In this document: piece after piece, positions 1-64,000 of the stretch
Layout: each line of letters begins with the position of its first letter
How positions within the stretch are numbered: the stretch's first letter is position 1
NCBI GenBank assembly: GCA_014240065.1
Contig: JAAZXR010000008.1
Span: 1 to 64,000 of the forward strand
Source: Myxococcales bacterium
GTDB lineage: Bacteria; Myxococcota_A; Polyangia; Nannocystales; Nannocystaceae
Direction: 5' to 3'
DNA length: 64,000 nt
The notes under the pieces: model-generated
Told to the model about the DNA's origin: nothing
Database searches by the model: none
Seen by the model: the letters and a program-made list of their open reading frames with translations, nothing else
Translations under genes and position numbers: made by a program

Positions 1-66
1 GACCCGGCGGACCCGGCGGACCCGGCGGACCCGGCGGACCCGGCGGACCCGGCGGACCCGGCGGCC
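1..66. repeat. 9-bp tandem repeat (GACCCGGCG), about 7 copies, cut by window edge
   Basis: The window opens inside a perfect nonamer array that ends at about base 64. Read in frame with the gene that follows, it encodes repeated Asp-Pro-Ala. The left end of the array is not visible. A nonamer keeps the reading frame whatever the copy number, so length variation would be tolerated. Confidence 0.9.
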
Positions 67-486
67 GTGGGGGGCGAGCCCCATGCGGTGAAGTCAGTTA
101 CATCGAACATCGAATCCGACGACCTCGACGACCTCGACCCCTCATCGTCTGCGTGGACGCGGCCGCTCGTTTTGAGCGCGCACGCGCGAGCGCCAGCGCC
201 TCCACCACCGCCTCCACCACCGGGGCCTGTCCCCGCAGCCAAGCTCGGCTCCCACGAGAACGAGCGCCCAACCGCGACCACGCCTTCGCCGTCGCCGTCG
301 CCGTCGCGACCGACTCGAAGAACATTGACTGGCGCTCGCCGTCCCACGCGCCCCGCGCCCCCCAAGCCGAACCCCCAAATATTGTCTCCCGATGACCTGC
401 CCTCGTTGGACGATGACGTCCCTCCAGGCACCCGGGTCGAAGACCTCCCTGATCTCGGGCCCCTCCCCGACCTCGACTCGCTCTAG
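1..486 (+). CDS. C-terminal part of a proline-rich, low-complexity protein (partial)
   Basis: The frame is open from the left edge to a TAG at 484-486, so only the C-terminal end (about 161 residues) is seen. It consists of Asp-Pro-Ala repeats, a run of eight prolines, Ser-Pro repeats and an acidic Leu/Asp/Pro tail ending DLPDLGPLPDLDSL. I recognise no domain. The GTG at 67 is probably an internal codon, because the repeat codes in the same frame. Such tails occur on surface, periplasmic or scaffold proteins, but no function is offered. The alternative is non-coding low-complexity DNA; the acidic end with a regular D-L-P pattern favours coding. Confidence 0.5.
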   Translation, partial: DPADPADPADPADPADPADPAAVGGEPHAVKSVTSNIESDDLDDLDPSSSAWTRPLVLSAHARAPAPPPPPPPPGPVPAAKLGSHENERPTATTPSPSPSPSRPTRRTLTGARRPTRPAPPKPNPQILSPDDLPSLDDDVPPGTRVEDLPDLGPLPDLDSL

Positions 487-588
487 CGGTGGTCTACGCG
501 AGCGTTCGCGCCATGACGCCGCGCCAAACAGCCGGCATCCGCTCCCCCACGAGGCGCTTGAGTCGGCGAAGTTGGCACCTTATGCTCT

Positions 589-1746
589 TTGCTCCCTGGT
601 CACGTGAGCCGCTCGTTGACGACCCTTATCCCACCGTTTCGATATATGGCTTGGGCGCAGTCCCTCCCCGGAAAAGCGCGGCTGAACTTGGCGCAGAGCG
701 GGGTTTCTGATGTCGTCGAAGAGGGCGATTCGTGGTCCGAATTTCATGACTCGCTCTCCACCGCCCCCCTATGCGCGCGCGGTCCGAGCGGACGCGCCAT
801 CCATGAAGAGTTCTTGGCCGCGGTCGCGCGTCGATATGGCGTCAGCCCCAACGAGGTCGTCGCGAGCCTCGGAGCGAGCCTCTCTATCCTGCACACGCTC
901 ATGGCGCTCGTGAGACCTGGCGAACGTGTCCTCGTTGAGCAGCCCGCATACGAGGCGCTCTATCGAGCGCCGGCGGTCTTGGGCGCAGAGATCGCGAGGC
1001 TGCCACGACGAGCGACACATCGCTGGCAGATCGACCCGGACGAACTTGAGGGACTGCTGACACCCAACACCAAGTGCGTCTTGCTCACGAACCTCCACAA
1101 CCCTTCGGGCATGCTGTTGGAGCGCAGCCTGCTCGAGGACATCGGGGAACGCTGCGCCAGGCGAGGCGTCTTCGTCCTCGTAGACGAGGTCTACCTCGAC
1201 TTCGTCTTCGACATCGGCGAGCGGTCCTTCGCCATGCCGGCCGCGAACGTGCTGGAGACTGGCGTCAGCTGGTCAAGCTCCACCAAGTGCTTCGGCGTGT
1301 CGGCTGCGCGCGCCGGTTGGATCGTGACACGACACGAGGCCGCGCTCGCCGCCATCAAGGACGCGAGCCGGTATCTGCATGTGGAAGTCCCCGTCGCGAC
1401 CGCCCTGCTTGGACATCGCGTCTTGACCCACGCGGACGCGCTCACCGCGAGGGCCCGCTCGTGCAGTGAAGCGGGGCTCAATACCGTAGAGGCCTGGGCC
1501 GAGAAGGAGCGGCGCGTGCTGTGGAATCGGCCAGACCATGGGCTGTGCGGAGTGCTGCGCCTCCCGAGGGACACGGACGCGATGGCGTTCGCGGATCGGC
1601 TGCTGGAAGACCATGGAGCGTTGGTGGTTCCCGGCGATCTGTTTGAGTGCCCTGGCACCGTACGACTCGGCTTCGGCTGTCCGACGCACGAACTTGAACA
1701 GGGGCTCGCCGCCATCTCGAGTACCCTCGATACCCTCCGACCCTGA
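589..1746 (+). CDS. PLP-dependent aminotransferase, class I/II
   Basis: 385 residues, a normal length for fold-type I aminotransferases, which move amino groups between amino acids and 2-oxo acids in the cytoplasm. Family marks are the cofactor-stacking region, NLHNPSG (Asn and Gly contacting PLP), LVDEVYLDF (Asp for the pyridine nitrogen) and SSSTKCFGVSAARAGWI, whose Lys should form the Schiff base, with the phosphate-binding Arg downstream. The substrate cannot be read from sequence. The start is uncertain: TTG at 589, GTG at 604 or ATG at 646 are all in frame. Conserved-looking sequence (PPFRYMAWA) begins before 646, so an upstream start is preferred. Confidence 0.85.
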   Translation: MLPGHVSRSLTTLIPPFRYMAWAQSLPGKARLNLAQSGVSDVVEEGDSWSEFHDSLSTAPLCARGPSGRAIHEEFLAAVARRYGVSPNEVVASLGASLSILHTLMALVRPGERVLVEQPAYEALYRAPAVLGAEIARLPRRATHRWQIDPDELEGLLTPNTKCVLLTNLHNPSGMLLERSLLEDIGERCARRGVFVLVDEVYLDFVFDIGERSFAMPAANVLETGVSWSSSTKCFGVSAARAGWIVTRHEAALAAIKDASRYLHVEVPVATALLGHRVLTHADALTARARSCSEAGLNTVEAWAEKERRVLWNRPDHGLCGVLRLPRDTDAMAFADRLLEDHGALVVPGDLFECPGTVRLGFGCPTHELEQGLAAISSTLDTLRP

Positions 1747-1917
1747 CGAGGCGGCTCACCGCAGGCGTCCCCATCACGCGCCCCCCCCCGAATCGCGCTC
1801 AACCGACGCCTAAAGGCGCTCCGGGACGGTTCGCAGGCTACAGAAGAGTGTGGTATGGCTCCGCCCTATGATCTCCGCACCCCACACCGCAGCCCTCACG
1901 CCAGCATCGAGGGCAGG

Positions 1918-3894
1918 GTGAGCGACTCCGAGACCACCCAAGCCTATGAGAGCTTCGGTGATTTCGGTCTCCGGGCGCCGATCATTCGAGCGATTGAGTC
2001 CCTCGGATACGAGCAGCCGACCCAGATCCAAGCCCGCTCGATCCCCGTCCTGTTGAAGGGGGCCGATCTCCTGGGTCAGGCTCAGACAGGGACCGGGAAG
2101 ACGGCCGCGTTCGCGCTGCCGCTCCTCGACAAGATCGATGTCAAGACGTTCCGGCCGCAAGCCCTCGTGCTCGCGCCCACGCGTGAACTCGCGCTTCAGG
2201 TGTGCGAGGCCATCCAGCGCTACGGCCGGCACCTCGACAAACTCGCGGTCCTCCCGGTGTACGGCGGCCAGGGGATGGGCGCGCAGCTCAAGGCGCTGCG
2301 GCGGGGTGTCCACGTCGTCGTAGGCACGCCGGGGAGGCTCCTCGACCATCTCGAGCGGGGCACGCTCCGTCTCGATGAGGTGCGGATGCTCGTGCTCGAC
2401 GAGGCGGACGAGATGTTGCGAATGGGCTTTATCGAGGAAGTTGAGAAGATCCTCGAACGCACACCTGAGAATCGGCAGACCGCGCTGTTCTCCGCGACGA
2501 TGCCGGGGCCCATCGCGCGAATCGCAAGCAAGTTCCTCCGTGACCCTAAAGAGGTCCGGATCGCGACCAAGGCCGCGACGGTGGAGGCGATCGACCAACA
2601 ATACGTGCTGGTGAGTGGAGAGCGCAACAAGGTCGAGGCCCTGACAAGAATCCTTGAGGTCGAAGACTTCGACGGCATGATCATCTTTGTGCGAACCCGC
2701 GTCACGACGACCGCCCTCGCCGAGAGGCTAGAGGCCCGTGGACACGTCGCGCTGCCACTCAATGGAGACATGACGCAACAGCTCCGGCAGCGCACCGTTG
2801 ACCGCTTTAAGGACGGCGATTTTGACATCCTCGTGTGCACCGACGTGGCCGCGCGAGGTCTGGATGTGCCACGGATCAGTCATGTCATTAACTACGACAT
2901 CCCCTCCGACACCGAGGCCTACGTGCACCGCGTGGGACGTACGGGGAGGGCCGGCCGTGGCGGCAAGGCGATCCTGTTCGCTGGCAGGAGAGAGCAGCGC
3001 ATGCTGCAAGCCATCGAGCGCGCGACGCGGACGAAGATCGACAAGCTCACCTTGCCCACCGGCGGACAAATCGGCCAGCGGCGCGTCGCCGCCTTCAAGC
3101 AGCTCGTGAGCAAGACCGCCGATGAGCAAGAGCTCGACTACTTCCGCGCGATCGTGGATGGATTCTGCGAGGAGACCGGCCACGACGCCGCGACGCTGGC
3201 GGCGGCGCTCGCCTACCTGTACCAACGCGAGCGCCCGTTCGAGATCCGTGACGTTCAAATTGAGGACCGAGAGCAGCGTTCGCGAGACAAGCGAGAGCAG
3301 CGACCTCGGGGCGACCGCGATCGAGGTCCGAAGAAGCCTCGCTCCGATCACCCCCTGGTCACCTACAAGGTCAAAGTTGGTCGGGAGCACGGCCTCGAAC
3401 CTCGTCACCTCGTGGGCGCGATCGCCAATGAGGCGGGGCTTGAGAGCCAGTATATCGGCGCGATTCGAATCGGCGAGCACCGCTCGACGGTGCAGCTCCC
3501 CGCCGGCATGCCCGATGGTGTCCTCGCGCATCTCAAGAAGGTGTGGGTGTGCGGGGCCCAGCTTCAGATGTCGATACAGCGCGATGGGGAAGCCGAGCCT
3601 CCGCGCTCCAGCCGTCCGCCGCGGGATCACGCGAAGGGCGACCGCCACCGCGACTCCAAGCCCTCCAAGCCCCGCAAGCCCGACAATGCGCGGACATCCG
3701 GGAGCTCCGGAGGCGCTGGCAAACCCCCGAGGGCGGCGAAGCCTCCACGCGATGACAACGAGTATATGCGCCCGATGGATCACGGTGACAAGGACGCGCC
3801 GCGGAGCGAGCGCCCGACAAAGGGTGAGCACGCGAAGGGTGGGCCCGGAGGTGGCCACGGCGCCCTCAAGAAAAAGAAGAAGCGCCGAGACTGA
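1918..3894 (+). CDS. deaD: DEAD-box ATP-dependent RNA helicase, DeaD/CsdA type
   Basis: About 658 residues from the GTG at 1918, which has a GAGGGCAG purine stretch just upstream; an ATG at 1855 would add 21 residues of poor character. In order: Q motif (YEQPTQIQARSIP), Walker A AQTGTGKT (about 55-62), PTRELA, TPGRLLDH, DEAD (about 161-164), SAT (about 192-194), TDVAARGLDV and HRVGRTGRAG (about 337-346). A DbpA-type RNA-binding domain follows near residues 470-545 (VTYKVKVGREHGLEPRHLVG), then a long Lys/Arg-rich tail. This layout matches DeaD/CsdA enzymes, which remodel RNA during ribosome assembly and cold growth. It converges on the methyltransferase at 3899. Confidence 0.93.
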   Translation: MSDSETTQAYESFGDFGLRAPIIRAIESLGYEQPTQIQARSIPVLLKGADLLGQAQTGTGKTAAFALPLLDKIDVKTFRPQALVLAPTRELALQVCEAIQRYGRHLDKLAVLPVYGGQGMGAQLKALRRGVHVVVGTPGRLLDHLERGTLRLDEVRMLVLDEADEMLRMGFIEEVEKILERTPENRQTALFSATMPGPIARIASKFLRDPKEVRIATKAATVEAIDQQYVLVSGERNKVEALTRILEVEDFDGMIIFVRTRVTTTALAERLEARGHVALPLNGDMTQQLRQRTVDRFKDGDFDILVCTDVAARGLDVPRISHVINYDIPSDTEAYVHRVGRTGRAGRGGKAILFAGRREQRMLQAIERATRTKIDKLTLPTGGQIGQRRVAAFKQLVSKTADEQELDYFRAIVDGFCEETGHDAATLAAALAYLYQRERPFEIRDVQIEDREQRSRDKREQRPRGDRDRGPKKPRSDHPLVTYKVKVGREHGLEPRHLVGAIANEAGLESQYIGAIRIGEHRSTVQLPAGMPDGVLAHLKKVWVCGAQLQMSIQRDGEAEPPRSSRPPRDHAKGDRHRDSKPSKPRKPDNARTSGSSGGAGKPPRAAKPPRDDNEYMRPMDHGDKDAPRSERPTKGEHAKGGPGGGHGALKKKKKRRD

Positions 3895-3912
3895 CACCTC
3901 AGGTGTCTGAGG
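3893..3912. terminator. Stem-loop at convergent gene ends (possible bidirectional terminator)
   Basis: CCTCAG-GTGT-CTGAGG (3897-3912) is a perfect 6-bp stem with a 4-base loop. It overlaps a second near-palindrome, GACACCTCAGGTGTC (3893-3907). The stop codons of both converging genes lie in or beside it. There is no T tract, so intrinsic termination is only a suggestion. Confidence 0.4.
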
Positions 3913-4732
3913 CGCCACGCCCGCGCGGCGCTGATGGCGTCCCGAGCAAGTAGAATCCGGTCTTTTGACCGCGATGATTCTCACCGTGGCCGCTCGTCCA
4001 CGTGTAGCCGTCGTCAAGTCCCGCGGTGAGTTCATCCACGTCCGACGCCCCGTAGATCCGGGGATAAGACGCTTGGCCGTCCCACGCGTAGATCAGCGGC
4101 ACCAGCGGGATGAGGTAGCTAAAGAGGAGCTGTCGGACGGTCAGCGGTCGAACAAAGGGTGTCAGCAGCAGCGAGATAAAGAACGTGACCGCGAGCCCCA
4201 AGGGGAGCGTGAGCGCCCACAGCGCGAAGGGGAGGCGATTGTCTGCCAATTCAAACACCAAAATCGGCGTCTTGAGGGCGTGGGCCGACTCAAGAACCGC
4301 GCGCGCCTCTGCCGGGCGCAGGTGATGAAAGCTGTTCACCATGGTCTTCACGCCCTCGGGAGCCGCGGCGAGATCTGTCGCGTCGATGGGGACCTCGAGA
4401 TATTCGAGCCCATCAATCTGCAGCTCTTGAATCGAGGCGATCGCGTCGCGATTGGGGAACCGATCGCTCAAGGACACCCGGACGCCTGCGAGCGCGCCAC
4501 CCCGTGCTCGCAGCGCCTTGAGCACCTCGGGCATGATGCCCCCTGCCCCGGAGCCCATGTCGAGGATGTGCGGATCTTGTTCCCCCTCGAGCGCCGCCCC
4601 GAGGACGCTCGCCACCGCGTGCTCGTAGCCCATCACCCGGCACATCACGCGGATCTGCCGGGTCAAACAGTCACGGAACCAGTCCGGGCACAGGCTCCAG
4701 TCTTCGACCTCCGGTACGTGGACACGTTTCAT
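3899..4732 (-). CDS. Class I SAM-dependent methyltransferase with C-terminal membrane segments
   Basis: 277 residues from the ATG at 4732; an upstream in-frame extension is Arg-rich and unlike a protein start. SAM-binding motif I is HILDMGSGAGG. The acidic loop (SDRFPN) and a motif IV-like stretch (MVNSFHHLRP) follow. Two hydrophobic stretches (ALWALTLPLGLAVTFFISLL and LLFSYLIPLVPLIYAW) come after the catalytic domain, suggesting membrane attachment and perhaps a lipid or isoprenoid-like substrate. That is inference. The gene ends 4 bases from the helicase stop codon and is divergent from the DNA methyltransferase at 4899. Confidence 0.75.
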   Translation of the reverse strand: MKRVHVPEVEDWSLCPDWFRDCLTRQIRVMCRVMGYEHAVASVLGAALEGEQDPHILDMGSGAGGIMPEVLKALRARGGALAGVRVSLSDRFPNRDAIASIQELQIDGLEYLEVPIDATDLAAAPEGVKTMVNSFHHLRPAEARAVLESAHALKTPILVFELADNRLPFALWALTLPLGLAVTFFISLLLTPFVRPLTVRQLLFSYLIPLVPLIYAWDGQASYPRIYGASDVDELTAGLDDGYTWTSGHGENHRGQKTGFYLLGTPSAPRGRGASDT

Positions 4733-4898
4733 CGCTCGGTGCGCGGCAGTGTACCACCCGCCGTCAGCTCGGCCGGCTCGGGGCTCGCGCGACCGGCGTC
4801 TACCGCGACGAACCGTGCGCGCAAGCTCGAACGAAGTCCTCAAGCCCCCGTCAATTGGGCCTGGGCCCATACTCCTGGCGCTGCAACCGCGGTAGGGT

Positions 4899-5759
4899 GT
4901 GTTCGTGACCGCGAACGCGCACGTGCACTTTGGCGACAATATGGAGGTCCTCCAAGACCTCCCCGACGCGCAGTTCGACCTCGTCTATATCGATCCCCCG
5001 TTTAACACCGGGAAGGTCCAGACGCTGCAGCGCACCAAGACTGCGCGCGACGACGCGGGCGACAGGGTCGGGTTCCAAGGGCGCCGGTATCAGACGGTGA
5101 AGCTTGAGCAGACCAGCTACGACGACCGCTTTGATAATTTCATCTCGTTTCTGCGTCCCCGCCTCGAACAAGCGCGACGCCTCCTCAAACCGTCTGGCTC
5201 GCTCTTCTTCCACATCGACTATCGCGAGTCCCATTATTGCAAGGTCCTGCTCGATCAGCTCTTCGGCCGCGCGTCATTTATGAACGAGATCATTTGGGCC
5301 TACGACTACGGAGGCCGCGCGAAGAAACGCTGGTCTGCCAAGCACGATTCTATCTTCTGGTATGCCGTCAACCCAAAGTCCTACACCTTCAATTTCGAGG
5401 AGATGGATCGTATCCCGTACATGGCTCCGGGCCTCGTCAGCGCGGAGAAGGCCGCGAGGGGAAAGACGCCGACAGATGTCTGGTGGCACACCATCGTGCC
5501 CACCAACGGTAAGGAGCGCACCGGATACCCCACACAAAAACCGCTGGGTATCCTGAACCGAATTCTCAAGGTCCACACGAACCCCGGTGATCACGTCCTG
5601 GACTTCTTCGCCGGCAGCGGCACCTCCGGCGAAGCGGCCCTGCGTCTCGGAAGGTCCTGCACCCTGGTCGACAGCAACCCCGCCGCCCTCGACGTCATCG
5701 TTGAGCGCCTCGCATTCGCAGAACCGCTGCTGCATGGGTGGCCGCCCAGCCCCGACTAA
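4899..5759 (+). CDS. Orphan DNA (adenine/cytosine-N) methyltransferase, beta class
   Basis: 286 residues. The catalytic motif DPPFNTG (motif IV, residues 32-38) precedes the SAM-binding motif FAGSG (about 237-241, in VLDFFAGSGTSGEA). This permuted order defines the beta class of N6-adenine/N4-cytosine methyltransferases, such as type III Mod and CcrM-like enzymes. YPTQKP, conserved in this class, lies before motif I. The target domain between them is short and the target sequence cannot be predicted. No restriction enzyme is adjacent, so it is either solitary or acts in gene regulation. Start: GTG at 4899; GTG at 4905 is an alternative. Confidence 0.88.
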   Translation: MFVTANAHVHFGDNMEVLQDLPDAQFDLVYIDPPFNTGKVQTLQRTKTARDDAGDRVGFQGRRYQTVKLEQTSYDDRFDNFISFLRPRLEQARRLLKPSGSLFFHIDYRESHYCKVLLDQLFGRASFMNEIIWAYDYGGRAKKRWSAKHDSIFWYAVNPKSYTFNFEEMDRIPYMAPGLVSAEKAARGKTPTDVWWHTIVPTNGKERTGYPTQKPLGILNRILKVHTNPGDHVLDFFAGSGTSGEAALRLGRSCTLVDSNPAALDVIVERLAFAEPLLHGWPPSPD

Positions 5760-5885
5760 CGGCCCCACCAGAGTCCCGACATCGCCACGGTCCCGTCCCG
5801 CCTGCGCGGGCTTCGGGGCGAGTGGCCGTCTCCTGGCCCACGGAACGTTCGGTTGCAGTATGCTCCACCCCTGCCCGAGGCTTTC

Positions 5886-7772
5886 ATGACGCGCTCTATT
5901 TTCAACCTGATCATCGTCCCAACCATCCTCAGCCTCGTGGCCGGCTGCGGCGACAAAGACGCCCAACAATCCGACACCACGGACGCCACTGGTGGCGAGA
6001 CGGGTGGTGAGACAGGTGGTGAGACAGGCGACGGTGACGGTGACGGTGACGGTGACGGCGACGGCGACGGGATCGAGGGACCCTTCGTCTACTCGGAGTT
6101 TGACGACGACGGGATGTTGATGATCGACACGCTCGTGGTCCTCACGGAGCAAGCGGTTCAAGAGATCGAGGGGCGCGGTCAGACTCCCCAAGAGTTCTTC
6201 AGCTGGAGAATCGGTGACCTCAACCAGGCCATGCAGCGCAGCCTGATTGATTCGTCGCGCGTTCGCCCCCTCGGATTTCACGTCCTCGTGGAGCAAGACT
6301 ACGAACGAGTCGGCGCGTGGCCGGCGGACACCGTCGACAATATTGGAAACGCCCTCGCGTGGCTCTCGAGCTATCGCTCCACCTATGGCGCGGACAAAAT
6401 ATTGATGGTCGCGAGTACCGCGGAGAGCCAGTCTGGGGCCGCCTGGGGCGGCGGCGACGTGTCCTCGTACTGGGTCGAGTTCTTGCCGATCAATCACGAG
6501 TTCGGCCACTGCATGGGCGGCGGCCATTGCAACGACGGAGACCCTGACAGCTATAATTTCGGGTTCCCCCTGAGCGGCTACGACGACATGGGCGTCCCCA
6601 ACGGATCAGGGCTCACCGGCGGCACGATGATGTGTGGCAACAGCGCCAACTTCTTCTCGAACCCGGAGGTCACATTGACGCTCGCGGACATCACAGGCTA
6701 CGTGGAGCAAGGGGTGATGCCCGCGCAGGACTACGGGGCCGTGCTCGGACCGGACGGCACGCTCACCCTCGGCGATGACCAGTACGCGAACATGGCCCAA
6801 ACCTGGAGGGACAATGAGACCGCCGCCGCCACGGCCACCTTCACCTCCAAATACCCCGGGTACGGTGACACCTTCTACGAAAAAGATAATTGCGTGGGCT
6901 TCTATGGAGAGGAAGGCTACGGGGGCTTCCTCTATGAGTACTGCGTCGGTGATACGGCGGAGGGCCTGGGCGCAGACAACGTCTCGTCTGTCATGCTGGG
7001 CCGCAACGTCCACCTCAACCTCTACACCGACGCGGAGTACGGCGCCGGCTCCACCTGCGGAGGGATCTTGCAACGCCTCGCATACTCAAGCCCGAGCCTT
7101 GAGGCTCTGTCCACGCACAGAGGGATGGAATCCATCACGGGTCAGGTGCAAGCCGCGCTGATCTACCCGCCCTTCGATCGAGACGCGCACAAGTACTTCA
7201 GCGGCGGTTTTGACTTCTACGCCTCCGGCGATCTCCCGTTTTGCTCCTCCATCGATGGTGAGAGCCTCACCTTGATGCGTGACTCGACGTACTGGTCTGG
7301 CTCCGCGGCGTTCCGAAAGGTGTCGATGGATCCCCCGTACACGATCAGCTTCGACTACTTCAGCAAGCACTACGTCGAAGAACCTCACGGCGACGGCATC
7401 GTCGTGTTCTTCGCGAAGGACCAAAGCGCCTACGACGGTGAGGTTCTCACCAACGCAAATCTCGGTTTTGTCGCGGACGGCACAGGCTACGGCGTGGAGT
7501 TCAACACCTGGACCAACAGCGTCGCCGTCCGCGATGGCGACTACAACGTCATCGGGACAGCCGTCGGCGCGAACACCTACACCGACGGCGCGTGGATCCC
7601 CGTGGAGGTGACCGTCCACACCGACAGCGTCACCGCGGCCTTTGACGGGGTCGACCTGCTCACCGAGGCCGCGACCATCGACACGACCTTTGACGGGATC
7701 GGTGTCTCCGCCGGCAACGGCTACTACACGAGCGAAGTCACCATTCGAAACTTCGCGATCACTTCGCTCTAA
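5886..7772 (+). CDS. Secreted metzincin-type zinc metalloprotease lipoprotein with crystallin-like and lectin-like domains
   Basis: 628 residues. The ATG at 5886 gives a signal peptide with lipobox VAGC (Cys21). Next come three GGET repeats and a Gly-Asp linker (about 48-62). The protease domain carries HEFGHCMGGGH (about 204-214), which fits HExxHxxGxxH, with a later GGTMMCGN...FFSNPEV stretch as a plausible Met-turn. A beta/gamma-crystallin-like segment (NVSSVMLGRN, LYTDAEYGAG) is near 330-390. The last 190 residues resemble a legume-lectin/concanavalin-like sandwich (FDYFSKHY, GYGVEFNTW). Likely outer-membrane anchored or exported, binding carbohydrate and cutting protein. Substrate unknown. 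Confidence 0.8.
   Translation: MTRSIFNLIIVPTILSLVAGCGDKDAQQSDTTDATGGETGGETGGETGDGDGDGDGDGDGDGIEGPFVYSEFDDDGMLMIDTLVVLTEQAVQEIEGRGQTPQEFFSWRIGDLNQAMQRSLIDSSRVRPLGFHVLVEQDYERVGAWPADTVDNIGNALAWLSSYRSTYGADKILMVASTAESQSGAAWGGGDVSSYWVEFLPINHEFGHCMGGGHCNDGDPDSYNFGFPLSGYDDMGVPNGSGLTGGTMMCGNSANFFSNPEVTLTLADITGYVEQGVMPAQDYGAVLGPDGTLTLGDDQYANMAQTWRDNETAAATATFTSKYPGYGDTFYEKDNCVGFYGEEGYGGFLYEYCVGDTAEGLGADNVSSVMLGRNVHLNLYTDAEYGAGSTCGGILQRLAYSSPSLEALSTHRGMESITGQVQAALIYPPFDRDAHKYFSGGFDFYASGDLPFCSSIDGESLTLMRDSTYWSGSAAFRKVSMDPPYTISFDYFSKHYVEEPHGDGIVVFFAKDQSAYDGEVLTNANLGFVADGTGYGVEFNTWTNSVAVRDGDYNVIGTAVGANTYTDGAWIPVEVTVHTDSVTAAFDGVDLLTEAATIDTTFDGIGVSAGNGYYTSEVTIRNFAITSL
6029..6072 (+). repeat. Hexanucleotide (GGTGAC/GGCGAC) repeat encoding a Gly-Asp linker
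   Basis: In-frame repeat inside the metzincin lipoprotein, directly after the lipobox region. It is an anionic flexible spacer between the lipid anchor and the folded domain. The same device occurs at 8869-8951 and 45019-45072. Confidence 0.9.
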
Positions 7773-7773
7773 T

Positions 7774-8049
7774 CGCGAGACGGTCGCATACGTCGACGAG
7801 CGAGGACGCATCGGCCACGCGTGTTGGCTTGACGAAGAGGTGCTGCGGGTGCCGATCATGATTCGCGCGCGGCAATTGGAGGCCGCAGCGGTGGACACGC
7901 GCGTCTCCACGGTCGATCTCCTGACGACGCTGACGGAATTGACCACCGGGAAGATCCTCCCGACCGATGGCCGCTCGCCGCTGAAAATTAACCGTGGTGA
8001 GGAGCTCAGAGATCGCCCTGTCTTCGCACGCGCACACTATGACGGGAGA
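7774..8049 (+). pseudogene. Relic of a sulfatase: C-terminal fragment only
   Basis: Between the metzincin stop and the next gene, plus frame 1 encodes a recognisable piece of the alkaline-phosphatase-like sulfatase fold. GRIGHACWLDEEVLRVPIM corresponds to the conserved His...Leu-x-Glu-Glu-x-x-Arg-Val-Pro stretch, VSTVDLLTTLTELTTG to the RVSTVDLLPTLLELAG stretch, and RPVFARAHYDG follows. The N-terminal half with the formylglycine motif (C/S-x-P-x-R) is absent, there is no start codon or ribosome-binding site, and the frame runs on into antisense sequence of the esterase gene. I read it as the remains of a deleted gene. Confidence 0.6.
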
Positions 8050-9120
8050 CTAGTTGGCGAGGAACTCTGCGATCGCGGATCGAACAGACGGGGTCACGCC
8101 CGCGTCATGACCCGCACCCATGACCTTGTAGTGGACCACATCTCCTCCGAGGTACTGGAACTCGACCAAGTTTGGGTCATTCGGATCCACGGCTCCCGCG
8201 CCGGGATCGATCGGCGGTCCGGACTCACCGAAGTGCTGCGCCCAAATATACGTGCTCTCCTCGGCGGCGATAAACACATATCCGGCGACGCCGGCACCAC
8301 CGCTGTAGGGGATGATCCCGTCTTCCGTTCCGCTCACGTTGCAGAGTCGGCGGCCGAGGACCGGGGTCGTCGCGGTGTCGTAGGCGTTGCCCCCCGTGGG
8401 ATCGTAGTAAAACTCCCCGTCGCGATACTGGAGGTCATTGAGCGGCGACACGATGGTCACCGCGTGTCGGAAGGTGTCCCCCTCAAGCTCGATGAGGAGT
8501 CGGTTCACCAGCCCGCTCCCGTTGGAGTTGCCGAGCACAGCGATGTCACCGTCGTCCACGTTGGTGTGGGTCTTCAAGAACGCGATCAGCTCGCGCATGA
8601 AATCCACGTCGGGGGCCTTGGAGGCCTCGTAGTTCAGGTTCCAGCTGTTGAGATATCCCTGGGGTGCGACCCGGATATGCCCAGGGAGATAATCGATGTC
8701 GTTGAGCATCCCTGTGGCGTTGCCGCCGTTGCCGTGGAGCAAGATCGCCACGGGATGCGGCCCCTCCCCTGCCGGCACGTCCACGAACACCGGGCGATCA
8801 AAGTCGCTCTCTTGATCCCACGACTGGGTGATGGAGAACATCCCCGACGCGAGCGCGCCGTTGACGTCCCCATCCCCGTCGCCGTCCCCGTCTCCGTCTC
8901 CATCGCCGTCCCCGTCGCCGTCCCCGTCTCCGTCGCCGTCCCCGTCTCCGGTGGACCCCGTAGAGCCGCTGTCTTCCGTACCCGACGACGAATCATCCGC
9001 GACGTCATCGCCTCCTGCGAAGGGGTCCGCGCAACCCAGGGCGGTCGCACCATTCACGAGGAGGAGTGCCCCCACAGTCATCCGCCCCAGGCGTCGCAGA
9101 ACAATCATGCGGGTGACCAT
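8050..9120 (-). CDS. Secreted alpha/beta-hydrolase (esterase/PHB-depolymerase-like) lipoprotein
   Basis: 356 residues. A signal peptide ends in lipobox ALGC (Cys30), followed by an acidic Ser/Gly stretch and about 28 residues of Gly-Asp repeat (about 58-85). The hydrolase part has an oxyanion-hole LLHGNGGN and a nucleophile elbow GNSNG (Ser199). GTEDGIIPY carries the likely acid and GAGHDAG the likely His near the C terminus. This suits feruloyl-esterase/PHB-depolymerase-type enzymes (CE1-like), acting outside the inner membrane on an unknown ester. The start could also be the ATG at 9108. It follows the sulfatase relic, tail to tail. Confidence 0.75.
   Translation of the reverse strand: MVTRMIVLRRLGRMTVGALLLVNGATALGCADPFAGGDDVADDSSSGTEDSGSTGSTGDGDGDGDGDGDGDGDGDGDGDGDGDGDVNGALASGMFSITQSWDQESDFDRPVFVDVPAGEGPHPVAILLHGNGGNATGMLNDIDYLPGHIRVAPQGYLNSWNLNYEASKAPDVDFMRELIAFLKTHTNVDDGDIAVLGNSNGSGLVNRLLIELEGDTFRHAVTIVSPLNDLQYRDGEFYYDPTGGNAYDTATTPVLGRRLCNVSGTEDGIIPYSGGAGVAGYVFIAAEESTYIWAQHFGESGPPIDPGAGAVDPNDPNLVEFQYLGGDVVHYKVMGAGHDAGVTPSVRSAIAEFLAN
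8869..8951 (-). repeat. Hexanucleotide repeat encoding the Gly-Asp linker of the esterase lipoprotein
   Basis: About 13-14 hexamers on the plus strand alternating between CCGTCC, CCGTCT and CCGTCG, read on the minus strand as Gly-Asp. Third-base variation within the array shows selection for the dipeptide rather than recent pure slippage. Confidence 0.9.
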
Positions 9121-9223
9121 AGACCGTCGAACAGCCGACGGTCACGGACAATCTGCTCTGCGCCAAACAACACACCCGCGGCGCACGCGGCGAGGCCCAC
9201 CGAGCTGGCGCGGCGGGCCATCT

Positions 9224-9892
9224 TCACTTGGGGTCAAGCGGGAGGTGCTCCAGCACCCATGGGCTCTCGTGATGATCGACCACCTCGGGATCCGGCGCGA
9301 ACTTCTCGTCAAGCTTCGCCCCGAGCAGTCCCAGGGTCTTCGGATCGCGCTGGCTGACCACGTCGAAGCCATGGCGCAACAACAGCGCCGTCGCCACCCC
9401 CACCCCCCGACGATGATCGACAGGCTCCTCGAAGCGACAGCCAATGGAGATCACCTGCGAGCCACATGCGCCGCTGCGATCGGTGAGCACCGCGAAGTCG
9501 ATCCGCTCTCGCTGCGCCAGCGCGAGCATGGCCTGTGCCCCCGCCAACAGCGCCTCGGTGATGTCCGTTCGATGCTCGTCGAGCACCTTCGCCTCTTTGT
9601 CGAGCACGGCGAACCCGTCACCCCCGTGCAGGTCGGGCATATTCCGGGGCGTCCCGAGGCCGTGGTCCTCGGGGCAAAATGAAACGCATCGAACCCGCGG
9701 ATCTCTGAACCACTCGGGCTGCGTCGCGCCAAGCCCGTAGTCGGTCCCATCCACGCCACATGGCGAGCCCGCGAGGCATCCGCTCACCAACACACGCCAC
9801 GGCTCAGTTCGCGTGGGTGTACGAATGGCCGCCACTTGGTCGAGGTGATGAGGGAGTCGCACCGGTTCACGTTCAGTCTCGCCGCTCAGCAT
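9224..9892 (-). CDS. DUF523 family protein
   Basis: 222 residues. VLVSGCLAGSPCGVDG near the N terminus, FCPEDHGLGTPR and DRSGACGSQVI give the conserved cysteines of the DUF523 family. Its biochemical role is not established; the cysteines suggest a metal or Fe-S site. The first 33 residues are poorly conserved in character, so translation may begin later than the ATG at 9892. Its C-terminal region lacks the additional DUF1722 domain found in longer relatives. It lies alone between the esterase gene and the NmrA-like gene, on the same strand. Confidence 0.8.
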   Translation of the reverse strand: MLSGETEREPVRLPHHLDQVAAIRTPTRTEPWRVLVSGCLAGSPCGVDGTDYGLGATQPEWFRDPRVRCVSFCPEDHGLGTPRNMPDLHGGDGFAVLDKEAKVLDEHRTDITEALLAGAQAMLALAQRERIDFAVLTDRSGACGSQVISIGCRFEEPVDHRRGVGVATALLLRHGFDVVSQRDPKTLGLLGAKLDEKFAPDPEVVDHHESPWVLEHLPLDPK

Positions 9893-9970
9893 AACAGCGA
9901 GGCATTCGATGCCACAAACGCCACGCCCACGCCTGTCGCGCTCACGCGAGCGCTCCCGCGGCGACCGGCC

Positions 9971-10921
9971 TCAACGCCGCGCGCGGAGCTCACTCGTCTT
10001 CGCACCCGCGTGATCACGGAAAAAGTCGGCGAGGTGATGCGTTCCCGTGGCGGGTGCCCTGGCGTCTCGCGCTCCGGCCATCGCGCCGAGCATCGCCAAA
10101 AAACTCCCAAAATTCACATTGAATGGGATGATCATCTTTGCCAGTGAGGGGACCAACCACGCCGGCGTGGTGCGAATCTTTGGCGGCACCCCGAGGGCCG
10201 AGAACGCCGCTGTCGCCACGTCTCGCTGACTGAGGCTCTCGGGCCCCCCCACGGGATACTCCTGCGCGATCGCGCTGGCGTCTCCCAGACGGTCCACGAT
10301 GAACGCGGCCAAGTCCGCGCCGTGGATCGGGTTAAATTTCGACGCGCCGTCTCCGATCATCCAGGCCGTGCCGCGCGCGGCCATGTCGAGGAACTCGAGC
10401 ATGTCATTGAAAAATCCAGACGGGCGAATGATCGTCCATGGGACACCGCTTGCTTCGAGCGCCTCCACCACCTGCTCTCGCGCCTCGATCTGTGGCACCC
10501 GATCGCGCATCTGAGCGCCCCCCAGCACGGACACGAAGACGAATTGCGACACCTTCGCGCCCCTCGCCCTCCTCACCAGGTTCACGTTGGCGTCCCTGTC
10601 CACCTCCCACACCGAAGGCCGCCGCTTAAATGTGCGATTGCCCAGGCAAGAGATGACCGCGTCCACGCCCTCGGCGACCCCTGCCAGTGTGGCGTCGTCC
10701 GTCGCTTGTCCAACGAAGACCTCGTCGACCGCGGCGGCAGCCTCGCCGAGCCGGGATGGATCTCGAACCAACGCGCGCACCCAGTGTCCCTGGGCGTGGA
10801 GCGCCTTCACCAGATGGCGGCCTAGATAGCCCGTCGATCCGGCCACCAAGACCCTCCGTCGAGGACCTTCTCTGTCCTCGTTGTGCGTTGATCCCTCCAT
10901 CGCCTCGCCCGCTCTAGTCAT
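9971..10921 (-). CDS. NAD(P)-binding atypical SDR, NmrA-like
   Basis: 316 residues from the ATG at 10921; an ATG at 10900 is an alternative. The Rossmann motif is VLVAGSTGYLGRHL. VDAVISCLGN, FVFVSVLGG and IIRPSGFFNDML follow the NmrA/atypical-SDR pattern, which lacks the classical Tyr-x-x-x-Lys catalytic pair. Such proteins bind NAD(P)H and act either as quinone/isoflavone-type reductases or as redox sensors. The substrate cannot be told. It precedes the DUF523 gene by 78 bases on the same strand and may share its transcript. Confidence 0.8.
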   Translation of the reverse strand: MTRAGEAMEGSTHNEDREGPRRRVLVAGSTGYLGRHLVKALHAQGHWVRALVRDPSRLGEAAAAVDEVFVGQATDDATLAGVAEGVDAVISCLGNRTFKRRPSVWEVDRDANVNLVRRARGAKVSQFVFVSVLGGAQMRDRVPQIEAREQVVEALEASGVPWTIIRPSGFFNDMLEFLDMAARGTAWMIGDGASKFNPIHGADLAAFIVDRLGDASAIAQEYPVGGPESLSQRDVATAAFSALGVPPKIRTTPAWLVPSLAKMIIPFNVNFGSFLAMLGAMAGARDARAPATGTHHLADFFRDHAGAKTSELRARR

Positions 10922-11044
10922 CCGATTGGCGGGAGGATCTTCAGATCCTGAGCCGTCACCCACGTCAAAGATGTCCCCCTCAGTCTCACGGGTTTCGGGA
11001 TCAAAGGCAAACCTCGGGACAACACGCCGACAGAGGGCGCCTCG

Positions 11045-11656
11045 TCACCCCCGCCGAAGGACGACATACTGAAAGGCCTGTTGGGCGGCCCACGGCGTCG
11101 TGTGAAGTTGATGTTCTTGATGCGCGATCGCCCAGTCGCCACCGAGGGCGGCCACGAGACCCGCCGCGTCGTAGCGCTGAACCGGGAGCCCGCTGCAGCG
11201 CGCCGGTCCATCGAGGGCGAACGTCGCCATCACGGCGACGCCACCGCGGCGCAACGACGCCTTGAGCAGCGCGCCGTACCGCGCCCGCGTCGCCGCCTCC
11301 TTCAAGAAGTGGAACACCGCCCGGTCATGCCACACGTCAAAGTCTCCAAGTCGATCCAGCCGCGTCACGTCACCCACAACCCAAGAGATCTCCGACACCG
11401 CCTCCCCCGCGCGTTGCCTCGCTCGCTTCAAGGCCTCGGAGGAGATATCGAGCACCGTCACGCGATGGCCCCGTGAAATCAGCGAGGGAGCGAGAGAAGA
11501 CTGGCCCCCTCCCACGTCAACAATCTCGGAGGGGTGAGAAGCGAATCGTTCGATTAACGCGAGCGACGCTCCTGCGTCGGCTTGGAACCAGCTCAACTCA
11601 GAATCTTGTTTGGCGCCGTAGACAGACTCCCAGTGTGCTTGCGTCGAGTCCCCCAC
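11045..11656 (-). CDS. Class I SAM-dependent methyltransferase (TehB/UbiE-like)
   Basis: 203 residues from the GTG at 11656, preceded by a G-rich stretch; an ATG 51 bases upstream would add a poor N-terminal extension. The start of the mature sequence (HWESVYGAK...LSWFQ) is typical of a small methyltransferase family. Motif I is IVDVGGGQSSL, the acidic loop VTVLDIS, and the post-motif DFDVWHDRAVFHFL. Substrate unknown; relatives include thiol, halide and tellurite methyltransferases. It stands alone, divergent from the small lipoprotein at 11828. Confidence 0.78.
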   Translation of the reverse strand: MGDSTQAHWESVYGAKQDSELSWFQADAGASLALIERFASHPSEIVDVGGGQSSLAPSLISRGHRVTVLDISSEALKRARQRAGEAVSEISWVVGDVTRLDRLGDFDVWHDRAVFHFLKEAATRARYGALLKASLRRGGVAVMATFALDGPARCSGLPVQRYDAAGLVAALGGDWAIAHQEHQLHTTPWAAQQAFQYVVLRRG

Positions 11657-11827
11657 CGTCCCCCATGGTGCGTCAGCACCGGAGAAAACTCCAGCGGCCA
11701 CCGCCACAACTGTGACAGCGAGGCGTCGGTCTCCCGCGGGTCAACGAAACGCGAAGGAGATGTAAATCTGCAGCCCGCGCGGCCCCGCTTCGTTGACGCA
11801 GATCGGCGCGAGCGATACTCAACGCAC

Positions 11828-12310
11828 ATGCTCGATCGCCTCCGATACGCCTTGCTCATACTCCCCCTCGCGTGCGCGGTTTCAGAATCCGACACCGGCG
11901 GCCAAGAGACCAGCCTGGGTGAGGACTCGTCTGGCGCCACCACGGCGGAGGACTCGAGCGACGCGGGCGCCACCTCAGACACCAGCGGCGCGGGGGACGA
12001 GGGCATGACGGGCACCATGGTCACGTTCACCGTGTACGTCGACGACACCTGCACCGATCTGCCCCCCGTCAACAGCACCGTCACCCTCGACGCCACCCTC
12101 CCGTGCAACCCCACGCCGGACGCCTCCATCAGCGACCTGAAGTGCTACGCGGACCGAATCACCTACACCAACCACCCCAACAACCCCGACTGCTCGTCGA
12201 CGGGGATCCCCAATGAGTTGTTTGTAGGGACGTGCCAGCAGTTTCCGGGGCCGGTGGCCACGTGGAAGCTGATCGAGGCGGGCTCCTACGACTGCATGAC
12301 CGCGCCGTAG
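11828..12310 (+). CDS. Small secreted lipoprotein of unknown function
   Basis: 160 residues from the ATG at 11828. A hydrophobic signal (LLILPLAC) leads to a probable lipid-modified Cys16, although Pro at -3 departs from the classical lipobox. A Ser/Thr/Asp/Gly-rich spacer follows. The C-terminal 90 residues hold six cysteines in a compact beta-rich stretch (FTVYVDDTCTDLP to SYDCMTAP), suggesting a disulfide-bonded domain. I recognise no family. It converges on the DUF4336 gene. Confidence 0.65.
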   Translation: MLDRLRYALLILPLACAVSESDTGGQETSLGEDSSGATTAEDSSDAGATSDTSGAGDEGMTGTMVTFTVYVDDTCTDLPPVNSTVTLDATLPCNPTPDASISDLKCYADRITYTNHPNNPDCSSTGIPNELFVGTCQQFPGPVATWKLIEAGSYDCMTAP

Positions 12311-12332
12311 CGAGGGCGCGCCTCCGCGGCGG

Positions 12333-13046
12333 TCACCGGACTCGCGGCGGCACCTTAACCTGATCGAGCACCGCCTGAAGCGTGGCCGTCGCGTCCTCGG
12401 AGATCACCGCGTGATGACACATGGAGAGATGATCGATCTGCAGCGCGCGCAGCGGGACCAGCGACGCCCGAAACGCCGCCTTGTCTCGAATCAACGCCTT
12501 GAAGATCGGCTCCACACGAACCCGCGTTCGAATCCCCATGAGCGCCGCGAACACAGCCGCGAAGCCTGTGGCCTTCGGCATATAAAAGCAAAAATCCGTC
12601 GCGATGAGCGTGCGGGAGGTGCGGTGTACGAACAACGACTCGTTGAGCCCGGGCATCCCGTGGATGGGGAACCGCTCCACATCCTCTCCAAAGGACTCAT
12701 CGAAGGCCGACCCCAGCGTCGCAGAGAACGAGAGCTCAGGGCGCTTGGCGGCCACCCCCTCCGCGGCGAAGCTGCGCGCCTTGGGGTAGGCCTCCATCCA
12801 CTCTCCCACGTACAGGTGATGAAGCAGGTTGGGCGCGACGACGCCGCGGACCGGACCGAGCGCGTCCACGCTCGCAGCGAGCGCATCACTGTGAGGGACG
12901 GGACCGATCAAGATGAGGCCTCCGTCGGCGAGCTGGCACACCGACATCCGCGTGTTGAGTTGCAGGCCCATGAACCGCTGCGGCGCGGGCACGGTCCAGA
13001 CGCCCGCTGCCACCTGGGCCAGCCCCGATGATGCGCGAGGCGCCAT
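12333..13046 (-). CDS. DUF4336 family protein (metallo-beta-lactamase-fold-like)
   Basis: 237 residues from the ATG at 13046. AAGVWTVPAPQRFMGLQLNTRM, GGLILIGPVPHSD, GVVAPNLLHHLYVGEW and HHAVISEDA match the DUF4336 pattern. This family looks like a degenerate metallo-beta-lactamase fold in which LHHLYVG replaces the zinc-binding HxHxDH. Activity unknown. Its start codon overlaps the stop of the upstream DUF1801 gene (TGATG), so the two are translationally coupled. Confidence 0.7.
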   Translation of the reverse strand: MAPRASSGLAQVAAGVWTVPAPQRFMGLQLNTRMSVCQLADGGLILIGPVPHSDALAASVDALGPVRGVVAPNLLHHLYVGEWMEAYPKARSFAAEGVAAKRPELSFSATLGSAFDESFGEDVERFPIHGMPGLNESLFVHRTSRTLIATDFCFYMPKATGFAAVFAALMGIRTRVRVEPIFKALIRDKAAFRASLVPLRALQIDHLSMCHHAVISEDATATLQAVLDQVKVPPRVR

Positions 13047-13501
13047 CACCTGCTCTTCACCGCCGCCTCGTAGCGCGTGATCCATTGCTTCGGTGTCATC
13101 TTCTTGCACAGCTGCCCAAGGAGCGCGTAGGGAATCTTGGCGGGGTTCTTGAAGCGAATGCAGCTCTTGCCCATGTCGAGCTTGGTGCTGCAGTGCTTGG
13201 GATAGGCCGCCTCGAACCAAGCTAGCAGCTTGGCGTCGACGTAGATGCCCATGTGATAGACGGCCACGTGGCGCTTTTGCGACGCCACACTCAAGAATGG
13301 AAGCGGCAGCGTTGGATCGACGTGATAGCCGTCGGGGTAGGTCTTGTGCGGTACCACCCAGCTCGGCATGCCGTAGTTGATGCGCTCGTCGAACCCAGCG
13401 GGGAGCGCCTCGCGAATCGTCTCGATGAGCTGTGTCATGGGCTCCACCCGCGCGGGTTCCAAGGCTCTCAGATACGCCGTGACCGTGCTCGGCTTCCCCA
13501 T
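13046..13501 (-). CDS. DUF1801 (YdhG-like) family protein
   Basis: 151 residues. ERINYGMPSWVV, FLSVASQKRHVAVYHMGIY and GKSCIRFKNPAKIPYALL are characteristic of the DUF1801 fold, small basic proteins found in stress-associated contexts with no assigned chemistry. This is the first gene of a two-gene unit with the DUF4336 gene, sharing a TGATG junction. Confidence 0.8.
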   Translation of the reverse strand: MGKPSTVTAYLRALEPARVEPMTQLIETIREALPAGFDERINYGMPSWVVPHKTYPDGYHVDPTLPLPFLSVASQKRHVAVYHMGIYVDAKLLAWFEAAYPKHCSTKLDMGKSCIRFKNPAKIPYALLGQLCKKMTPKQWITRYEAAVKSR

Positions 13502-13579
13502 GAGTCCGAGAGTGGCATCGAAATCCTGCCGAGGTCTAGGGATCCCGCGCGAAGACCGTCACGAGATCGAACGCGCCGC

Positions 13580-14506
13580 TCAAGCGCCGGCAACAACGTT
13601 CTCAGGAGCGTCTGCAAAATGCGCGACCGCGTGGTCAATAAACGCACGCACCCTTGGTGCGAGGTGCCGACTCGCCGGCCACACCAGACTCGCGAGCCCC
13701 TCCCGATGCTCGTAGTCGGGCAGCACTCTTTGAAGCGCGCCGCTGGAGACGAGGATATCCCCCGTCATCTGCGGCAAGACAACAAGCCCCGCACCCGACA
13801 CCGCCAGCCGCTCCAGCGCGGAGGCGTCGCTCACAAGCCATCGCGGCGCGGGCAGCTGATAGGGCTCGCTCAGTAGCGCGCCCCGGTGGTGCCAGCGAAT
13901 CCCTCGAACGTCGACGATGCCGTGGCCGGCGATCCGATGGGCGGCGAGATCATCGAGGCTCTGCGGAATCCCATGGACCTCGAGATAGTCGGGGCTCGCG
14001 TACATCGCCCGGGTGAAGCGCGCGAGCCTCCGCGACATCAAGCTCGCATTTCCCGGCAGCGTCCCGGCGTGGAGACGCAGCGCCACGTCGATGTTCTCCT
14101 CCACCAGGTCCACGATCCGATTGGTGAGCTCCAGCTCCGTCGTGACCCGAGGGTGGGCGACGCCAAAACTCGTCACACACGCCAAAAATGCCCTGCTTTG
14201 ACCGAAGCTTGAGGTGGTGGTGATGCGGAGCGTCCCTACGGGATCTGTCTGGGCATCCGCGATCATCTCCACCGCCGCGTCGAGATCCTTGAGCGCCGGG
14301 CGCGTGCGCGTGTGCAAGACCCGGCCGTGTTCGGTCAACGAGATCTTGCGAGGGCCTCGCCTCAGCAGCTCGTTCCCGAGCGCGTCCTCGAGCCGGCGCA
14401 CTCGCCGACTCACCGTGGACTTGGGGACCCCGAGCTGCTTCGCCGCGGCGCTGATCGTTCCGGTTTCGGCGACCAACGAGAATGTCTGTAGGTCCGCCAG
14501 GTTCAT
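13580..14506 (-). CDS. LysR-family transcriptional regulator
   Basis: 308 residues, full length for the family. An N-terminal winged helix-turn-helix spans about residues 14-41 (SAAAKQLGVPKSTVSRRVRR). The LysR substrate-binding domain follows (GTLRITTTSSFGQ, VDVALRLHAG, HRIAGHGIVDVRG). It is transcribed away from the CDGSH/DoxX genes. Two inverted repeats lie in the shared intergenic region, so it probably controls those genes and itself. The ligand is unknown; relatives next to DoxX genes often answer to electrophiles or redox stress. Confidence 0.92.
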   Translation of the reverse strand: MNLADLQTFSLVAETGTISAAAKQLGVPKSTVSRRVRRLEDALGNELLRRGPRKISLTEHGRVLHTRTRPALKDLDAAVEMIADAQTDPVGTLRITTTSSFGQSRAFLACVTSFGVAHPRVTTELELTNRIVDLVEENIDVALRLHAGTLPGNASLMSRRLARFTRAMYASPDYLEVHGIPQSLDDLAAHRIAGHGIVDVRGIRWHHRGALLSEPYQLPAPRWLVSDASALERLAVSGAGLVVLPQMTGDILVSSGALQRVLPDYEHREGLASLVWPASRHLAPRVRAFIDHAVAHFADAPENVVAGA

Positions 14507-14526
14507 GCCCAGATCCTAGGCCCAAC

Positions 14527-14542
14527 GTTGCGCTGACGCAAC
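14527..14542. promoter_or_regulatory. Inverted repeat, candidate LysR operator 1
   Basis: GTTGCG-CTGA-CGCAAC is a perfect 6-bp dyad with a 4-base centre, 21 bases upstream of the LysR start codon. It is suitably placed for autorepression, the usual arrangement for a LysR recognition site. Confidence 0.5.
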
Positions 14543-14554
14543 TGCAGTTCAATC

Positions 14555-14592
14555 AAACAGATACTTGTTTCATTTGTGCGACTCTGTAGACT
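14555..14592 (+). promoter_or_regulatory. Candidate operator 2 and promoter of the CDGSH/DoxX genes
   Basis: AAACA-GATACT-TGTTT (14555-14570) is a second dyad. Its right half overlaps a weak -35 (TTGTTT, 14565-14570), which is 16 bases from a -10-like TAGACT (14587-14592). The start codon follows at 14641. The stretch is clearly more AT-rich than its surroundings. Confidence 0.45.
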
Positions 14593-14640
14593 AAAAACGA
14601 TCCGTCCCTCGAGCTCCCACACAAGAAAGTACGCACGCCC

Positions 14641-14877
14641 ATGTCACTCCCACTCATCGCCTCCAACAAGCCCACAGTCCTCGAACTCGACGCCGGCACC
14701 CACTACTGGTGCGCGTGCGGTCGCTCCTCCAACCAGCCATTTTGCGACGGCTCCCACGCCGGCACGGAATTCGAACCACGCGAATTCACGCTCGAAGCGC
14801 GCAAGCGTGTGGCCCTTTGCAACTGCAAGCGCACCGGTACCCCGCCCTTTTGCGACGGCAGCCACAAGGGTCTGTAG
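14641..14877 (+). CDS. CDGSH-type iron-sulfur protein with two cluster motifs
   Basis: 78 residues holding two complete CDGSH binding sets: C24, C26, C35, H39 ([16 protein letters not shown]) and C60, C62, C71, H75 ([16 protein letters not shown]). Each three-Cys/one-His set binds a labile, redox-active [2Fe-2S] cluster in mitoNEET-like proteins. The tandem form is common in bacteria. It has no signal peptide and should be cytoplasmic. It is first in a probable two-gene unit with the DoxX gene and divergent from LysR. Confidence 0.93.
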
Positions 14878-14933
14878 CGAATCGCCCGCCCCGACTCTCA
14901 CACACGCCGCACCGCGCACAAAACGACTTCACC

Positions 14934-15314
14934 ATGAACACGCTCTTTTGGATCGTCCAGTCCCTCGTCGGCGTCGCCTTCACCATGGCCGGCGTCATGA
15001 AACTCTCCACCCCCTACGACGCGCTCGCCGAGCAGATGTCGTGGGTTCCCCACGTGCCCGCCATGGCTGTCAAGCTCATCGGCCTCGTGGAGGTCGCCGG
15101 GGGCCTCGGCCTCATCTTGCCGTCCGTCTTCCGCATCATGCCGGGCCTCACCCCGCTCGCCGCGGCGGGGCTCGTGCTCACCATGATCGCCGCAGCCGGA
15201 CTGCACATCTCCATCGGTGAAGCCGCCCACATCGCGCCGAACCTCGTGCTCGGCAGCCTCGCAGCCCTCGTGGCCTGGGGTCGCCACAAAAAAGCCCCCA
15301 TCGCTCCGCGCTGA
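14934..15314 (+). CDS. DoxX-family membrane protein
   Basis: 126 residues with four hydrophobic segments (SLVGVAFTMAGVMKL, LIGLVEVAGGLGLILP, LTPLAAAGLVLTMIAAAGLH, LVLGSLAALVAWG), as expected for the DoxX-like family of four-helix inner-membrane proteins. The start has the family pattern of AGxxKL at the end of helix 1. Function in redox or detoxification is often suggested but not defined. It lies 57 bases behind the CDGSH gene. A fragment of a paralogous C terminus occurs at 17920-17991. Confidence 0.85.
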   Translation: MNTLFWIVQSLVGVAFTMAGVMKLSTPYDALAEQMSWVPHVPAMAVKLIGLVEVAGGLGLILPSVFRIMPGLTPLAAAGLVLTMIAAAGLHISIGEAAHIAPNLVLGSLAALVAWGRHKKAPIAPR

Positions 15315-15330
15315 GATTCTTGAGGTCGGC

Positions 15331-16269
15331 TTAAGTCTGGGGGAGGCGACCAACGTCGAGGTAGCGGTCATGGAACTCCGCGAGCCATGAGGCTGAGGAG
15401 ACCGCCTGCAACGCACCCACGAGCCCTTCCAGTGTCCATCCCTGGAAACTGCGCGCGTCCGTGAGACACCCGGCGTACGCTCCAACCGCGCTGACACAGG
15501 CCGTGTTGCCCTCCGGGTACAAGAAGGCGAAGAAGGCGTCGTCGAATCCGTCCACGTGGTGATGCGCCCCCACGAGGAGATGATCACGCCACACTTGCTG
15601 AAGGGGTTTCGCCCGGAGTCGAGCGGCGGCCGCGAGATCGAAGCAGCCCATGAGGTCCGCGACCTCATCGTAACGTGGACGATGCGTGGCGACCGAATCT
15701 TGAAGCCCCTCGTGGTACTTCACCTCGATGCCGACGAAGCCACGACCTCCGGCGGCCGTCTCATACCGCACGTACACGTCGAAGGCGGAGCGATCCCCCG
15801 TATAACGGTCGTCCCCGCGTCCCGGTGAGAACTCAAAGTCAATGGCGATGACTCGATGTACCCGACCGTCGGTGAACGCACGCAAGGCTCGCGTCGCGAG
15901 CGAAAGATCGAGAGAAAGTTCCCCGAAGAGGTTGAAGCAAAGGGGCTGACTCGACAACAAGTTGTTGTAGATGCGCGGTTCACCGTACAGCGAGCCCCTC
16001 GCGCGAACCGGATCCTGAACCTCGCTGCGCACAACTTCCCTGATATTGGGTGTGAGGTAGTTCGCGAGGGTCTGTTTGGCCTCCGGCATCCGAAGCCGGG
16101 CACCCCGCATCTTTCCGTGATCTTCTCCCGGCGCCAGCCCCCTCGCCTCGCGCCACATGGACTGGCACAGCCTCGCCTGCCACTGAAAATCCAACTTGTC
16201 CGTATTCGGCTCCCAGGCATGATAACGGCGCAACACTTCCTCCGGTCGGTCCCCCATGATGGCCACCAT
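15331..16269 (-). CDS. PD-(D/E)XK nuclease-like protein (PGN_0703-like)
   Basis: 312 residues from the ATG at 16269; an ATG at 16257 is possible. The central stretch ASP164 (SAFDVYV) followed by GIEVKYHE (Glu182, Lys184) fits the D...ExK metal site of the PD-(D/E)XK fold. RIYNNLLSSQPLCFNLFGEL resembles a family often annotated as PGN_0703-type putative restriction endonucleases. That name is from memory. No methyltransferase is adjacent. Function could be DNA cleavage in defence or repair; activity is not shown. It follows the membrane-protein gene on the same strand with 17 bases between. Confidence 0.6.
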   Translation of the reverse strand: MVAIMGDRPEEVLRRYHAWEPNTDKLDFQWQARLCQSMWREARGLAPGEDHGKMRGARLRMPEAKQTLANYLTPNIREVVRSEVQDPVRARGSLYGEPRIYNNLLSSQPLCFNLFGELSLDLSLATRALRAFTDGRVHRVIAIDFEFSPGRGDDRYTGDRSAFDVYVRYETAAGGRGFVGIEVKYHEGLQDSVATHRPRYDEVADLMGCFDLAAAARLRAKPLQQVWRDHLLVGAHHHVDGFDDAFFAFLYPEGNTACVSAVGAYAGCLTDARSFQGWTLEGLVGALQAVSSASWLAEFHDRYLDVGRLPQT

Positions 16270-16286
16270 GATACCGCACCGACGCC

Positions 16287-16970
16287 TTAGGTCCGACGAA
16301 GTCGCCGGTACAAGACGATATGGCCCAGCCAGGCCGCTGACACCAACACCGTAGGCAGCCAGACAAACGGGAACGCAGCCACAAATCCGTTGGCTGGATC
16401 GCCCGCGATCTGTCGAAATGGCGTGGGTGCGGCCAACATTCCCGTCACCACCGTCACCACCAACACGCCTGCCATGCTCAGGTTCCACAGCTGCAACCAC
16501 CGGCGATCCATGCGCGGCACGAACGGGACCAGCAACAACGCCGTCACGCCCGGAATGATGTCCAGGTTTGTTCCGGACCAGGTCATATTCGGGTGTGCCA
16601 CGCCCTCAAGCACCGCGGCATGCAGCAACAGCTCGACCACGATCCGGAAGGACTGAAACCCCACCAGCAGCTTGATCGGCAGGTCTCCGAGCCTTTCGGC
16701 CCACGAGGAGCGCCCGGCCCAGGCAAGAAACACCACGATCGGCGCCAACAAGAAGAACATCCGCGGCGGCGCCCAGACGTCGAGGTGGCCGCCCCAGCCC
16801 AAGACTCCAGTCAAGCCGATCCACACCACGGCGACCACCGCGGCGATGCGCCCCGCCACCGCCCCCACGCAGCGGCCGATGGCGACCACGATCCCCGCCG
16901 CCATGAGCAGCGGCAGCACAACAAATCCCCAAAACAACAACGGTGAAGGTTCAGGAAGCGAGTCAAGCAT
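16287..16970 (-). CDS. Polytopic inner-membrane protein of unknown function
   Basis: 227 residues with about six hydrophobic helices (LLFWGFVVLPLLMAAGIVVA, IAAVVAVVWIGLTGVLGWG, MFFLLAPIVVFLAW, SFRIVVELLLHAAVLEG, IIPGVTALLLVPFVP and two more). The loops carry no obvious catalytic motif. The helix count and short loops fit a transporter-like or sensor membrane domain, but no family is recognised. It may be co-transcribed with the nuclease-like gene downstream. Confidence 0.7.
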   Translation of the reverse strand: MLDSLPEPSPLLFWGFVVLPLLMAAGIVVAIGRCVGAVAGRIAAVVAVVWIGLTGVLGWGGHLDVWAPPRMFFLLAPIVVFLAWAGRSSWAERLGDLPIKLLVGFQSFRIVVELLLHAAVLEGVAHPNMTWSGTNLDIIPGVTALLLVPFVPRMDRRWLQLWNLSMAGVLVVTVVTGMLAAPTPFRQIAGDPANGFVAAFPFVWLPTVLVSAAWLGHIVLYRRLRRT

Positions 16971-17155
16971 GGTGTTCTCGTGAGGGGGCTCGAATGGCCG
17001 ACGTGGCGCACGGCGTGGAAGCTACAGTGTCCCCGATTGTTGTCCGGCCGTACACTCTCCCATCCGTCCGGGTACCCGAACTGCGATCCGCGACGCGACA
17101 AGCGCTCCCAGCCCACCCTTGACCGGGACGCGGGGACACACGATACATTGAGTCG

Positions 17156-17824
17156 GTGACGTCGCCCCCGAACTCCGACACCCCGCTGCCCGAGGGGCTG
17201 ATCTACGGGGAGGATGGTCGCGTGCGCTGCAGGTGGGCCTCGGCGGCGCCGGACTTCGCCCGCTACCACGACACCGAGTGGGGCTTCCCCGTCGACGACG
17301 ACCACGCGCTGTTTGAGAAAATATGTCTCGAGGGTTTTCAGTCGGGCCTGTCGTGGCGCACGATCCTCGCGAAGCGCCCGGCCTTTCGCGAGGTGTTTTG
17401 CGACTTCAACTTTGAACGAGTGGCGCGGTTTGAACAGGCCGACGTGGAGCGCCTGGTCACAGACGCGCGCATCGTAAGGCACCGGGGCAAAATTGCAGCC
17501 ACGATCAACAACGCCCGCCGCGCCTGCGAGGCCGCGGACGCCCACGGATCTCTGGGCGCGCTTATCTGGCAGTACGAGCCGCCCCCTCCAGCGCGACGCG
17601 GACGCGAAGCGCGGCGACCCCGGGAGGTGGTTTCAAAAACTCCGCACTCCGCCACCCTCGCCAAGGACCTCAAAAAACTCGGCTGGCGCTTCTTTGGACC
17701 CACCACCGCCTACGCGTTCATGCAGGCGATGGGGCTCGTGAACGACCACGACCGAGGGTGCGCCATCTACCGAGAGTGCGAGGCCGCCCGCGGCCAGTTC
17801 ACGCGACCCGCCGCGGTTCGCTGA
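17156..17824 (+). CDS. tag: DNA-3-methyladenine glycosylase I
   Basis: 222 residues from a GTG start. RCRWA near the N terminus, FARYHDTEWGFPVDDDHALFE, FEKICLEGFQSGLSWRTIL, KDLKKLGWRFFGPTTAYAFMQAMGLVNDH and the closing HDRGCAIYREC are diagnostic of Tag. It removes 3-methyladenine from alkylated DNA, starting base-excision repair. The N-terminal Cys, two His and the C-terminal Cys supply the family's zinc-binding snap. A stretch near 140-160 (PPPPARRGREARRPRE) is Pro/Arg-rich and longer than usual. The stop codon lies inside a 75-bp tandem duplication. Confidence 0.93.
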   Translation: MTSPPNSDTPLPEGLIYGEDGRVRCRWASAAPDFARYHDTEWGFPVDDDHALFEKICLEGFQSGLSWRTILAKRPAFREVFCDFNFERVARFEQADVERLVTDARIVRHRGKIAATINNARRACEAADAHGSLGALIWQYEPPPPARRGREARRPREVVSKTPHSATLAKDLKKLGWRFFGPTTAYAFMQAMGLVNDHDRGCAIYRECEAARGQFTRPAAVR

Positions 17825-17945
17825 TGGCTCGGTCCCCGCACCGGCGCGCGGTCGGAGCCTCGCTGCGCGAAGTTCACGCGACCCGGCGCGGTTCACTGAT
17901 GACTCGGCCTCCGCACCGGCGCGTGCTCGGGAGCCTCGCGGCGCT
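17796..17945 (+). repeat. 75-bp imperfect tandem duplication over the tag stop codon
   Basis: Two copies, 17796-17870 and 17871-17945, both start AGTTCACGCGACCCG and share GCGGTTC, CTGATG, CTCGG and CGCACCGGCGCG in register. The first copy contains the tag TGA. The second has diverged at several positions and runs into the DoxX relic. Confidence 0.75.
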
Positions 17946-17991
17946 CATCGCCTGGGGCCGACACCGGCGCGTCCCGATCGAGGCGAGGTGA
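17920..17991 (+). pseudogene. Relic of a DoxX paralogue (last 23 codons)
   Basis: This stretch encodes VLGSLAALIAWGRHRRVPI and ends at a TGA. The intact DoxX gene at 14934-15314 ends VLGSLAALVAWGRHKKAPI. The match is at DNA level too, with the stop codon in the same relative place, yet no upstream DoxX helices remain. It is a broken leftover of a second DoxX gene, or of a duplication whose body was deleted. Confidence 0.7.
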
Positions 17992-18025
17992 CCTCGGTCC
18001 TCCGCGTCAGGGCACGCCGCCGCCG

Positions 18026-20482
18026 CTACTCAGACCTCGCGCTGAGTTCCAGCCGCGCGGAGCGAGCGTCGAGCATTCGCTTGTAGTCATCTTCGGCGTT
18101 GGCCCACAGCTTGAGCAGACGCGCGTAGGTCTTGCGCGCCTCGCGAGGCTTCTTGCCACCGTCGTAGGCTCTCGCGAGCAGCTCGTAGATGTCCGCGTCG
18201 CCAGGGTCGTGCGCCGCGGCGGCGCGCCCCACCTCCACGGCCTCCTCGAAGCGCTCGAGCTCCATGAGACAGAGCATGCGCTCCTCCACATAGTTCCACC
18301 GCCTAACCGTAGAGGGCTTGTCCTCCACGAGCGCATCGAGCTTCGCGATCGCCGATTCGCAATTTCCACGGAACCGATCGACCCGCGCCCGCGAGAGGAT
18401 GTTGTTGCGGCTGGCGATTGCCGCAACGACCGACTCGGACGCGAGCTGATCTTGGTGGTCGAGCGACGCCTCCAATCCATCTGCGTCTTCGTTGTAGGTC
18501 GCCCATTCTTGTTGGACGCCGGCCACTAACGGCGCAAGCATCTCTATCTTGAGCGCGCTCAACTCGTCGACGATGGCCTTGGCCTCGGCCGCCTCTCCAG
18601 CTTCAAGAAGCGTTGACACGAGCATGCTCTTTTGAAACACCATCATCAACGGGACACTATTTTTTTCCTTTGCCGCCAGCTGTTCACGCGCGATCTTGAG
18701 GTGGTGTTTGGGCTGCCCCATGCGGTACGCGAGACGCTGGCGGCTCCCCTGGATGAATTCCTCCAGCCCCTCCTCCTCTAGCTGCTCTAAACGGTCGAGT
18801 TCCTGGGCCGCATCCTCAAACCGACCCTCCGTCATATCTAATGCAACGACCAGCAGCGCATGCTGTGTGACCTCGGGCTCCATGGCGATGACGCCCTCGT
18901 ATACCTGTCGAGCCTCGTCGAATCTGGCCTGCGTCTGAAGGCAACTGGCGAGCTGCTTGTGCGCCTCGACATCTTGGGGCAACTCTGTCACCCACTTCCG
19001 GGCGATGGACTCCGCTTCCTCCAACCGGTCCAGCCTTGTCAAGCTCACCACAAGCCTCTGGAGCGCCTCCCGATGCTTCGGATCGTCCGCCACGATCTCT
19101 CGCAGATAGGGAAGGCTCTCCTCGGTCGCGTCGTGCACTATGGCCATCAAGGTCACCTTCATCCACTTCGCATCGATATCGTCAGGATCGATTTCAAGCT
19201 GTCGGTCCACGATGCGCTCCGCGAGTTCGGGTTTGTTTTGGTCGAGGAGCACGCTCGCCTGCACTTGCCAGCGACTGGACGGAGGCAGCCGATGAAGCTG
19301 CTTGAGCATTCTCCCCAGCAGTTTTTGCTGCTGCGCCTTGGCACCCGTGCCTTCCTCCAACAGGTAGGCGTTGGCGCGCCGTTGAAGGGCATCGACACAG
19401 TTGGGATCGAGCTCCAACACCTCGTCGAGGAGCTTCGTGGCCCCCTCAAGGTCCTTGTCATAGACCTTGAGGGACGACTTGACCAGCAGCTCCATCACCT
19501 TCGGTTCGGCGCTCATGGTCTCCGCGAGGCTCGGGAGCGCCGGCGTCTCGGGGAGCCCAAGACCCGGCAGCGTCCAGCTCGCGATGAACTCGGAGAGCGC
19601 CATCAACGTCATCGGCTCGGTGCGGACGGTGAGCGGGGTGTCATGCTGACCCTTGGGGTACAGGCTGACCTCCACCTGCATCAGCTGTCCGTCGCCCTCT
19701 GCGCGCTGCGCGGTCATGGTGAGCACGTTCTCACAGATATTTTTCTCGGACTTGTCGAGCAAGAAGCTGACGGGGATGACATCACCAGGACCGATGGACT
19801 GCGCCTTGAGCTCGTCCTTGAGCCACACCGACACCTGCCCCAGCCGCATCCCCCGGCGCATATTCAGCACGCGGATGACCCCGAACTCCAGCGCCGCGGA
19901 GATCCAGCGGTCCTCCTCACCGAAGTCATCGCCCAGGGCCGCAGGTGCGACCATGAGGCAGCGCCGCTCGCTCTCGGGCGCGACCTCGGGCAGCACCTCC
20001 AGCATCTCGGCGGGGTCAGGGCCCTCGACTGTCTGGTCCTTCGCTGCAGCACCCTCGCCGTCATCTGTGGCCTGCGCAGTGGCGAGCGCGTCCTCCTCTT
20101 CAGCAGCCTCCGCTGCATCCGAGCCTTCCAGACCGCCGCTCACCCGCCAGAACACCAGGCCCACCGCGAGCACCGCCACGAGCCCGTGGAATAGCAGCTC
20201 GGAGCGCTTCCACGGATCCGGTCCTCGCTTGCCGTGGTTCCACGCCAACACCATCGCGCTCATCAGCCCGCACACCAACACCAGCATCACGCTGTCTGCC
20301 AGCCACCGCCCCAGCGCGAACCGCCCCTCGATGAACGCCGACACCTCGATGAGCGCCCAACACACGCCGAGATACACAAACAACGTCTGCGGTACGCGAC
20401 GAACGAGAAGTTCTTGGAGGAATCGAGCCACCATAAAATTCATCCTCAGCATATCGAAGAATGCATCGAATGGCGAATGCAT
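18026..20482 (-). CDS. Membrane-anchored tetratricopeptide-repeat protein
   Basis: Up to 818 residues. The N terminus (FLQELLVRRVPQTLFVYLGV) and three membrane helices within about residues 30-116 resemble the membrane region found before TPR domains in myxobacterial and adenylate-cyclase-associated proteins. An acidic, Ala/Glu-rich spacer follows, then a beta-rich stretch (about 165-290). From about 330 to the end run TPR-like helical hairpins (LDPNCVDALQRRANAYLLEEG, DPGDADIYELLARAYDGG). It probably scaffolds a periplasmic or cytoplasmic complex. In-frame ATGs at 20482, 20452 and 20443 leave the start unsure; the first lies in a tandem repeat. Confidence 0.75.
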   Translation of the reverse strand: MHSPFDAFFDMLRMNFMVARFLQELLVRRVPQTLFVYLGVCWALIEVSAFIEGRFALGRWLADSVMLVLVCGLMSAMVLAWNHGKRGPDPWKRSELLFHGLVAVLAVGLVFWRVSGGLEGSDAAEAAEEEDALATAQATDDGEGAAAKDQTVEGPDPAEMLEVLPEVAPESERRCLMVAPAALGDDFGEEDRWISAALEFGVIRVLNMRRGMRLGQVSVWLKDELKAQSIGPGDVIPVSFLLDKSEKNICENVLTMTAQRAEGDGQLMQVEVSLYPKGQHDTPLTVRTEPMTLMALSEFIASWTLPGLGLPETPALPSLAETMSAEPKVMELLVKSSLKVYDKDLEGATKLLDEVLELDPNCVDALQRRANAYLLEEGTGAKAQQQKLLGRMLKQLHRLPPSSRWQVQASVLLDQNKPELAERIVDRQLEIDPDDIDAKWMKVTLMAIVHDATEESLPYLREIVADDPKHREALQRLVVSLTRLDRLEEAESIARKWVTELPQDVEAHKQLASCLQTQARFDEARQVYEGVIAMEPEVTQHALLVVALDMTEGRFEDAAQELDRLEQLEEEGLEEFIQGSRQRLAYRMGQPKHHLKIAREQLAAKEKNSVPLMMVFQKSMLVSTLLEAGEAAEAKAIVDELSALKIEMLAPLVAGVQQEWATYNEDADGLEASLDHQDQLASESVVAAIASRNNILSRARVDRFRGNCESAIAKLDALVEDKPSTVRRWNYVEERMLCLMELERFEEAVEVGRAAAAHDPGDADIYELLARAYDGGKKPREARKTYARLLKLWANAEDDYKRMLDARSARLELSARSE

Positions 20483-20490
20483 CGAATGGC
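20459..20490. repeat. 16-bp tandem duplication at the start of the TPR gene
   Basis: GAATGCATCGAATGGC occurs twice head to tail. Each copy contains a minus-strand ATG, so the duplication also duplicates the possible start codon of the TPR gene at 20482. Confidence 0.85.
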
Positions 20491-20543
20491 GAACGCTCGC
20501 GGTGGCACCCGAGGCGCGGAGAAATTCACGAAGAACGACAACG

Positions 20544-22040
20544 TCAGAGCGTCGCGAGAAACGCTTCGGCTCGTTCCAGATGCGTGTCCCGCTTTTGAGG
20601 GTCCATCTTCCGGGCCATCGCGCACATCATCGACCAGCGGGGGTTTTTCGCCAGAAGATCCGCGTGCTTGAAAATCCACCGCCAGTACAACCCGTCCCAA
20701 ACCTCCGTCCACGGACCCGGACGAAAGTTGCTCATTTTTTTGATATAGGCGGAACCTGAGAAGTACGGCTTCGTCGTGATCAGCCCCCCGTCTGCGTGCT
20801 GACTCATGGCGTAGACGTTGGGCACCATCACCCAGTCGTAGCTGTCGACGAACAGCTCCATGAACCAGCGATATACGTCGTCGGGATCGATCTCGCACAA
20901 AAACATGAACCCCCCGAGCACCATGAGACGCTCGATGTGATGGCAATATCCAGTGTCGAGGACGCGGCCGATGACGTCGTCGAGGGGCTCGATCCCGGTG
21001 GTGCCCTCGTAGAGACACGCGGGCATGGGACGACGGTGCCCCCAGTGGTTCGTGGTGCGCATCTCGACCCCGTGATCCTCGTAGGTCGCGCGCATGAACT
21101 CTCGCCAACCGATAACCTGACGCACAAACCCCTCGACCGCGTTGAGCGGGGTGTTGTGCTTCTTCGCGGCGGCGAGAGCTTGGTCGAGCACCTGCAAAGG
21201 GGTCAGCAACCCCGTGTTAAGCATCGGCGTAAGCACCGCGTGCCAGAGAGTGTTCTCTCCTTGCACCATGGCGTCTTCGTAATCCCCGAACCGCTCAAAT
21301 CGCTCCTCTAAAAAATTGTCGAGCCAGCGCGCAGAAGCTTCGTGGGAGGTCGGATAGATCAAGCTCTCGATGGTCCCTGGATTGTCCGGGTATCTCGCCT
21401 CGACATGGACACGGGCTTCGAGATCGATCGCGTCGTGCGCAGGAATCTCAAGAGCAGGAATCTCCTTGAGGAGCGCGCGCGGGACCTTCTTTCGGTTGTC
21501 CGCGTCGAGGCTCCACTTCCCACCGACCGGTTGATCTCCCTCGAGCAACACCCCCAACCTCCGTCGCTGGTGCTTATAAAAGTCGGCCATGAACCATCGC
21601 TTTTTCCCGGCGCGATAGCGATGATTCTCCTCTGTGGAGTTCAAAAACATGGGCGTGGATACCCACCGAAGCTGGAGCCCCAGCGCGTCGCACCACCGCC
21701 GCAACCGACGAGACAACAGATCGTCGTGCGGATCGGCCACGATCACCCCGGCAGACCCCTCCTCCGCGAGATGCTGAAGGTAGGTCTTGAGTACCTCGTG
21801 GTCGTCGGCGTGAACCACATAGTCCACTGCGGGATGTGACGCTTCGAGCCCCGCGGCGTAGCGCCTCATGGACGCGCGGTGAAACCACAGCTTTTGGCGA
21901 TGAAATCTCGCCGGGTGATGGCGATCCCCGAAGAAGAGGTTGTCTTCGATCATCCCTATCCGCGCCGGCCGCTGTTCGAGCCCCGGGTGGAGGGCAAACA
22001 GCTGGTGGGGGAAGATCAGGAGGGTTTCATTCGCGTTCAT
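20544..22040 (-). CDS. FeS-BCP-family (PhrB-like) photolyase/cryptochrome, apparently without the cluster cysteines
   Basis: 498 residues. The N-terminal Rossmann domain starts TLLIFPHQLF; the FAD domain has LNTGLLTPLQVL, EGFVRQVIGWREFMRATYE, GYCHHIERLMVLGGFMFLCEI and VYAMSQHADGGLITTKPYFSG, which is the FeS-BCP/(6-4)-photolyase lineage. Classical PhrB proteins follow the last motif with a CxxC...C stretch holding three of four [4Fe-4S] ligands. Here it reads KKMSNFRPGPWTEVWDGLYW, without Cys. The remaining ligand position also seems not to be Cys. It should bind FAD and either repair (6-4) photoproducts or sense light. Confidence 0.85.
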   Translation of the reverse strand: MNANETLLIFPHQLFALHPGLEQRPARIGMIEDNLFFGDRHHPARFHRQKLWFHRASMRRYAAGLEASHPAVDYVVHADDHEVLKTYLQHLAEEGSAGVIVADPHDDLLSRRLRRWCDALGLQLRWVSTPMFLNSTEENHRYRAGKKRWFMADFYKHQRRRLGVLLEGDQPVGGKWSLDADNRKKVPRALLKEIPALEIPAHDAIDLEARVHVEARYPDNPGTIESLIYPTSHEASARWLDNFLEERFERFGDYEDAMVQGENTLWHAVLTPMLNTGLLTPLQVLDQALAAAKKHNTPLNAVEGFVRQVIGWREFMRATYEDHGVEMRTTNHWGHRRPMPACLYEGTTGIEPLDDVIGRVLDTGYCHHIERLMVLGGFMFLCEIDPDDVYRWFMELFVDSYDWVMVPNVYAMSQHADGGLITTKPYFSGSAYIKKMSNFRPGPWTEVWDGLYWRWIFKHADLLAKNPRWSMMCAMARKMDPQKRDTHLERAEAFLATL

Positions 22041-22218
22041 CTGCTCGGAGAGGTCAAGGCGGGGCGTGCCCTACCCCATCGTCAACCGCCAGGACCCGGG
22101 GGGAGCCTAGCCCATGATCGAAAGGACGCCCGCACCGTGCGCGCATATTTATGGCTGGCATCGGCAAGACAGGCATCCACCGCCAGTCGCAGCGATATGG
22201 GCCCCCACCGGCGGCTCA

Positions 22219-23088
22219 TTAAAGCGCGTTCGCCGGTGCCCCCTCGGGCGCGGCTCCAGGCGCCGGAAGCCACAGGCGCGCGCCGGCAACGAGGTCCACA
22301 TGGTCGACGTGACCGCTCACCCCGGCGGACTCACTGAGGACGTGGGCGTGGGTGTTCGTGTCGTGGTGGGTGAAGATCGAGTGATGCTTGGGCGAGTAAA
22401 ATCCCAGGATCTGTACCGGCAGCGCAGCCAAGGATCCGCGCACGGCGGTCTGCATATGCGCCTCGTGCCCGTGCGCCCCGGACGGAATCTTGCTGCCGTC
22501 GATGACGTGCCAGTCGAGGCGGCTCGGCGTGCCCTCGATGCGAAAGGCAAACGCCTCCTCCACGTCGACCCCCGCTGCCGACGCCTGCTGCTTGATGAAG
22601 TCGTCCAGCGCCGCGAACGACACGGCCTCGGTGATGGGTCGCTCCTGCCACCTATGAACCTTCGAGGTCACCAACAAGGTCGCGCCCGCCGTGGTCTCCG
22701 TCATCTGCTGCGCCACCGCGCCCCCTTGGCCGTCCGGGGTGGACAGCCACAGCTGCCCGTCCCACACGGTCACCTCGCCCCCGAGGTCCTCTAGCGCGCC
22801 GAGGCCGAACGTCCCGGCCTGACTGATCAGCGGCGCGAGATCCACTCGCCGCTCGGTCCGTCCCATATGCATCATCTCGTGCAACGCCCCGTGCACCTCG
22901 ACCTTCAGCGAGGCGGACGCCTCCGCCGGGGTTTGCGCCGCCGCCTCCGCGGGAGCCTGCGTCGCGGGCAGCGCAGGACTCGCCCCTGCGACAGGCCGCG
23001 CGTCCTCTCCACGATCCTTATTCGTACACCCCCCAGCGGAGAGCAACGCAGCCAAGACGACTCGCGAAATTTGCTGCGCCGGCACCAT
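22219..23088 (-). CDS. Secreted acetolactate-decarboxylase-like lipoprotein
   Basis: 289 residues. The signal peptide ends SAGGC (Cys21), followed by an Ala/Pro-rich spacer. GALHEMMHMGRTERRVDLAP and GTFGLGALEDLGGEVTVWDG track the N-terminal half of alpha-acetolactate decarboxylase (budA/alsD). THAHVL with GHVDHVDLVAG matches the HxH...GH zinc-binding region. The known enzyme is cytoplasmic and makes acetoin; a lipid-anchored export form points to another substrate or a binding role. Name and fold are supported by motif order, activity is not. Confidence 0.65.
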   Translation of the reverse strand: MVPAQQISRVVLAALLSAGGCTNKDRGEDARPVAGASPALPATQAPAEAAAQTPAEASASLKVEVHGALHEMMHMGRTERRVDLAPLISQAGTFGLGALEDLGGEVTVWDGQLWLSTPDGQGGAVAQQMTETTAGATLLVTSKVHRWQERPITEAVSFAALDDFIKQQASAAGVDVEEAFAFRIEGTPSRLDWHVIDGSKIPSGAHGHEAHMQTAVRGSLAALPVQILGFYSPKHHSIFTHHDTNTHAHVLSESAGVSGHVDHVDLVAGARLWLPAPGAAPEGAPANAL

Positions 23089-23255
23089 TCGTTCAAGTCT
23101 ACACGCTGGTTCGGCCCCGCGTCGATGAACGCGATGTCCACTCCAAGCGGACCAATTACTCGTTTCGGCGTTTGGACCGCCTTGGCGCTGTCACGCGCTT
23201 AAGAACCGCGCAGACGCCAAGCCGCCAACTCCTCCTCAGGAGGGAAACTTCTCGC

Positions 23256-23606
23256 TCACGATCTGAGGATCCTCGCCATCGGTTTCCCCGTTGCGAGCTC
23301 ATCAACCAGCTTGTCGAGATAACGAATCTCTCGCATGAGTTCTTCCTCCACCTCCTCGACTCGGACGCCGCACACGACACCCTTGATCTTGTCTCGCTGC
23401 GGATTCATCGCCGGTGCTTGGGCGAAGAAAATCTCGAAGTCCGTCTCCCCCTCAACGAGGGTGTCGAGTTCCGACTGCGCATAGCCCGTAAGCCACCGGA
23501 TGATCTCGTCCACCTCCGCCTTCGTGCGCTGTTTTCGCTCCGCCTTCGCCACGTAGGCCGGATGCACCGCGGCGAAGCTCATGGTGTAGATCTTGGGCAT
23601 GCTCAT
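23256..23606 (-). CDS. DUF2200 family protein
   Basis: 116 residues from the ATG at 23606. [53 protein letters not shown] and [13 protein letters not shown] are the full DUF2200 consensus. The family is small, cytoplasmic and unassigned. Upstream in-frame codons look non-coding. Together with the DUF1772 gene it lies in a patch of visibly lower GC content, with a -10-like TAGAAT on the minus strand about 35 bases before the start. Confidence 0.88.
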
Positions 23607-23813
23607 GAATGGTTCGCCGATACACTGCACGGAACTTAATTCTATCGGGCCACCATCTGAACGGCCACGACTTTCCAAATTCTTCTCCACGTTTGTCAGG
23701 GCGTTTCGGCTGATGAAGCGAGAAGACCTCCACACGCCGGTTGGAATGTCTTAGTTTTGAGAGCGGAAGCCTGAAATTGTAGCAATGCTCGATGAGAAAA
23801 TAAGTGAGGCGGA

Positions 23814-24317
23814 ATGGTTTTTAATTTATTTGATATCGCTTTAATGACGACAACTTTGTCATGTGCTCTGGTCGCCGGCCTCGTCTTCGGATTTGCTGTT
23901 GTGGTCATGCCGGGTATCGCCAAGTTCTCCGACAGAGAGTTCTTGCAGGCATTCAAACTGATGGATGGGATCATCCAAAACAGGCAGCCGATCTTCATGG
24001 CTGTCTGGGTCGGTTCTATCGTCTCCGTCGTCTTGATGCTGGTGCTCGGGACACTGCAGCTACGTGGCGTCGAACGATATCTCATGTGGTTTGCATCCGG
24101 CCTGTACCTGCTCGCCGTTCAGGGACCCACACTTCGATTCAACATACCCCTCAACAACGCAGTCCAGGCGCTCGAGATCGAATTGTTAAATGCCCAAGAA
24201 TTAGCGGACGCCCGCGCTCAGTTCGAGGCGCCCTGGAACCGCTGGAACCGTTTTCGAACCCTGACCGCCATCGCATCGGTTGTTGCGCTCCTGGTACTTC
24301 AGCTGCTGCTGCGGTAG
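23814..24317 (+). CDS. DUF1772 (anthrone-oxygenase-like) membrane protein
   Basis: 167 residues from an ATG preceded by GAGGCGGA at good spacing. Four helices: the first (ALMTTTLSCALVAGLVFGFAVVVMPG), then FMAVWVGSIVSVVLMLVLG, LMWFASGLYLLAVQG and LTAIASVVALLVLQLLL. FNIPLNNAVQ and APWNRWNRFRT before the last helix are characteristic of DUF1772, the family that includes fungal anthrone oxygenases. Bacterial members have no fixed role. Codon choice is less GC3-biased than in neighbouring genes, suggesting later acquisition. Confidence 0.85.
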   Translation: MVFNLFDIALMTTTLSCALVAGLVFGFAVVVMPGIAKFSDREFLQAFKLMDGIIQNRQPIFMAVWVGSIVSVVLMLVLGTLQLRGVERYLMWFASGLYLLAVQGPTLRFNIPLNNAVQALEIELLNAQELADARAQFEAPWNRWNRFRTLTAIASVVALLVLQLLLR

Positions 24318-24339
24318 CGAAACGGTGCTTCTGGAGCCG

Positions 24340-25440
24340 TCACACATTGAACCGAAAGTGCATCACGTCGCCGTCTTGGACGACGTAGTCTTTGCCTTCG
24401 ATGCGCAGCATGCCCTTGGCCTTGGCGGCGGCTTCGCTGCCAAGCTCCACGAGATCGGACCACTGGATGGTCTCGGCCTTGATGAAGCCGCGCTCAAAGT
24501 CCGTGTGGATCTTGCCGGCGGCGCCGGGGGCCTTGGTGCCGCGGGTGATGGTCCACGCGCGCACCTCTTTTTCCCCGGCTGTGAAGTAGGTGATGAGGTC
24601 CAGCAGGTCGTAGGCCGTGCGGATCAGGCGGTTGAGGCCCGGCTCCTCTTGACCGAGGTCCTCCAAGAATGCCTCTTGCTCCTCCGGGTCGAGGGCGGCG
24701 ATCTCCGCCTCAATGGAGGCGCAGATCACGACGACCTGTGCGCCCTCTTTGGCCGCGTACTCCACCAGGGGCTTGACCATCGGGTCCTCAAGCCCCGCCT
24801 CAAGCTGGCCCTCAGAGACGTTGGCGGCGTACATGGCCGGCTTGTCCGTCAGCAGGTGCAGCTCTTTGAGTAACACGCGCTCGTCGTCGCTTATCTCTAG
24901 ACGGCGCACCGGGTTGCCCTCCTCCATCTGCGGCAAGATTCGCTCGCACAGCGCGAGCACAGCCTTCTCGATCTTGTCGCCGCTCTTGGCGTACTTGCGG
25001 GCCCGGTCCAAGCGCGTCTCCACCGACTGAATGTCGCGCAGCACCAGCTCCGTCACGATCACCTCGATGTCGTCGAGGGGGCTGACCTTGCCGGAGACGT
25101 GCACCACGTTGTCGTCCTCGAAGCAGCGCACCACGTTGAGCACGGCGTCGCACTCGCGAATATTGCTCAAGAACTGATTGCCGAGCCCCTCGCCCTTGCT
25201 GGCGCCGGCGACCAAGCCCGCGATGTCCACGAATTCCATGGCCGTGGGAACAACGGACTTGGGCTTGATGACCTCGACCAGCGCGTCTTGGCGCGGGTCG
25301 GGCACCGGCACCACGCCCACGTTGGGCTCGATCGTGCAAAACGGGTAGTTCGCCGATTCGGCGCCCGCGTCGGAGAGCGCGTTGAAGAGGGTGGACTTCC
25401 CCACATTGGGGAGACCGACGATGCCGACCTGCAGTGACAT
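24340..25440 (-). CDS. ychF: YchF/OLA1-type ATPase
   Basis: 366 residues, the standard length. G1 is GLPNVGKST near the N terminus; [21 protein letters not shown] is the switch region. The usual NKxD is replaced by NVSE, which explains why YchF prefers ATP over GTP. A coiled-coil insert is followed by a C-terminal TGS domain ([41 protein letters not shown]). It binds ribosomes and modulates stress responses. It lies 133 bases downstream of the lipid cluster, on the same strand, probably as an independent housekeeping gene. Confidence 0.97.
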
Positions 25441-25573
25441 GGCAGCGAACTACCACGGACCCGGCCGGACGCCAACGACGCACGCGCCCCCTTCGAAATT
25501 GGTACAGAGAGGGTCTCGGAGCCGTCTGAAGGGCCTCCGCGACCACGGGGCCGAGGCCCCCGGGTCGGGTCAC

Positions 25574-26404
25574 CTAGATCGTGAGGCCGAGGCGCTCGCG
25601 ATCCGTGAACATGCGCACCACGTTGTCCCCGAACCCGCAGGCGTTGTCGAGCAGGAGGATCTGCCCCTTCACGCCATCCATGAGGCCACTGCACAGCCCC
25701 AACGTCGCCTGCGCGACCTCGTCGGGGGACACGAAGAACTGGTCCCCGTAGAACTTCTTACAAAATGGCACAAAGTCAGGACCGAACGTGGCCTCAAGAG
25801 ACTCGGTGTCCACGGGGTTGGCGCGGATGACGTTGATGCGCACGTCCTCGGACGCAAGCTCCGCGGTCATGTAGATCATGAAGGTCTCCATGACGGCCTT
25901 GCTCACCGCGATGAAGTCGTAGCCGGGCAAGAAATACTCGGGGCCGCGCGACGACATGCCCACCGCGTAGCGCGGGAAGCGACCCGTCACCAGCTTGGCT
26001 TGCTGCAGGTAGCCCACGAAGGGCCACGCGCTGTAGTTGAGGCTACGCTTGAGCCCCTTCTTGCTCAGGTCCGAGTGGTGCTTGCTGATGTGGGCGAAGG
26101 AGACGTTGCTGATGAGCACCTCCAAGGTGTCGCAGTCGGCCTTGATCCGCTGCATCACCGCCTCGGTGTCCTCGTCGTTGGAGGCGTCCGCCTCCAAGAT
26201 CACGGGCTCTGGAGCGCCCACTTCTTTGAACTTGGCGCGGAGCTCATCCTCGTCGGCGGATCCCCAGCGGTGCGTGAGATACACCCGCGCCCCTCGTGCG
26301 CCGAACGAAAGCCCGGTGGCGAGGCCGATGCCCTTGGTGCCGCCGGTGATGAGGACCGCCTTGCCGTTCAGGTCGTTGGGGAAAATCGTGGTCGCGTCAG
26401 CCAT
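25574..26404 (-). CDS. FabL-like enoyl-[ACP] reductase, copy 2
   Basis: 276 residues. The nucleotide motif is ITGGTKGIGLATG. The catalytic region GYDFIAVSKAV has Tyr-x6-Lys, the spacing of enoyl-ACP reductases (FabI/FabL), rather than the Tyr-x3-Lys of FabG. Downstream INVIRANPVDTESL parallels the VNAVSGGAIDTDAL stretch of Bacillus FabL. It likely reduces trans-2-enoyl thioesters with NAD(P)H. Its start overlaps the stop of the preceding paralogue by 8 bases (ATGGCTGA). It is the last gene of the nine-gene cluster. The reductase assignment is by motif; another ketone or enoyl substrate is possible. Confidence 0.75.
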   Translation of the reverse strand: MADATTIFPNDLNGKAVLITGGTKGIGLATGLSFGARGARVYLTHRWGSADEDELRAKFKEVGAPEPVILEADASNDEDTEAVMQRIKADCDTLEVLISNVSFAHISKHHSDLSKKGLKRSLNYSAWPFVGYLQQAKLVTGRFPRYAVGMSSRGPEYFLPGYDFIAVSKAVMETFMIYMTAELASEDVRINVIRANPVDTESLEATFGPDFVPFCKKFYGDQFFVSPDEVAQATLGLCSGLMDGVKGQILLLDNACGFGDNVVRMFTDRERLGLTI

Positions 26405-27227
26405 TGGAGGCCTCCTCTCCGGTCGCGCCAGGCTCCGGCGCCGGGAACAAGCGGCTTCCCAGCGTGAACATATTGTCCACGTAGGAGGCGCCCTTGTCGA
26501 GCGTGACCACCTGGCCCGACATGGAATCGAACAGGCCGCTGCACAGCGCGACGATGGTGTTGGCGCACTCCTCGGTGGTCACCGACCACTCGCCGAACTT
26601 CTCGCCAAGCTCCACGTTGCTGTCGCCGAAGATCTCTTTGTAGCTGTCGGTGGCCACCTGGCGCGTCCGCAGCACGTTGACCTTGGTCCCCTCCCCTTGA
26701 AGGTGTGTCGCCATGTAGCGGGCGAAACACTCGAGCACCGCCTTGGACACGCCGACGTAGTCGTAGTTCGGATAGTGCACGTCGGCGCCGTCCGAGGAGG
26801 TGGCGACCGCGTAGCTCGGATAGACACCGAAGACCTTCTTCATCCCCAGCAGGTAGTCCACGAAGGGCCACGCGCTGTAGTCGAGGCTGCGATGCAACGC
26901 TCGCGCGGTGTGGTTCATCACCCCGTCGCCCTTCACGACCATGGCGACGTTGTTGAGGAACACGTCGACCGCGTCGTGCTTGGCCTTGATCTGTTCGAGC
27001 AGCGCGAGGGTCTCCTTACCCTTGGACGCGTCGGCCTCCACGATCATGGGCGCGGGCGCCCCCGCCTCCGCGAACTGGGCGCGGATGTCGTCTTCGTTCG
27101 CCGACCCCCAGCGATGGGTGAGCCACAGCTGCGCCCCCATTCGACCAAAGGCCAGCCCTGTCGCCAGGCCGATCCCCTTGGTGCCGCCGGTGATCAACAC
27201 CACCTTGCCGTTGTAGTCCTTCATCAT
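26397..27227 (-). CDS. FabL-like enoyl-[ACP] reductase, copy 1
   Basis: 276 residues, clearly paralogous to the next gene: LITGGTKGIGLATGLAFG, LTHRWGSANEDD, ALHRSLDYSAWPFVDYL. The catalytic stretch NYDYVGVSKAVLECF again has Tyr-x6-Lys, followed by VNVLRTRQVATDSY. The C terminus carries an extra Pro/Gly/Glu-rich tail. Tandem divergent copies suggest different chain lengths or different alpha,beta-unsaturated intermediates, for example straight versus beta-methyl-branched. The start overlaps the ECH2 stop codon. Confidence 0.75.
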   Translation of the reverse strand: MMKDYNGKVVLITGGTKGIGLATGLAFGRMGAQLWLTHRWGSANEDDIRAQFAEAGAPAPMIVEADASKGKETLALLEQIKAKHDAVDVFLNNVAMVVKGDGVMNHTARALHRSLDYSAWPFVDYLLGMKKVFGVYPSYAVATSSDGADVHYPNYDYVGVSKAVLECFARYMATHLQGEGTKVNVLRTRQVATDSYKEIFGDSNVELGEKFGEWSVTTEECANTIVALCSGLFDSMSGQVVTLDKGASYVDNMFTLGSRLFPAPEPGATGEEASNG

Positions 27228-28021
27228 GATGATTCCTCGTCGCTGCCATCTGCGTCGGCGGGCGCGCCCCCGACACCGGTCGGCGTGTAGTTCTCCTGGA
27301 TCCGCGCCTGCGTCTCCGGGTTGGCGAAGCAGATCTCGTGCATCAGCGACTCCATGGTGCGCGCCTCTTCGAACGCGCGGCGTCGCGGCAGGCTCAACGT
27401 GCGCTTGAGCAGCTCGAGCGCGAAGCGTGGCTTGTCCGTCATCCGCATCGCCACCTTGCGCGCCCGCGACTCCACCTTGTCGGCGGGCTCGACGTAATTC
27501 ACGAGCGAGCGCCCCTCAAAGTGCTTGCCCTTGAAATACTGACAGCCGTACATCATCTCGGCGGAGATGTGCTCGCCGAGGATCGTCTGCAGCAGGCGCG
27601 TCGTACCCATCCCGGGGGTGAAGCCCATGTCCATGAAGTTGCAGCTGTAGCGGCTGTCTTTGCCGAGGATGACGATGTCGCAGGCGAGCCCGAACACCAG
27701 GCCTCCCCCGATGGCGTGCCCTGCCATGGCCGCGATCGTGGGGATCGGCACCTCGAGCAGCGAGCGCGTGAGCACGAGATCGTAGGGGGCCACCCGGCCC
27801 TCCGCGAGCCCCATCAACACAGCGCGATCCCCACCCGCCGAGAAAACATCGTCGAGCCCCCGGAGGATCGCCACCTTCACCTCGGGCCGGGACAGCCCGT
27901 CAAGGTGCTCGCGCAGCTCCTCCACGAAGGACTCGCTGAACGCATTGCGACCCGCGGCATCGTTCATATGCAGCGTCGCGACGCCGTGATCATCCACCTC
28001 CGTCTTGACGAACGAGCCCAT
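27224..28021 (-). CDS. ECH2-type decarboxylase of beta-branching (PksI-like)
   Basis: 265 residues, crotonase fold. GRNAFSESFVEELREHL, then IAAMAGHAIGGGLVFGLACD (oxyanion hole) and SRYSCNFMDMGFTPGMGTT closely follow the PksI/ECH2 branch, including the FMxxGFTPGMG signature. In known HCS cassettes ECH2 decarboxylates 3-methylglutaconyl-ACP to 3-methylcrotonyl-ACP, leaving a beta-methyl branch. The cluster context (ECH1 and HMG-CoA-synthase-like genes directly upstream) supports this over a beta-oxidation role. Only 3 bases separate it from ECH1. Confidence 0.82.
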   Translation of the reverse strand: MGSFVKTEVDDHGVATLHMNDAAGRNAFSESFVEELREHLDGLSRPEVKVAILRGLDDVFSAGGDRAVLMGLAEGRVAPYDLVLTRSLLEVPIPTIAAMAGHAIGGGLVFGLACDIVILGKDSRYSCNFMDMGFTPGMGTTRLLQTILGEHISAEMMYGCQYFKGKHFEGRSLVNYVEPADKVESRARKVAMRMTDKPRFALELLKRTLSLPRRRAFEEARTMESLMHEICFANPETQARIQENYTPTGVGGAPADADGSDEESS

Positions 28022-28024
28022 GAA

Positions 28025-28831
28025 TCAGCCCTCCCCCCGACGCGATGGGAGGCGCTCGAACCACGACGGCGACTCACCATTGAGGAATCCGCGGATCGCG
28101 GTGATGGTCTCAAGCTCGAGCAAGTCCGCGTTGGTCTGCGAGGCGCCGAGCCGCGCCGCCTCCTCAAGCCCGACGCAGCCGATCTCCGCGGTGAAGGAGC
28201 GCACCTTGGCCACGGAGCGGGGGTTGGCCCGCAGCAGGCGCTTGACGGCCTCCCGCAGCGACTTCTCTTGCGCCGCGGTGTGCGGCACGAGGCGGTCGAC
28301 CAAGCCGAGGTGATGGGCCTCTTCTGCCTTGAGTCGAGTGCCCGACACGGCGAGCCACCGCGCCTTTTGTGGCCGTATCCGCTCGCACAAAAACGGCATG
28401 ATCATCGCGGGCATGAGCCCGAGCACCACCTCCGGCAACGCGAAGGTCGAACGCTCCGTCGCGATGATGAGATCCGAGGCGGCGGCGATGCCGATCCCAC
28501 CACCCATCGCCTCACCGTCGACCAAGGCGATCACGGCGACGCGGGCCCGGCGAATCGCGAGCAAGCTCCGGACGTAGGCCTCGATGCGCTCGGTCTGATC
28601 TTCCCCGGCGTGCGAGGTTAAAAAGCGCAGGTCCATTCCACGGCAGAAGACATCGGGGGCCTTCGACTCCAGCACCACCACGCGACAGCCGCTCGCGCGC
28701 TCGTCGGCCGCCGCGAACACCTCAAGGAGCTCTTCTAGCCCCTTGCCTGTCAACGAGACGTCACCCTCGTCATTGGGCTCAAAGGCGACCCTCCAGATCG
28801 ATCCCTCCCGCTGATCACATCGTACTCTCAT
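28025..28831 (-). CDS. ECH1-type dehydratase of beta-branching (PksH-like)
   Basis: 268 residues, crotonase fold. FCRGMDLRFL, VDGEAMGGGIGIAAASDLII (oxyanion hole), ERSTFALPEVVLGLMPAMIM and KARWLAVSGTRLKAEEAHHLG follow the PksH/CurE-type ECH1 branch. In known systems ECH1 removes water from HMG-ACP to give 3-methylglutaconyl-ACP, the substrate for ECH2. It starts at an ATG with AGGAGG upstream, 15 bases after the HMG-CoA-synthase-like gene. Confidence 0.82.
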   Translation of the reverse strand: MRVRCDQREGSIWRVAFEPNDEGDVSLTGKGLEELLEVFAAADERASGCRVVVLESKAPDVFCRGMDLRFLTSHAGEDQTERIEAYVRSLLAIRRARVAVIALVDGEAMGGGIGIAAASDLIIATERSTFALPEVVLGLMPAMIMPFLCERIRPQKARWLAVSGTRLKAEEAHHLGLVDRLVPHTAAQEKSLREAVKRLLRANPRSVAKVRSFTAEIGCVGLEEAARLGASQTNADLLELETITAIRGFLNGESPSWFERLPSRRGEG

Positions 28832-28846
28832 GGGGCCTCCTTTTCG

Positions 28847-30085
28847 CTAGCTCAGCTCGTAGCGACGCTCCCATTCGTCGACGCCGCGCAGCACGAGCTT
28901 GCGCTGTCCTTCATAGGCCCGCGCGTAGTGTCCTTCGAATCCCTCATGCGACATCTCGAAGGTCGGGTTGTCGACGTAGGTCCCGCGCTGCCGCTCCACC
29001 TCTTCGTAACGCTCCACCGTCAACTTCGCGCGCGCGTCCAAGCGCTCTTGCATGCGCTGCGCCGCGAGCAGCTCCCGCGCCTGCGCGCCTACCTTCAAGC
29101 TATAAAACTCGGCGCACGAGCCGGAGCCGTAGGAGTACATGGAGATCCGGTCCCCCTCGTTGAGGTCGTCGCTTTGGTCGATGAGCCCCATCAAGGCGAT
29201 GAACGTCGCCGAGGTGTAGGTGCCACCAAACTGTGAATTGTAGACCAGCGAGGGCAAGGTCTTTTGCTGCCAGTGCGCGCGCGCCTCTGAGGTCTTCATG
29301 CGCTTGAAGCGACGAAGCATGGCCTTGTGCGCGCGGAAGGTCATTCCGCCGAACGGCACGTGGTAGACGTTCTTTTTGAAGTACTCGTCGTAGTCGAAGG
29401 GCTCACCCACGCGCTCCGCGAACGAGTCATACGAGCCCTCGAGCGCGTCGAGGTACCCGAACAGGCTCGTGTCCGCGTGGCCCACCTCGTGCTTGGAGGT
29501 GGGGCGATAGGTGTCCGAGATCTCTTGGGTCCAGTAGCCGTTGTGACCGAGCTCAAACTCCACCACCTTCGGCTGCGCGCTGACGAGCATGGCCGTGGCG
29601 CCCGCTCCGAGCACGTACTCCCAGGGCTTGCCGAGGTGGCTGCGACTCTGATCGGTGCAGATCACGAGCGCTTTCTTGCCCGGCCGCACCCCAGAGGCCA
29701 CCCAGTGCGCCGCCGCCATCAGGCCGCCGGTGCCTCCGTAGCACGCGTGCTTGGTCTCGAAATTGCGACAGTTCGCGCCGAGCCCCGCGTGGCGCTGGAC
29801 CCAGGTGGAGATGGGCTTACCGAAGTCCACCGAGGACTCCGTGCCCACGACGACCATCTCGATAGACCCCCGCTCCTCGCCCTCAAGCAGGGCGTTGGCG
29901 GCGTTCACCGCCATGGTGACGGGATCTTCCCACGGCGGATTCACGGAGCGGCTCGTGACCATCAGCTCCTCGAGTGGATGGGAAGGATCGGCGCCCCGCG
30001 CGTTCGCCAGCTCGGTCATGTCCAAGGACATGGAGCAGGGGTAGGCGGTGATTTTTTCGATGCCGACGCGCGAGGGAGTTGTCAT
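28847..30085 (-). CDS. HMG-CoA synthase-like enzyme of beta-branching (PksG-like)
   Basis: 412 residues from the ATG at 30085, with AAGGAG 9 bases before it overlapping the fabG stop codon. Catalytic residues of the HMGS fold are present: Glu83 (GTESSVD), nucleophile Cys115 (ETKHACYGG) and His242 (VYHVPFGGM). In HCS cassettes this enzyme adds acetyl from acetyl-ACP to a beta-keto acyl-ACP, forming a tertiary alcohol at the beta carbon. A mevalonate-pathway HMGS is the alternative, but ECH1 and ECH2 directly downstream favour branching. Confidence 0.88.
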   Translation of the reverse strand: MTTPSRVGIEKITAYPCSMSLDMTELANARGADPSHPLEELMVTSRSVNPPWEDPVTMAVNAANALLEGEERGSIEMVVVGTESSVDFGKPISTWVQRHAGLGANCRNFETKHACYGGTGGLMAAAHWVASGVRPGKKALVICTDQSRSHLGKPWEYVLGAGATAMLVSAQPKVVEFELGHNGYWTQEISDTYRPTSKHEVGHADTSLFGYLDALEGSYDSFAERVGEPFDYDEYFKKNVYHVPFGGMTFRAHKAMLRRFKRMKTSEARAHWQQKTLPSLVYNSQFGGTYTSATFIALMGLIDQSDDLNEGDRISMYSYGSGSCAEFYSLKVGAQARELLAAQRMQERLDARAKLTVERYEEVERQRGTYVDNPTFEMSHEGFEGHYARAYEGQRKLVLRGVDEWERRYELS

Positions 30086-30098
30086 GCGTTCGCGCTCC

Positions 30099-30845
30099 TT
30101 AGGTGCTGTAGTCGAGGCCACCGGTGACGGGGATCACCTGTCCGTTGATGAACGCGGCGTCTCTCGAGGCCAAAAACACCGTGATCTTCCCGAACTCCTC
30201 CACGGTCCCCATGCGCCCCTTGGGGACGGGGCAGTACTGCTTCCAGTAGGCCTTGGCCTGCTCCGGCATGCTCTCGCGGGTCATGTCGGTGTCGAAGAAT
30301 CCGGGCACGAGCACGTTGGCCGTGATGCCGCGGCGCCCGTACTCTTTGGCGATGGACTTGGTGAGCCCGTGGAGCCCGGCCTTGCTCGCCGCGTAATTGG
30401 ACTGCCCGCTCCCACCATCAAAGATCACCGACGACACGTTGATGATGCGCCCGAAGCGGTTGCTCATCATGTGCTGCACGAAGTGGCGACACACATAAAA
30501 CGGCCCCGAGAGGTTCGTGGCGATGACCTTGTCCCACTCGGCGTTGTCCATGGACACGAGCAGGTTGTCGGCGTTGACGCCGGCGCAGTTCACGACCACC
30601 TCGACATTCTCAAAGTCGTCGATCACCGCGTCCCCTACCCGCTCCACGGCGCTCGCGTCGGCCACGTCGAGGGCGTAGCTCTGCACCTTCGCGTCGGGGC
30701 GAATCTCCTTCGCTCGCGCGATCACCTTGGCCGCGGCGGCCTCATTTCGAACGTAGGTGAACGCCACGTCGTGGCCGGCGCGGACGGCCTCGAGCACGAT
30801 CCCCGCGCCGATTCCCCTCGAGCCTCCAGTAATAAAAAAGTTCAT
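30099..30845 (-). CDS. fabG: 3-oxoacyl-[ACP] reductase, FabG type
   Basis: 248 residues, standard length. NADPH motif GGSRGIG near the N terminus, NCAGVNADNLL, SSVIFDGGSGQSNYAASKAGL with Tyr-x3-Lys, and a C-terminal GGLDYST. It reduces beta-keto-acyl-ACP to the 3-hydroxy form. It sits between the ketosynthase (12 bases upstream) and the HMGS-like gene, so it likely serves this cluster and not primary fatty-acid synthesis. Confidence 0.9.
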   Translation of the reverse strand: MNFFITGGSRGIGAGIVLEAVRAGHDVAFTYVRNEAAAAKVIARAKEIRPDAKVQSYALDVADASAVERVGDAVIDDFENVEVVVNCAGVNADNLLVSMDNAEWDKVIATNLSGPFYVCRHFVQHMMSNRFGRIINVSSVIFDGGSGQSNYAASKAGLHGLTKSIAKEYGRRGITANVLVPGFFDTDMTRESMPEQAKAYWKQYCPVPKGRMGTVEEFGKITVFLASRDAAFINGQVIPVTGGLDYST

Positions 30846-30857
30846 GGTGGTGTCCTG

Positions 30858-32162
30858 CTAGACGGAAGAGGGATCGAAGCGGCGATACAAAGAGCAGCAG
30901 TTGAGCCCGCCAAAGCCGAAGGAGTTCTTCAAGATCGTGTTGATCTCGAAGTCTTGCGACTCGTTGGCGCAGATGTCCAGGTCGATCTCCGGGTCGAGGT
31001 TGTCCACATTGATCGACGGGTGCAGCTTGTTGTGCTTCATCTGCATCATCGCCGCGACCGTCTCGACCACGGGCGCCGACCAGCAGGTGTGACCGAGCAT
31101 GGACTTGGGCGCGTTGATCTTCAGCTTGTGAGCGTGGTCGCCAAACGCCGTCTTGATGGCGTTGATCTCCGACTTGTCGCCGAGCGGCGTGGAGGTCGCG
31201 TGGGCGCACACAAAGTCCACCTCTTCGGGGCGCACCTCCGCGCGACGCAGCAGCCGGGCGATGGTGCGGGCTTGCCCGTCAGTGGACGGGCTCGGGAGGT
31301 GGCTGCCGTCGGCGGTGGCGGTGCACCCGAGCACCTCCGCGTAGATGTGCGCGCCGCGCTCGAGCGCGTGATCGAGGCGCTCGAGCACCAGCGCGCCGGC
31401 GCCGTGGGACGGCACGAAGCCCTCGCGGTTGAGGTCGTAGGGGCGGCTCGCCTTGGCGGGCGTCTCGTTGAAGCTCTCGATGGTGATGGCGCCCATGAGC
31501 GCCATGGCGTGGACGCCCATCGCGCTGAAGTCGAGCACCGATCCCACGCACATCACAGCGTCATGATCGTGGTGTCGAATCTCGTCGATAGCGGCGCGCA
31601 GGGCCATGTTGGCGCTCGCGCACGCGCCGCCCATGGTGTAGGCCGCGCCCTGCCACCCGAGCAGCTCGGAGACGGTGCCCGCGTGATCCGTGTCGAGCAT
31701 CAGCAACGCCGCCATCGAATCGATGTAGTCGGGATCGTCTTCGCGGAAGGTGATGAAATTTTGGGTCAGGTAGCGCTCGTTGAGGTTGTGGCCGCCCACC
31801 AGCACGCTGCGACGGGTGGAGTCAAAGCTCTCCTCCTTGTCGAGGCCCGCGTCGAGCCACGCGTCCGCCGCGACCATGGCGGAGATCCGCGTGGAGAACG
31901 GCGCCTTCTTGACGAGCTTGTTGAGCGATTTGCCCATCGGCTGCGAGAGTCGCTCCCGGAGCCCCGCCAACTTCACCTTCCAGTCGTACTGCGAGAGGTC
32001 ACCACCGACCTTGGAGTAGACCCCGGGCTGGTCGATCCAGCTCCACTTGGAGATCGCCGACTTGCCCTCGATGAGGTTGCCGTAAAACGTGTCTAGGTTG
32101 TCACCGATGGGGGTGTTGATCCCCATCCCAGTGATTACTACTCGCGATTGATTCGAATACAT
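30858..32162 (-). CDS. Beta-ketoacyl-ACP synthase, FabF-like / PksF-type
   Basis: 434 residues, a complete KAS fold. The predicted triad is Cys181 (GGACASANM), His321 (CAHATSTPLGD) and His358 (KSMLGHTCWSA, with Lys353). The GHTCWSA and HATSTPLGDKSEINAIK stretches resemble the KS of HCS cassettes, which decarboxylates malonyl-ACP to acetyl-ACP. Those enzymes commonly have Ser in place of the nucleophile; here Cys is kept, so real condensation is also possible. It might do both: elongation and supply of acetyl-ACP. The next gene, fabG, starts 12 bases on. Confidence 0.85.
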   Translation of the reverse strand: MYSNQSRVVITGMGINTPIGDNLDTFYGNLIEGKSAISKWSWIDQPGVYSKVGGDLSQYDWKVKLAGLRERLSQPMGKSLNKLVKKAPFSTRISAMVAADAWLDAGLDKEESFDSTRRSVLVGGHNLNERYLTQNFITFREDDPDYIDSMAALLMLDTDHAGTVSELLGWQGAAYTMGGACASANMALRAAIDEIRHHDHDAVMCVGSVLDFSAMGVHAMALMGAITIESFNETPAKASRPYDLNREGFVPSHGAGALVLERLDHALERGAHIYAEVLGCTATADGSHLPSPSTDGQARTIARLLRRAEVRPEEVDFVCAHATSTPLGDKSEINAIKTAFGDHAHKLKINAPKSMLGHTCWSAPVVETVAAMMQMKHNKLHPSINVDNLDPEIDLDICANESQDFEINTILKNSFGFGGLNCCSLYRRFDPSSV

Positions 32163-32180
32163 TCAGTGCTCCGTATTCAT

Positions 32181-32714
32181 CTATTCTTCTAGGTTAAAGA
32201 CCTCGTAGACCGCGAGGGCGCGGATGTCATCTCCGACGACCACCTGCCCCGCGCAGCTCGAAACGTAGTCGCTCTCTTCCAAGGATTTGGCGATGAGATC
32301 GACCCTCTCTCCGGGACGAACCGCCCCTTGAAACATGGCGTGCGTCACCTTCAAAAGGCGTACGCGCCGCGGCGCGTCGCGCTCGTCCACCTCGACCCGA
32401 CGCGTGGCCAAAAGATGCTGCAAGCAAATGCCGAGCTGTCCGATCGCCTCAAGCAACAGCACGCCTGGATACACCGGGTCGCCGGGGAAGTGGCCCGCGA
32501 AGACTGGGTCGTCTTCTTTGACGCTCAGAAATCCACGCACGCACCCTTGCTCAAAGTCCACGAGCGAGATTCCGTCGACGAGGCGCATGGGATCCCGATG
32601 GGGCAACATGCGCTCGACCGCCTCCACACCCAGCGACACCTCGCGCGTGGTCGTGGCGTCCGGCTGAAACAGCGGGCGCTTTCGGCCGGCACGGATGGTC
32701 TTCTCGAGGGTCAT
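32181..32714 (-). CDS. FabZ-like 3-hydroxyacyl-[ACP] dehydratase
   Basis: 177 residues, hot-dog fold. MLPHRDPMRLVDGI, then GHFPGDPVYPGVLLLEAIG holds the His and Glu of the FabZ active site. VLLLEAIGQLG replaces the common VLIxEAMAQ. The N-terminal 30 residues are an extension. It makes trans-2-enoyl-ACP from the 3-hydroxy form. The start follows the acyltransferase stop after one base (TGATATG), so translation is coupled. Confidence 0.85.
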   Translation of the reverse strand: MTLEKTIRAGRKRPLFQPDATTTREVSLGVEAVERMLPHRDPMRLVDGISLVDFEQGCVRGFLSVKEDDPVFAGHFPGDPVYPGVLLLEAIGQLGICLQHLLATRRVEVDERDAPRRVRLLKVTHAMFQGAVRPGERVDLIAKSLEESDYVSSCAGQVVVGDDIRALAVYEVFNLEE

Positions 32715-32715
32715 A

Positions 32716-33714
32716 TCAAAAGGGGTCCGTTGATGATGGGCGGGCGGTCGCCGGACTCGCGCTGCTCGCCAGAATCTTCGACACGACCTCGGAGAGGTGA
32801 TCGGTCACCTCGTCTCGAGCGTCGGTGTGGAACTTGGCGTTCTTGATCCACTTACGGTTCATCAAGTTGTAGAGCACCTTCATGGGGCCGACCTCGATGA
32901 GCGTGACATCTGGATATCTCCCCACGAGGTGGTCGACGGTCGAGCGCCAGAGCACCGGGGAGTGTACGTGCGTAGACAAGAGCTCAATAAAGTCGTCGCG
33001 CGTCGGTCGCTCGAGCTCTCGCCCGAGGCGATTCGGGAAGTAAGGCAGGTTTGGCGCGTGAAATTCGACGGTTTCGAGCACGCGGCGGAACCGCTCTCCG
33101 ACCGGCGAAAAACTCGACGCGTGCATCGGCACTTGACGCTCGATCACCACCGGCTGGCCAAAGAGCTCATCCTCCACTCGCCGCATGACCTCCTCCACCG
33201 CCGCTTGGTCGCCCGCGACCACGTGCTGTCGGGGAGAGTTGAGGTTGACGATCTCCACGAGACCCACCTTCGCCTCACCGACGGTGTCCACCACCTCCCG
33301 CAGCTCTTCGAGATCCACCGGCTGAATCGACGCCATGAACCCCCGCGGACCCTCGTCGTAGGCCTCACCGCGCGCCCGAACGGCGAGCAGCGCGTCTTCG
33401 AACGAGACCGCCCCGATGTGCACGAGGTGGTTCCACTCCCCGAGCGAAAGCCCCGCCGACAATTCCGCGGAGACCCCGTGCGCCTCCATGGTCCGCAGCC
33501 ACATGTGGTTGGCGAGGAACACCCCTACCTGCACGTCGACGTTGCGGGCGAAGGCTCGCTCCGCGCCTTGGTCAAAGTGCGCGAGGACATCAAAATCGAT
33601 CAGCTCGGAGGCGCGCGAAGCGAGCGCGCGATTCTCCGGGCTCAACGCGATCATCTTCGAGAGCAGCCCCGAGTATCTCGAGCTTTGGCCGGGGAACAAA
33701 AATGCGCGTGTCAT
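32716..33714 (-). CDS. Discrete acyltransferase, FabD-like (malonyl-CoA:ACP)
   Basis: 332 residues from the ATG at 33714, with GGAGG 6 bases ahead; in-frame extension to 33849 has no protein-like character. LFPGQSSRYSGL gives the N-terminal Gln, GLSLGEW the nucleophile Ser (GLSLG instead of GHSLG also occurs in true FabD proteins), and VPMHASSFSPV the catalytic His. It loads malonyl, or another acyl unit, onto an ACP. As a free-standing AT it parallels PksC in trans-AT systems. First gene of the cluster. Confidence 0.82.
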   Translation of the reverse strand: MTRAFLFPGQSSRYSGLLSKMIALSPENRALASRASELIDFDVLAHFDQGAERAFARNVDVQVGVFLANHMWLRTMEAHGVSAELSAGLSLGEWNHLVHIGAVSFEDALLAVRARGEAYDEGPRGFMASIQPVDLEELREVVDTVGEAKVGLVEIVNLNSPRQHVVAGDQAAVEEVMRRVEDELFGQPVVIERQVPMHASSFSPVGERFRRVLETVEFHAPNLPYFPNRLGRELERPTRDDFIELLSTHVHSPVLWRSTVDHLVGRYPDVTLIEVGPMKVLYNLMNRKWIKNAKFHTDARDEVTDHLSEVVSKILASSASPATARPSSTDPF

Positions 33715-34220
33715 GCGTTCCTCCATCGCTCGCTCGACCGGGGTGACGGGCGACGCTCCGTGAAATCCATCGCCTCTCGCGACCCCGCGGAGGCTTCGCG
33801 GCGCCAACGACCTCCTCGGGTCACAATTTCGCACGCGACAGGCGCGCATGACCGGGAACTAGGAGGCGGAGTGCAAAGGCGCCCGCGTCGATCTGGCTGG
33901 GGTTGAAGCATGGGGAAATCCCAGGGATTCCTGCGGTGACTACCGTCCCATGCGGCGCTTGTCATCCAAATCTTTAAGGATCGCGCGGAGCCACACGTGG
34001 GTGCGTGGTATGCGCGGTTCTCGGTCTGTGGCCGCTGAAGGCAGGTTGGAAACCGCTCGGCCGCTGGCCGGCCGCAAGGAGGCTCGGCCTGCCTGTCTGT
34101 GCCGGGCGCTTCGGGCAGCTCTTTGGGGCGATCTTCGAAGATTCGCCTCGCGACTTCGCCTCGCGACTTCGCCTGCGCGCGTGATATGCGCCATGACATC
34201 TACCGCTGTAAACCACGCTG
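33715..34220. other. 506-bp intergenic region upstream of the lipid/polyketide cluster
   Basis: No gene is supported. It holds a 12-base perfect palindrome ATCTTCGAAGAT (34131-34142) and 2.5 copies of the 13-mer TTCGCCTCGCGAC (34142-34174). An AT-rich spot (about 33966-33976) lies about 250 bases before the acyltransferase start. The cluster promoter must lie here or within the TolC gene. No acyl carrier protein gene (DSL motif) is visible in any frame. Confidence 0.6.
34142..34174. repeat. 13-bp tandem repeat, 2.5 copies
   Basis: TTCGCCTCGCGAC at 34142-34154 and 34155-34167, then the first seven bases again. It adjoins the palindrome at 34131-34142. Confidence 0.85.
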
Positions 34221-35681
34221 CTAGTCCAAAACGCTGGTGTCCCCCGTCGCGAACTCCAACCTCGCCTGGGCCTCGAGCAGATCGAGGCGATTTCGGACCA
34301 AGGCCAGCGCCGCGTCGACCCGGTCAAACTCCGAGTTGATCACGTCGGTCGTGGTGGCCGTGCCGTTGGCGTAGCGCACACTCATCACGCGGTAGGCCTC
34401 CTCCGCGGACGCCTTGCCCCGCTCGTTCGCGTCGAGCGACGCCTCCGCGCGCGCGCGCGTCTCGTAGGCGTTGACGATCTCCAGCGTCACCCCGCGACGA
34501 AGCTGCTCACGGGTGGAGCTGGCGCGCTCGCGGTTGGCCTTGAGCTCCTCCACCCGCGCGGAGTTCACCACCGCCACATCCAACGACCATGAGACGGAAG
34601 CGCCGAGCGCCCAGCTTTGGTTCCACTCATTCGCCAGCGGGAAAAATCGGCGGTTGGGATTGGCGTACACCGCCTCGCCGAAGGCCGCGACCCTCGGATA
34701 GTACTCTGCGCGACGCGCCTTGATAGAGGCCTCCGCTTGCTCCACGTTGGCGCCGAGCGCCGCGAGCTCTGGTCGGTCCGCCAACCCGCGCGCCACGGTG
34801 GCCTTCAAGTCTTCCCGCGCTCCGTCGCGCTCCGGCGGGATCATCACGTCGTCACCGATCTGAAAATCCATCTCGAGGTCCTCCCCCATGAGCACGGCGA
34901 GGGTTCGCTGCGCTACCCGTTCCACGGCGCGGGCGCCCTCGAGGCTCGCCTCGGTGCGCGCGACCAAGGCGTCGATGCGCATCACGTCCGCCGGCGACAT
35001 CACGCCGGCCCTCACGCCGACCTGCGCGTCCTTGAGTCGCGCCTGCGAGCGCGCGAGCGAGGCCTCCCCCACGGCCACCTGCGCCCGCGCACGCAGCCAG
35101 CCGTAGTAGGCGACCCGCGCGTCTGTGGCCACGGTGCGCATCTCCGCGTCCCGTTGAAACTCCGCGGCGCGGCTCCCGGCTTTGCCGGCGCTCAGCGACG
35201 GGATCAAGCGCAGCAGCCAATCGCTCACCGGGAGGCCGAGGGTGGCGTTCAACGAATACTGGTTGAGTGGGATGTCAAACGAGACGTCTCCCACCACCGC
35301 CATCGCCATGTCGTCGATGGGGATGCCGCTCTCCACTTGGCTCAAGCGGGCGTAGCTGGCCTCCAAATTTAGCGCGGGTGTGAACGACTTTCGCAGGGCG
35401 TCCACCTGAGCCACCGCCGCCCGCAGCTGGGCGCTCGCTTGCGCGATGGTCGGACCGCTCTCGACCGCTCGACGCGCGGCGTCGTCCGCGGTGAGGCCAC
35501 CTGGTACGACGGCCAGCGCCTCTGCGATCGGATCGGCGCCGCCGCGGGTGGATGCGGGGGGCGGCTGCAGGTTTTGGACGGGCCTCGTCGCTCCCCCCTC
35601 CATGGGCGGGGCGACCACGTGCTGCATCCCCACCGCGCCCGCCAACAAACTCAACCTCAAAACGACGGTGCTCGCGAACAT
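34221..35681 (-). CDS. TolC-family outer-membrane efflux channel protein
   Basis: 486 residues. A signal peptide is followed by a Pro/Gly-rich linker to about residue 60. Two OEP-type repeats follow, each with a long heptad-bearing helix pair and beta strands (FTPALNLEASYARLSQVESG; YYPRVAAFGEAVYANPNRRF; ASVSWSLDVAVVNSARVEEL). The C-terminal VRYANGTATTTDVINSEF is the typical second-repeat helix turn. It would form the outer-membrane channel of a tripartite exporter or type I system. No inner-membrane pump or adaptor is adjacent. It could export the product of the downstream cluster; that is a guess from position. Confidence 0.85.
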   Translation of the reverse strand: MFASTVVLRLSLLAGAVGMQHVVAPPMEGGATRPVQNLQPPPASTRGGADPIAEALAVVPGGLTADDAARRAVESGPTIAQASAQLRAAVAQVDALRKSFTPALNLEASYARLSQVESGIPIDDMAMAVVGDVSFDIPLNQYSLNATLGLPVSDWLLRLIPSLSAGKAGSRAAEFQRDAEMRTVATDARVAYYGWLRARAQVAVGEASLARSQARLKDAQVGVRAGVMSPADVMRIDALVARTEASLEGARAVERVAQRTLAVLMGEDLEMDFQIGDDVMIPPERDGAREDLKATVARGLADRPELAALGANVEQAEASIKARRAEYYPRVAAFGEAVYANPNRRFFPLANEWNQSWALGASVSWSLDVAVVNSARVEELKANRERASSTREQLRRGVTLEIVNAYETRARAEASLDANERGKASAEEAYRVMSVRYANGTATTTDVINSEFDRVDAALALVRNRLDLLEAQARLEFATGDTSVLD

Positions 35682-35841
35682 CGGGCGACATCATACCGGC
35701 GAAACCTGGGCGGTTTCGACATTTCTTCCCCGGGGGAGCGACGAGCAGAGCCGGGCGACGATCCCTCGCCCTGACCGCCCGCGACCGCCCGCGTCGCGCG
35801 GGGCGGAACTCGGTGCTAGTCTCAGCCTCGTCACGCCCGCC

Positions 35842-36990
35842 ATGGACATCAAACTCATCGAAGTGCCCCTCTCCGACAAGCACCTGCTGCGTCGGTTCAT
35901 CCAGGTCCCGCGCTACATTCATCGCGAGCACTGGCCGAATCCACAATGGGTCCCGCCCCTGTCCATCGAACGCAAGATGTTCTTCGATCCGGCCAAGCAT
36001 CCGGTATGGCGCCACCTCCACGCGCGCTTGTGGATCGCCAACGACGGTCTCCGCGACATCGGCCGGGTGTCGGCCGCGGTCGACCGCGATCACATCGAGC
36101 ATCACGGCGAAAAGTGCGGATTCTTGGGCACCTTCGAGTGTCCCGACGACCCCGCGCTGGCGCGACACCTCTGCGACACCGCCGAGGGCTGGCTCGTCGA
36201 ACAAGGCATGGACAAGGTGATCGGCCCGACCGCGATGAACTCCAACTACGAGTGGGGGTGCATGATCGAGGGGTTCGAGCGTGAACCCGGCATCAACATG
36301 CCCTACAACCCCCCCTACTATGCGCCCTTGTTCGAGCACTGCGGCTACGCCAAAGCCAAAGATCTCTACCAGTGGGGCTTTGACGTCCAGACCCCCACCC
36401 CACCCCGCATCGCCCGCATCGCCGACCGGGTGAAAAAACGCGACAAGATCTCCATCCGCAACCTCGACACCTCGCGGTGGGACAAAGAGGTGCGCATGGC
36501 CCACGACATCTACAACGCCGCCTGGGAGAAAAACTGGGGGTTCATCCCGCTCGACAAGACCGAGTGGAATCATATCGCCGACGATCTCAAGCTCGCGCTT
36601 GAGCCCTCGCTCGGGCTGGTGGCCGAGGTGGACGGGCGCCCCGTGGGGCTCGCGCTGTCCGTGAAGAACCTCAACCCCATCTTGAAGCAAATGGACGGCC
36701 GCCTGCTCCCCTTCGGGCTGCTCCGCATGCTGTGGGAGCTGAAGGTGAAAAAATCCGTGAACACCGGCAGGCTCGTCTTGCTCGGTATTCGACCCGAGTA
36801 TCGGCGTCGAGGACTCGACGTACTCTTGATGGTCGAGACCCACCGCGCGGCCCAAAAAATTGGCTACACCTTCGGCGAGCTTGGCTGGACCTTGGAAGAC
36901 AACGACTTGATCAATAAGCCCATTCAAATGTTCGGCGCCGAGCGCATCACGACCTACCGCGTGTTCGAGAAAGAGCTCTCGCGCGGATGA
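35842..36990 (+). CDS. GNAT-like N-acyltransferase family protein
   Basis: 382 residues from the ATG at 35842. The N-terminal half (FIQVPRYIHREHWPNPQWVPPL, GPTAMNSNYEWGCMIEGFE, PPYYAPLFEHCGYAKAKDLY) belongs to a widely distributed uncharacterised family. The C-terminal half looks like a GNAT core: GLVAEVDGRPVGLALSVKNL and LVLLGIRPEYRRRGLDVLLM, the latter resembling the acetyl-CoA pyrophosphate loop R/Q-x-x-G-x-G/A. No substrate is known. Its stop overlaps the next start (ATGA), so the epimerase-like gene is coupled to it. Confidence 0.75.
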   Translation: MDIKLIEVPLSDKHLLRRFIQVPRYIHREHWPNPQWVPPLSIERKMFFDPAKHPVWRHLHARLWIANDGLRDIGRVSAAVDRDHIEHHGEKCGFLGTFECPDDPALARHLCDTAEGWLVEQGMDKVIGPTAMNSNYEWGCMIEGFEREPGINMPYNPPYYAPLFEHCGYAKAKDLYQWGFDVQTPTPPRIARIADRVKKRDKISIRNLDTSRWDKEVRMAHDIYNAAWEKNWGFIPLDKTEWNHIADDLKLALEPSLGLVAEVDGRPVGLALSVKNLNPILKQMDGRLLPFGLLRMLWELKVKKSVNTGRLVLLGIRPEYRRRGLDVLLMVETHRAAQKIGYTFGELGWTLEDNDLINKPIQMFGAERITTYRVFEKELSRG

Positions 36991-38069
36991 GGGCCCTCGT
37001 CACCGGCGCGAGTGGGTTCATCGGCAGCCACCTCGCAGAACGCCTGCGCAAGGATGGACACGAGGTGCGCGCCATGGTGCGCGCGACCTCCAGCCGCGCG
37101 AACTTGGAGCAGGCCCTCGTCCAAGGGGTGACGCTGGGGATCGCGAGCCTCTCCGATCCCGATGAGATCAAAGACGTGATCGACGGGATCGACATCGTCT
37201 ATCACTGCGCCGGGATGACGGCCGCCTTCGACTCCAAGCCGCTTGAGGAGGTGAACGCGCAGGGGACCGCCCGCATTTTTCAAGCGATCGAGCGCTGCGC
37301 GAACCCGCCGAAGCGGGTGGTGCTGGTGTCGAGTCTTGAAGCCGCCGGGCAATGCGACCCGAACATCGCGCGGCGTGAATACCACGCGGTCTGCCCACAT
37401 ACGCGCTACGGGATCAGCAAGCTCCACGGCGAGCACGCCGCGTACGAGGCCGCCCAGCGAGGCATGGCGGAGGTCATCATCGTCCGACCACCCATCGTCT
37501 ACGGCCCGCGTGACAAGGACGTCTTCCAGATGTTCCAGGCGGCACGACACGGGCTCATCGGCCAACCGGGGCTGCGCGCCGCGCCAGTCTCCATCGTGCA
37601 CGTGGCAGACCTGGTCCGCGGCATCTCCCTCGCCGGCGCGAAGGGGACGCCCGTCCCCGTCGACCCCGACGCGCACGTCCTCGCCGGTGGCGGACTCGCG
37701 ACCACTGTGATCTCCAACGAGCACGCGCACGCGGAGGGTCAAGGCATCTACTACTTCGGCGACGGGGGGGTGCACACCACCACGTCATTTTGTGAAGAGA
37801 TGGTGCGCGCCTTCGGTCGCCGCCCCGTCACCCTCAAGATCCCCGCGGCGGGCATGTGGGTCGTGGGCGCCGCGACCGAGGCTGTGGGGAGACTCCGCGG
37901 CAAAGTGCCAGCGCTCAATCTCGACAAGGTTAAAACGAGCCTCGGGACGGGGTGGTTTTTTGATCACAGCAAGGCGGCGAGCGAGCTCGAGTACACGCCG
38001 GAGTACGACGTCAAGCGCGGCGTCGAGACCACGATCACGTGGCTGCGCGGCGCAGGTTGGCTCCGCTGA
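36987..38069 (+). CDS. Extended SDR: NAD-dependent epimerase / 3-beta-hydroxysteroid dehydrogenase-like
   Basis: 360 residues. Rossmann motif VTGASGFIGSHLAERL at the N terminus, DIVYHCAGMTAA, VVLVSSLEAAG, catalytic RYGISKLHGE (Tyr-x3-Lys) and RPPIVYGPRDKD. This is the extended SDR layout shared by sugar epimerases and 3-beta-HSD/sterol decarboxylase-type enzymes. The position of VFQMFQAARHG after the active site leans to the latter. It overlaps the GNAT-like gene by 4 bases. Sterol biosynthesis is known in Nannocystineae, but a link is speculative. Confidence 0.8.
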   Translation: MRALVTGASGFIGSHLAERLRKDGHEVRAMVRATSSRANLEQALVQGVTLGIASLSDPDEIKDVIDGIDIVYHCAGMTAAFDSKPLEEVNAQGTARIFQAIERCANPPKRVVLVSSLEAAGQCDPNIARREYHAVCPHTRYGISKLHGEHAAYEAAQRGMAEVIIVRPPIVYGPRDKDVFQMFQAARHGLIGQPGLRAAPVSIVHVADLVRGISLAGAKGTPVPVDPDAHVLAGGGLATTVISNEHAHAEGQGIYYFGDGGVHTTTSFCEEMVRAFGRRPVTLKIPAAGMWVVGAATEAVGRLRGKVPALNLDKVKTSLGTGWFFDHSKAASELEYTPEYDVKRGVETTITWLRGAGWLR

Positions 38070-38342
38070 TCCGCGCTCGGTCTCGGCGCCGCCTACGGCG
38101 CACCCGTCCGCGTGCTCGACCGCGCCGCGACCACTTCGTCCGCACACCCTCGGCGACAACCGGGCCATGGGCCGCCCAGCGGCACGTGAGCGGCTCCCTC
38201 CGCTTTACTCTGCTGAAATATAGAAACTAAAAACACCAACGAGATGAGTGGTAATCGAGTCACACTCTCGTCCGAGAATCGATTGTGCTACGCTACGGGC
38301 GCATTTGAGCCCACCATCGGCGTTCTGGCAAAACTACTGAAA

Positions 38343-39776
38343 ATGACACGTCTGATCATATCTCTCCCCCTCAGCTTCGCCGTTCTCGTGGCACCTGCGC
38401 TCGCCTCCGCCGACGAGCCAGCCCACTCCCTGGACCACAACGGCCCAGCGTCGGAACCAGAAATTTGGAATGGATCCTCCGCGTCCACCTGCGCGTGGCC
38501 GACGACCGTCGCGGTCCAAGGCGTCAGCGGCCTGTGCACGGGGACCCTCGTCCATCCCAAGCTCGTCGTGTATGCGGCGCACTGCGGATCGAATACGCAG
38601 GCGCTGGTCTTCGGTGAGAGCACCAGCTCCGCCGCCAAGATCGCCCCGGAGTTTTGTCGGACAAACCCGGACTACGGCGGCGCGAGCGATCAGGGCGACG
38701 ACTGGGCGTTTTGTGTGCTCGCGGAAGAGGCTCCCATGCCCGTGACGCCCACGGTCTACGGCTGCGAGACCGACATCCTGTTCACCGGCCAAGAAATCGC
38801 CATCGCCGGCTTCGGCGCGAGCACGTCGTCCAACACCGGGAGCGGGACGAAGCGTTGGGCGCTGACTCGACTCGACGGGATCTCGTTCAACAGCAACGTC
38901 GCGATCACCAACGGCGGTGGCGACGCCTCCGTGTGTTCGGGCGACTCCGGCGGCCCGATGTTCGTCCGCTATCCCGATGACAGCTGGCACGCCTTTGGAA
39001 TCGCCTCCACAGTCTCAGGTGGCTGCGGAGGGACGGGCACGCACTCGCTGATTCCGGGCGCGGCCGCGTGGATCGAATCCACCTCGGGCTACGACATCAC
39101 GCCGTGTCATGACATCGAGGGCAACTGGGCGCCTGGACCGCTCTGCAGAGGATTCAACGCCCAAGATCCTGGCTACGGGGGTGACACCTGGGCCAATTGG
39201 TGCTCGAACGTCGCCTCCATCGGCTGGGCCTCCACCTGCGGACCGTCGCTCCCCGAGCTCGACAACGAGCCCCCCACCGTCGTCATCACGAATCCCCCCA
39301 ACGGGACCGTCTACGACGAGGCGCCCGCGGTCTTCGATCTCCAAGTCGACGCCCAAGACGACCTCGACTACATCAAAGTAGAAATTGAGGTCAACGGCGC
39401 CGTTCAGCCCCTCTCGGACGACACCCCTCCCTACCAGTTCTCCGGCGTCAACTTCCCGGCAGGTGCGTGGACCATCCGCGCGATCGCAACAGACGCCGCG
39501 GACAACGTCGTGTACTCGGCGCCCGTGGGATTCGGCGTGGGTCAAGAGGCGCCACAGACCTCAGGGGACGATGACGGCGGCGACGACGGCGGCGACGGCG
39601 GGGGGGACGACGGCGACAACAGCGGAGGCACCGGCGGCATCGGGGGCACCGGCGGCGAAGGCGGCGCAGACAGCGACGAGGGTTGCGCCTGCGACACCGC
39701 GCCGGGCTCGGGCGGCGGCTCCAGCCTCGCAGCCCTGCTCCTCGGCGGACTCTTTCTCCGCCGACGACGTCGCTAG
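38343..39776 (+). CDS. Secreted trypsin-like serine protease with Ig-like domain and MYXO-CTERM tail
   Basis: 477 residues from the ATG at 38343. A signal peptide ends near ALASA. The triad is His80 (YAAHCG), Asp120 (DDWAFC) and Ser202 (GDSGGP), with many cysteines for disulfides. After the protease, PPTVVITNPPNGTVYDE opens a bacterial Ig-like domain (about 335-425). A Gly/Asp linker follows, then CACDTAPGSGGG, one hydrophobic helix and RRRRR. This is the MYXO-CTERM sorting pattern, cut and anchored at the surface in Myxococcota. An upstream ATG at 38244 is less likely; a TATAGA at 38219 may be the -10. Confidence 0.92.
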   Translation: MTRLIISLPLSFAVLVAPALASADEPAHSLDHNGPASEPEIWNGSSASTCAWPTTVAVQGVSGLCTGTLVHPKLVVYAAHCGSNTQALVFGESTSSAAKIAPEFCRTNPDYGGASDQGDDWAFCVLAEEAPMPVTPTVYGCETDILFTGQEIAIAGFGASTSSNTGSGTKRWALTRLDGISFNSNVAITNGGGDASVCSGDSGGPMFVRYPDDSWHAFGIASTVSGGCGGTGTHSLIPGAAAWIESTSGYDITPCHDIEGNWAPGPLCRGFNAQDPGYGGDTWANWCSNVASIGWASTCGPSLPELDNEPPTVVITNPPNGTVYDEAPAVFDLQVDAQDDLDYIKVEIEVNGAVQPLSDDTPPYQFSGVNFPAGAWTIRAIATDAADNVVYSAPVGFGVGQEAPQTSGDDDGGDDGGDGGGDDGDNSGGTGGIGGTGGEGGADSDEGCACDTAPGSGGGSSLAALLLGGLFLRRRRR

Positions 39777-39797
39777 GACGCTGAGATCTCAAACGCC

Positions 39798-39812
39798 CGA
39801 GCTGGGAGCTCG
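39798..39812. terminator. Stem-loop between convergent protease and acylase genes
   Basis: CGAGCT-GGG-AGCTCG is a perfect 6-bp stem with a 3-base loop in the 55-bp gap between two converging genes. No T tract on either side; it could act in both directions. Confidence 0.4.
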
Positions 39813-39831
39813 AGACAGCCCGGGGCCCGCG

Positions 39832-42243
39832 TCAGCGAGCACCGCGGACGCGGTAGGTCGTGAGGTTGGGATCCGCTTCGATCTCATCCTCCGTGAACAA
39901 ACACGGCCGCCACTCCTTGTTCGAGAAGCGCTCCGTTTGATCACTGGAGTTCTCTGAGCCCGGGATCCCAGACTGCGAATACGTCAAGAACGCCTCCGCG
40001 TGGGGACCGTCGTCGGTGAACTCCATGGCCATGATGAAGCTCGTGCCGTAGTTAATTACGTAGCCCTCATCGGTGAGATCGGTGGCGCCGTTGACGACCG
40101 CGCCTCTCCCCATCCCCGGCTCGAGCGAGCTTTGGAACACGGAGTACTCGATCTTGTTCATCACGCCGCTGCGCTCATTGCCGCCGTGAATCGGGATGGT
40201 CTGGTCGCCTTTCTTCGTGAACTGGACGTCGCCGAGGGGCGCGTCGAGGGGGAGCCCCGCGGCGCCCAGGCGCGTCACCGCCCGACCCAGCGCCCGCAGC
40301 ACGCGGCTGTCGGTCGGATCGTAGGAGGTCAAGGTGTTGGGTGTATTGACGGGCTCGGCCACCGAGAACGGCGTGGCGAACAGGCTCCCCGAATCGAGCA
40401 GGTCGCCGTAGTTAAAGTCGCCGATGAACTCGCGCCAGACGATGGCCCCCACGCTCGACACGTCGAAGCGCAGATCCCAGTCTGCGAGGAGCTGGCACGC
40501 TGGCGCGATCGACACCAGCGGCTGCCCCGGATCGGTCTCCACCTCGGTTTGGCCCTCGCAGTGCGCGACGACTTGGTCTCGCAGCAGCTCCGCCGTCATC
40601 GCGCGGTTGGACAGGGCCGCCTGCTGAAGCTCCTCGAGGGAGAACTTCCCGTCGTCGCCCGCCGCGCCCGCGGTCCCCTCGCTCAGCGTCACCGCGTTCA
40701 TCCGCGTCCGCTGTGAGCGGGGGCTTCGCTCCTCCCCGTGCATGGGCGAGAACCCCTCAAGCAGCTCCTCGGGGTTGGTCATCCAGTAGCTGTCGTTCGC
40801 GTTGAAGATGAAGTCATCGCGCTCCAACTTCGGCACCGCCGAAAACGGCACCAGGCCCGGTTCACGCGCGCCCTCCTCCTCGACCCACTCGTCGCGGCTC
40901 GTCGCCCCGTCGAGACAGACGACCCCGTTCCCCCACAGGTTCGAGACCACAAAGTCATTCTCTCGCGCGTCGAGCCACCAGTCGATGGTCTCCTGGCTGA
41001 GGTTGGGCGACGGCGTCGCGTCGGCGTACCACGCCCGCCCGTCTTTGTCCGCGGACATGGTGTTCACCCACGGGATCCCCTGGTTGGTCGCGTGCGCCTG
41101 CTGGAACTCCTCCATGCTCGTGCTCGCGTTCATGTCGAGGAACTGGCTGATGAGCGACCGGTTGCCGAGGTTGCCGTCTCGGTAGGTGATCCCGAGGCTC
41201 GGCGTCCAATCAAAGCTCCCCACGATGCTGATCATGGGCCCCCAGTGCGTGCGCCACAGCGTGCGGGTCTCCCCCGCCAGCGTCCCATCTCCTTGCAACA
41301 CATCGATGGCGTAGTCCGTGGAGGTCATCGCGCGCGCTTCGCCATCGACGATGTACACGGTGGGATCATCCGGCGACAGCTCGAGCTTGTAGGCCGTGAA
41401 GCGATGCCCCGCCGACACCGTGTGCGTCCACGCCACGGCCTCGTTAAAGCCGATGAGGACGCCGGGCACCCCGAGCAGCCCCGCCCCGTAGATGTCGAGC
41501 TCTCCCGGGATCGTCAGGTGACTCTCCCACAAGCGCAGCTCGCCCTCCCACGGGAAGTGAGGGTTGCCCATGACCATGCCCCGACCGGAGGCCGACAAGC
41601 TGGCGCCGATCCCCCAGCCGTTGGAGCCGATGTCCGCCTCGCGAAACTCCAACCCGTGAAACGGAGGCGCCGCCACCTCGTCGCCAGACCCGGGCGCGAC
41701 CGCGACCCCGACGTAGTCAATGAGGTTCTTGCTCGACGCGAGCAGGGCGAGGTCGATGTAGTAGGCGAACAGGTCCGTCGCCGACACCGGACCCACCCAT
41801 GGCTCCCCGGCGCAAAATCCTTGCACACCATCTCCCGCGTCCGCGAGGTACTTGTTGATCCCCGCGGCGTATCCCGTGACGAGGTCGCGGACGCGCTGCG
41901 GCTGCTCCGGGAAATCAGCCTCGGCGGCCGCGTATACGCCGAGGTGCAGGTACGAGAAATCGCTGTTGATGTGGCTGTCGTTCTCACCGCGGCCCAAGTA
42001 CTTCGACCGCTCGCTGCGCACCTTCACCACCTGATCGAGGATCGTGCACACGTGGTCCTCTGCGAACGCGTAGCCCTGACCAAATCCCAAGCTCCCGAAC
42101 GTGTCCGCCTGAACGTGGGCGACGCCGAAGCTTGTCCTTCGAATCTGCGCGTCGTACTCCGGTGACGCCGTGGACGCCGAGCAACCGAGGACGAGCAGAC
42201 ACGTCGCGATCGAACTCAAGAGGGGACCGTGAGGCACGTGCAT
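39832..42243 (-). CDS. Penicillin-acylase-family (Ntn) hydrolase lipoprotein
   Basis: 803 residues, full length for the family. The signal peptide carries lipobox VLGC (Cys21). IRRTSFGVAHVQADTFGSLGFGQGYAFAEDH is the alpha-subunit start; the frame then reads ADIGSNGWGIGAS, where Ser207 would become the N-terminal nucleophile after self-cleavage of the linker. HTVSAGHRFTAYKLEL and the Asn-containing NANDSYWMTNP stretch follow in the beta subunit. Relatives include penicillin G acylases, cephalosporin acylases and AHL acylases (PvdQ/QuiP). Substrate here is unknown; quorum-signal or lipopeptide deacylation is possible. Confidence 0.88.
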   Translation of the reverse strand: MHVPHGPLLSSIATCLLVLGCSASTASPEYDAQIRRTSFGVAHVQADTFGSLGFGQGYAFAEDHVCTILDQVVKVRSERSKYLGRGENDSHINSDFSYLHLGVYAAAEADFPEQPQRVRDLVTGYAAGINKYLADAGDGVQGFCAGEPWVGPVSATDLFAYYIDLALLASSKNLIDYVGVAVAPGSGDEVAAPPFHGLEFREADIGSNGWGIGASLSASGRGMVMGNPHFPWEGELRLWESHLTIPGELDIYGAGLLGVPGVLIGFNEAVAWTHTVSAGHRFTAYKLELSPDDPTVYIVDGEARAMTSTDYAIDVLQGDGTLAGETRTLWRTHWGPMISIVGSFDWTPSLGITYRDGNLGNRSLISQFLDMNASTSMEEFQQAHATNQGIPWVNTMSADKDGRAWYADATPSPNLSQETIDWWLDARENDFVVSNLWGNGVVCLDGATSRDEWVEEEGAREPGLVPFSAVPKLERDDFIFNANDSYWMTNPEELLEGFSPMHGEERSPRSQRTRMNAVTLSEGTAGAAGDDGKFSLEELQQAALSNRAMTAELLRDQVVAHCEGQTEVETDPGQPLVSIAPACQLLADWDLRFDVSSVGAIVWREFIGDFNYGDLLDSGSLFATPFSVAEPVNTPNTLTSYDPTDSRVLRALGRAVTRLGAAGLPLDAPLGDVQFTKKGDQTIPIHGGNERSGVMNKIEYSVFQSSLEPGMGRGAVVNGATDLTDEGYVINYGTSFIMAMEFTDDGPHAEAFLTYSQSGIPGSENSSDQTERFSNKEWRPCLFTEDEIEADPNLTTYRVRGAR

Positions 42244-42407
42244 GGGCGGGAATCTACCACGACAATGAGATCGTCATCCACGGGCGGTGAGACCCGCCCG
42301 TGCGCCGCGGCATCGAGCCTCTTCACCTGCGACCTTCTCCGCTCCGCTCCTCCGACACCTCGGTTCCCAACGAGCGCGCCGCGCTTCCCGAAGGCGCCGA
42401 CACCCAC

Positions 42408-42454
42408 CGCGAGCGCTCGTCAGGATCGCGAGCGCTCGTCAGGATCGCGAGCGC
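42408..42454. promoter_or_regulatory. 19-bp direct repeat carrying a palindrome, candidate operator
   Basis: CGCGAGCGCTCGTCAGGAT is repeated at 42408-42426 and 42427-42445, with a third partial copy. Each full copy contains the perfect 10-base palindrome CGAGCGCTCG (42410-42419, 42429-42438). The centres are 19 bases apart, close to two helical turns. It lies immediately before the rhodanese gene. Confidence 0.5.
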
Positions 42455-42467
42455 GGCGCCGTGATGG

Positions 42468-42977
42468 ATGATACCCTCACGTCGCGAGATGCTGGACCGA
42501 TCCACCATGATCAACGCCGCGATGCTCGTGGCCGTCGCGTTCGGCCTCGCCGCCGCCCGCGTGCAGCTCGATGAGGCGCTGCTGTGGATCGCGCCGCCAT
42601 CGACGTCGTCGTGCGAGCTCGCGGCGGACAACCCGGACCTCGCGCGTGTCTCCCCCGAGGCCCTCCGGGCGCTCCTTCAAGACAACTCCGTGGCGCTCGT
42701 CGACGCTCGATCCACAGATAAATTTGACGCGGCCCACATCCCTTCGGCCATCAACCTCCCGGCCGATACGGCCGCCGAGACCTTGCAAGTCCAGAGCCTC
42801 CCTATCGACAAGGAGCGGCTCGTCGTCACCTATTGCGACGGCGGAAGCTGCGCCGTGAGCGAGTATCTCGGCACCATGCTGCGGGACGAGGCGGGCTGCC
42901 GCGAGGTGCACGTGCTCGAGGGAGGGTTCTTGGCCTGGAGCGAGGCGGATTTCCCGGTGGAGGCGACGACGCGATGA
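42468..42977 (+). CDS. Membrane-anchored rhodanese-like protein
   Basis: 169 residues from the ATG at 42468; ATGs at 42489 and 42507 are alternatives closer to the first helix. An N-terminal hydrophobic segment (INAAMLVAVAFGLAAARV) is followed by a single rhodanese domain: VALVDARSTDKFDAAHIPSA, then the active-site loop CDGGSC with Cys123, and VHVLEGGFLAWSEADFP. Rhodanese domains carry persulfide sulfur. The gene overlaps the MauE-like gene (ATGA). Confidence 0.85.
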   Translation: MIPSRREMLDRSTMINAAMLVAVAFGLAAARVQLDEALLWIAPPSTSSCELAADNPDLARVSPEALRALLQDNSVALVDARSTDKFDAAHIPSAINLPADTAAETLQVQSLPIDKERLVVTYCDGGSCAVSEYLGTMLRDEAGCREVHVLEGGFLAWSEADFPVEATTR

Positions 42978-43417
42978 GTGATCCCTCGAGGGTGCGGGTG
43001 GTGGTGGCGTGGGGCGCTCGGATCCTGGTCGCGGCGGTCTTCGTCGCGGCCGCGGTTCCGAAGCTCCAAGATCCACTCACCTTCGCGGAGGACATTCGAA
43101 ACTACGACGCCTTCCCCGAGTTCTCGGTGCACCTGCTCGCGGCGATGGTCCCGATCCTTGAATTGATCGCGGCGCTCGCCCTGTTCGTGCCCCGGGTCCG
43201 CGATGGCGCCGTCGCGATCATCGCGTCCCTCGATCTCGCCTTTATCGCGCTTATCGCCTCCGTGCTCCTGCGCGGTATTGACATCCGCTGCGGCTGCTTC
43301 GGCGGCGAGAGCGACGCCGAGGACGCGATCTCATGGTGGACGCTAGCCCGCGACGTCGCGCTGCTCGCCCCGATCGCGCTGTGTCAGTTCGACGGGTCTG
43401 CGCGCCGCGGCGCCTGA
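42974..43417 (+). CDS. MauE/DoxX-type redox-associated membrane protein
   Basis: 147 residues. Four hydrophobic helices (RILVAAVFVAAAVPKL, LLAAMVPILELIAALALFVP, AVAIIASLDLAFIALIASVLL and DVALLAPIALCQF). GIDIRCGCFGG between helices 3 and 4 is the Cys-x-Cys signature of MauE-like proteins, which are linked to disulfide or electron transfer across the membrane. Coupling to the rhodanese suggests a shared sulfur or thiol redox function at the membrane. Confidence 0.82.
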   Translation: MSDPSRVRVVVAWGARILVAAVFVAAAVPKLQDPLTFAEDIRNYDAFPEFSVHLLAAMVPILELIAALALFVPRVRDGAVAIIASLDLAFIALIASVLLRGIDIRCGCFGGESDAEDAISWWTLARDVALLAPIALCQFDGSARRGA

Positions 43418-43431
43418 GCACGCTGCGTGGG

Positions 43432-43445
43432 GCGCCGATCGGCGC
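43432..43445. terminator. Palindrome at convergent gene ends
   Basis: GCGCCGATCGGCGC is a perfect 14-base palindrome located between the MauE-like stop and the end of the metzincin gene. It could form a terminator hairpin with a GATC loop or a protein site. No T tract. Confidence 0.35.
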
Positions 43446-43478
43446 TGACCCCCGCGGGGACGTGGCTGCGAGCCCAGC

Positions 43479-45251
43479 TCATTTGGCGTGGAGCTGCGTC
43501 TGCGCGGCCGCCCAGGCCTTCACCGCGGCCACAGAGGCCTGCATGGCCTGCACGTCGATGGCGGGCGCCGCATTCCACAGCGCCGGCGCGGCGCCGTGAT
43601 GAATCACGAGCGACTCGATCTCCGAAGGATCGACGCCCGCGGGGAGCTCGATGGCCTGACGCAGCCCCGCGTCATGCGGGAGTTCGGTCAGGCTGACCGG
43701 GAGCACGACCTTCGCCCCATCGATCACCACCTCGGCCGTCGCGCTCGCCTCTTGTGCGGTCACCTCGAGCGCGCCGGGGATGTGGTGCCAGTCCGACTTG
43801 CCCTCGTGGTCTGTCAGCCCCACCAAGAGCGTCGGTCCTCCGCCGACGTCCGCGTCTGGCGTCCCGCTGGGCTCGCCCCAGCCGCTGATCGTCTGCACGT
43901 AGGGCAAGACTCGATTCCACACGTAGTCCGAGACGTGGGTGGGGTTGCAATAGCTCATGTAGTCCTTGGCGCCGTTGGGGAAGAACAGCTGGTTCTTCAC
44001 GGCGTTGTACCCGAAGCTGCCGATGTCGGCGTCCGCGTAGGGGTAGCCGCCGTCTGGCCCGCCCGCGTCACCGCAAGGCGAGTGCCGACGCCCCTGGGTG
44101 TGCCCGATTTCGTGGACGAAGGTCTCTTTCACGGAGGTCTCCACCACCTCGACCTCCATGCCCTCTTCACCGATCAGGTCGGTGTTCCATCGACCCACGG
44201 CCACGCGGCTGCCCGCGTTGTTCATGGTCGGAGAGCCAGGGATGTCGATGGCCTGACCCGCCACGATGCTCCCCCCGCCGCCGGGGCCGCCGTCGCACGG
44301 CCGCACGAGCCCGTAGTAGTACTCCCCCGCGGGGGCGTTGTCTTGGAAGCGAAGCTGGGACAGCGCGTTCAAGATGCTGTTGAACCCGGTCATGCTCTGC
44401 GTCCACGTGATCGGCTGGCGCACGTTCATGTAGACGCGGTCCACGGGGTTGTAGGACTTGAGGTACTCCGCCATCGCGATCTCATCGTCGGGCGACACGA
44501 CCGGCGCGGGCAGGCATCCGGCGCCGAGATCGTGGAACACGGGGACGAGCGTCACGCTCACGAAGTGATCATCCGATTCGATCCCCACGAGCGCCGGCAC
44601 GAGCGGCGCCTTCGTGGCGCCGAACACCGGCTGGGACTCGAGCGCCGGATCCGTGTCGTAGAGGGTGACTTGAAAATTCATCCCCGGTCGGAAATAGCTC
44701 TTCGACAGCGGCACGTTGATCGCCGACGAGTAGACCTCTTCGCTCGACGGTCCATTGATCATCACCTCGCCCCCGAGCACCTCCTCGGGATCATTGGGAT
44801 AGGTAAACTTCAGCTCGAATCCCACCTCGCGCGGCGTCCACCCCGGCTCGGTGTCCACGAGCACCCGCATCAAGGTCTGTCGATTCTCGAGCAACACGGT
44901 CGGCCGGCCGCTCGCGTCCACCCACTGCTCCCCGTCGGCGATGGGCACCCGCACTCCCTGATTGGCGTAGACGTTCGTGATGGCCACGCCGCGCGCGTCG
45001 AAGCGCTCGGGCGGCGGATCGCCGTCTCCGTCTCCGTCTCCGTCTCCGTCTCCGTCTCCGTCTCCGTCGCCCGCGGTCGCGCTCCCTTCGCCCCCCTCGG
45101 TGCCTCCATCCTCGGAGCTCTGGGTCGTCGCGCCGGTCTCGTCGTCTCCGGCGCTCGCGCCAGCGCTCACCTCCACGACATCGTCACCACCGCACGCAGT
45201 CGGAAAAAAACAAAGACCAAGCGCAAGGGTGGATAAAGCGAAGCGTCGCAT
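43479..45251 (-). CDS. Secreted metzincin-type metalloprotease lipoprotein
   Basis: 590 residues from the ATG at 45251. The signal peptide leads to a likely lipid-modified Cys20 (FFPTAC), then a Ser/Gly/Asp spacer and a Gly-Asp repeat (about 61-78). The first 250 residues are beta-rich and non-catalytic. The zinc site is HEIGHTQGRRH (about 380-390), followed by SPCGDAGGPDGGYPYADADIG and KDYMSYC as Met-turn. This order resembles M66/StcE-like or M43-like secreted proteases, but the family is not fixed. It is not a close paralogue of the 5886 gene. Confidence 0.8.
   Translation of the reverse strand: MRRFALSTLALGLCFFPTACGGDDVVEVSAGASAGDDETGATTQSSEDGGTEGGEGSATAGDGDGDGDGDGDGDGDGDPPPERFDARGVAITNVYANQGVRVPIADGEQWVDASGRPTVLLENRQTLMRVLVDTEPGWTPREVGFELKFTYPNDPEEVLGGEVMINGPSSEEVYSSAINVPLSKSYFRPGMNFQVTLYDTDPALESQPVFGATKAPLVPALVGIESDDHFVSVTLVPVFHDLGAGCLPAPVVSPDDEIAMAEYLKSYNPVDRVYMNVRQPITWTQSMTGFNSILNALSQLRFQDNAPAGEYYYGLVRPCDGGPGGGGSIVAGQAIDIPGSPTMNNAGSRVAVGRWNTDLIGEEGMEVEVVETSVKETFVHEIGHTQGRRHSPCGDAGGPDGGYPYADADIGSFGYNAVKNQLFFPNGAKDYMSYCNPTHVSDYVWNRVLPYVQTISGWGEPSGTPDADVGGGPTLLVGLTDHEGKSDWHHIPGALEVTAQEASATAEVVIDGAKVVLPVSLTELPHDAGLRQAIELPAGVDPSEIESLVIHHGAAPALWNAAPAIDVQAMQASVAAVKAWAAAQTQLHAK
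45019..45072 (-). repeat. Pure hexanucleotide (CCGTCT) repeat encoding a Gly-Asp linker
   Basis: Eight or nine nearly identical hexamers, far purer than the arrays at 6029 and 8869. Near-identical units suggest recent expansion by slippage. Confidence 0.9.
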
Positions 45252-45536
45252 CGTTCCTACTAAAGCCCACAAGCTCGCCGTCAACAACTCCGCGAAACGC
45301 GCTGGCGTCCGACGCGCGCTATCCCGGAGGTTGCGAGCGCTCAGCGTCCTCCTACACCCTCTTTAGCGCCACGCAACAAATCACAAGTTGACACATACGT
45401 ATAGAGAAACACCAAAAAAACAACGTTCGCCCGGTGGTTTTCGGCGAGGGTCCGGGCGTTGACTGAGCGAAAGCTTACATGGAGCCTGGCCGCCAGCCCG
45501 ACGAATGGGAGGGCCGCACTATGGTACCCACGTCGC

Positions 45537-46724
<1,188 letters not shown>

Positions 46725-46875
46725 GCAGCCTGGTCGCGCCCTGTAGCGTGCGGGTCGCGCTCGACCTCCCGCGCCCGCGCGCGAGCCCGCGTGCCTCGCG
46801 GCAACGCCAGAAAAGACGGGATTTGCCGCCCCCTCCTCGCAGGCACTCCGAACTTGAGGTAGGATCCGCCATCCA

Positions 46876-47511
46876 ATGGCACATCCCGTGCAAAGCGTCG
46901 TGGAATCCTTATATGCCTCGGGCCGATGCCCACGACTTCACGTCAACGCCAGTCTTGAGGGAGTGGTCTGTCCAGACTTCATCCGCGAGCAGTGGCAAGA
47001 GCGACTCATCATCGATCTCGACGCGAGCTATCCGCTCGATCTCAGCTTCGACGAAGATGGACTCGGCGCGGACTTGAGCTTCGGTGGGTACGTGACCCGC
47101 TGCACGTTCCCCTGGACCGCGATCTATGTCGTGGCCGATCGCGCCACCGGGCGCGGCATCGTGCTCGAGCAAAATATGCCCGAGTCCGTCCGAAAGAGCA
47201 GGCAGACCACCGGAGATGAATCGGGCACCACCAAACTTAACATCGCAGGACGTCAGCTCGACATCGCCCGCGAAGACGAAGACGAAGACGAAGACGAAGA
47301 CGTCGTAGTTCTCAGCGAGGCGCCGGCGTCAGCCCCCGCGGAGAACCCCGCGCATGGACCTCCGCTCGCGCACGCCACCGACGTGACGGGTGAGGAGGCC
47401 CCTGAGGAGGCGTCATCAGCCAAACCCGACAACGCGCGTCAAAAATCAGCCTCGGACGCCGACGTGGCAGAGCGTCGCGCCGCGTTCCGAATCATCGACG
47501 GCGGCACCTAA
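46876..47511 (+). CDS. sspB: SspB-like ClpXP adaptor protein
   Basis: 211 residues. The N-terminal 110 residues form an SspB-like fold: VESLYASGRCPRLHVNAS, VVCPDFIREQWQERLIIDLD, LSFGGYVTRCTFPWTAIYVVAD. SspB dimers bind ssrA-tagged proteins and deliver them to ClpXP. A flexible acidic linker (EDEDEDEDED, from a GAAGAC hexamer array at about 47274-47303) and a Ser/Ala/Glu-rich region follow. The C-terminal tail RRAAFRIIDGGT resembles the ClpX-binding module (LRVVK in E. coli). It is followed by a small membrane protein gene. Confidence 0.82.
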   Translation: MAHPVQSVVESLYASGRCPRLHVNASLEGVVCPDFIREQWQERLIIDLDASYPLDLSFDEDGLGADLSFGGYVTRCTFPWTAIYVVADRATGRGIVLEQNMPESVRKSRQTTGDESGTTKLNIAGRQLDIAREDEDEDEDEDVVVLSEAPASAPAENPAHGPPLAHATDVTGEEAPEEASSAKPDNARQKSASDADVAERRAAFRIIDGGT

Positions 47512-47536
47512 CCCCGCGCCGTTTGCCCTCCGTGCG

Positions 47537-47872
47537 ATGATGAACGAGAAGAAATCGCGGGACCCCGCCAAGACCGCCCTCGCGATCGCGACCGGACTCG
47601 GCCTCGCGATGATCGTTGTCCTCACCGCGCTGTGGTTCGCCTACGTGGACGCGCCCGACCCTGAGGCGGTGTGTGACCGAATCATTGAGATGACCTACGA
47701 GGAGGGCGCGACGCACGATCCCAAGAGCGTGGACGCGCTGGTGTCCCGTCTGCGCGACGGCTGCGTGCAAAGTAAATCCATGATCATCCAATACCGCGGA
47801 AAGATCGAGTGGGCGCGGTACGCCAAGTGTGTCATGAGCGCCGAGAACCTCAACGACGCCGAAGGGTGCTGA
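47537..47872 (+). CDS. Small single-pass membrane protein of unknown function
   Basis: 111 residues from tandem ATGs at 47537. A basic N terminus and one helix (ALAIATGLGLAMIVVLTALWFAYV) precede an exported or periplasmic domain of about 75 residues with four cysteines (AVCDR, DGCVQ, AKCVM and the C-terminal Cys). It may form two disulfides. No family recognised. It lies between sspB and an alpha/beta-hydrolase with one base before the latter, so it is probably in one transcript. Confidence 0.7.
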   Translation: MMNEKKSRDPAKTALAIATGLGLAMIVVLTALWFAYVDAPDPEAVCDRIIEMTYEEGATHDPKSVDALVSRLRDGCVQSKSMIIQYRGKIEWARYAKCVMSAENLNDAEGC

Positions 47873-47873
47873 C

Positions 47874-48761
47874 GTGGACTCCGACACCGCGCAGCCCCCC
47901 GCGAGCGGCCCGCCGCTGCTTCGCCGGGGCACCTTTGAGAGCGCCGATGGCCGCCGGATCGCGTTCACGGACCACGTCGACGGGGACGAGCCCATGCTGT
48001 TTATTCAAGGACTCTCCTTGTCGGGAGATTTCTGGTTCAACACCCCGGCCACGGTCCGCGCCAGGCGAAGTGGCGTCCGACCGATCTTGATCGACAACCG
48101 CGGCACTGGACGAAGTCGCGGCGCGCGAGCGCCTCGCTCCCTGGCTGTCCTCGCCGACGACTGCGCCGCCCTGCTCGACGTCCTGGCGATCGAGCGCGCG
48201 TGGGTGGTGGGCTTATCCATGGGCGGGATGGTCGCGCAGCACCTCGCGATCCGGCATCCTGGCCGAGTGCGAGGGCTCGTCCTCGTCGCGACGAGCGCGT
48301 GCGTGCGCGCGGGTCCGTGGCCCGCTCCTACGATCCTGCGAACCCTCGCGCGCGGGGTCCTCTCTCCATCGCGTTCGCTCGACCCGTTGGCCGCGCTCTT
48401 GCTGGGCCCCAACGACCGCCCGCGAGCCACGTCCTTGCTGACGCCGTTCGTGCGGCTCGCCGCCAGGGCCCCGACGCCGAGAGCGACCGTCCTCTCCCAG
48501 CTGGCCGCCGTCGCCTCCCACGACACCCGCCGCGCGCTGCGGAGCGTGACGTGCCCTACCGAAATTCTCGCGGGCGACGCCGACGCGCTGGTGCCACCCG
48601 CCCACAGCCACACGCTCGCCCAAATCATCCCCAACGCCCGCTATACGGTCTTTTCGGGGGTTGGACACGGCCTCCCGCTCTGCGCGCCGACCGCCATTCC
48701 TGACGCCATCGAGCGACTGCTGCCCGCGCCGCCGAGAGCGCGGGATGGAAACATTGGGTAG
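47874..48761 (+). CDS. Alpha/beta-hydrolase
   Basis: 295 residues from a GTG start one base after the preceding stop codon. LFIQGLSLSGDFWF (oxyanion region), GLSMGGMVAQ (nucleophile Ser), LAGDADALVPP (acid) and GVGHGLPL (His) complete the triad. It is a cytoplasmic esterase/lipase- or lactonase-like enzyme. Substrate not predictable. Confidence 0.85.
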   Translation: MDSDTAQPPASGPPLLRRGTFESADGRRIAFTDHVDGDEPMLFIQGLSLSGDFWFNTPATVRARRSGVRPILIDNRGTGRSRGARAPRSLAVLADDCAALLDVLAIERAWVVGLSMGGMVAQHLAIRHPGRVRGLVLVATSACVRAGPWPAPTILRTLARGVLSPSRSLDPLAALLLGPNDRPRATSLLTPFVRLAARAPTPRATVLSQLAAVASHDTRRALRSVTCPTEILAGDADALVPPAHSHTLAQIIPNARYTVFSGVGHGLPLCAPTAIPDAIERLLPAPPRARDGNIG

Positions 48762-48770
48762 GCTCGCCCC

Positions 48771-49631
48771 ATGTCGCGCGAAGGGACACCCGCCGGACAA
48801 ATACTGGGCCTCCGCACCCCGGCGGACGCCGAGACGAGCTACCGGCTGCATCGGCGATTTGACCGCATGGGGCGCCTCGTCGGCGACCACGCCATGGCGC
48901 GCCTGTTCGAATCGCACGTGATGGTGATCGGCATGGGCGGCGTCGGTAGCTGGGCGGCCGAATCGCTGATCCGCTCGGGGATCGGTAACATCACCTTGGT
49001 GGACTTTGATCTCGTCTGCGTCACCAACGCCAACCGTCAGCTTCACGCGATGAAGGGCACCACTGGCAAGGCCAAGGTCGAGGTCATGGCCGAACGCCTC
49101 GCTCGAATCAACCCCAGCGCCGTCGTCACCCCGCGACGAGAGTTCTACAACGCGGACACGAGCGCGTCGCTCCTGGACTCCCGCGTCGACGTGGTCGTAG
49201 ACGCGATCGACAACCTCGCCGCCAAGTCGCACCTCATCGCGACCTGCCGTGAGCGAGGGCTCCCCATCATCGTCTCGGGAGGCGCCTCTGGCCGCATGGA
49301 CCCCACGGCGATCCGACGCGGAGACCTGGCCGAGGTGACCGGCGACCCCTTTTTGAAGGCGACCCGAAAGCTGCTCCGAAAGCACCACGGATTTGAAGCC
49401 GCCGCTCCATGGAAGATCCCGACGGTGTTCTCGACCGAGCCTTGCGCCAACCCGCGACCGCTGGACTACGACGAAGGCACAGGGTTTGTCTGCGTGTGCC
49501 CACAAGGCGACAACGGCATGCACACCTGCGATCAGCGCAACCTGATCTACGGGACCGCGAGCTTCGTCACAGGCGCGTTCGGGCTCGCGTGCGCGGCCGC
49601 GGCCGTCGAGCGCCTGGTCTCAACCCCGTAG
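48771..49631 (+). CDS. tcdA: tRNA threonylcarbamoyladenosine dehydratase (TcdA/CsdL)
   Basis: 286 residues. RFDRMGRLVGDHAMARL, VIGMGGVGSWAAESLIRSG (ATP-binding Gly-rich loop of the E1/ThiF fold), DFDLVCVTNANRQLHA, and VVDAIDNLAAKSHLIATCRE. This is the TcdA branch, which adenylates t6A at tRNA position 37 and cyclises it to ct6A. It lies 9 bases behind the hydrolase. No csdA/csdE sulfur-transfer genes are adjacent. Confidence 0.93.
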   Translation: MSREGTPAGQILGLRTPADAETSYRLHRRFDRMGRLVGDHAMARLFESHVMVIGMGGVGSWAAESLIRSGIGNITLVDFDLVCVTNANRQLHAMKGTTGKAKVEVMAERLARINPSAVVTPRREFYNADTSASLLDSRVDVVVDAIDNLAAKSHLIATCRERGLPIIVSGGASGRMDPTAIRRGDLAEVTGDPFLKATRKLLRKHHGFEAAAPWKIPTVFSTEPCANPRPLDYDEGTGFVCVCPQGDNGMHTCDQRNLIYGTASFVTGAFGLACAAAAVERLVSTP

Positions 49632-49674
49632 CGCGCAGCTACCTGCCCCCGGCGCGCCCGCGGACGACGCCTCC

Positions 49675-50469
49675 CTACTCTCCGACGAGCGCGCGCGCCT
49701 CGGTGACGAGCTGTTGCACGAGCCCCCTCAAAAATTCCTCCGGATTTGGCCCCAACTCATCGAGGGCGATCGGCGCCCCGACGACCATGCCGATCCGAAC
49801 GGAGGGACGCGCGGCGTAGCGCCTCATGTGCTCCAAGAACGTCTCCTCGAGATATTCGATGCCCGGCGGGTAGGCGAGCCCGACGGGGACAACCTGTGTG
49901 GAGATGCCCCGGGCAGCCGCGAGGCTCCCGCGAAAGAACGGTCGCACCTCGTCTCCCGCGAAGGTGCTCCCTTCGGGGAAGACAGACACCGTCCGCCCCG
50001 CGCGTAAGCGCTGACGGACCGCTCGGATCGCCCGCATCTTGCTGCTCGTGGAGTCTTTGTCCACGAACACCACCTGCGCCGCGCGGGCCCCCGCGCCGAT
50101 GACGGGCCACGACTCAAGGTCGCCGCGGCTGACGACGGCGCCGGCGAAGTGCGCCAGCATCAGCGGGATGTCCATGGCGGTGCGATGGTTCCCGATGACG
50201 AGCCGCGGTCGCGCTCCCGCTGGCGCGAGCTCCCCTTGGAGGAGCACCTCTGTCCGCATGGTGGTCAGCATGGCTCGCGCCCAGCGCACGAGCCATCGAT
50301 CGAAGACCTCCTGCCGTGCGGCGCCAGGTGCGAGCTTCATATGCAATCGAGCGGCGCTATAGATCACCGCGCTCTTCAGCGCTGCGCTCGCCGCACGCGC
50401 GTTGGAACGCGCGCGAGACGAGCGTGAAAGCTGCGCGAACGCCGTCGGAGGTGTGGGGCTGAGTTCCAC
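49675..50469 (-). CDS. 1-acyl-sn-glycerol-3-phosphate acyltransferase-like (PlsC family)
   Basis: 264 residues. Block I is GNHRTAMDIPLM (NHxxxxD), block III VSVFPEGSTFAGD (FPEG), block IV VVPVGLAYPPG. Such enzymes acylate lysophosphatidate or other lysolipids at the membrane. Only one weak hydrophobic region is seen. It converges on tcdA with a 43-bp gap. A second acyltransferase may be linked to the HAD protein at the right edge. Confidence 0.85.
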   Translation of the reverse strand: MELSPTPPTAFAQLSRSSRARSNARAASAALKSAVIYSAARLHMKLAPGAARQEVFDRWLVRWARAMLTTMRTEVLLQGELAPAGARPRLVIGNHRTAMDIPLMLAHFAGAVVSRGDLESWPVIGAGARAAQVVFVDKDSTSSKMRAIRAVRQRLRAGRTVSVFPEGSTFAGDEVRPFFRGSLAAARGISTQVVPVGLAYPPGIEYLEETFLEHMRRYAARPSVRIGMVVGAPIALDELGPNPEEFLRGLVQQLVTEARALVGE

Positions 50470-50537
50470 GGGGCTGCGCGCATCCTAACAGTCGCAGCGC
50501 CCCCCTCGCGACCCTCGCCTACTCGGCTCCAGCGCCT

Positions 50538-51563
50538 CTACCACCGACCTGGAGGTGGCTGCGCGAAGCTGCGTCCGGGGAATGGATCGGGCGCGTGGAC
50601 GTGGGGTCGTGGCGGCTCGATGACACCCCGCGCGCGGAGCCCCTCCATCGAATCGTAGTCGAGCCTCAAGACCACGTCGGGTCGCCTGAAATTTCGTCGC
50701 CGAAAATGAGCCTCGCGCACTCGATCATGCAGGTCCTCGCCCCACCGGGTCCCGAGCTCTCGCGACCGGGGCGAGCGCCGCCTCGAGGGCGCGACCGAGG
50801 ACTCGTCCTCGACGGCCTCGTGGGCGCGGCCAGCCCCTCCGCGCGAACCGGCCGAACGTGTCGCGGGGGCGGAGGGCGCGCTGGTCGGAAGGTCGAGATC
50901 TCGCGCCCCGTCGCTCCGCGTTCCGCGCGAGCTCTTGTACTTTCTGTGGTCGCGTTCTCGGTACTCAGGGGCGACCACCCGCGGGGTCGGTCGGGGCTTG
51001 CGCCGCACGCTCCGCTCGCGAAACGCCGCCACGCCGATCACACCCACATGTTGAGGGGTGCCGAGTCGGGTCGAGTAGGCGCGCTCAGGCGCAGAGAACC
51101 GAAACGCCGCGACGTGATCGAGCGATCGTCGAAAGCCCGGGATCGTCACGGTCCCCCGCGCGGGGACGATGTAGCCGCGATGCACCGTGTAGTCAGCCTC
51201 TTCTCCCGTCAGCACATCGCGCCCATCGACCGAGACGACCACTTCAATCCGCGACGACGAGCGATTGCGAAGGTGAAGCTCGTAGCGCTCGCCCTGCGCT
51301 CCCGCGAGGTAGAACTGCCCTCCATGCTCGAAGGAAGGCAGGCGAGATCCGTCTGCGCGAGTAGCGTAGATCTGCACCACTCCCTGTCGAACTTGCGCCG
51401 TATTGGCCGCCCGAGACGCGTTCGGATGGGCGGACGCGCTGGGCACCCCCGCGAGGCAAGCGGCGGCGGCCAAACACGCGAGGAACGCCCTGCGGCCCCG
51501 CCGACGGCCCATGCGCGACCTTTGCTGGGGAGAGATGGATGAGTGGATAGTGTTCGTTTGCAT
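50538..51563 (-). CDS. Secreted protein of unknown function with Arg/Pro-rich tail
   Basis: 341 residues from the ATG at 51563, with AGAGGA 8 bases upstream. A twin-Arg-like basic start (RRRGRRAFLACLAAAACLAG) gives a signal peptide ending near ASAHP. The core domain (YELHLRNRSSSRIEVVVSVD, YIVPARGTVTIPGF, VAAFRFSAPERAYSTRLG, VGVIGVAAFRE) matches an uncharacterised domain I have seen in many proteobacterial secreted proteins. The remaining 150 residues are rich in Arg, Pro and Ser. Function unknown; possibly binds an anionic surface. Confidence 0.7.
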   Translation of the reverse strand: MQTNTIHSSISPQQRSRMGRRRGRRAFLACLAAAACLAGVPSASAHPNASRAANTAQVRQGVVQIYATRADGSRLPSFEHGGQFYLAGAQGERYELHLRNRSSSRIEVVVSVDGRDVLTGEEADYTVHRGYIVPARGTVTIPGFRRSLDHVAAFRFSAPERAYSTRLGTPQHVGVIGVAAFRERSVRRKPRPTPRVVAPEYRERDHRKYKSSRGTRSDGARDLDLPTSAPSAPATRSAGSRGGAGRAHEAVEDESSVAPSRRRSPRSRELGTRWGEDLHDRVREAHFRRRNFRRPDVVLRLDYDSMEGLRARGVIEPPRPHVHAPDPFPGRSFAQPPPGRW

Positions 51564-51703
51564 GATTTCGTCCTCTTGTCTTCGCAACGCCTGGGGCGCC
51601 CGTGTGATCTGGAACGCCAGCCGCCGGGCGCCGCTTACACCTGCCGGAGAACTTCTCGGCCCCTTGTCTGCTCGCTGGTCCTCGTGCGAGACTTTCGGCG
51701 ACG

Positions 51704-52576
51704 ATGGCGAAGACGATTGAACAAGACGGCTACACCCTGCGTCTTGGCGAGGATCAGACCGCCGATCGGAGCGGCCAAGAGCGACAGTTTGTCCGCGTCA
51801 CCCTCGTTCGCCGCCCAGGCCTCTTCGGGCGCAACTACAACGTCCGCGAGACGCGCGCGCAGGCATTCGACGTGCCCGACGCCGTCCCTCGTGCGCTCAG
51901 CGACGGTCGCCTCCTCGCCTGGCGGTGGCAGAGCCTGCGCGACGCGAACGCCCTGATCTCTCATCGGCTCGAGACGCTCGCGGGCCTCGGCTACGAAATC
52001 GTGGAGCGCAGCAAGGGCACCCGCGGAGAGTGGGACTGGTTGCGGGACTTGGTCCGCCAACGACTCGCCGGATCGACCAAGCAATCGGCGCCCAATCCCC
52101 GCTCTGGCGTAGAGGCGCTCAACGACGCCCTCGCGCGCCTCGGCATCGAACCTGCGCAGATTGTCGCTGGTCTCGCACAAATCGTGAACCTCTCCGAGGA
52201 GCTCGTGACGCACCCCACGCCAGAGGCGGTCTCGTCCTGCGAAGACATACACCTCTCGGTGCTCATCCCGTTCCTCGTCGAGCACGACAACGAGACTCTC
52301 CGCGAGGTCGGCATGCGCTGGCTCGCCATCCCGAGCACCCTGTACGACGTCGAGCCCTGGGTCCTCCGGGATTGGGCGATCTCCGACGGACCCCTCGCCA
52401 AGATCCTCGTTGGACGCATCGAACGAGAAGGGCTGGCCTTGTTCGGCCTCGAGGGCCTCACGGCGCTCGCCACCGCGCGCCGCCGCGACACCCGCAACGG
52501 CGCGCGCCGCTGGCTCGAGCGCCTCGGTGAAGAGACGCGGACCTCACAGACGCCGCGGCCGTCCCCGCGGCGCTGA
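51704..52576 (+). CDS. Hypothetical protein
   Basis: 290 residues, soluble, no signal peptide. The first 90 residues are beta-rich with WGR-domain-like features (GQERQFVRVTLVRRPGLFGRNYNVRETR and DALISHRLETLAGLGYEIV). A WGR-type nucleic-acid-binding domain is a weak possibility. A helical second half (about 130-270) may be HEAT-like. Codon use is typical of the region, so it is a real gene. It is divergent from the secreted protein at 50538. Confidence 0.6.
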   Translation: MAKTIEQDGYTLRLGEDQTADRSGQERQFVRVTLVRRPGLFGRNYNVRETRAQAFDVPDAVPRALSDGRLLAWRWQSLRDANALISHRLETLAGLGYEIVERSKGTRGEWDWLRDLVRQRLAGSTKQSAPNPRSGVEALNDALARLGIEPAQIVAGLAQIVNLSEELVTHPTPEAVSSCEDIHLSVLIPFLVEHDNETLREVGMRWLAIPSTLYDVEPWVLRDWAISDGPLAKILVGRIEREGLALFGLEGLTALATARRRDTRNGARRWLERLGEETRTSQTPRPSPRR

Positions 52577-52740
52577 CCCAGACTCCCAAACACGTGCTCC
52601 TCGGGATCGCTCGGCTCCGCGTTTCGCTCGCTCCGCGACCCGCCCCAACATTCACGGGCGCGCCGGAACCTGATAGCGTGACCGCCGTGCCAGCGCGATC
52701 AACTGTCAACCCGGCATGGACCCGTCGCCGCGCGCGCTCG

Positions 52741-54120
52741 ATGTCCAATGCTCGCCGCCTCATGCTCACGCGGGTGGGTTGTGCGCTGATGCTCGCGACC
52801 TCTGGCGTGGTCTACGCCGGGTGCGCAGGAGTCCCGACCGGCAAGGAAGCGAGGCGCGACCGACGCGACAGCTGGGACGCGTGGCGAGACCTCTCCCCCG
52901 TCATCGACGTGGCCGCCCCGTTCGTCGGCAAGGACACCCGCAAGGTGCTCTCCTCCTCCAAAAAACTGCTCGCGCGAGGCGCCGCGAAAACAGCCGACGA
53001 GCACCTGCGCGCCGTCGCCGGAGGACCCGATGGGCTGTGGATCTCGGTGATACGCGCCAACGTCCTCGCGCTCAACTTCACCCGCTGTGTTCGCGGGATC
53101 GCGTGGCGTCTCGAGGATCTCGAAGGCGGCGCGCCCACCACCCGCGTGATCGACAACGACCCGGCGACTCGACTCGGCCCCAACGACATCTCTGTAGAGG
53201 CGACCTTGTCGAATCTTGAGCAAGCCGTCGAGCGCTCCTCCTCACGAGCCTTGACCCTCCACGCCCGCATCGCGCGCGCCCGCGTCACCACGACCGTCCT
53301 CACCTGTCCGCCCAACGCGACCGTCGCCGAATTGGCGCAGGCGACCGCCCAACAAGACCTCGCGACCCTCGCCGCGCAAGAGCAACTCCCACCCGACCTC
53401 GCGTACGTCTGGGCGCAGGTGCAGATGTCGAGCTACTCCGCCGCCGCCGCCAAACCGTTCTTTCTCCGCGCCCTCAACGGCGGTTTTAACGGGCCGACCG
53501 TCGAATATATGCTGTCGATCGTCTCCCTTGAGCTCCGAGAGTATGAAGAGGCGATGCGTCGCGCTCAGGCGGCCGCGGAGATCTATGCCGAACGCGGCGA
53601 GCGAGGACAAGCAGCCCAGGCCTGGGCGGTGCACGGGGAGGCCTGCCGACGCGCCGACCAACCCGCCGCCGCCACCGCCGCCTTCGAGCGTGCCCTCGGC
53701 TTTGATCCGATCGAACCCACAGCGATCCTCGGCTTCGCGCGGCTTGAGATCGCCGCCGGGAGAGATCCTCAAGACGCGCTGGGTGACAGACTGAGGGCGC
53801 TGTACGGAGAGGGCCCGCTGACCCCCGACCTCGCGCAGACCCTGGTTCAAACCCTCGAGGCCCTCGCGTATATCGCGGACGAGGAGCTGGCGCTGTCCCA
53901 AGCGCTCCGCGACTCCCTCATCGATGAGGTCGACGTCGATCCAGATCCTGCGCGAAGAGCGTTGCGCTACTTCTTCGCGGCGACCCTCGACGCGCGCCTC
54001 GGTGATCTGACGAGAGCGCATGGACGCGCCGCGGTGGCGCTCGCTGAATCCGAAGACGCCGATTTCGAGCTCCCGGTCGATATCCGCGCCCTCCTCGACC
54101 GGCTCGCCACCGCGCGCTAG
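52741..54120 (+). CDS. TPR-containing lipoprotein
   Basis: 459 residues from the ATG at 52741. Signal peptide with lipobox YAGC (Cys28). TPR-like hairpins run from about residue 215 to the end (LPPDLAYVWAQVQMSSYSAAA, YEEAMRRAQAAAEIYAERGER, AWAVHGEACRRADQPAAATA, ERALGFDPIEPTAILGFARL). It probably scaffolds an envelope complex. It converges on the next gene with 12 bases between. Confidence 0.75.
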   Translation: MSNARRLMLTRVGCALMLATSGVVYAGCAGVPTGKEARRDRRDSWDAWRDLSPVIDVAAPFVGKDTRKVLSSSKKLLARGAAKTADEHLRAVAGGPDGLWISVIRANVLALNFTRCVRGIAWRLEDLEGGAPTTRVIDNDPATRLGPNDISVEATLSNLEQAVERSSSRALTLHARIARARVTTTVLTCPPNATVAELAQATAQQDLATLAAQEQLPPDLAYVWAQVQMSSYSAAAAKPFFLRALNGGFNGPTVEYMLSIVSLELREYEEAMRRAQAAAEIYAERGERGQAAQAWAVHGEACRRADQPAAATAAFERALGFDPIEPTAILGFARLEIAAGRDPQDALGDRLRALYGEGPLTPDLAQTLVQTLEALAYIADEELALSQALRDSLIDEVDVDPDPARRALRYFFAATLDARLGDLTRAHGRAAVALAESEDADFELPVDIRALLDRLATAR

Positions 54121-54132
54121 CCCTGGCGGCGA

Positions 54133-54966
54133 CTACACCACGCGACCCACGGCAGCGGTCGCGGTCGGCGTCTCAAGCCCGCAGACAAGCTGCGCGATGA
54201 GCATGTCTCGGACCGCCGCGTTGGCGCTGGCCACCGCCTCTTGTGGTGGGTCCTCCAACGACATGAGCGCGTCATGCTCGTATCTCGCCTGCTCGATCAA
54301 CACCGTGTGGCCCGGCTGCAACGAGAGGATCGGCCACGCGCGACGCTCGACGGAGGCCTCATCGCTCGGCTCAAGTCGCCAGCGGTTGGTGAGCAAGAAG
54401 CGATCATGACCTTCGATCGCCGCGCACAGCGTCGGTCCAAGGTAGCGCGAGATTCCATCGCGGCTTTGTAAGAGTCGCTCTTGCACCTTAAACGCGTCGA
54501 GTCGAGCCCGCCGATCCGCCGGTGGGTACCCGTCTTCGCGGCGAAATGCGAGCCACGACAAGAACTCGTGGTTGTGACGCCACGCCAACCGTTGAGCCTC
54601 GATCTCGGCGACAAATTTTCCGACCTTGCTCGAATGGCGCTTTTTGAGTTGTACGCCCATCTCCGTCATCAGCTGCCGCATCTGCCGACCAAAGGAGGAG
54701 ATGCTCACGCCGCTCGTCTGCTCATCGAGGCAGTTGACCGCCATCCCGACCGCGAGGCCGAGGTGCGCGGCGAGCTGAATATTCGAGCTGATGATCTCAA
54801 GGTACAGATCGGGGAGCACCTGCTTGAGTTCCTCTTCGTCAAGACCATCGGCTTGCGTGACCGCCCGGCGCTTCGCCTCGGTGAGCGAGTGCCGCAACGC
54901 GAGGACCTCCGGATCTGCGTCTGGCTGGGACACGTGCCGTTGAAAGATGTCAGAGAGTTCGGACAT
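54133..54966 (-). CDS. Hypothetical protein, mostly helical
   Basis: 277 residues, no signal peptide or membrane segment. Predicted mostly alpha-helical, with a long amphipathic helix around FGRQMRQLMTEMGVQLKKRH and many charged residues. No family recognised. AAHLGLAVGMAVNCL is the only hydrophobic stretch. Coding is supported by codon bias and a clean stop 12 bases from the convergent TPR gene. Confidence 0.6.
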   Translation of the reverse strand: MSELSDIFQRHVSQPDADPEVLALRHSLTEAKRRAVTQADGLDEEELKQVLPDLYLEIISSNIQLAAHLGLAVGMAVNCLDEQTSGVSISSFGRQMRQLMTEMGVQLKKRHSSKVGKFVAEIEAQRLAWRHNHEFLSWLAFRREDGYPPADRRARLDAFKVQERLLQSRDGISRYLGPTLCAAIEGHDRFLLTNRWRLEPSDEASVERRAWPILSLQPGHTVLIEQARYEHDALMSLEDPPQEAVASANAAVRDMLIAQLVCGLETPTATAAVGRVV

Positions 54967-55468
54967 GGCGGGAGACTAACAGCGCATCCCCGCCACATCG
55001 AAATACCGACCTCACAATTTGAGCACCGGCCCAACGCGAGACACGGGGGCTGCTCGCGCGCGTGGCTTCGCCGCGACGAACGGCATCCAAGGGACCGGCG
55101 CGGAGCACTGTTCCGGCCCCCGAGAGCCTTGGGGCCGGGGCGTTCCAGGGGCCTGAAACCGGGCCCGGGCGCGCCGCGCCGTGGGCAGCGCTGGCGCCGA
55201 GGAAGCGCGCGATTGGGGTGCGGTTTCAGGCAAATTTGCGTGAGATCTCGCCATGGATCTGCGACGAGGGCCCGCCCCGCGCGGGCCGGCGCGTACGCGG
55301 TCGGCTCCACGTATCCACGAACCGCCCCCAAACGCGGATCCAACGGCCGATGCGGGGATCTTCGTGCGTTGGGCGCACGCCACAGCACGCCTTTCGCGCA
55401 TTCGGCGAGGCGGATCGGCGTCTAGATCCCGTGGTGGCCCCGTGCTATCCGTCCCGCAGGTGCCAACC
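54967..55468. other. 502-bp intergenic region upstream of pckA
   Basis: It lies between two divergent genes and is very GC-rich. It holds a hairpin CCGGCCCC-N10-GGGGCCGG (55113-55138). Open frames through it (both strands) have Arg/Pro/Ala-rich translations with no domain. I see no small RNA or riboswitch consensus. Confidence 0.55.
55113..55138. promoter_or_regulatory. Strong GC hairpin in the pckA leader region
   Basis: CCGGCCCC and GGGGCCGG flank a 10-base loop, giving an 8-bp all-GC stem. It is about 330 bases before the pckA start and could be an attenuator or terminator in the leader. No T tract. Confidence 0.35.
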
Positions 55469-57265
55469 ATGACCGAAGATTACGCTTCGCTCCCCTCCCA
55501 GCCCGCCCTCGCCTTCAACGTAGAAGTGCTCGCCAACCCTTCCCAGGAGACGCTGCGGGAGCTTGCGCTTGAGCACACCCCGCACTGCTTCGTCACCGCG
55601 CACGGGAGTATCAACAAGGTCGCCCGCAACAAAGCGCGCATGGCCGCGTACACCTACATCATCGACCGCAAGGGTGACGGATCGCAGACCTACAGTCACA
55701 ACGTGATCAGCCCGTCGAGAGCCACCGAGCTCATCGCGGCGCAAGCTCGCTACCTCGAAGAGAAAGGCAAGCTGATCGAGATCGACGGCTACGTGGGGAT
55801 GGGACCTCGCGCCGTACCGGTGCAATGGCTCTACACCCTCGAAGGCGCCAACATCGCTGGGATGCAGCAAGTGCTCGCGTTCCCGCGTGAGAGCGTCGAG
55901 GACGCGGCGGCTCTTGCGGCGCCGTTCGCCCCCGCGTTTCGGTTGGTCTACACGCCGGACTTTCGCCCCGCGAACATGCCCGGCGAACAGGCGATCGTGG
56001 TCGACCTCGACAACTACGTCACCTACATCATGGGCCCCGACTACTTCGGCGAGAGCAAGAAGGGCGCGCTGCGGATGTTGTGCGAGTTCATCTACCGTCG
56101 CGGCGGGCTCGTCATGCACGCCGGAGCCAAGACCATCGACACCGGCTCCGACAACCTGGTGATGGCCGTGCTCGGTCTGTCTGGAACCGGCAAGACCACG
56201 ACCACCTTCAGCCAGCAAGGCAGGCTCACCCAGCCGGTTCAAGACGACATGGTCGCGCTCTGGCCCGCCGGTGAAATCTCGATCACCGAAAATGGGTGCT
56301 TCGCGAAGACCTTCGGCCTCACCGCCGACTCCGAGCCCATCATTCACGCGGGGACCTGCTCGCGCTCGGCCTGGATCGAGAACTGCTTCATCGACGCCGA
56401 AGGCGCGCCCGTGTTCGACAAGGGCCTCTTGAGCGACGACGACGTCGCGCGGCTTCGGGACATTTTGATCGGCACAGGGGCGGACGCCGCAAACGTCGAC
56501 GCCTACATTCGAGGTGAGGTCAGCACCGAGCAAATCACCGACAGCGACGGCATCCCGAAGGACGGCTGGGACTTCGCCGCGTGGAGTGAGAACGGTCGCT
56601 CCATCATCCCGATGTCCTCCGTTGAGGGCGCCGCCGACTTCCGCGCGCTCCCACAAATGCGCTCCCTCGGGATCCTCAACCGCGATGAAGGTGCGGACGC
56701 TGCCATCCCGGGCATCCTTCGGTTCTCCAGCCCCGAGCAGGCGGCCGGCTACCTCATGCTCGGCGAGACGAGCAAGACCTCCGCCGCGGGCAAAGATCGC
56801 GGGAAGACGCGCTCGCCGTTCACGCAGCCGTTCTTCCCCCTCGCGCACAACCTCCAAGCGGAGCGTTTTTCGGAGCTCGCCGCGACCTTCGCGGAGACCA
56901 ATATGTGGATGATGAACACAGGCTATGTCGCTGGTGATGGTCGCTCAGTCAAGTCTGGCGATGGCCTCAAGATCAAGATCCCCCACAGCTCCGCCATGCT
57001 CGAGGCGATGATCTCTGGCTCGATCAAGTGGACAAAGGACCCCGACTTTGGCTACGAGGTCGTCGACGTCGAGGCGGAGGAGAACCGAGAGCTCTTGGAC
57101 CGCGTCCCCGCCGAAATCCTTCAACCGCGTCGCTTGTTCGAGGCCAATGGAGCCCTCGGCAGATACCAAGAATGGGTCCAGCGGATGAAGGAAGAGCGCA
57201 CCATGTTCCTTCGTAAGTTCGATGTCCCGGAGACCATCATCTCCGCGGTCACCGGCTGCCAATAA
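55469..57265 (+). CDS. pckA: Phosphoenolpyruvate carboxykinase (ATP)-like
   Basis: 598 residues from the ATG at 55469. The kinase P-loop LGLSGTGKTTTT, the preceding YRRGGLVMHAGA and the metal-binding DDMVALWP follow the ATP-type PEPCK fold. C-terminal GRSVKSGDGLKIKIPHSSAML and the YEVVDVEAEENRELLDRVP stretch are also typical. It converts oxaloacetate to PEP with nucleotide in gluconeogenesis. It is longer than the E. coli enzyme (540). ITDSDGIPKDGWDFAAWSEN is a section I do not recognise. Confidence 0.85.
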   Translation: MTEDYASLPSQPALAFNVEVLANPSQETLRELALEHTPHCFVTAHGSINKVARNKARMAAYTYIIDRKGDGSQTYSHNVISPSRATELIAAQARYLEEKGKLIEIDGYVGMGPRAVPVQWLYTLEGANIAGMQQVLAFPRESVEDAAALAAPFAPAFRLVYTPDFRPANMPGEQAIVVDLDNYVTYIMGPDYFGESKKGALRMLCEFIYRRGGLVMHAGAKTIDTGSDNLVMAVLGLSGTGKTTTTFSQQGRLTQPVQDDMVALWPAGEISITENGCFAKTFGLTADSEPIIHAGTCSRSAWIENCFIDAEGAPVFDKGLLSDDDVARLRDILIGTGADAANVDAYIRGEVSTEQITDSDGIPKDGWDFAAWSENGRSIIPMSSVEGAADFRALPQMRSLGILNRDEGADAAIPGILRFSSPEQAAGYLMLGETSKTSAAGKDRGKTRSPFTQPFFPLAHNLQAERFSELAATFAETNMWMMNTGYVAGDGRSVKSGDGLKIKIPHSSAMLEAMISGSIKWTKDPDFGYEVVDVEAEENRELLDRVPAEILQPRRLFEANGALGRYQEWVQRMKEERTMFLRKFDVPETIISAVTGCQ

Positions 57266-57326
57266 TGGCTCCTCCCGCGGCGCGCCGCTCGCTCGCGCCT
57301 CGTGACCTCCAGAATAAAACCGCCTC

Positions 57327-58304
57327 ATGCCTCGCGTCGCCCAAGTCCTCGTCATCGATGACGACCCCACTTCGGCCCGGGCCCTCAAGACGGCGGTCGA
57401 GGCCTGCGGGCACGCCGCCAGCATCGCCCTCACGTGGACCGAAGCGGTGCGCATGTTCTCGCGTGACGCGGTCGACATCGTGTTGATGGACGCGGTCATG
57501 CCCACGGTCGACGGCTACAAGCTCACCCAAATCCTCCGCAGCCGCAGCCGCAGTTACGTGCCGATCGTGTTCACGACGGGGCTCAACGATATGCGAGCGC
57601 GGGAGCGATGCGTCGCGGCCGGCGCAGACGACGTGTTGACCAAGCCTGTCGACCCACCAGAACTCAACCTGCGTCTCATGGCCATGCTGCGAATTCGCAA
57701 GCTCACCCTCGAGCTTGAGACCCGCCGCGGCGAGATGGCGACCATCGCCATGCGAGATCAGCTGACGGGGCTTCAAAACCGCCGCTCGTTCGATGAGAAC
57801 TTGCGCAACGAGATCGCCCGCGCCCGCCGCTACGGTCGCCCCCTCGGGTTAATGGTCGCGGACATCGATCACTTCAAAAAAGTAAACGACACCATGGGTC
57901 ACGACCTCGGTGACGAGCTCCTCCAGCAGCTTGGGCATCTCATGATGAGTCAGGTGCGGGCCCCGGACATGGCCTTCCGCTACGGCGGTGAGGAGTTCGT
58001 GATCTTGACGCCGGAGACGGAGTCCACCCTCGCGCTCAACCTCGCGGAGCGCGTGAGGCTGGGCTTCAAGACTCGGAGCGCGTCGCTCAGCACCGGCTCG
58101 CAGACCCTCTCCATTGGATTGGCGGACACCTCGATGCTCACCGGAGAGATCACCGGTAGGCAGCTGTTCAAGATCGCGGACGCCGCCCTCTACGAGGCGA
58201 AGCGCTCCGGGAGGAATCGCGTCTGCGTGGCGAAGAGCCAAGGTGATCCGATGGCGACGACACAACCCGGCGATGGCGACGAGAACGATCGCGGAGAGAG
58301 CTAG
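57327..58304 (+). CDS. Response regulator with GGDEF domain (diguanylate cyclase)
   Basis: 325 residues. A receiver domain (about 1-125) has VIDDDP, phosphoacceptor Asp in VLMDAVMP, and TKPVDPPE. A GGDEF domain starts at MRDQLTGLQNRRSF and has the intact RYGGEEF active loop. RAPD, five residues before GGEEF, is the I-site RxxD for product inhibition. It should make cyclic di-GMP when phosphorylated, as PleD and WspR do. The C-terminal 25 residues are polar and unstructured. No sensor kinase is adjacent. Confidence 0.93.
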   Translation: MPRVAQVLVIDDDPTSARALKTAVEACGHAASIALTWTEAVRMFSRDAVDIVLMDAVMPTVDGYKLTQILRSRSRSYVPIVFTTGLNDMRARERCVAAGADDVLTKPVDPPELNLRLMAMLRIRKLTLELETRRGEMATIAMRDQLTGLQNRRSFDENLRNEIARARRYGRPLGLMVADIDHFKKVNDTMGHDLGDELLQQLGHLMMSQVRAPDMAFRYGGEEFVILTPETESTLALNLAERVRLGFKTRSASLSTGSQTLSIGLADTSMLTGEITGRQLFKIADAALYEAKRSGRNRVCVAKSQGDPMATTQPGDGDENDRGES

Positions 58305-58312
58305 GCGCCGCG

Positions 58313-59173
58313 TTGTCCAACACGCTCGCGACGACCCTTCGGCTCTCCGTCCACGAACACGATGTATTCGTGAGCGCGTCCGGCCTCGACGGCGCGCGGT
58401 CACCGGTGCTTTGCCTCCATAGCAGCGGCCTCTCCGGAGGCCAGTGGCGCCGGCTCACCAAGCAGCTGACTCGGCGCGGCCACCCTGTGTACGCCCCCGA
58501 CCTCCTCGGCTACGGACAGACCGACGCATGGAGAGGATCGACGCGTTTCGAGACCCGCATGGACCTCGACTTGGTGCGGGCGATCGCCGACAAGATCGCC
58601 GCCCCGGTCCATCTCGTCGGACACTCCTACGGTGGACGACTCGCCCTCGGCTATGCGCTAGAGAGACCGGCGCTGGTCCGAAGCCTGGGCGCCTACGAGC
58701 CGGTCGCCTACGGCGTGCTGCGTTCCAGCGGAGACCGCGTCGGCGTTCAAGAGCTCGAAGACTACGACCATGATGGTCAATTTCTCGACGAGGAGTTTGG
58801 CGGAACGGAGCCGTGGATCGAGCGTTTTGTCGACTACTGGAGCGGCGCGGACACATGGAACAGCATGTCCACAGAGGCCCGCGACGGCTTCACCCGATCG
58901 GCTCGCAAGCTGTTTGAGGAGGTCAAAGACACCTGCTTCGACACCACCTCACACCGAGACGTCGCGACGCTCACGGTCCCAACGCTCGTCCTGTCCGGCG
59001 CGGACTCGCGGTTGTCCGCCCGCCGGGTGTGCGCCGTGATGGCCGCGAGCAATCCCGCTGTCCAGCACGTCGAGCTTGAGGACGGGGTGCACATGTCGCC
59101 GCTCTTATCACCGCTCGACGTCAACGATCATCTCCTCGCGCACATCGACGCGAGCGAGCACCCCGCGCGGTGA
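58313..59173 (+). CDS. Alpha/beta-hydrolase (epoxide-hydrolase/haloalkane-dehalogenase-like)
   Basis: 286 residues from a TTG start 8 bases after the diguanylate cyclase stop. LCLHSSGLSGGQW (oxyanion region), YAPDLLGYGQTDAW, GHSYGGRLALG (nucleophile Ser), VLSGADSRLSARR (acid) and LEDGVHMSPLL (His). A serine nucleophile excludes dehalogenases and most epoxide hydrolases, leaving esterase or C-C hydrolase. The stop is one base from the convergent larB stop. Confidence 0.85.
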   Translation: MSNTLATTLRLSVHEHDVFVSASGLDGARSPVLCLHSSGLSGGQWRRLTKQLTRRGHPVYAPDLLGYGQTDAWRGSTRFETRMDLDLVRAIADKIAAPVHLVGHSYGGRLALGYALERPALVRSLGAYEPVAYGVLRSSGDRVGVQELEDYDHDGQFLDEEFGGTEPWIERFVDYWSGADTWNSMSTEARDGFTRSARKLFEEVKDTCFDTTSHRDVATLTVPTLVLSGADSRLSARRVCAVMAASNPAVQHVELEDGVHMSPLLSPLDVNDHLLAHIDASEHPAR

Positions 59174-59174
59174 C

Positions 59175-59930
59175 CTAGGCGCGATTCATCAACGAGGCCG
59201 CGTACGCGGCGCCGAAGCCGTTGTCGATGTTGACGGTGACGACCCCTGGAGCGCACGCGGTCAGCGAGGACAGCAGCGCGGCGAGACCGTCAAAGCTCGC
59301 GCCGTACCCCACAGAGGTAGGGATGGACACCACCGGCCGCGCGAGCAGGCCCGCGAGCACCGACGGCAACGCCGCCTCCATCCCAGCGACCGTGATGACG
59401 ACGCGGGCCTCCCGGATCTCATCCAGGACACCGAGCAGACGATGCAACCCTGCGACCCCCACATCAGTCCACGTGCGGACCTCATTCCCCATCACAGCGG
59501 CGCAAAGCTCCGCCTCGCGCGCCACCGGGAGGTCGGAGGTCCCCGCGACCACCACCCCAATCGTCCCCTGGCCGCGGCGCGCGTGGTCGCCATGCGCGTA
59601 GGCCACCCGCGCCACCTCATCGTAGCGCAGCGCCTCAAATTCTCGGACGAGCGCCGCGCCGACCTCCGGGTCCAATCGCGTGCACAGGATATTCTTATGA
59701 GCGGACAGCAACGCGCCGACAATCCCCCGCAGCTGCTCAAGAGTCTTGCCCGCGCCATAGACCACCTCGGGAAACCCCCGCCGATTCGCGCGGTCCGTGT
59801 CGAGCTTCGCGAACCCTAGATCGCGCTCAAATGCCGCCCTCAGGGCTTTCTGTGCCGCTCCCTCGCTCAGCTCCCCTCGCGCATGCGCGCCGAGGATCTC
59901 TCGCAGCCGATCTTCGCGAGCGTCGCTCAC
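59175..59930 (-). CDS. larB: Nickel-pincer cofactor biosynthesis protein LarB (P2CMN synthase)
   Basis: 251 residues from the GTG at 59930. FPEVVYGAGKTLEQLRGIVGAL in the N-terminal part, then a PurE-like domain: VVVAGTSDLPVAREAELCA, DVGVAGLHRLLGV, VAGMEAALPSVLAGL, and CAPGVVTVNIDNGFGAAY. The Cys in CAPG corresponds to the covalent catalytic Cys of LarB. It carboxylates and hydrolyses nicotinic acid adenine dinucleotide to the dicarboxylate precursor of the NPN cofactor. Its start overlaps the larE stop by 4 bases (GTGA). Confidence 0.95.
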   Translation of the reverse strand: MSDAREDRLREILGAHARGELSEGAAQKALRAAFERDLGFAKLDTDRANRRGFPEVVYGAGKTLEQLRGIVGALLSAHKNILCTRLDPEVGAALVREFEALRYDEVARVAYAHGDHARRGQGTIGVVVAGTSDLPVAREAELCAAVMGNEVRTWTDVGVAGLHRLLGVLDEIREARVVITVAGMEAALPSVLAGLLARPVVSIPTSVGYGASFDGLAALLSSLTACAPGVVTVNIDNGFGAAYAASLMNRA

Positions 59931-60763
59931 GATTGAATTGTCTCTCCCTTCAACACCACGTTGAGAGAGCCCGAACGAAACCCAGCGAGGTCCAGCGTGA
60001 CCCATTGATAGCCCGCCGCCTTGACGCCGCGCACGAGCGCGGCGCGCTCGACGATGGCTCGCTCGAGCTCCGCGCCACCAAGCTCGATGCGCGCGATGTC
60101 CCCGTGATGACGAACGCGGAACTGGGTGAAGCCGAGCGTCCGGACCGCCGCCTCTGCCCGTTCGATCTTCGCGAGCACCTCCCGGTCCACAGCGACGCCG
60201 TGGGGCACGCGGCTCGCGAGACACGGCGACGCGACCTTGGCGTGGTTGGGTATGTCGAGCATCTTCGCCAGCGCGCGCACGTCTTCTTTTCCGAGCCCTG
60301 CTTCGATGAGGGGTTTTTGAACCGACCACGCCGCCGCGGCGCGCATCCCCGGACGATGTCCTCCGGGCCGCACATCGTCGAGATTGTCACCGGAGAGAAC
60401 ATGGGCGAAGCCCTCGCGTTCAGCCAAGGATCGGAGCCGCTCAAACAGCTCGGACTTGCAATGAAAGCAGCGATCCCCGGCGTTGGCGCGGTACCCGGGG
60501 CGAGAGAGTTCGTCCGTGTCCATGCAGCGGTGCGGCAACGCGAGGTTCTTGGCGAGATCCATCGCGTGGATGCGCTCGGATCCCGACAGCGACGCGGAGA
60601 TCCCCGTCACCGCCAACGCGCGGGCGCCGAGCTCCCGGTGCGCCACCACGGCGACCAGCGTCGAGTCCACGCCACCCGAGTAGGCGACGACGGCTGAACC
60701 ATAGCCCCGAATACACTCGGAGAGGCGGTGGTAGCGCGGGTCCGCTGTCGCCGAGGCGCTCAC
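59927..60763 (-). CDS. larE: LarE: ATP-dependent sulfur transferase for the nickel-pincer cofactor, three-Cys form
   Basis: 278 residues from the GTG at 60763. PP-loop SGGVDSTL (residues 29-36); SGDNLDD; and three cysteines, C99 and C102 in DRCFHCKSEL plus C181 in SPCLASR. Lactobacillus LarE relies on the single C181 equivalent and gives up its own sulfur. Forms with all three cysteines, as in Thermotoga, bind a [4Fe-4S] cluster that can carry the sulfur. This one fits the latter. It adds sulfur to the LarB product. Start and stop overlap neighbours by 4 bases. Confidence 0.95.
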   Translation of the reverse strand: MSASATADPRYHRLSECIRGYGSAVVAYSGGVDSTLVAVVAHRELGARALAVTGISASLSGSERIHAMDLAKNLALPHRCMDTDELSRPGYRANAGDRCFHCKSELFERLRSLAEREGFAHVLSGDNLDDVRPGGHRPGMRAAAAWSVQKPLIEAGLGKEDVRALAKMLDIPNHAKVASPCLASRVPHGVAVDREVLAKIERAEAAVRTLGFTQFRVRHHGDIARIELGGAELERAIVERAALVRGVKAAGYQWVTLDLAGFRSGSLNVVLKGETIQS

Positions 60764-61986
60764 TCGTCTCCCCCTTGCGCGACCCGATAGGCGTCACGAG
60801 CCGCGCTAGAAACCTCGTGTACCGACACCCCCGCCTGTCGCGCAGCGCGGGCGCACTCCTCATACTCGGGGATCGCTCCAGCCTCGCTCACCTTCATGGT
60901 GATGGTGCCGTAGCTGCAGTGGACCTCCACAAAATCCCGCGACAACACGAAGCGGGGCGTGCGAGTCACCCGCACCCCGAGCGAACCAGTCGCCTTCATC
61001 AACAGCTTGGCGAGACGCGCGTCATCGTCCTGGGCGCACATCACCTCTACGACGGTGCCCGGCCTCCCCTTCTTCATGATGCACGGGATCGCGGTGACGT
61101 CGAGCGCCCCCTGCTCCATCATCAACTCCATCGCGAAGGCCAACTGTTCACCTGTGGCGTCGTCCACGTTGGTTCGCAAGAGCGCGACGGACTCCCGCTG
61201 AAGAGCGGCGCCCGCCCCCTCACCGGTGGACTCGTCGCGCCCGATCCCACGCCCCCCGATGAAGGTTCCGACCACACCTCTGAGAACACTCGTCTCGCGC
61301 GCGCCCGCGCCATAGCCGACCCGCTGCGGCACAAAGCGGACGCCGGGCTCGATCGGCTGCCCCAGCGCCGCGACCAGGCTCATGCCCGTGGGGGTCACCA
61401 TCTCGCCTTCCCCCTGCCCGAGCGCGATCTCAAAGCGACCCGCCGCGAGCTCGAGCACGGCGGGAACTGGCACGGGCAATTCACCGTGGTCGCACCTCAC
61501 CACGCCGCTCCCGGAGGGCAACGGACCGCAGCGAACGCTCGTGATCCCGAGCTCATCAAGCGCGACACATGCCCCGCAGATATCAAGAATCGCGTCCGCG
61601 GCGCCCACCTCATGAAAATGGACCTGCTCCACTGCGATGCGGTGGACCGCGGCCTCCGCCGTGGCGAGCGCGTAAAAGGTCCTCGTCGCCCACGCTTTCG
61701 CCCGCGCCGACATGGACGAGGCCGCGATCTTCGCTTCAATCTCCGGGAGGTGACGGTGCCCGTGCTCGTGCGGCACGGTGAACAAAATTCGCGTCGCGCC
61801 CACCTCCCGACGCGTGGCCTGAGAAACCTCCATCGACCAGTCTGGCAGGTCAAGACTGCGCAGCGTCGATTCCAGCCCTTCGGCGTCGGCGCCGAGATCG
61901 AGGAGCATGCCCAAAAACATGTCGCCAGCGAGCCCGCCCGCCGCGTCGAGCATCAAGGAGGAGGCTTCAAACTCGCCCGCGCTCAC
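60760..61986 (-). CDS. larC: LarC: nickel insertase for the pincer cofactor
   Basis: 408 residues from the GTG at 61986. [72 protein letters not shown] and [13 protein letters not shown] are the LarC consensus. It inserts nickel into the bis-thiocarboxylate precursor using CTP. In Lactobacillus larC is split by a programmed frameshift; here it is one uninterrupted frame. The N-terminal GTG overlaps the pyrC stop (GTGA). Confidence 0.95.
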
Positions 61987-63080
61987 GGCTGGACCCTCCA
62001 GCGCAAGCGTTGACCCGCGAATAATGGGATCACCTCCGAGTCTCCGAGGGGATAGGTGGCTGGGACCTCCCACGATTCCCGCGCGAGCGTGATCGTGCCC
62101 TCGTTGCGCGCGAGGCCATAAAAGTCTGCGCCGAAGCAGCTCGCGAACCCCTCGAGGAGGGCGAGGTTACCCGCGTCTTCGAAGGCCTGCGCGTAGAGCT
62201 CAATCGCCGCGAAGGCGGTGTAGCAGCCGGCGCAGCCGCAAGCTCGCTCCTTGCGATCCACGCCATGCGGGGCGGAGTCTGTCCCCGCGAAGAAGCGCGG
62301 ATCGCCAGACAGCGCCGCGCGCACCAAGGCCTCGCGATGGCGCTCCCGCTTGAGCACAGGCAAGCAATAATGATGCGGGCGGATCCCTCCCTCGAAGATG
62401 GCGTTCCGGTTCATCAAGAGGTGATGGGCGGTGATCGTCGCGGCGACACGCGCTCTCGCGCCGGAGACGAAGTCGACCGCGTCGCTCGTCGTGATGTGCT
62501 CGAGCACCACCGGCAGCGCGGGGAATCGCTCGACGAGCGGCGCGAGGGTCTGCTCGACGAACACGCGCTCGCGGTCAAAAATATCGACCGATGGATCCGT
62601 GCTCTCCCCGTGAATCAGCAAGGGCATGCCGACGGCCTCCATGCGTTCGAGGGCCGGATATACGCCGTCCAAGCGGGCGACACCGGCGTCGGAATTCGTG
62701 GTCGCGCCCGCGGGATACAGCTTGACGGCGAGCACCCCCGCAGCCATCGCCGCGTCGATATGATCCGGCGTCGTCTGTGGCGCGAGGTACAGCGTCATTT
62801 TTGGATCGAAGGTGCTCTCGGGACCGATGGCCTCGACGATCCTCGCGCGATATGCCTGCGCGTCCTCGGCGGTGAACACCGGCGGCACGAGGTTCGGCAT
62901 CACCATCGCCCGGCCAAAGACACGGGCCGAGTGACCAACGACCGCTCGCATCGCGTCCCCGTCTCGGAGGTGAAGGTGCCAGTCATCTGGCCGCCGGATG
63001 GTGATTTGCTCGACCACGGTGCGGATATACCAGCCCGGCGCGCCCCATACGATCCGTCGTGTGCGGGCCGAATCAGCCAT
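61983..63080 (-). CDS. pyrC: Dihydroorotase, class II PyrC
   Basis: 365 residues. Zinc ligands WHLHLRDGD, the carboxylated-Lys region [28 protein letters not shown] and [10 protein letters not shown] are all present. It closes carbamoyl-aspartate to dihydroorotate in pyrimidine synthesis. The start at 63080 may be too early; a GTG near 63017 ([13 protein letters not shown]) is an alternative. It leads an operon with larC, larE and larB, each joined by 4-base overlaps. Confidence 0.95.
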
Positions 63081-63401
63081 TCACACCCCTGCGCCTGCCC
63101 CGAGCGCGACAGAAGGCGCGAGACACGCCCCTCTCGGGTTGCGGCGCGCCGGAGGTGCTCACCAGCCGGTCCTACGAATTCGAGGCTGAAGCGCGCCCGC
63201 ATGGCGTTCCGCTGCGCCCGCTCGCAGCGTGCATAGCGTTTCGCACTTGCGAGGATCACGGGCCCGCGATTTCGCGATCGAAGGAAGTGTCGCGACGCGC
63301 GCATGACACTTGACACCTCCGCCTCAAAAGGCCGAAATACCGCCTCTAACGCCCCGTCCGACACGAATTTCGGACCTCGGGCGCCAAGGAGCGAGGCCCA
63401 C
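63081..63401. other. Intergenic region between pyrC and the HAD gene
   Basis: About 320 bases separate two divergent genes. I see no gene. It should hold both promoters; only the HAD-side one is suggestive (separate entry). Open frames here are Arg/Ala-rich without domain. Confidence 0.6.
63285..63338 (+). promoter_or_regulatory. Candidate promoter and operator of the HAD gene
   Basis: A perfect -35 TTGACA (63310-63315) is followed at 17 bases by a weak -10, CGAAAT (63333-63338). An inverted repeat AAGTGTC-N13-GACACTT (63285-63311) ends on the -35, a common layout for a repressor site. Confidence 0.35.
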
Positions 63402-64000
63402 GTGACCGCGAGCTATTTCGATGTTGATGGAACCCTGGTGCGCACAAATCTGATGCACACCGCCATCTATTATATGGCGAACCAGATCAACCCGCTGCGC
63501 TCTGCCAAGAGCCTGGCTCGGTTGGCCTTGCGCGCCCCCCAACTCCTTTTGTCGGAGCTTCGCGATCGACGAACATTCAACGAGCAGCTGTTCGAGTGCT
63601 TCGCCGGGATGTCAGAGGATCGCCTGGTCTGCCTCGCGGACGACACCTACAACTTCGCCATGAAGGACGCGCTGTTCACCGGCGCCCGCGACCTCATCTC
63701 GAGGTGCAAGGCCGAGGGACAAGAAGTGGTGTTGATCTCTGGCGCCCTCGATTTCCTGCTCGAGCGGCTCGCGGCGGACCTCGGCGCGGACCATTGGGTC
63801 GGCAACCGCCTCGAGATCAACGACGAACACTGCACGGGGAAGCTCTTGCGACCTGTGGTCGCCGGTCCGACGAAGGCTCGCCTGATCGTCGAGCACGCGC
63901 GCACCAAGGGCCACGATCTCGCCGAGTGCTTCGGCTATTCGGACAGCTACTCCGATGTCCCCATGCTCTCCGTCGTAGGACGACCCGCCGCCGTCAACCC
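63402..64000 (+). CDS. HAD-IB family phosphatase (partial, runs off the right edge)
   Basis: About 199 residues are visible, from a GTG with AAGGAG about 10 bases upstream. YFDVDGTL is motif I, VVLISGALDFLLERLA motif II, a Lys in GPTKARLI motif III and FGYSDSYSDVPML motif IV. The SerB-like HAD-IB family includes phosphoserine phosphatases. Versions fused to a PlsC acyltransferase at the C terminus are common in actinobacteria and myxobacteria; whether such a domain follows cannot be seen. Confidence 0.88.
   Translation, partial: MTASYFDVDGTLVRTNLMHTAIYYMANQINPLRSAKSLARLALRAPQLLLSELRDRRTFNEQLFECFAGMSEDRLVCLADDTYNFAMKDALFTGARDLISRCKAEGQEVVLISGALDFLLERLAADLGADHWVGNRLEINDEHCTGKLLRPVVAGPTKARLIVEHARTKGHDLAECFGYSDSYSDVPMLSVVGRPAAVN

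Follow-up and report, generated by a model that had tools for sequence, protein, structure and literature searches.

The window, the whole stretch of 64,000 nucleotides analysed here, carries a run of nine genes on its minus strand in the order acyltransferase (AT), dehydratase (DH), ketosynthase (KS), ketoreductase (KR), HMG-ACP/CoA synthase homologue (HCS), two crotonases of the ECH1 and ECH2 types and two short-chain dehydrogenase/reductases (SDR) predicted to be enoyl-ACP reductases (ER). Intergenic distances range from -23 to +18 bases, and the KS comes third in the run. The AT (32716-33726) is FabD-like and keeps its serine (GLSLGE), the equivalent of Arg117 and its histidine; the gene may be longer, with a start at 33849. 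It is followed by a FabZ-like DH (32181-32714), the KS (30858-32162), a FabG-like KR with S-Y-x3-K kept (30099-30845) and the HCS with its ACYGGT motif kept (28847-30121). The catalytic roles given to these residues in the AT (malonate-binding arginine), the KR (Ser-Tyr-Lys) and the HCS (ACYGGT) are presumed. The ECH1-type crotonase (28025-28831), a predicted HMG-ACP dehydratase, had PRK07112 as its best NCBIfam model, with a score under the cut-off, and the ECH2-type crotonase (27224-28021), a predicted methylglutaconyl-ACP decarboxylase, scored over the cut-off of PRK07110, named 'polyketide synthase' (268 vs. 215 bits). We take PRK07110 and PRK07112 to be the PksI and PksH families, respectively. 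The predicted enoyl-ACP reductases 1 (26397-27227) and 2 (25574-26404) are both SDRs with Tyr-x6-Lys, spaced as in FabI-type enoyl reductases; Tyr-x6-Lys was also found in 13 of 13 SDRs checked across the relatives. The gene calls of the window include no open reading frame above 805 amino acids. Several predicted proteins elsewhere in the window (5886-9081 and 43479-45176) contain long GDGDGD repeats.

The KS open reading frame fills 30858-32162 in the window translation and encodes 434 amino acids that matched both ketoacyl-synthase domains of Pfam, N and C, as a full beta-ketoacyl synthase does. Cys181, His321 and His358 were found by alignment at exactly the numbers given in the preliminary description and Lys353 is also present, so the condensing set C-H-K-H (C181, H321, K353, H358), as in FabF (KAS II), is intact. 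The nearest family model was PRK07103, the NCBIfam model for PksF-type KSs (351.2 bits, cut-off 445), and the fabF model came second (324.3 bits, cut-off 493.75). Because the KS falls under both cut-offs, it cannot be clearly assigned to PksF or to FabF. When PRK07103 was run against 14 control genomes, its sole match over the cut-off was in Bacillus subtilis. A search of 377 genomes of the phylum with NF005490 returned no member over the cut-off at an E limit of 1e-110, a limit that would hide the window KS too.

Active-site residues were compared among groups of KSs that were hand-chosen from the searches and the tree: a close clade of 25 (counting the window KS and L079, which lies on the same contig as L045), a wider circle of 11, 77 FabF sequences and 29 PksF-type sequences. 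Cysteine occupied the position of Cys181 in 25/25, 11/11 and 77/77 KSs of the first three groups, and serine occupied the active site in all 29 PksF-type KSs, 19 of which scored over the NCBI family cut-off. The expectation that KSs of HCS cassettes usually carry serine was therefore borne out, in agreement with the available part of PMC7618002. Retention of the cysteine had been thought to set the window KS apart; instead, cysteine is the rule throughout its own clade, where all 36 aligned members, the window KS included, carry it.

The stretches GHTCWSA and HATSTPLGDKSE had been read as signs of likeness to decarboxylating KSs, and the groups gave this reading no support. Trp361 of GHTCW was present in 25/25 sequences of the close clade, 1/11 of the wider circle, 0/77 FabF and 0/29 PksF-type KSs; GHTCW is a signature of the clade to which the window KS belongs. 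At the HATSTP site of the window KS, 18 of the 29 PksF-type KSs have HGTGS, and a few others come closer, with HGTSTPLGD (L166 and L167) and HATSSPLGD (L060), all three in KSs with serine. AHATSTP was present in 16/77 FabF sequences and, being common there, does not discriminate PksF-type from FabF. Median identity of the window KS was 31% to PksF-type KSs (n = 29) and 33% to FabF (n = 78). The label 'PksF-like' is thus not upheld by motifs or identity, and kinship with the PksF cassette rests on the tree and on the shared partner genes. A similar tryptophan at the same place occurs in Bacteroidota KSs outside the clade (GHECW in L130, L135, L138, and L139), where it apparently arose separately.

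The main KS tree had 64 rows, comprising up to 57 of the 148 aligned KSs, FabB and FabF of E. coli and four modular polyketide synthase (PKS) KS domains as the outgroup; a quick earlier tree had 82 rows. The clade with cysteine (support 98/88) and the clade with serine (100/99) fall together on one side of a branch (99/95), apart from FabF, FabB and the flexirubin-type KSs. The window KS stands beside the Ser (PksF) clade, yet outside it. The 15 FabF rows form one side of another branch (95/94), and the window KS is not among them. The clear placement with FabF that had been named as part of what would refute the preliminary description was thus not what the tree gave, although a grouping of the Cys clade on the FabF side, at a cost of 7.2 log units, was not rejected by the AU test (p-AU 0.116). 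A single change suffices to account for the switch between cysteine and serine on this tree, so the link of cysteine to complete operons counts as one evolutionary event and not as repeated evidence.

A KS of at least 49% identity was found in 12 of the 377 phylum genomes, the window genome included, and HCS accompanied it in 12/12. The order AT-DH-KS-KR-HCS-ECH1-ECH2-ER-ER is kept in 9 of the 11 other phylum loci (L040-L050); the exceptions are L046, with the AT at the end, and L048, without AT, ECH1 and ECH2 in the stretch. Every one of the 11 loci has a single KS and an ACP with DLGANSLDIVE or a near form, located between the two ERs in L044-L050 and after the second ER in L040-L043. The GANS motif is also present in most ACPs found beside Ser-type KSs. 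An alpha-oxoamine synthase (AOS) gene is part of 9/11 loci and is absent from the window operon. Three operon AOSs scored under the cut-offs of the Spt models, and their best score, also under the cut-off, was with bioF. No description of this operon was noticed in searches of the open-licence literature.

A scan of the genome collection gave at least 584 matches, of which the best 80 were kept. Among these best 80 were Nannocystis pusilla (L067, 75%), Myxococcota, Polyangia and Nitrospinae metagenome-assembled genomes (MAGs), Yersinia pekkanenii and Kibdelosporangium banguiense, and versions of the system are thus present in three named isolates; some of the relatives are MAGs with labels (e.g., Lokiarchaeota, Saccharibacteria) that could stem from misbinning. 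The plasmid collection contained only KS matches of 32-37% identity. In Yersinia pekkanenii the operon is compact (L077:9418-17311; DH-KS-KR-HCS-ECH1-ECH2-ER-ACP-AT) and no AOS was found in it; two Pseudonocardiaceae loci (L080 and L206) have the order ACP-KS-AT-KR-HCS-ECH1-KR-ECH2-ER-DH-AOS and a KS with cysteine. L051 and L052 have two adjacent wider-clade KSs beside an ACP and a DH, the second KS with an altered GHxGSAAS motif, and large PKS-like open reading frames lie near the KS pair in L051.

The surroundings of the KSs were compared for 33 distinct Cys-clade loci and, within 20 kb, for 16 of the 29 Ser-type sequences. The 33 loci include the window and L078, whose frameshifted KS fragment was kept out of the trees and residue groups; they exclude L079 and the FabF-like L081 and L082. 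DH and KR were both in the stretch in 27/33 Cys-clade loci, HCS in 25, ACP in 26, AOS in 15 and ECH1, ECH2, and ER in 21 each, counts in which several stretches are short contigs and the partner scan missed ATs that are visible in L042 and L045. Of the eight loci in which no HCS was seen, two are on 9-kb contigs and one is on an 8-kb contig. Around the Ser-type KSs, DH, ER, and AOS were found in 0/16 loci, HCS in 10/16 and KR matches, which may be modular PKS domains, in 3/16. Modular PKS KS domains were present in 5/33 Cys-clade loci vs. 11/16 Ser-KS loci. The partner genes of the Cys-clade KSs fit an elongating enzyme. Two Pseudomonas-genus loci (L076 and L208) have DH-KS-KR-ACP with a KS of the same clade and no HCS found in 20-21 kb, a cut-down form of the system that lacks branching genes; a KS there can hardly serve an HCS and should therefore condense. 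L121 is like these two, with a modular PKS adjoining.

The window genome comprises 235 contigs and is 97.67% complete. It has four KAS-type matches, all with cysteine: the window KS, a FabF on contig C180 and a pair from another locus with KS and KR genes, on C160; no Ser-type KS was among them. The FabF on C180 stands beside ACP, KR and AT genes. The HMGS-family profile had one strong match, the operon HCS, and two others of 20-24 bits. The operon itself has no ACP, and a system without an ACP was considered; it was discarded once an ACP on contig C11 proved to be 72-78% identical to the ACPs of L040-L043. Six ACP-domain matches were detected in the genome, none of them in an open reading frame of modular PKS size and one in a long open reading frame that encodes a reductase-ligase-ACP-acyltransferase fusion. 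A 1543-aa fusion of reductase-like, AMP ligase, ACP and acyltransferase parts lies on the same contig as the window, about 1.7 kb past its end (L055:7688-12319), with an epimerase and then a DAGK-type lipid kinase downstream. A close orthologue of the operon AOSs was not found in the window genome, where the best matches were 35-36% identical. Among the AOS candidates, L064 (a fragment) resembles glycine C-acetyltransferase and L065 resembles BioF, both under the model cut-offs; for L063 the bioF score was slightly above the Spt-model scores, all under the cut-offs.

We consider it reasonably likely that the window KS is a condensing enzyme, the sole KS in a type II acyl synthase that is complete in itself and has HMG-type beta-methyl branching, and that this KS also makes acetyl-ACP. 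The condensing residues are kept, no other KS is in the operon and the other KSs of the genome all have cysteine, so one KS for both elongation and acetyl-ACP is the economical reading, and a single KS serving the whole cluster is plausible. With no Ser-type KS and one strong HMGS match in the genome, the window KS would be the likeliest source if HCS needs malonyl-derived acetyl-ACP; it probably supplies the acetyl-ACP. We infer condensation, decarboxylation, the order of the steps and the product as follows. The AT would load malonyl on a dedicated AcpK-like ACP (here that of contig C11), and the KS would decarboxylate malonyl-ACP to acetyl-ACP and condense the latter with further malonyl-ACP to a beta-ketoacyl-ACP. 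From there KR, DH, and ER could take the beta-ketoacyl-ACP to a plain saturated chain, or HCS, ECH1, ECH2, and ER could introduce a beta-methyl branch; acetoacetyl-ACP would be converted by the latter enzymes to 3-methylcrotonyl-ACP and isovaleryl-ACP. The gene set thus predicts saturated chains with beta-methyl branches, the first ketide giving isovaleryl-ACP. In many relatives an AOS of the same operon may next take the acyl-ACP, and the frequency of this gene suggests release as an amino ketone.

The cassette-like features of the operon could also mean that the KS only decarboxylates malonyl-ACP for HCS, as a PksF-type KS0 that kept its cysteine by descent, with the primary FabF doing the elongation. 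The best tree does set the window KS beside PksF (99/95) and the ACP is AcpK-like. According to the available part of PMC12560621, BonF, a known KS0, decarboxylates malonyl on two donor ACPs and not on three modular ACPs that were tested, which implies that pairs of KS0 and ACP can be specific. We regard this explanation as improbable, given that the condensing residues are intact in the whole aligned clade, that the DH, KR, AT, and ERs of the operon need a KS that elongates, that the Pseudomonas-genus DH-KS-KR-ACP loci lack HCS and that none of the 29 Ser-type KSs retains the cysteine.

If the KS does condense, the acetyl group could still come from elsewhere. Acetyl-ACP could be provided by another enzyme, such as a phosphopantetheinyl transferase or a KSIII acting on acetyl-CoA, or HCS could use acetyl-CoA directly. 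Within the HMG-CoA synthase family, of which HCS is part, the mevalonate-pathway members use acetyl-CoA, and the two weak HMGS-model matches in the genome (~350 aa) may be FabH-like. Such a supply, which would relieve the KS of decarboxylation, seems unlikely to us, because the ACP is of the type that accompanies Ser-type KSs; in known cassettes that type of ACP carries malonyl-derived acetyl, as the available part of PMC7618002 describes. The window KS might instead be an accessory FabF that builds ordinary straight chains and lies next to an unrelated set of HCS genes; this reading agrees with the AU result and with an identity to FabF as high as that to PksF-type KSs. We nonetheless judge it very improbable: the operon order is the same in 9/11 other phylum loci and HCS is present in 11/11, the KS has its own clade signature in Trp361 and the genome has a separate FabF beside ACP, KR, and AT genes.

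In known systems HCS branching supplements modular PKSs, and a KS unable to condense feeds it. The condensing and acetyl-supplying synthase favoured here matches the bacillaene-type HCS cassette (AcpK, PksF-PksI) in its GANS-type ACP, KS, HCS, ECH1, and ECH2, of which four of the five are in the window and the ACP is in the operons of the kin and on C11 in the window genome. Synthase and cassette share their predicted chemistry, and the window ECH2 passes the PRK07110 cut-off. In contrast to that cassette, the window KS keeps its cysteine and reaches 351 of the 445 bits of the PksF family, no modular PKS is beside the operon, AT, DH, KR, and two ERs (with AOS in many relatives) are inside it and one ACP would act as both donor and acceptor. 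Type II fatty acid synthase (FabD, FabZ, FabF, FabG, FabI, and AcpP) shares the AT, DH, KS, KR, ER, and ACP functions, and the catalytic residues that were checked are kept; the window KS, however, belongs to a separate clade, HCS, ECH1, and ECH2 are added and the operon lies apart from the fatty acid synthase genes of the genome on C180. Myxobacteria have an alternative route to isovaleryl-CoA (MvaS, AibA/B, and AibC), which also uses HMG-type chemistry to form a methyl-branched C5 unit, whereas the window enzymes would be ACP-bound, are of the HCS-cassette kind and share an operon with chain-building enzymes. The interest of the operon lies in its best reading as a type II synthase that has HMG branching built in, a variant of the HCS branching system in which the HCS functions are part of a complete carrier-protein synthase whose KS is intact and which in many relatives also includes an AOS. 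If so, it would be a leucine-independent, carrier-bound bacterial route to branched chains, would connect HMG branching with the synthesis of lipids, possibly sphingolipids, and would offer a natural test of how KS0 lost its nucleophile.

Two plus-strand neighbours, divergent to the operon and separated from it by a TolC-like gene (34221-35681), are possible partners. The first, a GNAT-type acyltransferase (35842-36990), is 34% identical over its full length to YghO of E. coli BL21 (E 2e-75), and the second, an NAD-dependent epimerase/reductase (36987-38069), shares 29% identity, in a partial-length alignment, with the epimerase encoded in the BL21 sphingolipid locus. That locus, with YghO and the matched epimerase, also contains spt. 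The dihydroceramide genes named in the available part of PMC9386255 are aasR, acpR, spt, epi, and aca, and from gene order we took YghO of BL21 for the 'aca' N-acyltransferase. The pair is also beside L040, L042, and L043, with the acyltransferase alone at L041 and the epimerase alone at L067, and neither gene had a match in L044-L050. Confined in this way to the nearest kin, the pair makes a sphingolipid role of the operon suggestive for those kin only.

Sphingolipid loci (Caulobacter, E. coli B) and the pair of SgaA PKS and SgaB AOS resemble the present system in the AOS of the Spt/BioF superfamily in many relatives' operons and in the aca- and epi-like genes that adjoin the window operon and some of its nearest kin. 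They differ in that the acyl chain would here come from a dedicated type II branching synthase, not from an acyl-ACP synthetase or an SgaA-type PKS. Pseudomonas does make sphingolipids by way of a PKS and an AOS, with a different enzyme, according to the available part of PMC12134224. A more far-reaching and tentative proposal, to which we give rather less credence than to the synthase itself, is that a one-KS type II HMG synthase hands beta-methyl-branched (e.g., isovaleryl-primed or multiply branched) acyl-ACPs to the AOS for the long-chain base of a sphingolipid and that the KS with cysteine represents the ancestral state of the Ser KS0 of trans-AT PKS cassettes. The operon at L049:1858-5922 encodes two different AOSs, one with an ACP-like N-terminal stretch, together with a separate ACP.
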